From positions 1 to 35,716 of the forward strand of contig OMTG01000103.1 in NCBI GenBank assembly GCA_900313905.1: a stretch of DNA of 35,716 nt. The letters run 5' to 3'. The stretch comes from an uncultured Actinomycetes bacterium (GTDB lineage: Bacteria > Actinomycetota > Coriobacteriia > Coriobacteriales > Atopobiaceae). The notes under the pieces are model-generated. The model worked only from the letters and a program-made list of their open reading frames with translations. It did not search any database and was not told the origin of the DNA. The first letter of the stretch is position 1; every line of letters begins with the position of its first letter. The translations under genes were made by a program, and so were the position numbers. Below are positions 1 through 35,716 of the stretch, one piece after another.

Positions 1-30
1 AGGATTTACGGAAACCCAGCCTTTCACGAT

Positions 31-60
31 GGGCCCTGCCACAGGCGGGGCCCTTCTTCT
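31..60 (+). terminator. Intrinsic terminator of a gene upstream of the window
   Basis: A 10-bp stem (31-40 with 44-53, one G-T wobble) closes a 3-nt ACA loop and is followed by the pyrimidine tail TTCTTCT. It probably ends a plus-strand transcript that begins outside the window and insulates the yedF operon. Confidence 0.75.
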
Positions 61-106
61 GCCACTGGCCGTGGATATGGGACCGCAGAGAAAGATGCCT
101 AACATA

Positions 107-135
107 TTGTCTGATTGCAAGACAGACCGTAATAT
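107..135 (+). promoter_or_regulatory. Candidate promoter with overlapping inverted repeat, yedF operon
   Basis: TTGTCT (107-112) and TAATAT (130-135) are separated by 17 bp and resemble -35 and -10 boxes. A perfect inverted repeat TGTCT-N7-AGACA (108-124) overlaps the -35 box and spacer and could be an operator. The leader to the yedF start would be about 70 nt. The regulator is unknown. Confidence 0.4.
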
Positions 136-211
136 ACTGGCTATCTGAGAGCTTTATAGTTCTGAATGGATAACGAACAGACCTGTCCACCTGATGAGTG
201 AGGAGATAGCC

Positions 212-823
212 ATGCGTGTCGATGCCCGCAACCTTACCTGCCCGAAGCCGGTCGTCCTGGCGCTCGAGTCCCTGCCGAAGCTGGCAGAGGGCGAGTCCCT
301 CGAGGTCGTCATCAACGACAATGTCGCGAAGGGGAACCTGACCCGCCTCGCCGAGCAGAAGAAGTGCGACCTCGAGGTGACCGAGGAAGGTGCCGACACC
401 GTGATGAAGTTCACGCCGCGGGAGGCCGTGAGCTCGAAGCGCTCTGCCCTCGATGAGGCAGCGGACTTCTGCGAGATCCCCGACACCTCCTCCTCGGTCG
501 TGATGTTCGGCGCCGACCATATGGGCGAAGGCAACGAGGAGCTCGGCCATGTGCTCGTGAAGGGCCTCATCTACGCCCTGGCCCATCAGGAGCGCGTCCC
601 GAAGAAGATGATCTTCTTCAACGGCGGTGCACACCTGACCTGCGCAGGCTCCGAGTCAATCGAGGACCTGAAGGAGCTCGAGAGCCGTGGCTGCGTGATT
701 CTCACCTGCGGCACCTGCCTCGACTATCTGGGCATCCGCGACCAGCTCCAGGTGGGCGGGGTCACGAACCTCTATGAGATCGCACAGACCATCTCCTCGA
801 ATCCGGGCGTGACCCGCATCTAG
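212..823 (+). CDS. yedF: Sulfurtransferase-like selenium metabolism protein YedF
   Basis: Cytoplasmic 203-residue protein. The N-terminal SirA/TusA-like domain carries the CPKP motif with Cys10, the residue that would hold sulfur or selenium. The C-terminal DsrE-like half (about 90-203) contains a CGTC pair. This two-domain layout is the YedF selenium-metabolism family, found with selD in genomes that make the labile selenium cofactor of molybdenum hydroxylases. The start at 212 is preferred over an in-frame ATG at 194 because GAGGAG (200-205) lies 6 nt upstream of it and the TusA-like fold begins directly there. First gene of the yedF-yqeB-selD-xdhC operon. Its exact biochemical role in selenium delivery is unproven. 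Confidence 0.92.
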   Translation: MRVDARNLTCPKPVVLALESLPKLAEGESLEVVINDNVAKGNLTRLAEQKKCDLEVTEEGADTVMKFTPREAVSSKRSALDEAADFCEIPDTSSSVVMFGADHMGEGNEELGHVLVKGLIYALAHQERVPKKMIFFNGGAHLTCAGSESIEDLKELESRGCVILTCGTCLDYLGIRDQLQVGGVTNLYEIAQTISSNPGVTRI

Positions 824-844
824 GACGATGATGGAATGATGGGG

Positions 845-886
845 GAGCCGCTTGGAGATGCCTGGTGCATCCCGGGCGGCTCTTTT
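845..886 (+). terminator. Hairpin with T4 tail between yedF and yqeB (possible attenuator)
   Basis: A 7-bp outer stem GAGCCGC/GCGGCTC (845-851 with 876-882) encloses an inner 5-bp stem GATGC/GCATC (857-861 with 867-871) and is followed directly by TTTT (883-886). It sits in the 77-bp yedF-yqeB gap, so it may partly terminate transcription and set the ratio of yedF to the downstream genes. The short tail makes full termination uncertain. Confidence 0.5.
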
Positions 887-900
887 CGGAAGGAGACCTG

Positions 901-1758
901 ATGCTTGCTGTAATCAGAGGGGCGGGCGACATCGCGACCGGCGTGGCGCTGCGCCTCTATAGGAGCGGGATCGAGGTCGTGCTCTGCGACCTTGCGGTGC
1001 CGACCTCCATACGCCGCACGGTCTGCATGAGCGAGGCGCTGAGGCTTGGCTCGTTCGTGGTCGAAGGCATCGAGGCCAGGAAGGCGGAATCTGCAGACGA
1101 GGCCAGAGAGCTTGCCAAGCAGGGCATCGTGCCGGTCCTGGCGGACCCCGAAGCGCACTGCATCGAAGAGCTTGCGCCTGAGGTCGTCGTCGATGCGATC
1201 CTCGCGAAGCGCAATCTTGGGACGACGAAGGACATGGCTCCTGTCGTCGTCGCCTGCGGGCCGGGATTCGAGGCAGGCTACGACTGCGATGCGGTCGTCG
1301 AGACGATGCGTGGCCACTATCTGGGACGGGTCTGGTATACAGGCAAGCCGATTCCCAACACGAACATCCCGGGCCTCATCGGCGGCTATGCGGGCGAGCG
1401 CGTGATGCGTGCTCCGGCTGACGGGACCTTCGAGGACGTGGCCGAGATTGGGCAGAAGGTCCATGCAGGAGACGTGTGCGGCACCGTGGCAGGACGGCCG
1501 ATGGTCGCTACGATCGACGGAGTCGTCCGCGGCCTCATCCAGACCGGCGCCCAGGTGCACAAGGGCATGAAGTCAGGAGACGTCGACCCACGTGGCGTGG
1601 CCGCCTACGCGCGCTGCTCCTCCGACAAGGCGCTTGCGGTCGGGGGCGGCGTGCTCGAGGCCGTGCTCAACCTGTCGGGTGCTCTCAGAGAGGGGCGCCC
1701 GCTCAATGCGCGCCAGGGAGAGCGGCCGGTGCGCGACGACGAGGAGGAGTCCCAGTGA
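901..1758 (+). CDS. yqeB: Selenium-dependent molybdenum hydroxylase system protein YqeB
   Basis: Cytoplasmic 285-residue protein of the YqeB (EF2563) family, a marker of selenium-dependent molybdenum hydroxylase maturation. The N-terminus has a dinucleotide-fold glycine pattern (RGAGDIATGVA, residues 6-16). Residues about 165-235 resemble a barrel-sandwich (biotinyl/lipoyl-like) hybrid, with the patterns APADGTF and GDVCGTV. The start at 901 was chosen over an in-frame ATG at 865 because AAGGAGA (about 890-896) sits just upstream and the conserved fold begins at residue 2. The stop overlaps the selD start by 3 nt. The family is known only by genome context; a role in selenium insertion into the cofactor is inferred. 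Confidence 0.9.
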   Translation: MLAVIRGAGDIATGVALRLYRSGIEVVLCDLAVPTSIRRTVCMSEALRLGSFVVEGIEARKAESADEARELAKQGIVPVLADPEAHCIEELAPEVVVDAILAKRNLGTTKDMAPVVVACGPGFEAGYDCDAVVETMRGHYLGRVWYTGKPIPNTNIPGLIGGYAGERVMRAPADGTFEDVAEIGQKVHAGDVCGTVAGRPMVATIDGVVRGLIQTGAQVHKGMKSGDVDPRGVAAYARCSSDKALAVGGGVLEAVLNLSGALREGRPLNARQGERPVRDDEEESQ

Positions 1759-2834
1759 AGGAAGACATCAAGCTCACGAAGCTTGCGGAATGCGCAGGCT
1801 GCGGCGCGAAGGTCGGGGCAGGGGAGCTTGCGAAGCTCCTCTCGGGCCTGCCGGCACGCAAGGACCCGAACCTGCTCGTCGGCTATGACACCTCGGACGA
1901 TGCAGCGGTCTACCAGCTCACGGATGACCTTGCGATGGTCGCGACCATCGACTTCTTCCCGCCGATCGCCGACGACCCCGAGACCTTCGGGAAGATCGCG
2001 GCGACCAATGCCCTCTCCGACATCTATGCGATGGGCGGGGAGCCGAAGATCGCCCTCAATGTGATGGCAGTGCCGGAAGACATGCCGAAGGAGGTCGTCC
2101 ATGCGATCCTCAAGGGCGGCTACGAGAAGGTCTATGAGGCAGGGGCGACAATCGCCGGAGGGCACTCGATCTACGACAAGGAGCCGAAGTACGGCCTCGC
2201 TGTGACAGGCCTTGTGGATCCCAGGAAGATGCTCACGAATGCTGGGGCGCGTCCCGGCGATGTGCTGATCTATACGAAGCCTCTGGGCATCGGCCCCACG
2301 GTGACTGCCCAGAAGGCAGGCCTTGCGACGCCTGAGGGCGAGCACATGGCGCTCGAAGCCATGTGCACGCTCAACCGCTATGCCCACGATGTCTTCGTGT
2401 CCTATCCGGTCCATGCGGTGACCGATATCACCGGTTTCGGCATGCTCGGCCATCTCCTCGAGATGGCACAGGGGGCCGATGTGGCGATCGAGCTCGATGC
2501 GGATGGCCCCACGCTGATCCCCGGTGCGGAGGATGTGGCAGCGCTTGGCATCCTGCCTGCCGGCATGTACCGCAACCGCCATTTCGCCGAGAGCTCGGTC
2601 GCAGCAGACGACGATGTGCCGCTCTCCCGGATGGATGTGCTCTTCTGCCCGGAGACCTCAGGCGGCCTCATGATCGCCGTCCCCGCTGCATCGGCTGCTG
2701 CTCTCGTGGCGGATCTCACGGCACAGGACGGGGTCCTCTGCGCCGATGTGGTCGGCACAGTCGTCGACTACGAGGGCGGAGAGCGCATCCATGTCCACAA
2801 GGGAGGAAAGGAAGAGACCCATGAGCTCAGCTGA
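1755..2834 (+). CDS. selD: Selenide, water dikinase
   Basis: Makes selenophosphate from selenide and ATP in the cytoplasm. The 359-residue length is usual for SelD. The N-terminal motif GCGAK (15-19) provides Cys16 and Lys19, matching the catalytic Cys17/Lys20 of E. coli SelD; no in-frame UGA is present, so this is a cysteine form. Glycine-rich and Asp motifs (YDTSDDAAVY, TNALSDIYAMGG, AGGHSI) fit the AIRS-like ATP fold. The GTG start overlaps the yqeB stop (GTGA) and is preceded by GAGGAGGAG (1741-1749). No selA, selB or selC is nearby, so selenophosphate here probably serves the molybdenum hydroxylase cofactor; a selenocysteine system elsewhere cannot be excluded. Confidence 0.97.
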   Translation: MKEDIKLTKLAECAGCGAKVGAGELAKLLSGLPARKDPNLLVGYDTSDDAAVYQLTDDLAMVATIDFFPPIADDPETFGKIAATNALSDIYAMGGEPKIALNVMAVPEDMPKEVVHAILKGGYEKVYEAGATIAGGHSIYDKEPKYGLAVTGLVDPRKMLTNAGARPGDVLIYTKPLGIGPTVTAQKAGLATPEGEHMALEAMCTLNRYAHDVFVSYPVHAVTDITGFGMLGHLLEMAQGADVAIELDADGPTLIPGAEDVAALGILPAGMYRNRHFAESSVAADDDVPLSRMDVLFCPETSGGLMIAVPAASAAALVADLTAQDGVLCADVVGTVVDYEGGERIHVHKGGKEETHELS

Positions 2835-3837
2835 TGAGACCTTCTGCGACAAGGCGTTCGTGGAGCAGCTCGACAAGGAGCTTTCCGCAGGACGGAGCTT
2901 CGTCCTCATAGGCGTCGCTGCCACGAAGGGGTCGATGCCACGTGCTGCCGGCGCCCGCATGGCGGCGCTTTCAGATGGCACCTTCATCGGCACGGTCGGT
3001 GGCGGCCGCGTCGAGCAGATGGCGCAGGAGCGGGCATCCCGGATCCTGGCAGGCGCGGAAGGCAATGCCATCGCGTGGTATACGCACGCGGTGACGAAGA
3101 TGGCGTGCGGCGGCGATGCGCTCCTGACCTTCCGGAAGGTGGTGCCGGAAGACAGCTGGCGCACCTTCCTCGAGGGCATCCTCGCCCGGCTCGAGGGCGG
3201 TATCTCCTCCGTCCTCGAGGAGGACTGGAGCGACCCCGCTTTGCCCACCATCTCCTGCACCGATCTCGACGACCTGCCTGAGGGCGACCCCCGTGCGACC
3301 CTCGACGTCGCCTCGTGGGACGAGGAGAGGAAGATCTACCGGGCGCCGCTCGGGCCCGACCCCATCTGCTATGTCTTCGGGGCAGGGCATGTGGGCCAGG
3401 CGCTTGTGCCGGTCCTTGCACATATCGATTTCCGCGTCGTCGTCCTGGACGACCGCCAGGAGCTGGCACGTCCCGAGCTCTTCCCCGATGCGGAGGATGT
3501 GCGCTGCGGCAGCTTCGGCGAGCTTGCCCGCACGCTTCCCATCACGTCGCGCGACTACTGTGTCGTCGCGACCCATGGGCATGTGGCCGATATCGAGGTG
3601 CTCGAAGGGGCGATGAGGAAAAGGCCTGCCTATGTGGGCTGCATCGGGTCGAGGGGCAAGGCTGCCTTCGTGAAAAAGACGCTCGAGGAGGCGGGCGTTC
3701 CCGGCGTCGAGCGGCTCCATCTGCCGATTGGCGAGGACATCCTCGCGGTCACGCCCGCAGAGATCGCAATCTCGATCGCGGCGCAGCTGATACGGTGCCG
3801 AGCCGAGCTCAGGCCTGAGCGTCCCCACAGCCATTGA
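2821..3837 (+). CDS. xdhC: XdhC/CoxI family molybdenum hydroxylase maturation factor
   Basis: Cytoplasmic 338-residue chaperone-like protein that in related systems binds the molybdenum cofactor, supports its sulfuration and inserts it into xanthine dehydrogenase-type enzymes. The N-terminal XdhC_CoxI domain (about 10-80) shows GSMPRAAGARM and GTVGGGRVE. The C-terminal Rossmann domain (about 180-310) shows YVFGAGHVGQ and ends with VTPAEIAISIAAQLI, both typical of XdhC. The ATG at 2821 overlaps the end of selD by 14 nt and follows a GGAGGAAAGGA tract. Last gene of the first operon. Its placement with yqeB and selD suggests it serves a selenium-dependent hydroxylase whose structural genes are not in the window. 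Confidence 0.92.
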   Translation: MSSADETFCDKAFVEQLDKELSAGRSFVLIGVAATKGSMPRAAGARMAALSDGTFIGTVGGGRVEQMAQERASRILAGAEGNAIAWYTHAVTKMACGGDALLTFRKVVPEDSWRTFLEGILARLEGGISSVLEEDWSDPALPTISCTDLDDLPEGDPRATLDVASWDEERKIYRAPLGPDPICYVFGAGHVGQALVPVLAHIDFRVVVLDDRQELARPELFPDAEDVRCGSFGELARTLPITSRDYCVVATHGHVADIEVLEGAMRKRPAYVGCIGSRGKAAFVKKTLEEAGVPGVERLHLPIGEDILAVTPAEIAISIAAQLIRCRAELRPERPHSH

Positions 3838-3868
3838 TCTGAAGAGGCGTCCGCATGGATTGCGCGGA

Positions 3869-3905
3869 AGGAGGTGCCCTGCCGGGCAGGGTGCCTCCTC
3901 TTTCT
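3869..3905 (+). terminator. Terminator of the yedF-yqeB-selD-xdhC operon
   Basis: A 14-bp stem (3869-3882 with 3886-3899, two G-T wobbles) closes a 3-nt CGG loop and is followed by CTTTCT. It lies 31 nt after the xdhC stop. Confidence 0.85.
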
Positions 3906-3995
3906 GCCGTCTGCGGCTGATTTCATGCTGTTCAAACAAATAGTAAGGATAGCGGACGAATAGTATTGCAACATCTGCTAGCATGCTGTCCCAAG

Positions 3996-4019
3996 CGTTC
4001 CATTCAATTGAGTAGAACG
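3996..4019. promoter_or_regulatory. 24-bp imperfect palindrome upstream of modA, candidate operator
   Basis: CGTTC (3996-4000) and GAACG (4015-4019) flank a perfect TCAATTGA core; 20 of 24 positions are self-complementary, and the other two pairs are G-T wobbles if transcribed. It lies 24-47 bp before the modA start in an AT-richer stretch. A molybdate-responsive repressor (ModE-like) would be expected here, but no such gene is in the window and the site is not matched to a known consensus. Confidence 0.5.
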
Positions 4020-4042
4020 AAGCCACGAGAGGGGATGCGATC

Positions 4043-4906
4043 ATGAACAGTACTCTTTCGATGGGGCGCAGGAGCTTCATCGCGCTTGCAGCGGCAGCAG
4101 CCAGCACCCTTGCTGCCTGCGGCTCGACATCCACAGAAAGCTCAGGGAGCACGGCGTCGGAGCCTGTCGAGCTCAAGGTCTTCGCGGCCGCATCGCTCAC
4201 GGAATCGCTCCAGAAGGCGGGGGACCAGTATGCGGCCGTGAACGAAGGAACCACGCTGAGCTTTAACTTCGATTCCTCCGGCACGCTCAAGACCCAGATC
4301 GAGCAGGGAGCGGCCTGCGATGTCTTCATCTCGGCTGGCCAGAAGCAGATGAACCAGCTCGATGCCACGAAGGGATCGGACGCAAACCCGGATGGCCTCG
4401 ATTTCATCGATCCTGATACCCGCTTCGATATCCTCGAGAACAAGGTCACGCTCGTCGTGCCAGAGGACAACCCGAAGAGCATAACGAGCTTCGCCGATAT
4501 GGCCGAGAAGCTGAAGGCAGGGGAGATCCTCCTCGATATGGGCAACAGCGATGTGCCGGTGGGGCAGTACACGCAGAAGATCCTGGCCTACTATGGACTG
4601 GATGAGGCAGCGCTTGCCGCAGCAGGCAATGTCACCTATGGCACGAACGTGAAGGAGGTCACGACCCAGGTCTCCGAGGGCACGGTCGACTGCGGCGTGA
4701 TCTATGCGACCGACGCCCATTCGGCAGGGCTCACAATCGTGGACGAGGCGACCGAGGAGATGTGCGGCCGGGTCGTCTATCCGGCAGCCGCCCTCAAGGC
4801 CTCTGAGCATGAGGATGAGGCGAAGCAGTTCCTCGAGTTCCTCAAGGGGAGCGAAGCCTCGGCAGACTTCGAGGAGGTCGGCTTCACGCCGCTCGCCGAG
4901 GCCTAG
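4043..4906 (+). CDS. modA: Molybdate-binding lipoprotein of the ABC importer
   Basis: Extracytoplasmic solute-binding protein of 287 residues that captures molybdate (possibly tungstate) for ModBC. The signal peptide has a twin-arginine pair (Arg9-Arg10 in MGRRSFIAL), a short Ala-rich core and the lipobox LAAC (23-26), so Cys26 should be lipidated and export may use Tat. The mature protein starts with the ModA hallmark VFAAASLTESL and has the oxyanion-contact patterns FNFDSSGTLKTQIEQGA and DVFIS. The SD GAGAGGGGA lies 7 nt before the ATG. It opens the mod-moa operon. The substrate is inferred from family and from the molybdenum cofactor genes that follow. Confidence 0.95.
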   Translation: MNSTLSMGRRSFIALAAAAASTLAACGSTSTESSGSTASEPVELKVFAAASLTESLQKAGDQYAAVNEGTTLSFNFDSSGTLKTQIEQGAACDVFISAGQKQMNQLDATKGSDANPDGLDFIDPDTRFDILENKVTLVVPEDNPKSITSFADMAEKLKAGEILLDMGNSDVPVGQYTQKILAYYGLDEAALAAAGNVTYGTNVKEVTTQVSEGTVDCGVIYATDAHSAGLTIVDEATEEMCGRVVYPAAALKASEHEDEAKQFLEFLKGSEASADFEEVGFTPLAEA

Positions 4907-4923
4907 GAAAAGGATGGGAAGCT

Positions 4924-4952
4924 GGGGCAGGGGCTGCGCAGAGCCTTGCCCC
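4924..4952 (+). other. mRNA hairpin between modA and modB
   Basis: Arms GGGGCA (4924-4929) and TGCCCC (4947-4952) with an inner GGCT/AGCC pair form a bulged hairpin without a T-tail. It may stabilise the modA transcript or lower modBC expression relative to the binding protein, as is common in ABC importers. That role is inferred. Confidence 0.35.
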
Positions 4953-4974
4953 GCGCGACGTTGGGAGGCAGGAC

Positions 4975-5663
4975 ATGGACTGGTTTCCGCTCTGGAATTC
5001 CCTGCGCATCGCCCTGATCTCGACCATCGTCGTCTTCTTCCTGGGCATCTGGCTCGCGCAGGTCGTGGCACGTGCCCACAGGCTCGTGAAGGGCGTGCTC
5101 GATGTGGTGCTGACGCTGCCGCTCGTGCTGCCGCCGACCGTCGTGGGCTACCTGATCCTGCTTGTCGTCGGACCAAGGCGTCCCGTGGGTGCCTGGCTCC
5201 TGAATGTCTTCGGCGTGCAGCTGACGATGAGGTGGGAAGGGGCCATCATCGCGACACTGGTCGTGAGCTTCCCCTTGATGTACAGGACAGCCCGTGCTGC
5301 CTTCGAGGCCTTCGACCACACCCTGGCTGATGCCGGACGCACCCTCGGCAAGTCCGAGACCTGGATCTTCTGGCATGTGACGCTTCCGACCTGCCGTCAG
5401 GGCATCATCGGCGGCTGCGTGCTGGCCTTCGCCCGGGCGCTTGGTGAATACGGCGCGACCTCGATGGTCGCTGGCTATACGCCGGGCTCGACAGCGACGG
5501 TCTCGACGACGGTCTACCAGCTCTGGCGCACGGGAGATGATGCCGGGGCTCTGAGGTGGGTCCTCGTGAATATCGCGATCTCGGCGGTGGTGCTCCTGGC
5601 CTTGAACTTCTTCGAAGGGCGCACGAGGCGTGTCGTCCGTGCAGCGTCTGCAGGAGGTGCACG

Positions 5664-5667
<4 letters not shown>
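4975..5667 (+). CDS. modB: Molybdate ABC transporter permease
   Basis: Inner-membrane permease of 230 residues, normal for ModB. It has about five hydrophobic segments, the first at about 10-32, and the PLVLPPTVVGYL motif typical of ModB/CysT permeases. The EAA cytoplasmic loop that docks on the ATPase reads DAGRTLG and is followed by the GEYGATSMVAG pattern. GGGAGG lies 6 nt before the ATG. The stop overlaps the modC start (ATGA), implying coupled translation. Confidence 0.95.
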
Positions 5668-6758
<1,091 letters not shown>

Positions 6759-6797
6759 TGATGGCAGGCAGAGCCTGCCTGGAAAGGAACCTGGCCT

Positions 6798-7745
6798 GTG
6801 GAGGATAGTGAAGGAAGGAGCATACGCTACCTTCGCCTCTCGATAACCGACCGCTGCAACTGCCGCTGCCAGTACTGCATGCCCGAGGCGGGCGTGCCGA
6901 TGCTGACGCATAGCGAGATATGCCGCTACGAGGAATATGCGGAGATGGTCAGGGTCCTGGCCAGGATGGGGGTCACGAAGGTCCGCATCACGGGCGGAGA
7001 GCCGCTCGTGCGCCGGGGCGTCGTGGACCTGGTCCGCATGCTCAAGGCGATTCCCGGCATCAATGAGGTGGACCTCACGACGAATGCCTGCCTCCTGGCG
7101 CCTCTGGCAGCTCCCTTGAGGGAGGCGGGGCTCGACCGGCTGAACATCAGCCTCGATACGCTGAAGCCTGAGGTCTACCGCCAGATCACCCGCACCGGCG
7201 AGCTCGCAGATGCCCTCTCAGGCATCGGCGCCGCGAAGGAGGCAGGCTTCTCGCAGCTGAAGCTCAACTGCGTCCTTCTGGGTGGCGTGAACGACGAAGA
7301 GATCCCCGACCTCGCCCACCTTGCAGAAGATGAGGAGATCGTCGTCCGCTTCATCGAGCTCATGCCGATAGGCCCCTGCGTCCAGTGGCCGCATTCCCGC
7401 TTCATCTCGGCCGAGACCGTGCTCGAGCGGGTGCCAGAGCTTGTGCCCTGCGGATCGGACGGCGTGGCAGGGCTCTACACGGCACCGGGCTGGAAAGGGA
7501 AGATCGGCCTCATCAGGCCCATGAGCAGGAGGTTCTGCTCAGGCTGCACGAGGATCAGGATAACGTCCGATGGCAAGCTCAAGCCCTGCCTGCACTCCTC
7601 TGACGAGATAGCGCTGAGGGGCCTTTCGGGAGCTGCGCTCGAGGATGCGATACGCGCTGGCATCGCCCTGAAGCCTGCCCATCACGAGATGGGCGAAGGC
7701 CATGCAAGCTCATCAAGGCGTGCCATGAACGAGATAGGAGGATGA
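6798..7745 (+). CDS. moaA: GTP 3',8-cyclase, first step of molybdopterin synthesis
   Basis: Radical SAM enzyme of 315 residues that rearranges GTP to 3',8-cyclo-GTP. The radical SAM cluster is Cys20, Cys24, Cys27 and the GTP-side cluster is Cys247, Cys250, Cys264. GGEPLVRRG follows as in MoaA, and the protein ends in the Gly-Gly pair needed for activity. The start is GTG with GGAAAGGA about 9 nt upstream; the MoaA fold begins immediately after it. The two terminal Gly codons (GGA GGA) form part of the AGGAGG Shine-Dalgarno of the next gene, so the translation signals of moaA and moaC are interlocked. Confidence 0.96.
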   Translation: MEDSEGRSIRYLRLSITDRCNCRCQYCMPEAGVPMLTHSEICRYEEYAEMVRVLARMGVTKVRITGGEPLVRRGVVDLVRMLKAIPGINEVDLTTNACLLAPLAAPLREAGLDRLNISLDTLKPEVYRQITRTGELADALSGIGAAKEAGFSQLKLNCVLLGGVNDEEIPDLAHLAEDEEIVVRFIELMPIGPCVQWPHSRFISAETVLERVPELVPCGSDGVAGLYTAPGWKGKIGLIRPMSRRFCSGCTRIRITSDGKLKPCLHSSDEIALRGLSGAALEDAIRAGIALKPAHHEMGEGHASSSRRAMNEIGG

Positions 7746-7751
7746 GCCCTG

Positions 7752-8681
7752 ATGGAGCTCACACATATCAATGACCAGGGGCGGGCCCGCATGGTCGATG
7801 TCACGGAGAAGCCGAAGACGGACCGCCGTGCCCGTGCCCATGGGAAGGTCCATATGGCACCTGAGACCCTGGAGCTTGTCCGTACGGGCGGCATCAAGAA
7901 GGGCGATGTCCTGGCGGTCGCCCAGGTCGCCGGCATCATGGCGGCAAAGCGCACGTGGGAGCTCATCCCGATGTGCCATCCAATCCAGCTCACGGGGATC
8001 GACATCTCCTTCACGTACGAGGAGGATGGGATCTCCCTTGTGGCAGAGACCCGCTGCACCGGTGAGACCGGCGTCGAGATGGAGGCCCTGACGGCAGCAT
8101 CGGTCGCATCGCTCACGATCTACGACATGTGCAAGGCCGTGCAGCGCGACATGGAGATCGACGAGGTCTGCCTCCTCGAGAAGGAGGGCGGGAAGTCCGG
8201 CCACTTCGTGCGGGAGGAGATGCCGCAGGGAAGGGAGCTCATCGCTGAGGGGCACGTGCTTGCGACCTGCATCTCCGAGGAGAAGGGGACACGCAAGCAT
8301 CCCGTCGATGCGCTCGAGCTCGTGGTGGGCAAAGGCATTGCAGGCGATGCCCATGCGGGCAACTGGCACCGCCAGGTGAGCTTTCTCGGCAACGAGGCCG
8401 TGGACCGCATGCGGGAGCGCGGGCTCGATCTCAAAGCAGGCGATTTCGCGGAGAACGTGCTCACAGAGGGAATCGATCTGCCGCAGCTTCCGGTCGGCAC
8501 GCTGATCGAGGCGGGATCGGCCACGCTCGTGGTGACACAGATCGGCAAGACCTGCCACAATGACTGCGAGATCCGCCGCCTCACCGGCATGTGCGTGATG
8601 CCGACAGACGGGATATTCTGCATCGTGCTGAAGGATGGGACGATTGCGGCAGGAGACCGCATCCGTGCCTACAGGGCCTGA
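7752..8681 (+). CDS. moaC: MoaC-MOSC fusion: cyclic pyranopterin monophosphate synthase with MOSC domain
   Basis: Residues 1 to about 152 are MoaC, which converts the MoaA product to cyclic pyranopterin monophosphate: LIPMCHP (71-77), GVEMEALTA (107-115) and DMCK (125-128) are intact. Residues about 163-309 are a MOSC domain (beta-barrel fold of cofactor sulfurases and YiiM-like proteins) with [13 protein letters not shown] and the cysteine motif KTCHNDCEI (Cys268, Cys272). MoaC alone is about 160 residues, so this is a true fusion in one uninterrupted frame. AGGAGG (7736-7741) lies 10 nt before the ATG, inside the moaA C-terminus. The MOSC part may bind or sulfurate the cofactor; in this selenium context it may handle the terminal chalcogen, but that is speculative. 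Confidence 0.93.
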
Positions 8682-8694
8682 GAGGAGAGGGACC

Positions 8695-9768
8695 ATGAAG
8701 CTTGTGAGGACCGAAGAGGCAGTGGGCCATGTCCTCTGCCACGATATGACGCAGATCGTCACGGGAGGCACCGACAGCCAGGGGCATGAGAAGGAGCGCT
8801 TCAAGGGGCCGCGCTTCCGCAAGGGCCATGTGGTGCAGCCGGAGGACATCCCGGTCCTGCTCTCGATGGGGAAGGAGCACCTCTACGTCTGGGAGATGGA
8901 GCCCGGCATGCTCCACGAGGACGAGGGGGCAAAGCGTCTGGCGGCACTCTGCCTCGGCGAGGGCTGCGTCGCCTCAGGCGAGCCCCGCGAAGGCAAGATC
9001 GGCATCAATGCCGCGACAGACGGTGTCTTCCTCGTCGATACGGAGCGCCTCTTTGCGGTGAACAGCACCGACCAGGTGATGATCGCCACGCGGAAGGGGA
9101 ACTTCGGCGTGAAGGCGGGCGATGCCCTGGCCGGCACCCGCGTGATCCCGCTCGTTATCCCCGAGACGATGCTTGCTGCGGCTGAGGCAGCAGCGGATGT
9201 GGCCACCTTTGGCCCCCTCATGCGCGTCGCGCCCTACAAGCTCAAGTCCGCTGCCATCATCGCGACCGGCTCCGAGGTGAAGCGTGGCCTCATCGAGGAC
9301 ACGTTCACGCCGGTCGTCGTCCGCAAGCTCGCTGCCTTCGGAATCGAGTGCGCCTCCATCGCCAAGCCTGGCGATGATATGGCAGACCTCGTCTCTGCCA
9401 TCGATGCAGCCCGGGCCCAGGGTGTCGATATGGTCGTCTGCACGGGCGGCATGAGCGTCGATCCGGATGACAACACGCCGGGTGCCATCAAGCGCGCCGG
9501 GGCCCGCATCGTGACCTACGGGGCGCCGGTGCTTCCAGGAGCGATGCTCTGCGTCGGCTACTTTGACGGCGAGGATGGTGCGTCGGTGCCGATTGTGGGA
9601 CTTCCGGGCTGCGTCATGTACAACGCGGCGACCGTCTTCGACCTCGTGCTGCCCAGGATCGCAGCAGGCATCCCGCTCGTGAAGCGCGATTTCGTCGAGC
9701 TCGGCGAGGGCGGGCTCTGCCTCGGATGCAAGCCCTGCACCTTCCCGGTCTGCCCCTTCGGCAAGTGA
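8695..9768 (+). CDS. MoeA-like molybdopterin-binding protein with C-terminal cysteine cluster
   Basis: Cytoplasmic 357-residue protein. Residues about 175-330 form a MoCF-binding domain as in MoeA and MogA, with IIATGSEVKRG, VVCTGGMSVDPDD and VGLPGCVMYN. The N-terminal region (1-170) is unlike classical MoeA domains I/II. The last 16 residues hold four cysteines (342, 345, 348, 353) that could bind a metal or Fe-S cluster. Relatives occur beside selenium/molybdenum hydroxylase genes in anaerobes; the reaction is presumably molybdate insertion into, or handling of, molybdopterin, but this is inferred. It follows moaC-MOSC by 13 bp with GAGAGGAGAGGGACC before the ATG and precedes mogA by 12 bp. 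Confidence 0.8.
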   Translation: MKLVRTEEAVGHVLCHDMTQIVTGGTDSQGHEKERFKGPRFRKGHVVQPEDIPVLLSMGKEHLYVWEMEPGMLHEDEGAKRLAALCLGEGCVASGEPREGKIGINAATDGVFLVDTERLFAVNSTDQVMIATRKGNFGVKAGDALAGTRVIPLVIPETMLAAAEAAADVATFGPLMRVAPYKLKSAAIIATGSEVKRGLIEDTFTPVVVRKLAAFGIECASIAKPGDDMADLVSAIDAARAQGVDMVVCTGGMSVDPDDNTPGAIKRAGARIVTYGAPVLPGAMLCVGYFDGEDGASVPIVGLPGCVMYNAATVFDLVLPRIAAGIPLVKRDFVELGEGGLCLGCKPCTFPVCPFGK

Positions 9769-9780
9769 GGAGGATCTTCG

Positions 9781-10302
9781 ATGCATGCAGAGGAGAAAGC
9801 GTCCGATTTCCCGGCACGGGTGATCACGGTGAGCGACCGCTCCTTCCAGGGAGTCCGTCCTGATGGCTCGGGGCCGGCGCTCGTGGCGCTCCTGGCCGAG
9901 GAAGGCTATCAGGTGGAGCCGGAGGCGGCAATCGTGCCGGATGAGCAGGACCAGATCGCTGCGGCCCTGAGACAGGCCGTCGCCGACGATGTGGCACTCG
10001 TCCTCACGACAGGCGGCACCGGATTCGCTCCCCGCGATGTGACGCCTGAGGCGACGCTCTCCGTGGTCGAGCGCCGCTGCCCCGGCATCCCCGAGGCGAT
10101 GCGGGCGGTCTCGCTTGCCATCACGCCGCACGGCTGCCTCTCCCGCGAGGAGGCGGGCATCTCAGGCCACACCTTGATCATCAATCTCCCGGGAAGCCCC
10201 AAGGCGGCACGGGAGAACCTCGGAGCGGTCCTGCCGGCGCTGCCGCATGGGCTAACGCTTCTGAGGGTGCCTGGCCCCCACGACTGCGCGAAGAGCTCCT
10301 AG
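9781..10302 (+). CDS. mogA: MogA/MoaB-type molybdopterin adenylyltransferase
   Basis: Cytoplasmic protein of 173 residues, normal for the MogA/MoaB family, which adenylates molybdopterin before metal insertion. Motifs: VITVSDRSFQG near the N-terminus, LTTGGTGFAPRDVTPEAT and INLPGSPKAARENL. A GAGGAGGA tract sits 7-13 nt before the ATG. Last plus-strand gene of the mod-moa operon. Its TAG stop (10300-10302) overlaps the stop of convergent yqeC (10299-10301 on the minus strand) within the palindrome CTAG. No terminator fits between them, so the transcripts must overlap or be limited otherwise. Confidence 0.9.
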   Translation: MHAEEKASDFPARVITVSDRSFQGVRPDGSGPALVALLAEEGYQVEPEAAIVPDEQDQIAAALRQAVADDVALVLTTGGTGFAPRDVTPEATLSVVERRCPGIPEAMRAVSLAITPHGCLSREEAGISGHTLIINLPGSPKAARENLGAVLPALPHGLTLLRVPGPHDCAKSS

Positions 10303-11039
10303 GCAAGACGCACGATCTCGGCGTTGCGGATGCTGCCGGCATAGACCGGAAGCGTGCAGCCAAGATAGCTGAGCGCTGCTGCGAAGGCGGAGGCAGCCTC
10401 TGCCGCGCTGTCTTCTGCCTGGTTCACGAAAAGGGCATCAGGCGCGATCTGGCCTGAGGCCAGCTCAGAGGCAACGACGCGCGCTGTACGCTCGGGCGTG
10501 GCAGCATCCTCTGTGCTGCAGCCGGCACGCTCGGCAAAGAGGGCAGGGCGATGCGCTGAGCGTGCAATGGGCCGTCCGAAGCCCGAGGCGCCGAGGACGA
10601 GGACGCACCGGGCTGCGCAGGCGGGGACCACAGGCTCATGCGGGCCATGTGCTTTGAGGGGCAGCATGTGGGAGCCGTCTGCCTCGATAAGGAGATAGCC
10701 AGCCACCTCGGCAAGCGGTGCGATTCCGAAGGAGGGACAGCAGAGCTTCTTCTCGCCCTTCACAAGGCACTGGTCTGCGACATAGGCGAGATGGATTTTC
10801 CGGAGTGCTGTGGCGGCCTCTTCGAGGGTGGCGCCTGCTATCAGCGGAAGGCCCTGCGGCGGCCAGAGATGGGTCGTCGTCGTGAGGGCGATTGTGGCAT
10901 CAGGATGCTCTGCTGCAAGCCCGCGGCCGAGCTTCTCCATAAGGGACGTCTTGCCGCCCGAGCCGATGAGGGAGACTATGCGGGCACCCTGCAGCAGGGC
11001 TTCGGCGAATGGTGCTGTCTCCTGCGTGCCCCGATGCAT
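10299..11039 (-). CDS. yqeC: Selenium-dependent hydroxylase accessory protein YqeC
   Basis: Cytoplasmic 246-residue protein of the YqeC family, which co-occurs with yqeB and orphan selD. A P-loop-like GSGGKTS lies at 26-32, followed by [18 protein letters not shown] and [10 protein letters not shown], all family hallmarks. The start at 11039 is preferred over an in-frame upstream start at 11129 because AGGAG lies just before it and the extra N-terminus is low in conserved features. It is divergent from xpt and convergent with mogA. YqeC is thought to be a nucleotide-dependent factor in forming or inserting the labile selenium cofactor; no reaction has been shown that I know of. Confidence 0.9.
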
Positions 11040-11273
11040 GCGCTCTCCTGTCTGTGTGCTGTCTCCAACCAGTGTAGCCGCACTTTCCCCATGCCGCGGC
11101 CTTATGCCCTCTTTTTGCAGGCCGGGCAAAACTCCCGTCCAGGTGGATGCTCAGGGGTGTCTTGGTGCAAAATAACGATATGCTTACATGAAAGGCAGCT
11201 TACGAGACGCGCGATGCTGGGCATCGGGCGCATTCTGGGTCAGAGGCACAAGCAGTTCGCAGGAGGACAGCAT

Positions 11274-11852
11274 ATGTTGGAGCTCGAAGAGCGTATCCGT
11301 CGTGATGGCACGGTGAAGACCGGCGATGTCCTGAAGGTAGACAACTTCCTGAACCACCAGATGGATGTGGAGCTCTTCCAGAAGATGGCCCGCCAGTGGA
11401 AGGCGGACTTCGCTGATGCCCCCATCAACAAGATCCTCACGATCGAGGCTTCCGGCATCGGCATCGCTGCCATCGTCGCTGCAGAGTTCGGCGTGCCGGC
11501 CGTCTTCGCGAAGAAGAGCCAGAGCATCAACCTCGACGGCGAGGTCTATACGACGAAGATTCGCTCCTTCACGCATGGCCGCGTCTACGATGTGATCGTC
11601 TCGAAGAAGTTCCTGGGACCCGAGGACCATGTCCTCATTATCGATGACTTCATGGCGAACGGATGCGCGATGGAGGGGCTGCTCGAGATCTGCCACGAGG
11701 CAGGGGCGACCGTCGAAGGCATCGGCATCGCGATCGAGAAGGGCTTCGAGCCGGGCGGCAAGAAGCTGCGCGAGCAGGGCTATAGGGTCGATTCGCTCGC
11801 AATCGTCGAGTCCATGGACCCCGAGACGAACGAGATAGTCTTCCGCCACTAG
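11274..11852 (+). CDS. xpt: Xanthine phosphoribosyltransferase
   Basis: Salvages xanthine to XMP using PRPP in the cytoplasm. The 192-residue protein has the PRPP loop [11 protein letters not shown] (120-130), the N-terminal [10 protein letters not shown] typical of Xpt and the [20 protein letters not shown] region. AGGAGGA (11261-11267) precedes the ATG. The long leader (about 230 bp shared with divergent yqeC) was checked for a purine riboswitch and none was recognised. Beside a selenium-dependent hydroxylase locus, Xpt would use the xanthine such an enzyme produces or consumes, which hints that the missing hydroxylase may act on purines (inference). Confidence 0.94.
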
Positions 11853-11875
11853 AAGTCCCCTACAGAATGCCGCTG

Positions 11876-11907
11876 GGAGGCCTGCTGCAGAAGTGCGGCA
11901 GGCCTCC
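11876..11907 (+). other. Strong hairpin between xpt and the DUF3343 gene
   Basis: A 14-bp stem (11876-11889 with 11894-11907, one T-G wobble) closes a GAAG tetraloop. It starts 24 nt after the xpt stop. The following bases (TGCTAGACT) lack a T-run, so it may be a Rho-assisted terminator, an attenuator or a transcript-stabilising element. Confidence 0.5.
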
Positions 11908-11947
11908 TGCTAGACTGGTGGACAGTCTTCATCCGGAAGGAAGGTCC

Positions 11948-12187
11948 ATGCCGCTCCAGAAGCACCGTTCCCTTGTTATCGCCTTCGATTCCACGACCCA
12001 GGCGCTTGCCGCAGAAGCCCTCTGCAAGGAGCAGGGGCTTCCCGGACGCATCATCCCGCTTCCGGCCGAGATATCGGCAGGCTGCGGGCTTTCGTGGAAG
12101 GCGGAGCCGGAGGAGCGGGATGTGCTCACAGCTGCCCTCGATGAGGCAGGCATCATCTGGAAGGGCGCCTATGTCCTCGACATCTAA
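11948..12187 (+). CDS. DUF3343 protein, putative Se/S carrier-like
   Basis: Small cytoplasmic protein of 79 residues. The N-terminal VIAFDSTTQALAAEALCK and the later PLPAEISAGCGLSWK match the DUF3343 family, annotated as putative Se/S carrier-like because it travels with yedF, selD and TIGR01977 desulfurases. Cys32 (about) and Cys55 (in AGCGLSWK) are conserved-type cysteines. GGAAGGAAGG precedes the ATG; an in-frame start at 11867 would add a low-quality N-terminus. The gene overlaps the desulfurase start by 17 nt, so the two are translationally coupled and may act as donor and acceptor of persulfide or perselenide. Confidence 0.85.
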   Translation: MPLQKHRSLVIAFDSTTQALAAEALCKEQGLPGRIIPLPAEISAGCGLSWKAEPEERDVLTAALDEAGIIWKGAYVLDI

Positions 12188-13331
12188 GCTGATCTATCTC
12201 GACAATGCAGCGACGACGCTCAGGAAGCCGGACTGCGTCGTGGAGGCGGTCACGAAGGCGCTCTGCACGGTCGGCAATGCCTCGCGGGGAGCCCATGCAG
12301 AATCTCTTGCAGCCTCGCGGGTGGATTTCCGCTGCCGCCAGCAGCTGGCAGCGCTCTTCGGCTGCCGTCCTGACCATGTCTGCTTCACGGCGAACTCGAC
12401 CGAGGCCCTGAACATTGCCCTGATGGGTCTTCTCAATCCAGGCGACCATGCCATCTCGACCGTGACCGAGCACAACTCGGTGCTGCGTCCGCTCTTCCGC
12501 CTGGAGGATGAGCGGAAGGTCGAGGTGAGCCTTGTCGGGACCGATGGGGAGGGCAGGCTCCGCTACGAGGAGTTCGAGCGCTTCCTGCAGCCGAACACGA
12601 AGCTCGTCGTCGTGAACCATGCCTCCAACGTCTGTGGCAACCGGGCAGAAATCGCCCGCATCGGCGCCTTCGCGCATGACCATGGCCTCATCTTCGTCGT
12701 CGATGCCTCGCAGACCGCCGGAACGGTCCCGATCGATATGGACGCCTGCCACATCGATGTGCTCTGCTTTACAGGGCACAAGAGCCTGATGGGTCCCCAA
12801 GGGACGGGCGGCCTCTGCATCCGCGAGGGGATCGAGATCCGGCCCTGGAAGGTTGGGGGCACGGGCGTCCATTCCTACGACAGGCACCAGCCCCAGGACT
12901 ATCCGACACGGCTCGAGGCAGGTACCCTCAACAGCCATGGGATTGCCGGGCTTTCCGCTGCCCTGGGCTACATCGAGCAGACAGGCATCGATTGCATCGC
13001 TGCGCATGAGGAGCAGCTCATGCGCCAGTTCTATGAGGGGGTGCGCGGCATCGAGGGGGTTCAGGTCTACGGGGACATCGCAGAGGAACTCCAGCCGAAG
13101 CGCTCGGCAATCGTCGCCCTCAACATCCGGGACTACGACTCGTCTGCCGTATCGGACGATCTGGCGAGCCGTTTTGGCATCGCGACCCGTCCCGGCGCCC
13201 ACTGTGCCCCGCTCATGCACAAGGCGCTCGGCACCGTCGAGCAGGGCGTCGTCCGCTTCAGCTTCGGCTGGTTCAATACCGAAGCTGAGGTCGATGAGGC
13301 GATTGCGGCTGTCGCTGAGATTGCCCGCTAG
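12171..13331 (+). CDS. Cysteine desulfurase / selenocysteine lyase-like (TIGR01977 type)
   Basis: PLP enzyme of the class V aminotransferase fold, 386 residues, short N-terminus as in the TIGR01977 (EF2568) group. YLDNAATTLRKP opens the fold, His102 and Asp178 are in the cofactor positions, Lys204 (GHKSLMGPQGTGG) should form the Schiff base and Cys345 (RPGAHCAPL) is the persulfide/perselenide cysteine. The ATG at 12171 lies inside the end of the DUF3343 gene. Family members cluster with yqeB, yqeC and selD, so it likely mobilises selenium or sulfur for hydroxylase maturation. Classical NifS or SufS roles are less likely because no scaffold genes are nearby. Confidence 0.9.
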   Translation: MSSTSKLIYLDNAATTLRKPDCVVEAVTKALCTVGNASRGAHAESLAASRVDFRCRQQLAALFGCRPDHVCFTANSTEALNIALMGLLNPGDHAISTVTEHNSVLRPLFRLEDERKVEVSLVGTDGEGRLRYEEFERFLQPNTKLVVVNHASNVCGNRAEIARIGAFAHDHGLIFVVDASQTAGTVPIDMDACHIDVLCFTGHKSLMGPQGTGGLCIREGIEIRPWKVGGTGVHSYDRHQPQDYPTRLEAGTLNSHGIAGLSAALGYIEQTGIDCIAAHEEQLMRQFYEGVRGIEGVQVYGDIAEELQPKRSAIVALNIRDYDSSAVSDDLASRFGIATRPGAHCAPLMHKALGTVEQGVVRFSFGWFNTEAEVDEAIAAVAEIAR

Positions 13332-13358
13332 GAGCCTTGGCAGCATCGGGAGGTGCAC

Positions 13359-13952
13359 TCAGTTCGTGGACGAGCGGGTGTCCTTGGGGCTCTCGAAGGT
13401 CTTCTGGTAGACGATGGAGGCCTCGCAGATTGCCCGGACGTAGTCTTCGACGGGCACGGGTCGGCGCACTTCCGAGCAGTAGTGGAAGTACTCGAAGGTC
13501 AGCGTCGTGAAAGCCCAGGCCTCCGTGTCGAGATCCTCCTTCAGCATGCCTGCCTGCGAGAGGATATCGAGGGAATCGGCAACGATCTGGCGCACATGCT
13601 CCTCGACCGTGGCGCCATCCACCTCGAACGTGCGCAACGGTATGAGGCTCTCGGTGGGGGAGGGGCCGGGGAAGTCGGCTGCAGTGCTGGGCTGATGCTG
13701 CGCCAGACACTGGACGGCGCCGATGACCTGGTCGCGGAGGCGGCCAAGCTCGCGCTTCGCGAGAGAGGATGCCACCTCGTATTTGTCATGGTAGTGCCGG
13801 TAGAAGGTGCCCTTGTTCACAAGGGCCTCCTGGCAGATGTCCTGCACCGTGATCTTCTCCAAGGGAAGCTTCCCCAGAAGCGTGATGAGCGCCTGCTCGA
13901 TGGCCTTCCTGGTGCGCAGGACCCGGAGGTCTGTGGAATTTTCTCGATGCAT
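13359..13952 (-). CDS. TetR/AcrR-family regulator (TetR-1)
   Basis: Transcription factor of 197 residues. The N-terminal TetR helix-turn-helix lies at about 34-57 (ITVQDICQEALVNKGTFYRHY), preceded by RTRKAIEQALITLL. The C-terminal ligand/dimer domain is divergent. The ATG has AAAAGGA 5 nt upstream. It is convergent with the desulfurase (27-bp gap) and divergent from the radical SAM gene at 14128; the palindromic sites between them (14008-14038) suggest it represses itself and that enzyme. The ligand is unknown. Confidence 0.88.
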   Translation of the reverse strand: MHRENSTDLRVLRTRKAIEQALITLLGKLPLEKITVQDICQEALVNKGTFYRHYHDKYEVASSLAKRELGRLRDQVIGAVQCLAQHQPSTAADFPGPSPTESLIPLRTFEVDGATVEEHVRQIVADSLDILSQAGMLKEDLDTEAWAFTTLTFEYFHYCSEVRRPVPVEDYVRAICEASIVYQKTFESPKDTRSSTN

Positions 13953-14007
13953 AGTGTCCTTTTCGCGACTGATTTGCCGATGTCCGTATGCACATCTGAA
14001 GTAATAG

Positions 14008-14038
14008 ATACATAGTGTATGTATAACATCAGTACATA
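14008..14038. promoter_or_regulatory. Palindromic operator in the TetR-1 / radical SAM divergent region
   Basis: ATACATA-GTG-TATGTAT (14008-14024) is a perfect 17-bp inverted repeat. A third TACATA half-site at 14033-14038 forms a second, wider repeat with TATGTA at 14018-14023 (9-bp spacer). The spacing and location between divergent genes are typical of a TetR-family operator. Confidence 0.6.
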
Positions 14039-14127
14039 TACTAGTTTACACATTTGAGATATGGGTATCCAACAGGCGATACTTCTTTTATGAAGACTCT
14101 ATAGGTCCTGAGGACGGGAGAGAAAGC

Positions 14128-15594
14128 ATGCAGAACAAGGTGGTGCACGCCGCAGAGCGCAAGGCGTTCTCGACGGTCATCGACGCGATCATCAAGGCGG
14201 GCTCGGGCGAGGACCGCGAGAAGAACATCCAGCATCTCGTGGACATGGCGACAAAGCTCCTGAAGGATTCGGTGCCGGGTGCTGCCAAGGGCATCCATAC
14301 CGCCCTCTATCCGGGATCGAAGTGGGAGCAGTGGATCTTCCGCGTCATCGACGAGACCGACCCCAACATCCTGAAGACCGCAGTCCTCAACGGCGCCTAT
14401 GAGGCAGCCTTCCGCGGCTACCGCGACACGATCGCGAATGCCGAGAAGCTCCAGTGCAATGTCCCCTGGATCGTGATCTTCGATCCGACCTCTGCCTGCA
14501 ACAAGCACTGCGTCGGCTGCTGGGCGGCAGACTACGAGCGCACCCTCAATCTCTCCTTCGACGAGATGGACCGTCTTGTGACCGAGGCAAAGGCCCTGGG
14601 CACCCATCTCTTCATGCTCACCGGCGGTGAGCCGCTTGTGCGCAAGCGCGATGTCCTGAAGCTTGCGGAGAAGCACAATGACTGCCTCTTCAACATCTTC
14701 ACGAATGCGTCGCTCATCGACCAGCCGTTCTGCGACGAGGTCAAGCGCCTCGGCAACCTGATCTTCTCGGTCTCCCTCGAGGGCACAGAAGAGTCCAATG
14801 ACGGAAGGCGTGGCGAGGGCTCCTATCAGGAGGTCATGCGCGCCTTCGACCTGATGCACAAGAATGGCCTGCTCTATGGAACCTCGACGGCCTATACCCG
14901 CCTCAACACCGAGCTCGTCACCTCGGATGAGTACTTCGATACCATCATAAGCAAGGGCTGCCGCTGGGCCTGGTATTTCCACTACATGCCGGTGGGCGAG
15001 GGTGCCAATGCCGATCTGATGCCGACGATCGAGCAGCGCAAGTACATGATCGACCGCATCCGCACCGTCCGTGGCTATACGGGCGGCAAGCAGATCTTCG
15101 CGATGGACTTCCAGAACGACGGGGAGTATGTGGGAGGCTGCATCGCAGGAGGCCGCATCTTCTGCCATGTGAACGCCCGCGGCGACGTGGAGCCCTGCGT
15201 CTTCATACACTACTCCAATGCGAACATCCGCGACATGAGCTGGCAGGAGTGCCTGCACCAGCCGATCTTCCAGGCCTACCGCGAGAACTACCCGTGGAAC
15301 CAGAACATGCTGCGTCCTTGCCCGATGCTCGAGAACCCCGAGATCCTGCCGCGCATCGTGCACGAGGCGGATGCCAAGTCGACCGAGTATGTCACGCCGG
15401 AGGATGTCGACCATCTCTGCGCACGCACCGCGCCGTATGCAAAGGCGTGGGAGCCGGAAGGCAACCGCATCTGGCTCGAGCAGCATCCGACCGGCAAGAA
15501 GGAATATGGAAACGATGTCTCAGGCAAGAGCCCGAAGGAGCGTGCCGAGCGCATCGAGGCCGACGACAAGCGCCATGAAGCAGTCCTGAGCTAG
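14128..15594 (+). CDS. Radical SAM protein of unassigned function
   Basis: 488-residue enzyme with the radical SAM cluster CxxxCxxC at Cys124, Cys128, Cys131 and TGGEPLV (165-171) for S-adenosylmethionine contacts. Further cysteines occur in GGCIAGGRIFCHVNARGDVEPC and RPCPML, resembling the auxiliary cluster region of SPASM-type enzymes. The N-terminal about 110 residues form a helical extension absent from short radical SAM enzymes. GGGAGAGA lies just before the ATG. It stands alone between a TetR-1 operator and a perfect terminator, so it looks like a ligand-induced single-gene transcript. No peptide substrate gene is adjacent; the reaction cannot be named. Confidence 0.88.
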   Translation: MQNKVVHAAERKAFSTVIDAIIKAGSGEDREKNIQHLVDMATKLLKDSVPGAAKGIHTALYPGSKWEQWIFRVIDETDPNILKTAVLNGAYEAAFRGYRDTIANAEKLQCNVPWIVIFDPTSACNKHCVGCWAADYERTLNLSFDEMDRLVTEAKALGTHLFMLTGGEPLVRKRDVLKLAEKHNDCLFNIFTNASLIDQPFCDEVKRLGNLIFSVSLEGTEESNDGRRGEGSYQEVMRAFDLMHKNGLLYGTSTAYTRLNTELVTSDEYFDTIISKGCRWAWYFHYMPVGEGANADLMPTIEQRKYMIDRIRTVRGYTGGKQIFAMDFQNDGEYVGGCIAGGRIFCHVNARGDVEPCVFIHYSNANIRDMSWQECLHQPIFQAYRENYPWNQNMLRPCPMLENPEILPRIVHEADAKSTEYVTPEDVDHLCARTAPYAKAWEPEGNRIWLEQHPTGKKEYGNDVSGKSPKERAERIEADDKRHEAVLS

Positions 15595-15622
15595 CTTCTG
15601 AACGAGCCCCCTCCTTCCTCAT

Positions 15623-15660
15623 GATGCCCTCCTGGATGCGCTCCAGGAGGGCATCTTTGC
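15623..15660 (+). terminator. Terminator of the radical SAM gene
   Basis: A perfect 14-bp stem (15623-15636 with 15642-15655) with a 5-nt TGCGC loop is followed by TTTGCT. No T-run appears on the minus-strand side, so it mainly serves the plus-strand gene. Confidence 0.85.
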
Positions 15661-15662
15661 TC

Positions 15663-16211
15663 CTATGCCATCTCACGGGCAAGGCGCGTCAGTTCCTGAT
15701 CCATCAGGAAGAGGAGCTCCGGCGTGCTCTCTTTGCGGCCTCCTTCGAGCCATGCAAGAAGGACGCCGGCCAGGGCGCCATACCTGAGGCCCGCTGCGAT
15801 GCGGGGCGGCACGGAGCCGGTGCGCTCTGGCTTGTGCGCCACCAGCCTTGCTGCCTCCAGCATATGGCAGGCGAAGATCATGTCCTCGCGCCCATTCTCG
15901 AGCAGGATCTCGAGCGTCTCGGGATGGGCTGCCCAGTAGGCGAAATAGCGCTCCGCTCTCTTCCGCTCCGGCATGCTGTCTGCTGTCCCGCTGCCCAGAG
16001 CCTCTTTCAGGCCCTCATCGAACTTCCATGCCAGGATGTCTGCCACATCGTCGAAGCTCCGGTAGAAGGTTGTGCGGGCGATCCCCGACTCACGCTGGAG
16101 ATCGCTCACCGATATGTCTGAGAGCGGCTTTTCTGCGAGCAGGCCTCTCAAGGCCTCCTACAGAAGCTCTGCCGAGCGCTGGGCCCGTCTGTTGTCATGT
16201 ACATGGAACAC
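15663..16211 (-). pseudogene. TetR-family regulator interrupted by an in-frame amber codon (TetR-2)
   Basis: A full-length TetR gene reads from a GTG at 16211, with AAGGAGA 6 nt upstream, through 17 codons ending RRAQRSAELL, then a TAG at 16158-16160, then in the same frame EALRGLLAEKPLSDISVSDL and the helix-turn-helix SGIARTTFYRSF. The residues on both sides of the TAG belong to one continuous TetR first helix, so the stop interrupts the coding sequence and is not upstream leader. One transition (CAG to TAG) would explain it. A restart at TTG 16151 would lose half of helix 1 and has a Shine-Dalgarno-like AGGAGG only 2 nt away. It could be a pseudogene, a sequence error or a read-through gene. 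Confidence 0.75.
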
Positions 16212-16715
16212 GGCTGCTCTCCTTCGGACACGCAAAGGCCAGCGTGCAATGCACGTTGTCCGCACAACGATGGAAAGGCAGGCATCTTCGGTGCCTGCCC
16301 TCGGCCAAAGCAGCTTGAGCCTGCCTTGGCCGAGGGCGGCAGATCTCTCTGGCGTCCCAGGAGCAGCAATCATCAGGGGAGCCAGGCAGAGCTCCCAATC
16401 GTCGTTTCCTCCACCTGCCCGAGGCGTGCTCGCAGCAGGGCGTTTTCGCAGGCGGGGACATAGGGCGCTGCCTCCATCTGCCGTGAGGAAGGCAGCGCAA
16501 AGGAGCATGCTGTTCGTGGTCGTGGCGCCATTCCTGCTCCTTGTCCCTTTTATTCCCGCTCCCGGTCGTCTCAATCGCGATCGCAATTTCAGCTTTGCGG
16601 GGCGTGCCTTGCGGTCTCGATGGCGGATGGCTGCAGGGCGCAGACATGGGTAGGTATTGAATGACAGGAATGAAGGCCGGCTGTGGCTGGCCGTGGCTTG
16701 TGAGGAGAACGATCC
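16212..16715. other. 504-bp non-coding stretch rich in inverted repeats
   Basis: No open frame here has recognisable protein features or a good start; the frames that cross it encode low-complexity Arg/Pro/Ser-rich sequence. Several perfect inverted repeats stand out: GGCAGGCA/TGCCTGCC (16277-16284 with 16292-16299), GCCCTCGGCCAA/TTGGCCGAGGGC (16297-16308 with 16326-16337), GCGCTGCC/GGCAGCGC (16465-16472 with 16491-16498), plus the sites at 16243-16269. The first two share 16297-16299 and are mutually exclusive as RNA. It could be a long leader for the downstream hydrolase, a decayed gene or an unannotated RNA. Confidence 0.5.
16243..16269. promoter_or_regulatory. Two overlapping palindromes upstream of TetR-2
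   Basis: CGTGCA-A-TGCACG (16243-16255) and CGTTGT-CCGC-ACAACG (16254-16269) are perfect inverted repeats overlapping by 2 bp. They lie 32-58 bp upstream of the GTG start of the interrupted TetR gene, where a self-binding operator would be expected. Confidence 0.5.
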
Positions 16716-17507
16716 ATGGATCTGCTTGAAGAGTTGAAGGGGCGCCCCAGCGGAGAGCTTCCGCTCGAGCTGGTCGGGGCGCTGGCGAACCCGCATATCA
16801 CGCTCACCGATTTCGCTGCACAGGAGGAGCTCGTGGGTGACCGAGCCCTGCAGGCAGAGGTGGGATACCGCAAGGATGGGGAAGGGGTATGGCAGGTCTC
16901 CTACTGCTGCCCCATGCCCGCTGTCACCCCTGACATGCTCAGATGGTGGTACTGGTGGTATCCGAAGGGCGATGTGCGCTATCAGGCCTGGTATCCCGAG
17001 AGCCATGAGAGCGTCGGGTACCGTGAGAGCGACCGTGACTATTTCGAGCGTGGCGTGCGCCCGAGCTTCCACGACAACGAGCTGCATGTGGTCCATCGCG
17101 TCGGTAAGGACCGGATGCCCTTGGCAGTGAAGTACGTGAAACCGGAGGAGTTCGCATTCGATACGAAGGCGCTCCACAAGGCAGGGGTGCCCATCGCCTT
17201 CTGCGCCAAGATCGGCTCGAACCGGGGCGCCATGCTGCATACGGCAGCGACCCAGCTCTATCTCAAGTCAGATGAAGGTGGCCTGGAGCTTGTGGGCCGC
17301 TACTGGATCGGCCAGCTCCTGCCCTGGAAATGGATGCGGAAGAGGATGACGGGAGAGGAGCTCGCGCACGACGTGTGCGAATATGCCCTCATCGCCTCAC
17401 GCAACCTGGCTGAGCGCCTGCCTGAGCTCTATGCGGCATATGGGCCAGGGGATGAGGCATACCAGGAGGAGGCGCCTGCCTCGGCGAAGCGGAAGAAGAA
17501 GCATTAG
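16716..17507 (+). CDS. DAPG/phloretin hydrolase family protein (PhlG-like)
   Basis: Likely zinc-dependent C-C bond hydrolase acting on acylated phloroglucinol-type phenolics. The 263-residue protein shows the family pattern LRWWYWWYPKGDVRYQAWYP (75-94) followed by His97. His218 and Glu222 (HxxxE) match the C-terminal His/Glu metal pair of PhlG, and Glu144 or Glu145 could be the fourth ligand; the first is His97. No signal peptide. It has a Lys-rich tail (KRKKKH). An AGGAG tract lies about 10 nt before the ATG. It is convergent with TetR-3 (3-bp gap). Substrate is inferred: plant phenolics such as phloretin fit a gut lifestyle. Confidence 0.75.
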   Translation: MDLLEELKGRPSGELPLELVGALANPHITLTDFAAQEELVGDRALQAEVGYRKDGEGVWQVSYCCPMPAVTPDMLRWWYWWYPKGDVRYQAWYPESHESVGYRESDRDYFERGVRPSFHDNELHVVHRVGKDRMPLAVKYVKPEEFAFDTKALHKAGVPIAFCAKIGSNRGAMLHTAATQLYLKSDEGGLELVGRYWIGQLLPWKWMRKRMTGEELAHDVCEYALIASRNLAERLPELYAAYGPGDEAYQEEAPASAKRKKKH

Positions 17508-17510
17508 CGC

Positions 17511-18047
17511 TCAGCGCTCGCTGTCTGGGTTCCAGAGGCTGCTCACGATATCGACCATGTGCTCAGGGGATTCCTGGTAGCCTCTGCGGGCCCAGGCCCA
17601 GATCACGCCGCAGACCCCGCAGCCGATGAAGCATCCCTGATAGTAGCCCTCTGTGCTCGGTCCGCTGGCGAAGGCGCGCTCAAGCGGGCTGATCATGAGG
17701 GAGCGCTCATGGCTCGTGCCAAGCACGATATCGACCGTCTCATGGATCGAGAGATAGAACTCGAAGACGAGCTGCAGGAGCTGGGTGCGCGTGAAATCGC
17801 AGCTCTTGCCCCGCGTGGTGCGGTCCTCTTTCACTTCTTCCAGATAGCGCCCCCACAGGCGCTCGATCTGGTAGGAGAGCAGCTCGTCCTTGCTACTGAA
17901 GTAGCGGAAATAGGTCGTGCGCCCGACATGGGCGCGCTCCACGAGCTCGTTGACCGAGATCTTCTCCACGGGCTTCTCCTGCATGAGGGAGACGAGTGCC
18001 GTCCCCAGGCAGTCCTTCAGGTATTCGGTCGTGACCGCGCGGCGCAT
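17511..18047 (-). CDS. TetR/AcrR-family regulator (TetR-3)
   Basis: 178-residue transcription factor with the TetR helix-turn-helix at about 30-50 (ISVNELVERAHVGRTTYFRYF). The C-terminal domain has the TetR-like WARRGYQESPEHMVDIV ending. The start at 18047 has GGAGG 5 nt upstream; longer in-frame starts would run into the neighbouring promoter. It is divergent from the SDR-cupin gene across a palindrome at 18125-18138 and convergent with the PhlG-like gene, so it probably controls the SDR-cupin gene and itself. Confidence 0.88.
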   Translation of the reverse strand: MRRAVTTEYLKDCLGTALVSLMQEKPVEKISVNELVERAHVGRTTYFRYFSSKDELLSYQIERLWGRYLEEVKEDRTTRGKSCDFTRTQLLQLVFEFYLSIHETVDIVLGTSHERSLMISPLERAFASGPSTEGYYQGCFIGCGVCGVIWAWARRGYQESPEHMVDIVSSLWNPDSER

Positions 18048-18124
18048 GGGCCCTCCTCGCAGAAAGGTATCTCTTCCAGCTTTCGTACCACTTTGCAGTC
18101 TAGCGCTCATCTGCCGATAGCATA

Positions 18125-18138
18125 GGTACAAACGTACC
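18125..18138. promoter_or_regulatory. Palindromic operator between TetR-3 and the SDR-cupin gene
   Basis: GGTAC-AAAC-GTACC is a perfect inverted repeat 22 bp before the SDR start. The half-site CGTACCA recurs as a direct repeat at 18084-18090 and 18133-18139. A possible -35 TTGCAG (18093-18098) and a weak -10 around 18116-18123 place the palindrome at the promoter. Confidence 0.55.
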
Positions 18139-18160
18139 AATATCGGCGACAGGAGGGCAT

Positions 18161-19495
18161 ATGGGCTGCCTGGATGGGAAAGTGGCGGTCGTGACGGGGT
18201 CGGGCCAGGGCGTGGGCCGGGGCATCGCGGAATACTTTGCCGCACAAGGCGCTGAGGTCGTGACGAACAACCGCCATCCGCTCATGCCGGAGGAGCGGCC
18301 AGCCGATGAGCCGGAAGAGGAGTTCGAGCGCTACCGGGCACTGCGGGGCGATGCGGAAGCGACCGCATCTGCCATACGTGCCAGAGGAGGGCAGGCTGTC
18401 GCCTGCTTCGGCGATGTGGCGGATCCGGAGGATGCGAAGCGCCTCGTCGATTGCGCCATCCACGAGTTCGGCCGCATCGATATTCTCGTGAACAATGCAG
18501 CTGGCCTGGGGCAGGGGACGATCGAGGAGACCTGTGAGGAGTCCTGGCAGCGCCAGACACGGGCCAAGCTCGATGGAGCCTTCCATACGATGCACTATGC
18601 GGTGCCCTACATGAAGAAGCAGGGTGGCGGGTGCATCCTCAACTGCTCCTCCAATGCCTGGCTGGGATTCTCTGGCCTCGATGCCTACAGTGCCGCCAAT
18701 GCCGGCGTGGTCGGCCTTACCTGGGCCGCCTCCAAGGAGCTCTTCGAGTACGGGATCAGGGTCAATGCCTACTGCCCCCAGGCGGACTCGCCCGGCCATG
18801 TCCGGGAATTCGGACGGACCGTGAGGCAGCTGGCTCAGGAGACCGGCGAGGCTCCCGATCCCGAGGTGATCGCCCACGCCGAGCGCATGCATGGGACAGC
18901 GTATGATATGGCGCCTTTCCTGGCCTGGCTCGCGACCGATGCGGAAAAAGGGATATCGGGCAGTGTCTTCCAGGTCACGGGTGCTGGCCTCATCGCACGC
19001 TACACGGAGCCGGAGGTCGTGGCGAAGATGGAGAAGGACGAGGGCCCCTGGACGATCGAGGAGCTCGACGACGAGGCGCCTTCCGGCCTCTTCCACGGCT
19101 ACGAGAGCATCGCTTCGGTCGATGACTGGGGAGATCCTGCTGCTGCAGATCCCATCCTGCGCCACGGCATCATCTTCCCGAAGGGGAAGCCCGCCTCAGG
19201 AATCCCCGGCGAGGCCTATCTCAATCTGCTGGTCGGGCCAGACGATCCTTCGGGCTGCGCTCTGGGCACGGTGACCTTCGCTCCCGGCGTGATGAACGAC
19301 TGGCATGAGCATGAGGGGTGGCAGATCCTGGCCTGCCTGGGAGGGCTCGGCGTCTACGAGGACAAGGAAGGCCGGAAGTGCTTCATGCGTCCGGGCGATG
19401 TGGTGAAGGTGCCGCCCCATCTCTCCCATCGCCATGGCGCAGCGCCCGGCCAGAGCTTCAGCCAGCTCGGGCTCGTGCTGCCAGCACAGGACTGA
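18161..19495 (+). CDS. SDR-family oxidoreductase fused to a cupin domain
   Basis: 444-residue cytoplasmic protein. Residues 1 to about 290 are a short-chain dehydrogenase: nucleotide motif TGSGQGVG (12-19), NNAA (111-114), catalytic Ser163 and Tyr176. The usual YxxxK lysine is Asn180 (YSAAN), so the classical proton relay is altered. Residues about 335-444 are a cupin like those of carboxymuconolactone-decarboxylase-type proteins, with metal ligand candidates His382, His384, Gln388 and His423. AGGAGG precedes the ATG. The TetR-3 neighbour and operator imply induction by a small molecule. It may act on a phenolic or cyclic substrate; this is inferred from the cupin and the PhlG-like gene nearby. 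Confidence 0.85.
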   Translation: MGCLDGKVAVVTGSGQGVGRGIAEYFAAQGAEVVTNNRHPLMPEERPADEPEEEFERYRALRGDAEATASAIRARGGQAVACFGDVADPEDAKRLVDCAIHEFGRIDILVNNAAGLGQGTIEETCEESWQRQTRAKLDGAFHTMHYAVPYMKKQGGGCILNCSSNAWLGFSGLDAYSAANAGVVGLTWAASKELFEYGIRVNAYCPQADSPGHVREFGRTVRQLAQETGEAPDPEVIAHAERMHGTAYDMAPFLAWLATDAEKGISGSVFQVTGAGLIARYTEPEVVAKMEKDEGPWTIEELDDEAPSGLFHGYESIASVDDWGDPAAADPILRHGIIFPKGKPASGIPGEAYLNLLVGPDDPSGCALGTVTFAPGVMNDWHEHEGWQILACLGGLGVYEDKEGRKCFMRPGDVVKVPPHLSHRHGAAPGQSFSQLGLVLPAQD

Positions 19496-19550
19496 AACAT
19501 CTTCCTTCTTGCCCTCTGCGCCTGTGGCGCTCTGGGCCAGCCCGTATCCT

Positions 19551-19568
19551 GCTATGCTGGCTATGCTG
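19551..19568 (+). repeat. Tandem 9-bp direct repeat before the DUF1801 gene
   Basis: GCTATGCTG occurs twice in direct succession (19551-19559, 19560-19568). Each copy contains a TATGCT that could serve as a weak -10 box. No further copies are seen. Confidence 0.5.
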
Positions 19569-19597
19569 CCAGAGCCGATGCTGAGGAGGATGCGCTG

Positions 19598-19942
19598 ATG
19601 GAATCCCCGATCGATGCCTATATCGCAGAGCAGGCAGAAGAGGCGAGGCCCTATCTGCTCGAGATGCGCACTGCCATCAGGCAGGCGCTGCCTGATGCTG
19701 AGGAGAAGATCGCATGGGGGATGCCGACATGGCATCAGGGCAGGAACCTCATCCACATGGGCGCTGCCAAGCACCATATCAGCATCTATCCCGGCGCCGA
19801 AGCCGTTGAAGCCTTCGCGCCAGAGTTCGACCGCCTCGGGTTGGGATACAGCAAGGGAGCCATACGTGTGCCCTATGAGGAGCCGCTGCCGCTTTCCCTC
19901 GTCTTCCGCATCGCCACCTGGTGCCTGGAGCAGGCACGCTGA
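19598..19942 (+). CDS. DUF1801 / YdhG-like small protein
   Basis: 114-residue cytoplasmic protein. IDAYIAEQAEEARPYLLEMR, EEKIAWGMPTW and HISIYPG are the conserved blocks of the DUF1801 family, whose fold resembles frataxin and whose Bacillus relative YdhG has been called an iron chaperone. GAGGAGG lies 8-9 nt before the ATG. It is followed 26 bp later by a GNAT gene on the same strand and the two may be cotranscribed. Function here is not known. Confidence 0.85.
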   Translation: MESPIDAYIAEQAEEARPYLLEMRTAIRQALPDAEEKIAWGMPTWHQGRNLIHMGAAKHHISIYPGAEAVEAFAPEFDRLGLGYSKGAIRVPYEEPLPLSLVFRIATWCLEQAR

Positions 19943-19968
19943 AGAAGGATGGGAAGATAAAGCGCAGG

Positions 19969-20451
19969 ATGGGTTGCACAATCAGGCCATGGCGGGAAGA
20001 GGACCTTCCCCAGATGGTCGCCATCTGGAATGAGGTCGTCGAGGACGGGAAGGCCTTCCCGCAGACCGAGAAGCTGGGCCAGGAGTCAGGCAGGGAGTTC
20101 TTCTGTGGCCAGCACACCGCTGTCGCAGCCGAAGGCGACAAGGTCTTCGGCCTCTACATCCTGCATCCGAACAATATCGGCAGGGTCGGCCATATCGCGA
20201 AAGCAAGCTATGCGGTGCGGAGGGACGTACGGGGCAAGCATATCGGAGCCCTTCTCGCTGAGGACAGCCTGCGCGAAGCGAAGGAAGAGGGATATCGGAT
20301 CCTCCAGTTCAATGCGGTCGTCGCCTCGAATGTGCATGCGTATGACCTCTACCTCAGGGAGGGCTTCACCGATCTTGGCACCATCCCTGGCGGCTTCCTG
20401 AACAAGGAAGGGGACTACGAGGACATCCATGTGATGTACCACCTGCTCTAG
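19969..20451 (+). CDS. GNAT-family N-acetyltransferase
   Basis: 160-residue acetyl-CoA-dependent acyltransferase. The N-terminal TIRPWREEDLPQMVAIWNEV, the acetyl-CoA motif VRRDVRGKHIGALLAEDSL and the C-terminal NVHAYDLYLREGF are typical GNAT blocks. The ATG at 19969 fits the domain start but has only a weak Shine-Dalgarno (GGAAG about 13 nt upstream). A GTG at 19921 overlapping the previous gene is an alternative. The acceptor substrate cannot be told. Confidence 0.88.
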   Translation: MGCTIRPWREEDLPQMVAIWNEVVEDGKAFPQTEKLGQESGREFFCGQHTAVAAEGDKVFGLYILHPNNIGRVGHIAKASYAVRRDVRGKHIGALLAEDSLREAKEEGYRILQFNAVVASNVHAYDLYLREGFTDLGTIPGGFLNKEGDYEDIHVMYHLL

Positions 20452-20514
20452 CAAGATGTCGCTCTGATATACGTTGCATGCATAACAAACTCATAGCAAT
20501 AGGTATCATAGGCA

Positions 20515-20520
20515 TATACT
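20515..20520 (+). promoter_or_regulatory. Candidate -10 box (TATACT) for the alcohol dehydrogenase gene
   Basis: TATACT matches the -10 consensus in five of six positions and lies in an AT-rich island (about 20465-20540) within GC-rich DNA, 56 bp before the coding start. No convincing -35 box is present at the right distance, so an activator may be used. Confidence 0.35.
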
Positions 20521-20575
20521 CCAGACGGATAGAATCTCTTGTGGAACGCAACGCAAGACACAGGAGAGGAATGCT

Positions 20576-21755
20576 ATGGATACCTACAGCTTCTATGCAC
20601 CGACCCGGGTCCTTTTCGGGGCAGGCCAGCTCCAGAATCTGCACACCCTGCCGATGCCGGGCACGAAGGCGATGATCGTCACCTCGAACGGCAAGTCCAC
20701 GATCGTGAATGGCTCGCTCGATGCAACGGAGAAGGAGCTCGAAGCTGCAGGCTGCAGCCATGCCCTCTTCAACAAGGTCGCTGCCAACCCCCCTCAAGGC
20801 TGTCGTCGAGGAGGGCGCCCAGTTCGCCCGCAGCAATGGCTGCGATTTCGTCGTCGCCCTGGGTGGCGGCTCCGTGATGGATGCAGCCAAGAACATGGCC
20901 ATGCTGGCACCGCAGGCAACCGATGACCTGTGGGACTTCGTCTTCACGGCCCATGGCAAGAAGCAGGTGCCGGAGGCGGCGCCCCTGCCCTGGATCGCCA
21001 TCACCACATCTGCCGGCACGGGCTCCGAGGTCGACTCCGCAGGCGTCATCACGAACCCCGATACGAAGGAGAAGATCGGCGTCGGCGGCTTCCCGGGGAT
21101 GATGGCGACATACGCGATCGTCGACCCTGAGCTCATGCGGACCGTGCCTGCCAAGTACACGGCCTACCAGGGCTTCGATGCGCTCTTCCACAGCCTCGAG
21201 GGCTACATCTCGAAGCGCCACAACCCGATGAGCGACATGGTGCAGCGAGCCGCGATCGAGAACATCGGGAAGTACCTGCCGCGTGCCGTGGCTGATGGCA
21301 ACGATATGGAGGCACGCTCTGCAGTCGCCTTCGCGAACACGATGTCAGGCTACTCGATGGATGTCTCTGCCTGCACCTCCGAGCATTCGATGGAGCACGC
21401 GATGAGCGCCTACCATCCCGCCCTGCCCCATGGTGCTGGCCTCATCATGATCTCCGTCGAGTACTTCAGCTACTGGATCGGCCGCCACGTGTGCGATGAG
21501 CGCTTCATTGATATGGCCCGCTTCCTCGGCAAGGCCGATGCCACGAAGCCTGAGGACTTCATCTCTGCCCTCAAGGATCTCCAGCGTGCCTGCGGCGTCG
21601 ACGACCTGAAGATGTCCGATTACGGCATCCAGAAGGACGAGGCATTGACGCTTGCCAGGAATGCTCGCGAGACCATGGGGATGCTCTTCGCCTGCGATCC
21701 GGCCGACATGCCCGAGGCAGACTGCGCCGGCATCTACGAGCGCGCCTGGAAGTAG
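20576..21755 (+). pseudogene. Iron-containing alcohol dehydrogenase with a frameshift at a C6 tract
   Basis: The first frame (20576 on) encodes the N-terminus MDTYSFYAPTRVLFGAGQL through FNKVAANP. At the C6 run 20788-20793 the rest of the protein continues in the +1 frame from PLKAVVEEGAQFARSNGCDF through GGGSVMDAAK to the stop at 21755. The unshifted frame ends at 20926. Removing one C would restore a protein of about 392 residues, normal for the family. Metal ligands are intact downstream: Asp/His in GFDALFHSLEG and His in EHSMEHAMSAYHPALPHGAG. A good SD (AGGAGAGGA) and a strong terminator suggest a live gene, so a sequencing error, phase variation at the C-run or recent inactivation are all possible. 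It would reduce aldehydes or oxidise alcohols with NAD(P). Confidence 0.85.
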
Positions 21756-21782
21756 TGCAGCAAAGACAGCATCTGATGCGCC

Positions 21783-21816
21783 AGAGCCCTTCCGCTCAGC
21801 GGAGGGGCTCTTTTCT
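21783..21816 (+). terminator. Terminator after the alcohol dehydrogenase
   Basis: A 13-bp stem (21783-21795 with 21799-21811, one wobble) closes a TCA loop and runs into TTTTC. Confidence 0.88.
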
Positions 21817-21981
21817 GTTGGCGGAAGAGCATGGGACATCTGCGCTCCATCGCTTCTCCATATGCTGCTCTTGCGCATCGCCGCAGCTCAGAGACATTGG
21901 TTACCGTCAGCTCACCGGCGCACAGAAAGGTGCATTCTTACCAGATGCTCCGCTGCCCCCTACGATGGATGAGGAAAGCAG

Positions 21982-22836
21982 ATGAAGGAAGCGGGGTGCT
22001 GGCGCATGGCCGAGACGATGGCACAGCAAGGCCGGCTCAGGTGGATGGCAGGATATCTCCTCCATGATCCGGCCTGCGCCTATGTGATAGCAGGGAATTC
22101 GGATGAGATGGCCCTGCCGGAGGATGAGGAGGAGCTGAAGCTCTTCGTGCGGGCTCTCGTGAATGTGCGGGAGCCGCTTGAGCCAAGCGCAGAGTTCCTC
22201 AGCGTGCAGGACGCCTATCTTGCAGAGCGCCTGCGTGGCCTTCATGTGACGCAGCTGGATGAGATCTCCTTCGACGATGAGGGGCTCGCTGTCTGGCAGG
22301 GGAACATCACGACGCTTGCAGCAGATGCCATCGTGAATGCCGCGAACAGCCAGATGCTCGGCTGCTTCGTGCCGAACCACCGCTGCATCGACAACGCGAT
22401 CCAGACCTACGCTGGCGTCGAGCTCCGGCTTGCCTGTGCCGAGCTGATGGAGCGCCAAGGGCATGAGGAAGGGGTCGGGCGCGCGAAGATCACGCCGGGC
22501 TTCAATCTGCCCGCACGCTATGTGCTCCATACGGTGGGGCCGATGCTGCCGACCGGCATCCCCACTGCCCGCGATCGCTGGTCGCTTCGGAGCTGCTACA
22601 CGTCCTGCCTCGAGCTGGCGCTCGAACAGGGTCTCGGAAGCGTCGCCTTTTGCTGCATCTCGACAGGCGAGTTCCGCTATCCCCACAAGGAGGCAGCAGA
22701 AATCGCGGTGGATGCGGTGAGAAAGTTCAAGAGCGACCATGCAGAGGCGGCGCAGATGAAGGTCATCTTCAATGTCTTCAAGGACGAAGACCGGGATATC
22801 TACGAGCGGCTGCTAGCGGGTAAGAAGAGCCGCTGA
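21982..22836 (+). CDS. Zinc-dependent macrodomain protein-ADP-ribose hydrolase
   Basis: 284-residue protein. The macrodomain occupies about 100-284: GNITTLAADAIVNAANSQML holds the ADP-ribose-binding NAAN (119-122), and the insert Cys128-x4-His133-x-Cys135 provides the zinc ligands of the class of macrodomains linked to SirTM. STGEFRYP is the phosphate loop. The N-terminal 100 residues are a helical domain also found in this subgroup. GAGGAAAG lies just before the ATG. The SirTM gene follows 59 bp later. The pair should reverse and make protein mono-ADP-ribosylation respectively. Confidence 0.92.
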   Translation: MKEAGCWRMAETMAQQGRLRWMAGYLLHDPACAYVIAGNSDEMALPEDEEELKLFVRALVNVREPLEPSAEFLSVQDAYLAERLRGLHVTQLDEISFDDEGLAVWQGNITTLAADAIVNAANSQMLGCFVPNHRCIDNAIQTYAGVELRLACAELMERQGHEEGVGRAKITPGFNLPARYVLHTVGPMLPTGIPTARDRWSLRSCYTSCLELALEQGLGSVAFCCISTGEFRYPHKEAAEIAVDAVRKFKSDHAEAAQMKVIFNVFKDEDRDIYERLLAGKKSR

Positions 22837-22895
22837 TACGCGCAGGTTGCAGAAACAGGAACGGGATGTGTCGTGTCCCGAGAAGGAAGGTGCCC

Positions 22896-23807
22896 ATGCT
22901 GTTCTCGAAGAAATGGATGACAGGATCCACCAAGGAGTGGGACGAGTCGCTCAGGACGATGCAGGAATGGCTCGACGAGGCAGATGCCGTGATGATTGGG
23001 GCAGGTGCCGGGCTCTCTGCTGCCTGCGGTCCGGAATTCGCCTATTCAGGGGAGCGTTTCGAGCGCATCTTCGGAGACTTCGCCGAGAAGTACGGGATCG
23101 CCGACGAGTATTCGGGCGGCTTCTACCCTTATGGCTCCCAGGAGGAGTTCTGGGCCTGGTGGTCGCGTGCCATCTGGCATGAGCGGTACCTGGCACCTGC
23201 AGGGGAGGCCTACCGGAACCTGCTTCGGCTCGTCGAGGGCAAGGACTACTTCGTCCTCACGACGAATGTGGACCACCAGTTCCAGAAGGCAGGCTTCGCA
23301 AAGGAGCGGCTCTTCTATACGCAGGGAGACTACGGCCTCTTCCAGTGCTCGGTGCCCTGCCACAAGAAGACCTACGACAACTACGAGATTGTGAAGCTCA
23401 TGGTCGAGACCCAGCAGGATATGAGAATCCCCTCGGAGCTCGTGCCGAAGTGCCCGGTCTGCGGCGAGCCGATGAGCATGAACCTGCGCTGCGATGACAC
23501 CTTCGTCGAGGATGCAGGCTGGCATGCCGCTGCGGAGCGCTACGGGCGCTGGATGCGCGAGCATGAGGGGCAGAAGATTCTCTTCCTCGAGATTGGCGTC
23601 GGCGGCAACACGCCCTCGATCATCAAGTTCCCGTTCTGGCGCGAGGTCCAGGCCCATCGCAGCTGCCGCTACATCCAGCTGAACAAGGGCGAGGTCCTGG
23701 CCCCCACTGCGATGAGGGGACGGGCTATCCTCGTCGATGGGGATGCTGGGCTTGCCCTGCGCGAGCTTGCCGGTACCGCTGTGGCTGAGCAGCGGGGCGC
23801 ACGATAA
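22896..23807 (+). CDS. SirTM-type (class M) sirtuin, protein ADP-ribosyltransferase
   Basis: 303-residue NAD-dependent enzyme. Sirtuin Rossmann motifs GAGAGLS (35-41) and TTNVDHQ (122-128) are present. Cysteines 151 and 155 (CSVPC) and 186/189 (KCPVC) could form the zinc site. In SirTM enzymes this scaffold transfers ADP-ribose to lipoylated GcvH-L and does not deacetylate. The ATG at 22896 was chosen over 22866 because GAAGGAAGG lies directly upstream. The genes for GcvH-L and lipoate ligase that complete the system in Firmicutes are absent from the window, so the target is unknown. Confidence 0.92.
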   Translation: MLFSKKWMTGSTKEWDESLRTMQEWLDEADAVMIGAGAGLSAACGPEFAYSGERFERIFGDFAEKYGIADEYSGGFYPYGSQEEFWAWWSRAIWHERYLAPAGEAYRNLLRLVEGKDYFVLTTNVDHQFQKAGFAKERLFYTQGDYGLFQCSVPCHKKTYDNYEIVKLMVETQQDMRIPSELVPKCPVCGEPMSMNLRCDDTFVEDAGWHAAAERYGRWMREHEGQKILFLEIGVGGNTPSIIKFPFWREVQAHRSCRYIQLNKGEVLAPTAMRGRAILVDGDAGLALRELAGTAVAEQRGAR

Positions 23808-23814
23808 AATGCCG

Positions 23815-23864
23815 GCATGCAGAAGGCCCAGGAGCCAGGCTCCCGGGCCTTCCTGCTTGCATGC
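23815..23864. other. Large inverted repeat between convergent SirTM and SecB-like genes
   Basis: GCATGCA (23815-23821) pairs with TGCATGC (23858-23864). Inside, GAAGGCCC and GGGCCTTC pair, and GGAGC/GCTCC closes a CAG loop, with one A-C mismatch. No T-run follows on either strand. It probably blocks or stabilises the two converging transcripts. Confidence 0.55.
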
Positions 23865-23876
23865 TGTCTGGGTCCT

Positions 23877-24335
23877 CTACTGCTGGTCCTCCTGCGCAGA
23901 CTGGATGAAGGCGACCGGATCGATTGCAGGCAGGATGAAGCCATTCAGGGCGGTCTGGGACGTGAGCGTCAGGAAGTTCGAGCGCATGTGCGCATAGAGG
24001 AGCGATACGCCCTGGACACGGAGGGCCTGGGCAGGGTCCTTCTCCTTGTCCAGCACCTGTTTCGGCACCGAGACCACGGTATGCCCCTCCATAGCGGAAG
24101 TGGCATAGACGTTGTCCTTGTTGCCGGTCTCGGTGAGCGAGAGCTTGAAGGACAGCGGCACATCCATGCGCAGGAGCTCTCCTCCTGCCTCCGTGCTGGT
24201 CTCGAGTGGCTGCGGCACGGTGGTGAGCGAGAAGCTCGCATCATAGGTATCCGGGATGCGCTCTTCTGCAGTGAACTCCATGCGGGTCAGGCAGAGGCTT
24301 TCGATGCGCAGGGGAGAGAGAAAGTTCTTGCCCAT
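23877..24335 (-). CDS. SecB-like chaperone family protein
   Basis: 152-residue cytoplasmic protein. The pattern SLLYAHMRSNFLTLTSQ followed by NGFILPAIDPVAFI matches the SecB block in which a LFPYAR-type motif is followed by FPPLNLAPVNF. The N-terminal region (IESLCLTRMEFTAEERIPD and a beta-strand-rich middle) also fits the SecB fold. SecB normally holds preproteins unfolded for SecA. It is unusual in actinobacteria, where SecB-like proteins often belong to toxin-antitoxin-chaperone loci; no toxin or antitoxin is adjacent. GGAAGGAA lies about 8 nt before the ATG. The assignment rests on motif similarity only. Confidence 0.6.
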   Translation of the reverse strand: MGKNFLSPLRIESLCLTRMEFTAEERIPDTYDASFSLTTVPQPLETSTEAGGELLRMDVPLSFKLSLTETGNKDNVYATSAMEGHTVVSVPKQVLDKEKDPAQALRVQGVSLLYAHMRSNFLTLTSQTALNGFILPAIDPVAFIQSAQEDQQ

Positions 24336-24494
24336 GGGCCAATTCCTTCCAGGCGTCTGAGATGATTTCGTACCGATGATAGCTCTTCCGCCCCGGACGT
24401 GCGAACAAAGGCCGTCCTGCAGATTGTGAGGGCTTCAGAAAGCTGCAGCGCATTCCCGATATGATGGAAGTCCTGATATGCGGAAGGGGGCAGC

Positions 24495-25481
24495 GTGGCG
24501 AAGAAGGGCAAGAGCAAGAAGACCGCAAAGCATGCTGCTCCGAAGCATGCCGCCAAGAAGCAGGGCGCCAGCAAGAAGAAGGGCGCCAGCACCAAGCAAG
24601 CATCCCACACAAAACGCCTTACGAAGAAGCAGAAGCTCATCCGCAGAAGGGCTGCGATCGTTGCGGTCATCGCAGCGATTGTCGTGGCCTGTGTCCTCGC
24701 TATCCGTCTCTTCGTCTGGGAGATGCCGGTCTCGGGCAGCTTCCATGGGGCGAGCCTTCCATCTGAGAGCGTCGCTGAGGAGAGCCCCTTCGACTGGGGC
24801 TATCTTGTGACCGGTACCGATGGCAGGAAGCACTACGTCGTCGATGGGTCGGAGGAGAGCAGGAGCGGCATCGATGTCTCCTCCCACCAGGGCTCGATCG
24901 ATTGGCATGCAGTACGCAATGATGGGATATCCTTTGCGATCATCCGCATCGGCTACCGGGGCACCGCCTCGGGCGAGATCGAGGAAGACAGCACCTTCCA
25001 GCAGAACCTGCTTGGTGCGCAGATGGCAGGCCTCAATGTCGGCGTCTACTTCTATTCGCAGGCGACGACGGTCGAGGAGGCTGAGGAGGAGGCGGACTTC
25101 GTCCTCGAGAAGCTCGGGGCCACCTCCCTCATGTATCCTGTCGTCTTCGACTTCGAGCCGACGGGCAATGACTCGGCACGGATCGCTTCGCTGGGGACCG
25201 ACCAGATGCAGGCTGTGGCCCAGGCCTTCTGCGAGCGCATCGAGGCAGCAGGCAGGACGGCCATGGTATACGGGAACATCTATGATCTCAACGATATGGG
25301 CTGTACCACGCTCTGGAGCTATGGGTACTGGCTTGCCTCCTATACGGCGCAGCCGTCAGCCAATTTCCCGTTCGCGATCTGGCAGTACTCATCAACCGGG
25401 TCGGTCTCCGGCATCGAGGGGTCGGTCGATCTCGACCTCGACCTGTCGCTGCCGCTTTCAGAGTATCTGGGAAGCCTCTGA
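24495..25481 (+). CDS. Membrane-anchored GH25 muramidase (lysozyme)
   Basis: 328-residue cell-wall hydrolase. The N-terminal 52 residues are very rich in Lys, Ala and Ser with short repeats (KHAAPKHAAKK, GASKKKGAS) and should be cytoplasmic. One transmembrane helix spans about 53-72, placing the catalytic domain outside. The GH25 domain starts with GIDVSSHQGSIDW (Asp127) and has the acidic pair Asp219 and Glu221 (FDFEP), then AIWQYSSTGSVSGIEGSVDLD at the end of the barrel. Start is GTG with GGAAGGGGG 4 nt upstream. It cleaves the MurNAc-GlcNAc bond of peptidoglycan, probably in wall remodelling. Neighbours give no phage context. Confidence 0.93.
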   Translation: MAKKGKSKKTAKHAAPKHAAKKQGASKKKGASTKQASHTKRLTKKQKLIRRRAAIVAVIAAIVVACVLAIRLFVWEMPVSGSFHGASLPSESVAEESPFDWGYLVTGTDGRKHYVVDGSEESRSGIDVSSHQGSIDWHAVRNDGISFAIIRIGYRGTASGEIEEDSTFQQNLLGAQMAGLNVGVYFYSQATTVEEAEEEADFVLEKLGATSLMYPVVFDFEPTGNDSARIASLGTDQMQAVAQAFCERIEAAGRTAMVYGNIYDLNDMGCTTLWSYGYWLASYTAQPSANFPFAIWQYSSTGSVSGIEGSVDLDLDLSLPLSEYLGSL

Positions 25482-25484
25482 GGC

Positions 25485-25907
25485 CTACCAGGGGATGTCC
25501 TCGTCGAAGTCGTAGTTGTAGGGGCCGCTCTCTGTCCCATCGGTTTCTTCATGGCTTTCCTCGCCGAGCCCATCGCCGTAGAAGTCCACCTCGGTCCAGG
25601 AATCATCGGTCCAGTCGACGGCCTCGTCTGCCTCGCGGGGCCGGTTCACGAAGGCGGTGTAGGCGGCCTGCGCCTCCTCGGAGCGCTCCTCCTCGATCCA
25701 GCGGCTGCGCTCGGAGACGAGTGTTATGGCCTCATCTGCCGCCTCCTCGAAGGACTGGGGACGGCACTCCCTGAGATAGGCCGCCATCCGCTCCATGGTC
25801 TTGGGGCCGCCCAGGTACTGGGCCAGGGCAAGGCCGAACTCCTTCGGATAGCCGATCTCCTCGGCTGCGGCGATGAGGTCGGACAGGGCAAGCTGGCGGT
25901 CGTCCAT
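25485..25907 (-). CDS. Acidic conserved hypothetical protein
   Basis: 140-residue cytoplasmic protein with no signal or membrane segment. The N-terminal 90 residues are predicted helical and include YPKEFGLALAQYLGGPKTM and RMAAYLRECRPQSFEEAADE, a pattern also seen in small uncharacterised gut Firmicutes/actinobacterial proteins. The C-terminal 50 residues are strongly acidic and end DFDEDIPW. The start at 25907 has AAAGGA 8 nt upstream. It lies 40 bp after the MFS gene on the same strand, so it may be in its operon, and 3 bp from the convergent muramidase stop. Function unknown. Confidence 0.75.
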   Translation of the reverse strand: MDDRQLALSDLIAAAEEIGYPKEFGLALAQYLGGPKTMERMAAYLRECRPQSFEEAADEAITLVSERSRWIEEERSEEAQAAYTAFVNRPREADEAVDWTDDSWTEVDFYGDGLGEESHEETDGTESGPYNYDFDEDIPW

Positions 25908-25947
25908 GGGTGAGGTCCTTTCAGGGCAGGGGCGTGACAGGTGGATA

Positions 25948-27135
25948 TCAGGCATGCTTCCGGGCCAGATGGGCAGTGAGGGCTGCGAGGCAGGAAGCCA
26001 CCACAGAAAGCATAGCGCCGACAAGGCCCAAAGGGGAGAGGCCGAAGGCCGAGACGACGGCGCCGCCCACGGCCGTGCCGAAGGAGATGCCGATGTTGAA
26101 GGACATGGGCTCGAGCGAGCTTGCGAGCGTCAGAGCCTTCGGATAGTGCGTGTTCGCTGTCCTCATGAAGAGGGAGACGCAGGGGACCGATGCGAGGTAC
26201 ATGAGGAGGGCCAGGGCGAAGATAAAGAAAAGGGCGAGCGTGGTCTGGCCTGCCGCAAAGAAGATGCCCGAGAGGACCGCTGCCTGGATCAGGAAGGTCA
26301 CGACCAAGGCCTTGATGCCGAAACGGGCATCGACCCAGCCACCGCCGAGGTTCGAGAAGAAGGTCACGACGCCGTATGCCATGAGGGCCGCCGAGGCGCC
26401 GAGCGTATCCATGTGGAGGATATCGACGAGATAGGGCGTGACGTAGCCATAGAAGGTGTAGACGGAGCCGACGCCGAAGACGAAGATCAGCATCGCTGCT
26501 ATCACCTGGGGCTCCGTGAAGATGCGGGCCTGCTCGCGGAAGGTGGCAGGCTCATCGGTCGCGCCTTCGCGGGGCAGGAAGATGAGGACAAGGGCCGAGG
26601 TCGCGACGGCGAGGACAAGCGCCCCGTACATCACCAGATGCCAGTTCCAGATGTCTGCCACGAACTTGCCGATCGAGGTCACGATCACCATCGCGACCGA
26701 GAAGGCGGCATAGACGACGGAGAGCGCCCAGGAGCTCCGCTCAGGGGAGACGAGCTCGGGGATGTAGGTGAGTCCGACTGCGAGAAGCGCCCCTGAGACT
26801 GAGCCGATCAGGATGCGGGCGCAGAGCAGGAGGATGAAGGAGGAGGCCAGGGCCGAGACGAGGTTGCCGAGGCAGAAGAGGGCCGAGTAGGCCACAAGGA
26901 GCTGGTAGCGGCGGAACCGCCCTGTCGAGAGCGCCAGCACCGGCGTCATCACGGCATAGGGCAGGGCAAAGAGGCTGATGAGCTGCCCTGCCTGGGAGAG
27001 GCTCACGCCCAGGTCGGCTGCGAGGTCGCCCTCGATGCCGATCACGACGAATTCGGAGCAGCCGAGGGAGAAGCCGAGAAGGACCAGGAGCGCGACACAG
27101 AGATGGGCGCGGGTCCGGCTCAGGGATGCTTGCAC
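25948..27135 (-). CDS. MFS transporter, drug:H+ antiporter-1 type
   Basis: 395-residue inner-membrane protein with about 12 hydrophobic segments. Segment 1 has GFSLGCSEFVVIGIEGDLAADLGVS and the loop after it STGRFRRYQLL, both typical of the DHA1 (AraJ/YdhP-like) efflux group. Start is GTG with GAAGGAAG 8 nt upstream. It is divergent from a second DHA1-type gene at 27333. Sugar-efflux and multidrug roles are both possible; the substrate is unknown. Confidence 0.88.
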   Translation of the reverse strand: MQASLSRTRAHLCVALLVLLGFSLGCSEFVVIGIEGDLAADLGVSLSQAGQLISLFALPYAVMTPVLALSTGRFRRYQLLVAYSALFCLGNLVSALASSFILLLCARILIGSVSGALLAVGLTYIPELVSPERSSWALSVVYAAFSVAMVIVTSIGKFVADIWNWHLVMYGALVLAVATSALVLIFLPREGATDEPATFREQARIFTEPQVIAAMLIFVFGVGSVYTFYGYVTPYLVDILHMDTLGASAALMAYGVVTFFSNLGGGWVDARFGIKALVVTFLIQAAVLSGIFFAAGQTTLALFFIFALALLMYLASVPCVSLFMRTANTHYPKALTLASSLEPMSFNIGISFGTAVGGAVVSAFGLSPLGLVGAMLSVVASCLAALTAHLARKHA

Positions 27136-27258
27136 AGTATCGCTTCCTTCGTGAAGATGATCGCATCAGACGGACCCAGCCTAGCATGGAGGGAGGGGAG
27201 GGGCGCGCCCCACATCCAATCCCTATCTTTGCTGCCTTTCCGCTTTTTTCAGGATCGT

Positions 27259-27270
27259 GGCCTGCAGGCC
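27259..27270. promoter_or_regulatory. Perfect 12-bp palindrome in the divergent MFS promoter region
   Basis: GGCCTGCAGGCC lies between the two divergent MFS starts, 62 bp before the plus-strand gene. It may be an operator, but no regulator gene is adjacent. Confidence 0.3.
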
Positions 27271-27332
27271 CGCTGTGCCTGCGATGATGGTGAACGTTTT
27301 GCTTGCGGCGATGCAAGGGGATGCATATAGAT

Positions 27333-28517
27333 ATGGCCGAGCGCAAGAAGGCGCCTTTGGGGCGCGAGCGGCTGCTTGCCCTCATGGGGCTTGTGGTGGC
27401 TGCCTTCGTCTTCAATACGTCGGAGTTCATGCCGGTGGGGCTGCTTTCGGATATCGGGGCGAGCTTCGGGCTCTCCGATGCCGCGGCTGCTGTCATGATC
27501 ACGGTCTACGCCTGGGCGGTGGCCCTCTTCTCCCTTCCCCTCATGGTCTGGGCATCGCGCATCGAATACAAGCGGCTGCTGCTCGCGATGGTCGCCCTCT
27601 TCGCCGCAGGGCAGGTGGCAAGCGCCCTGGCGCCTGCCTATCCGCTCCTCATCTGCGCCCGACTCCTTGTCGCCTTCGCCCATGCCATCTTCTGGTCCAT
27701 CGTTATGATCATGGCGGCAGCGGTGGCAGGGCCCGAGCATGAGGCACAGGGCCTGGGCATGGTCGCGACGGGCACCTCGATCGCCCAGATCTGCGGCATG
27801 CCGCTCGGCCGTGCTGTCGGCCTCGCCGTGGGCTGGAGGATGGCATTCGCGCTCGTCGGCGTCGTGGCGCTTGCCGACCTCATCTTCCTTGCCCGCTTCT
27901 TTCCTGAGCTGCCTTCGCCTGAGCGCTTCACGCTCTCGCGGCTTCCAGGGCTTCTTCATAACAGGCCGCTTGTGACCCTCTATGTGGCCACGGTCCTCAT
28001 GGCGGGAGCGCATTATGTGGGCTATGGGTATATCGAGCCCTATCTCGCGCAGGTGGGCGGCTATGATGCAGGAACCATCACGCTCCTCCTGATCGGCTTC
28101 GGGGCGGCAGGCCTTCTGGGGTCGCTCCTCTTCTCGAAGACGTATGAGGGGCACAAGCAGCGCTTTCTCTCCACATCGTGCGCCCTTGTGGCAGCAGCGC
28201 TCCTGATGCTGCTCCCCGCCGCATCGGCGCCCGCCCTTACCATCTGCGACCTTGTCGTGTGGGGCTTGGCGCTCACCTCCTTCGGCATCGCCTTCCAGGC
28301 TCTGATCATCGATCTCACCGACCCCCAGGATTCCTCGGTCGCGATGGCAGCCTACTCGGGCCTCTACAACCTCGGCATCGGTGCCGGCACGGCGCTCGGG
28401 GGAGCCGCGCTCACCACCCTTGGGATGCCCTCGCTCGGCTTCATCGGCGGCGCCATCGCTGCGGCAGGTGCCCTGGTGATGGCATGCGTGTTCCTGCCCC
28501 GGCTGGCACGTGCCTGA
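27333..28517 (+). CDS. MFS transporter, drug:H+ antiporter-1 type
   Basis: 394-residue inner-membrane protein with about 12 hydrophobic segments. It shares FNTSEFMPVGLLSDIGASFGLS with the neighbouring transporter's EFVVIGIEGDLA block, a DHA1/AraJ-like signature. The start at 27333 (MAERKKAPLG) is chosen from several in-frame options (27303 TTG, 27321 ATG); an AAGGGG tract lies 12 nt upstream, so the exact start is uncertain. No clear terminator follows. Substrate unknown. Confidence 0.87.
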   Translation: MAERKKAPLGRERLLALMGLVVAAFVFNTSEFMPVGLLSDIGASFGLSDAAAAVMITVYAWAVALFSLPLMVWASRIEYKRLLLAMVALFAAGQVASALAPAYPLLICARLLVAFAHAIFWSIVMIMAAAVAGPEHEAQGLGMVATGTSIAQICGMPLGRAVGLAVGWRMAFALVGVVALADLIFLARFFPELPSPERFTLSRLPGLLHNRPLVTLYVATVLMAGAHYVGYGYIEPYLAQVGGYDAGTITLLLIGFGAAGLLGSLLFSKTYEGHKQRFLSTSCALVAAALLMLLPAASAPALTICDLVVWGLALTSFGIAFQALIIDLTDPQDSSVAMAAYSGLYNLGIGAGTALGGAALTTLGMPSLGFIGGAIAAAGALVMACVFLPRLARA

Positions 28518-28637
28518 GAGAGGGATTGGCGCTGCCGTGCGATTCAGGCATTGTGGCGCTTCCATGTCTGCACGGCCTCGATAGATACTGTCATCCCTTT
28601 CGCTGCATCCGCTCACGGGAAATCAGGCATTCGTTCG

Positions 28638-28666
28638 TTCTAAAGGCGGAGGCGCACGGGTATATC
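28638..28666 (+). promoter_or_regulatory. Weak candidate promoter of the oleate hydratase gene
   Basis: TTCTAA (28638-28643) and TATATC (28661-28666) are spaced by 17 bp in an AT-richer patch. ATATCGG (28662-28668) and CCGATAT (28718-28724) form a distant inverted repeat around the leader, which could sequester the region just before the Shine-Dalgarno. Confidence 0.3.
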
Positions 28667-28740
28667 GGTTCTGGATTTGAATCGGGTTCGAAAATCAGCT
28701 TCGTGCCCGATCATGCCCCGATATGAGAGAGGTGCAGCAG

Positions 28741-30540
28741 ATGGATTACCATATCAAGTCGAAGGATCCCCGCCTCAAGTTCTACAGTGGCGACTGCGAT
28801 GCCCTGGTCCATGCCCGGAAGCCAAAAGGCATCGACGACAAGAGCGCCTACCTGATCGGCACCGGCATCGGCGCCCTGGCGGCAGGATGCTTCCTGGTCC
28901 GCGATGCCCACATGGATGGCTCGAGGATCCATTTCCTCGAGAAGCTCGAGATCCCCGGTGGCTGCCTCGACGGCAAGGTGATCGAGAATGTCGGCTATGT
29001 GGCCCGTGGCGGCCGCGAGATGGGCCATCACTTCGAGGTGCTGTGGGACCTCTTCCATTCCCTGCCCTCGGTGGAGGATCCGGATGTCTCGGTCCTCGAC
29101 CACCTCTATTACATCAACAAGGACGATCCGAACTTCTCGAACTGCCGCATCACGACGAACCGTGGCCAGCGCTACGACAACGGCAAGTTCAACCTCGGCC
29201 AGAAGAACGCGATGGAGCTCGCGAACTTCTTGATGATGAGCGACGAGTCGCTGCAGGGCAAGTCGATCGAGGAGATCTTCTCGGATGAGCTTCTGCACTC
29301 CGACTTCTGGTGCTACTGGCGCACGATGTTCGCCTTCGAGAACTGGCACTCCGCGCTCGAGATGAAGCTCTACATGAACCGCTTCATCCACCATGTAGGC
29401 GGCCTCGCCGACCTCTCGGCGCTGCAGTTCTGCCGCCGCGACCAGTTCACGGACTTCGTGACCCCGATGATCAACTATCTGAAGGCGCACAACGTCGACT
29501 TCCATTACGGCGTCACGGTCACGAACGTGGAGTTCGATATCACGCCCGAGTCCAAGGTCGCGAAGAAGATCGTCGCCCACGATAAGGACGGCAACGATAT
29601 CTCGATCGATCTCACGCCGAACGACCTCTGCTTCATCACGAACGGATCGATGACAGAAAGCTCGACCTACGGCTCGACCGACAAGCCGGCGCCCTGGGAC
29701 CCGAAGCTCGGCGGCTGCTGGGAGATGTGGAAGAACATCGCGGCGCAGTCCGACGAGTTCGGCCATCCCGATGTCTTCTGCGGCCATCCCGAGGAGTCCA
29801 ACTGGGAGTCCTGCACGATCACGGCATCCGACCCCCGCATCGTCGACCTTGTCATGAAGATCACGAAGCGCTCGCCCTATGGTGGCAAGATCTGCACAGG
29901 CGGCATCGTCTCCGCGAAGGATTCGAACTGGCTCATGAGCTGGACCATCAATCGCCAGGAGCAGTACTACGGCCAGCCTGAGAAGGACTTCGAGGTCTGG
30001 GTGTACGGCCTCTTTACGGACGTGCCGGGCAACTATGTGAAGAAGCCCCTGAAGGACTGCACGGGCCGCGAGATCACGGAGGAGTGGCTCTACCACATCG
30101 GCGCCCCGCTCGACCAGATCGAGGAGCTTGCCGATACCTGCCATGCCGTGCCGGTCATGATGCCGTTCATCACTTCCATGTTCCTGCGCCGCTCCTTCGG
30201 CGACCGCCCCTACGTCGTGCCGAAGGGCGCCCAGAACTTCGCCTTCCTGGGGCAGTTCGCCGAGACGATGGACGAGCCGGGACGCGATACGGTCTTCACG
30301 ATCGAGTACTCCGGACGCACCGCTATGGAGGCGGTCTACATCCTCTGCGGCGTCGAGCGGGCCGTGCCTGAGGTCTTCCCGAGCCGCTACGATATCCGCT
30401 ACCTCCTGAACGGCGCGACCGAGCTCCTCGATGGGGAGAAGCCTGATATCAAGATTCCTGCTCTGGTCAGGCGCCAGATCGAGAAGAAGATCAAGGGCAC
30501 CGATATCGAGCTGCTCCTGAAGGAGTACAACCTGATCTAG
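28741..30540 (+). CDS. Oleate hydratase (67 kDa myosin-cross-reactive antigen family)
   Basis: FAD-dependent hydratase of 599 residues that adds water to the cis-9 double bond of oleic or linoleic acid, giving 10-hydroxy fatty acids. FAD-binding GTGIGALA is at 40-47. GGREMGHHFE supplies Glu93, and EMKLYMNRF supplies Tyr211, matching the catalytic Glu and Tyr positions of characterised oleate hydratases. SFGDRPYVVPKGAQNFAFLG is the family hallmark near the C-terminus. The start at 28741 has GAGAGAGG upstream and matches the family N-terminus; an ATG at 28723 would add six residues. Monocistronic, followed by a perfect terminator hairpin. Probably detoxifies host or dietary unsaturated fatty acids at the membrane. 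Confidence 0.95.
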   Translation: MDYHIKSKDPRLKFYSGDCDALVHARKPKGIDDKSAYLIGTGIGALAAGCFLVRDAHMDGSRIHFLEKLEIPGGCLDGKVIENVGYVARGGREMGHHFEVLWDLFHSLPSVEDPDVSVLDHLYYINKDDPNFSNCRITTNRGQRYDNGKFNLGQKNAMELANFLMMSDESLQGKSIEEIFSDELLHSDFWCYWRTMFAFENWHSALEMKLYMNRFIHHVGGLADLSALQFCRRDQFTDFVTPMINYLKAHNVDFHYGVTVTNVEFDITPESKVAKKIVAHDKDGNDISIDLTPNDLCFITNGSMTESSTYGSTDKPAPWDPKLGGCWEMWKNIAAQSDEFGHPDVFCGHPEESNWESCTITASDPRIVDLVMKITKRSPYGGKICTGGIVSAKDSNWLMSWTINRQEQYYGQPEKDFEVWVYGLFTDVPGNYVKKPLKDCTGREITEEWLYHIGAPLDQIEELADTCHAVPVMMPFITSMFLRRSFGDRPYVVPKGAQNFAFLGQFAETMDEPGRDTVFTIEYSGRTAMEAVYILCGVERAVPEVFPSRYDIRYLLNGATELLDGEKPDIKIPALVRRQIEKKIKGTDIELLLKEYNLI

Positions 30541-30552
30541 GCAGGGAAGGCA

Positions 30553-30588
30553 AGCCGGGCCTGCAGATGCTGCAGGCCCGGCTCTTCC
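30553..30588 (+). terminator. Terminator hairpin after oleate hydratase
   Basis: A perfect 14-bp stem (30553-30566 with 30570-30583) closes an ATG loop and is followed by CTTCC, a weak pyrimidine tail. Confidence 0.75.
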
Positions 30589-30628
30589 CCAAGAGCGTGG
30601 ATGCTTGGGCATCCGAGAGAGAGTGGGC

Positions 30629-32545
30629 ATGGAGAGGCTTTCAGAGATGGAACGCAGGCGCAGGGCCGAGGTGCGCGGGGGTACGGATGCTCCCACGGCG
30701 CTCGATGGGCGCTATGCAGCCTTCGTTGCAGATGCCAGGAAAGCTGCCAGAGGGAGGCTCGATGCGCTTCAAGCGAAGGAGCGCTACGAGCGCTACCTGC
30801 TGGCTCTGGCACGCGAGCAGAGCCGGGCGACCTCGCTTCTCCACGAGCGGCACTCGACGCCTGAGACCAGGGCGCACGCCCAAGCGCTCTCGAAGATCGA
30901 GGCTCGCCGCCGCCATCTTATGGAGACCGACGCCGATGCCTTCTTCGTCTGGCACGAGGAGGAGCTTGGCTCGGACCTCAAAGACCAGGAGGCAGGGCGT
31001 CTGATCGATGTGCCCTATCTCGCGCGGGCACGCCGTGCCATCGCATCTTCGCTCGATGCGGGCATCCCGGTCTATCTCGTGGGGCATCTGGGATCGGGCA
31101 AGACCCAGCTCGCCGTCGAGGCGGCAGAGGACTATTCCTATGGACGCACGATCGATGCCAAGCTGGCAGAGGAGATGGGCGCCTGGGAGAAGGCGCATCC
31201 CGAGGCCACGTATGAGGAGCGGTGCGCATATTTCAGCGATGCCTTTGCTGCGACCACTTCGGCGCTCTCGCCTGAGGACATGAAACCCTATCTCGTCTCG
31301 GGTTCCCACAACCTGACGCCCGAGGACCTCTTCTCGGAGAAGAGCCTCACGCTCTCCCATGCAGGCTCGGGGTCCGCGCCCGATGCCCAGCTGGCGCATC
31401 TGATGGATTCCTTCCTGGGCTTCCTCGAGGAGAAGAGGGAGGATCTCGCCCGGCTCGACCATTCCGTGAAGGTCGATGTGATCGAGTCTGCCTGGAAGAC
31501 CTATTCCGACCTCTATGTGGCCGAGCAGTCAGGCTACGGCACGACGGTCGAGAAGGTCGACAAGGAGGTGCTCCTTGCCCTCAGGCAGGGCCGTCCTGTC
31601 ATCATCGACGAGATGAATGCAATCGCGATGCCGAACCTCATCGCCCTGAACGATATCCTCCAGCACCATGCAGGGCAGGAGGCCTATGTCGCAGGGGTCG
31701 GCAAGGTCGAGATCCAGCCAGGCTTCTGCCTCATCGGTACAGGCAACCTCTCGACGCAGCAGGTGAGCTACGAGGGAACGAATGCCCTGAACCCTGCCTT
31801 CCAGTCCCGCTTCACGACGATCGAATACAATTATGTGCCGCAGGCGACAGAAGGCTCTCTGAAGGACCGCACGGATGAGACGCCCTCGGAGCTCTTCCGC
31901 CTCATCGTCGAGCATCTCCTGAACGAGGATGGCTCGCTCGATATCCCCGATGCCGGACATACGCTCGAGCTCCTCTGGCAGCTGGCCGAGCTTGCGCGCA
32001 TGAGCCAGAACATCTTCGAGGGAGTCTCGGAGCTGGGAGCTGACGCCGATACGCCGACACTTGCAGAAGGCGTCCTTTCCATCCGTAACCTCATGCACGT
32101 CCTCGACTTCTGGGACCAGGGCGAAGAGGCAGACCTCTCGCTTGCGCTCTGGGATGCATTCCTCTCGACCGTCACGAATGCCGACGATCGGAACCTGCTT
32201 CTGGGTCTTGCCGTCCGCTACGGCTTCTTCCAGGAGGCTGATGGCTGGAAGGTGCCGGCACGCGCCCGCGGTGCAGCAGCCTTGAGCTATGAGGACATCA
32301 GGTGCGCGCCCTATGCCTACGACGCAGCGCTCCTCGAGCATCTGAGTACCGAGGATGTCGTGTACCTCCTCTTCGGCAACGGGCCGGCACGCACGATGCT
32401 GCCGGATGACCTGGCAGCAGATATCCAGATCGATGGCTCTGCCGAGCAGGGCATCTCGGTCGCAGAGGATGTGGCAGCCCATGCCCGCACGCTCGGGGCC
32501 GGCGTCCGTGTCCTCGATGCGCTCTTCCCGGACAAAGAGGAATAG
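30629..32545 (+). CDS. MoxR-like AAA+ ATPase of a VWA-linked operon
   Basis: 638-residue cytoplasmic ATPase. Walker A GHLGSGKT (152-159), Walker B VIIDEMN (324-330), sensor-1 GTGN (370-373) and a likely arginine finger Arg394 (NPAFQSRF) identify the MoxR/dynein-like AAA_5 class. The first 130 residues are a charged helical region. The span from Walker A to Walker B is about 165 residues, far longer than the usual 60 or so, and includes GSHNLTPEDLFSEK, the MoxR helix-2 insert pattern. The last 200 residues are a helical lid and extension. It is followed by an unknown gene and a VWA protein, as MoxR ATPases usually are. Such pairs remodel or assemble protein complexes; the client here is unknown. 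Confidence 0.88.
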   Translation: MERLSEMERRRRAEVRGGTDAPTALDGRYAAFVADARKAARGRLDALQAKERYERYLLALAREQSRATSLLHERHSTPETRAHAQALSKIEARRRHLMETDADAFFVWHEEELGSDLKDQEAGRLIDVPYLARARRAIASSLDAGIPVYLVGHLGSGKTQLAVEAAEDYSYGRTIDAKLAEEMGAWEKAHPEATYEERCAYFSDAFAATTSALSPEDMKPYLVSGSHNLTPEDLFSEKSLTLSHAGSGSAPDAQLAHLMDSFLGFLEEKREDLARLDHSVKVDVIESAWKTYSDLYVAEQSGYGTTVEKVDKEVLLALRQGRPVIIDEMNAIAMPNLIALNDILQHHAGQEAYVAGVGKVEIQPGFCLIGTGNLSTQQVSYEGTNALNPAFQSRFTTIEYNYVPQATEGSLKDRTDETPSELFRLIVEHLLNEDGSLDIPDAGHTLELLWQLAELARMSQNIFEGVSELGADADTPTLAEGVLSIRNLMHVLDFWDQGEEADLSLALWDAFLSTVTNADDRNLLLGLAVRYGFFQEADGWKVPARARGAAALSYEDIRCAPYAYDAALLEHLSTEDVVYLLFGNGPARTMLPDDLAADIQIDGSAEQGISVAEDVAAHARTLGAGVRVLDALFPDKEE

Positions 32546-32549
32546 CGAG

Positions 32550-33197
32550 ATGGCAGAAGCTGACCTTGCTGCACGTGCCTGCGCCTTCAGAGAGAAGGTG
32601 CGCTCGTGCAGGCCCTCCATAGAGGCAGCGCTTCGCGAGGGCACAGCCTCGCTCGAGCTTCTGGCAGAGCTTTCTTCTCTCGAAGCGGAAGAGAAGGCTC
32701 TTCTCGAAGAGGCCCTGCCCGCTGCCCGCGAGAAGCTCATTGCGACACGGGACATGGGAGGCAGGCGCGAGGTGCTTCTGAAAGACGCTACGAAGATCTT
32801 AGAGTCGGGACTTCCGGATGAGGTCAAGGCCCTTGTGGCAGAGCATCTCGGAGAGGACGCTGAGCTCGCAGAGCCGGAGCTTCCCCTGGAGCCCGAAGAG
32901 ACAGGAGAGGGAATCGCAGTGCAGGGTGTCGTCCTCAAGGGCAATCTCTGGTGCACGGTCTCGGACGGCACGGTCTGCTTTGCCATCACGGACGAAGGGG
33001 CGGCCTATCTTCTGGAGAGGAATCTCACCTGGAAGATAGCACCGGAGCCGCTGGCAGAAGAGTGCTTCCCGGCCTGGATCGTGCAGGAGTCTCCTGCATC
33101 CTGCCTCTTCGTCGATGTGGATGGCGCGCTCGAGCGCCTGTCCTACAACCGGCTCGATACGGCAGAAGCGCTTCTCAGGGAGCAGCTCTATGCGTAA
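32550..33197 (+). CDS. Uncharacterised protein between the AAA+ and VWA genes
   Basis: 215-residue protein that I do not recognise. The N-terminal 100 residues are helical with heptad-like Leu/Glu runs (SLELLAELSSLEAEEKALLEEAL) and look like a coiled coil. An acidic Pro/Glu linker (about 102-118) is followed by a beta-rich C-terminal domain with VVLKGNLWCTVSDGTVCFA and PASCLFVDVDGALERLSY. The start follows the ATPase stop by 4 nt with AGAGGA upstream, and the end overlaps the VWA gene by 8 nt, so the three are co-translated. It may be an adaptor between the ATPase and the VWA protein (inference). Confidence 0.75.
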   Translation: MAEADLAARACAFREKVRSCRPSIEAALREGTASLELLAELSSLEAEEKALLEEALPAAREKLIATRDMGGRREVLLKDATKILESGLPDEVKALVAEHLGEDAELAEPELPLEPEETGEGIAVQGVVLKGNLWCTVSDGTVCFAITDEGAAYLLERNLTWKIAPEPLAEECFPAWIVQESPASCLFVDVDGALERLSYNRLDTAEALLREQLYA

Positions 33198-35166
33198 GGA
33201 TACGTACGGAAAGATAGCCCGGCAGCTCTTTGACGAGGAAGAGAGAAGAAGCGATGAGGCTCCTCAGACGGTCTCGCCGGAGTTTGCCAAGCGCTGCGAA
33301 GACATCATCAAGGCCCATTCCGACCTTATCGTCCTCTTCTCGGGAGATATGCGCCTGCGCCTTGTGACAGACGCGAAGGCAGAGCGCTTCGAGCTCAGGC
33401 CCGAGGAGCCTTCGCTTGTCGTGCCGCTTGCCTTCTTCCAGGAAGCGCCGTTCTCGGAGGACCGGTTCCTGTTCCATATCTACGAAGCGCTTGCGCTCTA
33501 CCCGGACTGGCGGGCGCACCCCGACCTCTCTCTCGCGCGCGAGAAGACGTTTCTGCCGGAGGCGCAGGAGCTCACGCAGGCAGTGCTCTCGCGTGTCCGA
33601 GAGCTGGGGCTTGAGGATGACAAGGCATACCAGCCAGATATCGTGATGCCGAACATGCAGGAGGCCGTGCTCGGCTTCCTCGATGCGGTAGATGAGTGGA
33701 CCTCGACCCTGATTGTGCGTCTCAGGGCTCCCCGCTATCTCGATGAGAGGGTTGCAGACGAGGTGGCGCGGATGCTTCTGTGGGAGGACCAGTTCCCTTC
33801 GGTACTCCATCCGAAGGAGCTTGCACCGCTTCTTGGCCCGTCGATTCTCCAGGCCGAGTGGTATGGAACAGAGTCGCTCGAAGAGCCTGAGATTGTGCAG
33901 CTCCTCAAGGAAAAGACGATGGGGGAAGAGCGGTTCTCCTTCGTGCGCGAAAACCTTCTGCGGCTTTCCGAGGAAGGTTCCGGCATCGAGGCACGAGATT
34001 CCTTCATCAGGACCTTCCTGCTTCCTGCCTGGCTTGACCTCATGAAGCGCGACATCGAGAAGAAGGAATACGGTGCCACAGAGGAGGAAGAGGCCGAAGG
34101 AGGCTCTGCCTCCCGGACGAAGCGTTCCCGCCGCCATGGTCCCGAGATGGCACAGGCCCAGAAGGAGGCTGCGCTCAAGAGCCTGAAGGCGGCACAGGAC
34201 GAACGGAGACATGCGGCATCCGCCCTCATAGAAGGTGTGCCTGATCTCTCTCCGTTTGGCGTCACGGCAGAAGACGAGAAGCTCTTCTCCCACTATGAGG
34301 CGCTTGTGCGTCCCGCACGAGCGCGCATGCGCCAGTTCTGGCATGAGCTCATAGGAGAGGCTGCCCAGGAGGTTTCCGTCAAGGTCGAGAGGACCCTTAC
34401 CGGCAAGCTCGATACGCATGCCGTGATAAATGGGTGGCCCTCGCTCGTGGAGGCAGAGCGGACTGATAACTACAGGAACCTTGCCTTCTTCAACTCCTCC
34501 GAGCTCCAGCGGCGCTATCACCAGCTGCCGAAGAAGCTCAAGGTCTCCTTCGTCGTGGACAATTCGGGATCGATGAGGTCAGGAAAGCTCGAGCCAGCGA
34601 GAGAGGCGCTCTCCGTTGTCCTGCTCTCGCTCGAGGACTTCTCCCGCTACCTTGCCGCGGCAGCGGCGAAGGCGCACGAGAAGATAGAGATAGAGACCGA
34701 GGTCTGGCTCTTCGGCACGCACCACAGGCAGGTGCTCTCCTTCAAGGACAAGGGACATAAGCGGAAGGCGGGACAGGTGCTCTCGGTTGCACGTCTTGCC
34801 GGCACTGATGGATCGACGAATGACGGAGCCTGCCTCAAAGAGATTGTTTCCGCCACAAGCCAGAAAGAGGTGCAGGAGCTCAAGTCCGGCCGTGAGGCGC
34901 ATCTCGTGTTCGAAGTGACGGATGGTGCATCGTCTTTCCCGGGAGCTGCGAAGAAGGCCGTAGATGAGCTCGAGAAGAAGGGCATCGAGATCCATGCAAT
35001 AGAGATTGGCCGTGCTGACGACAAGGAGGCGCAGACGGTCTTCTCATACATCTTCGGAGAGCGTGGTGTCTACCTCGGCGAGCGGGTGGACAAGCTGCCC
35101 GAAGAGCTCATGAAGCAGCTGCGTCAGGGTGTCTCCAAGGCATTCTTGAGTAGCAGGAGAGGGTAG
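33190..35166 (+). CDS. Large VWA-domain protein partnered with MoxR-like ATPase
   Basis: 658-residue cytoplasmic protein without signal peptide or membrane segment. A VWA domain covers about 450-645: the metal-ion-dependent adhesion site is complete with Asp457-x-Ser-x-Ser (VVDNSGSM), a Thr in GTDGSTND and an Asp in EVTDGASSF. The N-terminal 440 residues are mostly helical with a basic/acidic linker (SRTKRSRRHGPE) near 320 and no recognised domain. This layout resembles ViaA- and CobT/BchD-like VWA partners of MoxR ATPases, though it matches none closely by eye. It overlaps the preceding gene by 8 nt. It would present or recruit a target to the ATPase. Confidence 0.87.
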   Translation: MRKDTYGKIARQLFDEEERRSDEAPQTVSPEFAKRCEDIIKAHSDLIVLFSGDMRLRLVTDAKAERFELRPEEPSLVVPLAFFQEAPFSEDRFLFHIYEALALYPDWRAHPDLSLAREKTFLPEAQELTQAVLSRVRELGLEDDKAYQPDIVMPNMQEAVLGFLDAVDEWTSTLIVRLRAPRYLDERVADEVARMLLWEDQFPSVLHPKELAPLLGPSILQAEWYGTESLEEPEIVQLLKEKTMGEERFSFVRENLLRLSEEGSGIEARDSFIRTFLLPAWLDLMKRDIEKKEYGATEEEEAEGGSASRTKRSRRHGPEMAQAQKEAALKSLKAAQDERRHAASALIEGVPDLSPFGVTAEDEKLFSHYEALVRPARARMRQFWHELIGEAAQEVSVKVERTLTGKLDTHAVINGWPSLVEAERTDNYRNLAFFNSSELQRRYHQLPKKLKVSFVVDNSGSMRSGKLEPAREALSVVLLSLEDFSRYLAAAAAKAHEKIEIETEVWLFGTHHRQVLSFKDKGHKRKAGQVLSVARLAGTDGSTNDGACLKEIVSATSQKEVQELKSGREAHLVFEVTDGASSFPGAAKKAVDELEKKGIEIHAIEIGRADDKEAQTVFSYIFGERGVYLGERVDKLPEELMKQLRQGVSKAFLSSRRG

Positions 35167-35235
35167 AGCCGTTTCAGCTTCCAAGGATCGTATACTGTGC
35201 GCTGCGTCGAAGAAGCGCTCGTAAAGGTACGGTCC

Positions 35236-35716
35236 ATGGGAGAAGAACCGGTGCTCGATATATGGATGCTGGTCGAGATTCAGCGTGTCGGCAAGCCGCT
35301 GTATGAAAAGAGCGCTCTGGACTTCGGTGAGGGAGAGCGCGTCTTCCGCTTGGCTCAAGGTACATACGTCTCAGGCGATATCTGGCACGCGACATGGGAT
35401 GGATATCCTGCCTTGTGGCAGAAGGTCTGGCTGCTTGTGTCCAATGGTGTCATTGACGCGAGAGATCTTCTGGGCAAGCCCTTAAGCGATACGTCTGACC
35501 AGGCTTCCCTATCAGATGAAGCTCTGTCTCTCTGCTGGAGCAGAGAGACAGCAGCAGAGCTTGTCCCAGAACCTATAGGTGCGGCTGTGCTCGATGCAAT
35601 CGATAGGGCGGCCGACGAGCTCGACGATCGTGTCCAGCAGGAGTTCGCTTCCGGCGCGCCGGTCTTCAGGATCAATGATGCGGGCGACTATGTCGCGGAG
35701 AAGGACTGGAACGAAG
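35236..35716 (+). CDS. Unrecognised gene after the VWA gene, cut by the window end
   Basis: An open frame runs from ATG 35236 (AAAGG 8 nt upstream) to the end of the window, at least 160 residues. A GTG at 35197 with AAGGA 9 nt upstream is an alternative start in the same frame. The visible protein starts MGEEPVLDIWMLVEIQRVGK and is acidic, Trp-containing (DIWHATWDGYPALWQKVW) and mixed alpha/beta; no family is recognised. It follows the VWA stop by 69 bp with no terminator between, so it may be a fourth member of the AAA-X-VWA operon. Confidence 0.6.
   Translation, partial: MGEEPVLDIWMLVEIQRVGKPLYEKSALDFGEGERVFRLAQGTYVSGDIWHATWDGYPALWQKVWLLVSNGVIDARDLLGKPLSDTSDQASLSDEALSLCWSRETAAELVPEPIGAAVLDAIDRAADELDDRVQQEFASGAPVFRINDAGDYVAEKDWNE

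Follow-up and report, generated by a model that had tools for sequence, protein, structure and literature searches.

What does an in-frame TAG at codon 18 mean for a gene that otherwise reads as a TetR-family regulator? The interrupted gene lies on contig C45 of a draft genome that totals 2.78 Mb over 181 contigs, and the window is the whole stretch of 35,716 nucleotides analysed here (Table 1). Reading along the minus strand, the GTG and 16 further codons are followed by the TAG, 164 codons and a terminal TAG at 15665–15663. The first-pass annotation had described a GTG with an ideal Shine-Dalgarno sequence, 17 TetR-like codons, an amber codon and the rest of the regulator in the same frame. 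These parts are as described, being borne out by the translation and the duplex energy; the strand was left unstated there. A 360-aa open frame (16158–17240) through the TetR start is in large part antisense to the neighboring PhlG-like gene, and nothing was found in its support.

Table 1. Positions of the interrupted regulator gene, its signals and its neighbors in the window.
Feature	Coordinates	Strand	Basis
TetR-family regulator gene broken at codon 18	15663..16211	-	182 codons + stop; translation, TetR_N match, 85 relatives, AF2 model
GTG start codon	16209..16211	-	homologous to relatives' start; AAGGAG 5' of it, duplex with anti-SD -9.0 kcal/mol, spacing 6
In-frame TAG, codon 18, mid helix 1	16158..16160	-	sequence and model
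TTG, closest possible restart past the TAG (residue 21)	16149..16151	-	ORF list
Weak candidate operator: palindromes CGTTGT-N4-ACAACG and GTGCATTGCAC side by side	16244..16269	.	
PhlG-like gene (DAPG/phloretin hydrolase family), divergent, possible target	16716..17507	+	PF18089, 109.9 bits, cut-off 22.7
Gene for a radical SAM/SPASM protein, convergent to the TetR gene	14128..15594	+	

The protein read through the TAG carries the TetR_N helix-turn-helix, with a borderline score of 21.6 bits alone (cut-off 24) and 24.1 bits with neighboring sequence. Its relatives L110, L109 and L108, with which it aligns end to end, score similarly (24.4, 20.4 and 26.7 bits). The AF2 model, built on an alignment of 50 sequences, displays the all-alpha TetR fold with nine helices at a mean pLDDT of 94. 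Helix 1 spans residues 8–25, and residue 18, the position of the TAG, is located in its middle. The best PDB match in Foldseek is 3o60_A (TM 0.80), while most other TetR chains among the matches listed reach 0.34–0.57. Among the best sequence-profile matches to solved structures are 3kkc, 4mk6 and DhaS (2iu5), and the DhaS-like regulators (TIGR02366) give the best named NCBIfam profile. However, the window protein scores 34.8 bits against the equivalog cut-off of 129, no dihydroxyacetone kinase occurs among the window proteins scanned, and the window gene, unlike the DhaS-like regulators, is broken by a TAG.

In order to see how relatives read the site, we aligned the best 80 of 151 (78 distinct loci) together with 7 others, giving 85 rows, and took as the start of each the start codon closest to the homologous position, so that starts are inferred from codons. 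A start codon is located at the homologous position in 84 of the 85, mostly opening MYHI, and at the TAG column every one of the 85 has an amino acid and no stop. The residues H3, D7, R9 and S13, ahead of the TAG, are strongly conserved among these relatives, and R9 and S13 do not vary across the alignment of 50. The shared start and the absence of a stop at the column indicate that the sequences before and after the TAG form one protein, as the first-pass annotation had held on the basis of family-like sequence on either side. It had also pointed to relatives starting beyond the site as contrary evidence, and with 84 of 85 starting at codon 1 such relatives do not appear. We rejected an upstream leader peptide followed by a separate gene, since relatives are continuous through the site. 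The TAG is thus a nonsense lesion inside the conserved TetR domain.

Of the 85 rows, 43 have Tyr at this position (41 of 83 distinct), with Thr (8), Val (8) and Cys (7) next in frequency, and the 17 closest distinct relatives all have Tyr. Gln occurs once, in L148, encoded by CAG. The proposal that a C-to-T change in a CAG codon created the stop is therefore disfavored as far as the alignment can tell.

We refer to these relatives as the MYHI-start TetR subfamily (L116, L117, L121, L122 and L123–L200). They are 24–42 percent identical to the window gene and share with it the position of the start and a frequent divergent neighbor, whereas the stop is found in the window gene only. Most are from Firmicutes, and others are from Coriobacteriales, Bacteroidales, Chloroflexi and further groups. 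In L123–L200 the N-terminal start MYHI..D.R...SAELIY is strongly conserved, and in some of these loci the divergent gene encodes an HXXEE membrane protein or a PhlG-family hydrolase. Searched at E 1e-20 against 396 genomes of the class, a profile made from five sequences found matches in 5, among them the genome studied here. Among 140 genomes of the family we found no near copy, the best match showing 45 percent identity, and searches of two congeners returned distant TetR matches only. A near copy was also not found in the collections genome_contigs, viral_contigs and plasmids (the last with window 15600–17600), which may omit near records.

Apart from the TAG, the gene shows little sign of decay. 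We observed no second lesion, although a single substitution would turn 45 of the other 181 codons into a stop. Of 21 highly conserved columns, the window protein deviates at 4, a number reached or exceeded by 13 of 79 distinct full-length relatives; two duplicate rows, rows shorter than 170 aa and L120 were taken out for this count, and L132, L158 and L168 stop early, at 133–151 aa. The rest of the protein is conserved about as in relatives and no second lesion is present, which fits either a young lesion or an error. Both the fresh pseudogene and the sequence error of the first-pass annotation consequently stay in play, while its third reading, a read-through switch, finds no support.

We consider it probable that a local TetR regulator, perhaps that of the divergent PhlG-like gene, is present here as a null allele of recent origin. 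The locus would formerly have encoded a TetR regulator, and a recent nonsense mutation would have struck codon 18. Translation would end after 17 residues, ahead of the helix-turn-helix, leaving no DNA-binding regulator. As sequenced, the gene would thus yield no full-length TetR protein and appears to be a broken member of the family, with no sign of suppression. This reading takes the TAG base as presumably real and the loss of regulator function as its likely consequence. Gene decay does occur in this genome, as seen from a second PhlG-family gene, which is a decayed fragment at C124:421-876 (G000; L094, L106) with one in-frame TAG, and of which we saw no intact full-length frame.

The main rival to the null allele is a base-call or assembly error, the true gene being intact; we regard this as a real, if rather unlikely, possibility. 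The draft state of the assembly, an otherwise intact TetR gene, and the single substitution that turns Tyr, the most frequent residue of the column, into TAG all speak for it. So does a C6-run frameshift in an iron-containing alcohol dehydrogenase gene 4.6 kb away, from which the assembly may be imperfect. On the other hand, the lesion is a substitution and not a homopolymer indel. Meanwhile, when about 447 kb of the genome was scanned for stops flanked on either side by coding-like sequence, 17 came up (9 TAG, 5 TAA and 3 TGA), 12 of which have a start codon within the next three codons. At four of the other five (window 19493 was left out), no Pfam match over the cut-off crosses the stop, while at L205 two weak matches below the cut-off do (E 0.014 and 0.038). 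The scan discriminates modestly and is unable to flag the TetR site itself, where only 17 coding codons precede the stop. In-frame stops were also absent from 75 ABC_tran, 23 mostly short PF00890 and 20 TetR_N matches. Stop-making errors therefore look rare in this assembly.

Restart of translation behind the stop is improbable. A strong Shine-Dalgarno sequence, TAGGAGG (-9.5 kcal/mol), overlaps the TAG, the TTG follows 6 nt past it, and ribosomes that terminate are able to re-initiate nearby, so that a working, shortened regulator might begin at TTG 16151 or later. However, the Shine-Dalgarno sequence is merely 1–2 nt from the TTG, and the product would lack residues 1–20, which form most of helix 1 and include the invariant R9 and S13, in an N-terminus that 84 of 85 relatives keep. 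We find it very hard to credit a variant of this scheme, in which the protein made by restart at TAGGAGG, devoid of most of helix 1, could still dimerize without binding DNA and act as a self-limiting form of the regulator.

Read-through of the UAG, regulated or constitutive, as a switch at the protein level is highly unlikely: the frame past the TAG is open and conserved, and a suppressor could exist outside the 46 Rfam tRNA matches, which lack Ile-GAT and Ala-TGC, but no CUA anticodon is among these 46, release factor RF1 is present, no match to PylRS (TIGR02367) was found in the genome, TAG is a common terminator, and none of the 85 relatives has a stop at this column. Anticodons were assigned by ARAGORN for 45 of these tRNAs, and one tRNA cut by a contig end was read by eye as Pro GGG; the model RF00005 may miss unusual tRNAs. 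The 135 long ORFs of the 447 kb sample end in TGA (61), TAG (51) and TAA (23). None of the marks of UAG recoding or pyrrolysine use, namely a UAG tRNA, PylRS and UAG in other conserved genes, was observed, apart from the one in-frame TAG of the decayed PhlG fragment. On these same grounds we reject a change of the genetic code, and the check for amber suppression or a reassigned tRNA called for at the outset returned nothing within this incomplete tRNA list. We saw no sign that the code is read in an unusual way here.

With the null allele as the most likely reading, we turn to what the regulator might have controlled. It probably bound the intergenic region, controlling itself and perhaps the divergent PhlG-like gene. 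A divergent neighbor is present in 56 of the 82 relative rows with an upstream neighbor, where the gap is 183 bp or less in 49 of 56. In the window the gap is 504 bp. Among the 55 divergent neighbors within 450 bp, 43 were scanned, duplicates and eight others being left out, together with those of the window gene and of L069 and L108, the last two added for their likeness. Nine of the 43 are HXXEE proteins and three are PF18089 members (L133, L167 and L183), to which the scan adds those of the window gene, L069 and L108; L069 and L133 score slightly below the Pfam cut-off. The neighbors of L175, L143 and L146, taken from an assignment by the longest ORF that errs in some cases (at least in L121 and L122), are 45–47 percent like that of L069, without a Pfam match. 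The relatives of the same order, L116 and L117, are divergent to HXXEE genes, and the congener G001 carries a PhlG-like gene of 59 percent identity, while the 12 kb examined there contain no such TetR gene.

The divergent window gene, a predicted hydrolase, passes the Pfam cut-off of the family of phloretin hydrolase Phy and DAPG hydrolase PhlG (PF18089), whereas it scores 47.7 bits against the PhlG equivalog cut-off of 600. A phloretin hydrolase is described in PMC8398226, and in titles and the openings of abstracts we found nothing on this TetR locus. Based on this Pfam match and on the PhlG-family neighbors of a few relatives, control of the hydrolase by the TetR protein is a fair guess, no more. 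The wide gap, the commoner HXXEE neighbors and the TetR-free locus of G001 keep the target uncertain. The regulator was presumably a repressor rather than an activator, with the PhlG-like gene as its presumed target; in that case the hydrolase would now be expressed without ligand control.

The candidate operator adds little: when the window is taken as 274 blocks of 130 bp, 94 of them contain inverted repeats of like size, so the pair is not significant alone. We rejected an operator shared across the subfamily, because the upstream repeats do not match those seen in the 19 relatives examined, and such repeats are frequent across the window. The palindromes CGTTTCGAAACG and TAGTTTCGAAACTA, found 5' of the TetR genes in L117 and L126, are related to each other and may be operators belonging to a single branch of the subfamily.

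We also notice several features of the surrounding region. Two more TetR genes are located on the minus strand at 13359–13952 and 17511–18245, so that 5 kb hold three such genes; for the second, the start given in the ORF list precedes the TetR_N match by 84 residues and has probably been set too far upstream. The iron-containing alcohol dehydrogenase gene (20576–21755, plus strand) is split by a 1-nt frameshift at the C6 run 20788–20793, and in its downstream ORF the Pfam match begins only after profile position 61. In G001 (L107), the PhlG-like gene adjoins orthologues of window 23.9–27.9 kb, and the segment 17507–23883, which holds TetR, SDR and alcohol dehydrogenase genes, is absent between them, which suggests an insertion or a loss.

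Null mutations of TetR repressors, for example those of efflux pumps, can release a neighboring gene. The window locus resembles these cases in bearing a nonsense lesion in a local regulator, and differs from them in that the presumed target is a PhlG-like hydrolase and that the case is known from sequence alone. The lesion is a common kind of event, and in annotation the TetR gene should be labelled a pseudogene, neither a read-through gene nor a short-form gene. If the base is real, the locus represents a naturally occurring null allele next to a PhlG/phloretin-hydrolase-like gene in an apparent Coriobacteriales bacterium, and in strains of this kind the hydrolase could be expressed with no inducer present.

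Follow-up and report, generated by a model that had tools for sequence, protein, structure and literature searches.

Coupled AAA+ ATPase, orphan and VWA genes form a candidate MoxR-type remodelling module in an uncultured member of the Atopobiaceae

Three adjacent genes at positions 30629-35166 of the window (the whole 35,716-nucleotide stretch of DNA analysed here, which is the entire contig, C45) encode an AAA+ ATPase, an orphan protein and a VWA protein, and we lean towards the reading that their products make up a single chaperone, broadly of the MoxR AAA+/VWA kind, which would use ATP to remodel a client and in which the VWA protein would dock on the ATPase ring and the middle protein would act as adaptor. 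The observed basis for this reading is the coupling of the three genes, the intact ATPase and MIDAS motifs, and the kinship of the AAA core to midasin, CobS, NorQ and CbbQ. The module probably remodels or activates an enzyme, and, by analogy, activation of a metallo-enzyme would be the likeliest kind of client work.

The extent of the module was established from the ORF listing and a reading of the sequence (Table 1). The AAA gene is separated from the middle gene by a 4-nt gap, and the middle gene overlaps the VWA gene by 8 nt, which suggests coupled translation of all three. In-frame codon bias amounts to 0.45, 0.22 and 0.25 bits per codon for the AAA, middle and VWA genes, respectively, and turns negative when the frame is shifted; all three genes share their synonymous codon bias with the neighbouring genes, and each was also called by a simple codon-based gene caller. 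Because its neighbour-like codon bias is present in frame and absent in the shifted frames, the middle gene is very likely a real gene, though it has no homologs, and the coding bias in all three frames, together with the gap and the overlap, bears out the three tightly coupled genes of the original prediction. The base composition of the module likewise resembles that of its neighbours, in keeping with long residence. The inverted repeat upstream of the AAA gene has no T-run, and no consensus terminator was found there; this hairpin may separate two transcription units. On its far side lies an oleate hydratase gene of the MCRA family. Elsewhere in the window (21982-23807), a macro-domain gene is followed by a gene that appears sirtuin-like by eye (GAGAGLSAACG) and has no Pfam match, and the two resemble a macrodomain-linked sirtuin pair.

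Table 1. Positions in the window of the three module genes and of the features that flank them.
Feature	Position	Strand	Remarks
Inverted repeat, perfect, 14-bp, 3-nt loop	30553..30583	n/a	between oleate hydratase gene and AAA gene; from repeat search
AAA+ ATPase gene	30629..32545	+	ATG start, 638 aa; AAA_5/MoxR-CobS-midasin type
Orphan middle gene	32550..33197	+	215 aa
VWA gene	33190..35166	+	658 aa
Fourth gene, cut by contig end	35197..35716	+	exact start uncertain, at 35197 or further on; protein with tandem domains; judged probably outside module

The first protein is an ATPase of the AAA_5/MoxR clade with Walker A (GHLGSGKT, residues 152-159), Walker B (VIIDEMN, 324-330), sensor 1 (GTGN, 370-373) and an arginine finger (R394 within QSRF) all intact. 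Its Pfam match to AAA_5 is weak (4.9e-5), and its best family match is a CobS-like PHROG (1.7e-14). The AAA core alone matched only midasin chains among PDB sequences (E 7e-12), and a profile of the core with its Coriobacteriia relatives, for which core segments only were aligned, matched midasin and then CobS (3e-10), NorQ, CbbQ and McrB; nearly all of these profile matches are AAA rings with VWA partners. Besides the core, the protein has a stretch of some 150 residues ahead of Walker A, an extension at its C terminus and, between the two Walker motifs, a pair of inserts of about 50-60 aa each.

The VWA protein comprises an N-terminal region (residues ~1-290), a charged linker (~295-320) and a VWA domain (~450-620), which was recognized by Pfam at the C-terminal end (9.1e-11) and is followed by only about 42 residues. 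Its MIDAS (DxSxS-T-D) is complete, with D457, S459, S461, T543 and D578, so that the ATPase gene is accompanied, as in MoxR AAA+/VWA pairs, by a nearby gene for a VWA protein with all MIDAS residues in place. Both the MoxR-like ATPase and the 658-residue VWA protein with intact MIDAS that had been proposed from the sequence by eye are therefore confirmed. The VWA protein resembles other AAA-linked VWA proteins only weakly (hhalign probability <10%), and a search of PDB with the VWA sequence gave no meaningful match. The stretch 509-546 is a candidate pore finger; the model that AF2 built for the VWA part from its single sequence (pLDDT 42.5) is too poor to display it or to serve in a fold search. 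A degenerate metallopeptidase-like domain, suspected by eye at the N terminus, was rejected, as it had no hhalign support and HExxH is absent. No transmembrane segment was found in the module.

The middle protein has no match over cut-off in Pfam, NCBIfam, PADLOC or PHROGs (sub-threshold noise only in the last), and a search of 396 Coriobacteriia genomes yielded noise only (best E 0.004); the expectation that it would be unlike the known pairs thus holds. Because it has no detectable homolog, gene coupling is the one reason for counting it in the module. Its single-sequence AF2 model (pLDDT 48.6) is too poor for a fold search and suggests, at low confidence, a helical N-terminal half, an acidic/proline linker and a C-terminal half with two beta-hairpin-helix units. 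No mutual similarity was found when the middle, fourth, AAA and VWA proteins were compared.

Among the known systems, NorQ-NorD and CbbQ-CbbO offer a close parallel in architecture: they share with the module the AAA core clade, adjacent genes and a VWA protein built of an N-terminal region, a charged linker and a C-terminal VWA domain with MIDAS, which is the arrangement described for NorD (PMC9976466, PMC13036017). They differ in that the AAA protein of the module is extended by a long N-terminal region and a pair of additional inserts and that a middle gene intervenes; moreover, neither Pfam nor NCBIfam gave a NorD or CbbO family match for the module proteins, and no cNOR (nitric oxide reductase) or rubisco gene was a neighbour among the window ORFs scanned. 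By profile, CobS ranks second among the solved relatives of the AAA core, but no cobalamin genes were found near the module, and neither the CobS_N and CobT domains nor the CobS-CobT models were detected over cut-off in Pfam and NCBIfam. Midasin (Mdn1/Rea1) has the closest solved AAA core by sequence and likewise works an AAA ring with a MIDAS VWA domain; however, it is a single, very large eukaryotic polypeptide that contains several AAA domains, whereas the module consists of separate bacterial proteins. For RavA-ViaA, no match to the RavA LARA/lid or to ViaA was found in the module with Pfam and NCBIfam.

In NorQ-NorD, a VWA domain with a pore finger is docked on a hexameric AAA ring, the MIDAS contacts the client and the linker twists (PMC9976466, PMC13036017). 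Similarly, we propose that the AAA protein of the module would form a hexameric ring and that the VWA domain would dock on this ring in the way that NorD docks on NorQ, with 509-546 as its candidate pore finger. The MIDAS would grip an acidic surface of the client, and ATP hydrolysis would twist or open the client via the charged linker, while the middle protein would most likely be an adaptor joining the pair to its client, or a regulator of the ring. No client gene was found in the operon of the module. The neighbouring oleate hydratase, a flavin enzyme whose gene is set apart by the inverted repeat, is not favoured as client, since its absence from the corresponding locus of the genome RUG014, together with the AAA and middle genes, is the sole reason for it. 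A bolder form of the proposal is that the module is a genuinely ternary MoxR-VWA machine, whose client is set by an unrelated adaptor with its gene between those of motor and gripper, and that it represents a midasin-near bacterial AAA subfamily with its own new third subunit; this we regard as possible but doubtful.

The module was found intact in one genome only, in family, class and phylum samples within Actinomycetota. An intact AAA gene was present in 1 of 140 genomes of the family, and the further class and phylum samples contained generic AAA cores only and no intact module. The plasmids and phages searched likewise gave generic AAA cores only, or nothing, and close-relative scans of IMG/VR with the AAA, VWA and middle proteins gave nothing. 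Intact homologs may exist in other phyla, because the searches sensitive to distant relatives covered Actinomycetota and were extended beyond the phylum by one close-relative scan. Within the family, the VWA search revealed one other genome, that of the uncultured Olsenella RUG014, the closest sister of the source genome. After the two MFS genes, the VWA gene survives there as a remnant broken by stops, internal gaps and changes of frame, and the locus has no oleate hydratase, AAA or middle gene. This remnant indicates that the ancestor of the source genome and RUG014 had at least the VWA gene and that the module was most likely lost from RUG014. Neither AAA nor VWA found a match in G002, a third genome of the genus, and both RUG014 and G002 thus live without an intact module.

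The fourth gene, which is truncated at its 3' end because the window is the whole contig, had been predicted as a possible member of the module. Its protein gave nothing over the Pfam cut-off. In RUG014 it is intact (224 aa, two related domains) while the module is broken there, and a one-domain relative stands alone in another genus, in a genome (G009) without the module; the fourth gene is therefore probably outside the module. Its family has a W-rich domain of about 100 aa in one or two copies, with no Pfam match (L008:10864-11538, L027:1539-1880 and window 35197-35716). Just past it in RUG014, beside the decayed locus, a GmrSD-type restriction gene lies on the other strand (L008:11602-13623).

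Weak matches led to a two-gene AAA-VWA cassette in five other Coriobacteriia genomes (G125, G140, G197, G753 and G042), and an AAA gene of the same type was found near a contig end in G776. These pairs (L028, L033, L060, L062 and L064) share with the module an AAA protein with a long N-terminal helical region and a protein with a C-terminal VWA domain (~590-610 aa, encoded directly after the AAA gene), but they have no middle gene, and the AAA core alone can be aligned: it is homologous to that of the window (hhalign 96.7%, E 4e-10), whereas the VWA proteins gave no significant alignment. Conservation of the middle gene beside its two partners was thus not found in the genomes searched, either here or as a second intact module. 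A molybdopterin-family oxidoreductase gene adjoins the pair in two genomes, G753 and G042 (L060:2827-9501, L062:1-10001), and in G042 a CobW-type GTPase and a DUF5714 protein are encoded a few genes away, which hints at metallo-enzyme work for these relatives and not for the module of the window itself; in both loci the pair may be a dedicated maturation pair. Another AAA-VWA pair, in G285 (L063:1-6436), is CobS/CobT-like, with a VWA protein that matches CobT_C over cut-off, and lies downstream of apparent CobW-type and uroporphyrinogen-decarboxylase-like genes.

The lack of a gene between AAA and VWA in the distant Coriobacteriia pairs, together with the lack of homologs of the middle protein, would also fit an ordinary two-component pair in whose operon an independent small gene lies by chance; the 4-nt gap and the 8-nt overlap on either side of the middle gene, suggesting translation of the three as a unit, make this unlikely. 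Equally improbable, in our judgement, is a role in anti-phage conflict, as a ternary MoxR-vWA system whose sensor would be the middle protein instead of VMAP or iSTAND. Like the VMAP/iSTAND ternary systems, the module combines MoxR, VWA and a unique third protein (PMC7159879), and its patchy distribution, its loss in the sister genome and the GmrSD-type gene near the RUG014 locus fit such a role. However, the VMAP systems have the gene order VMAP-MoxR-vWA, the MoxR N-terminal motifs WxhapG and PsWRxa, and effector domains C-terminal to vWA (PMC7159879), whereas the module has the order AAA-middle-VWA, an AAA protein lacking both motifs, and a C-terminal VWA domain that no effector domain follows. 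The module proteins contain neither a nuclease nor a TM nor an NADase domain, PADLOC gave no match, and the plasmids and phages searched did not carry it, so the conflict role raised in the original prediction found no positive evidence.

The gene content of the window also brings to mind a maturation factor for a selenium-dependent molybdenum hydroxylase, acting as CoxD/CoxE do for CO dehydrogenase; CoxD and CoxE mature a molybdenum hydroxylase (PMC3471820, PMC4240915), and Se/Mo cofactor genes (yedF, yqeB, selD, xdhC-like, modA, moaC/MOSC, yqeC and cysteine desulfurase) occupy the start of the window (212-13331). Yet 17 kb and unrelated genes lie between this cluster and the module, and yqeB was detected in 20 of 60 relatives, among them the two sister genomes in which the module is not intact; the module is thus not needed for the Se-Mo hydroxylase, and this client is not supported and is very unlikely. 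Molybdate ABC genes besides modA, a gene resembling moaA and one for xanthine phosphoribosyltransferase belong to this cluster as well.

We therefore return to the remodelling chaperone as the reading that we prefer. With one intact copy and no client found, the module is of unproven importance; it is accessory and was, most likely, lost in a sister species, and this loss provides a natural comparison. Clients are known for few of the MoxR-VWA machines, common as these are. If the three genes do encode such a pair plus a dedicated third subunit, they would make a compact and testable model of how a ring of this kind is directed to its target.
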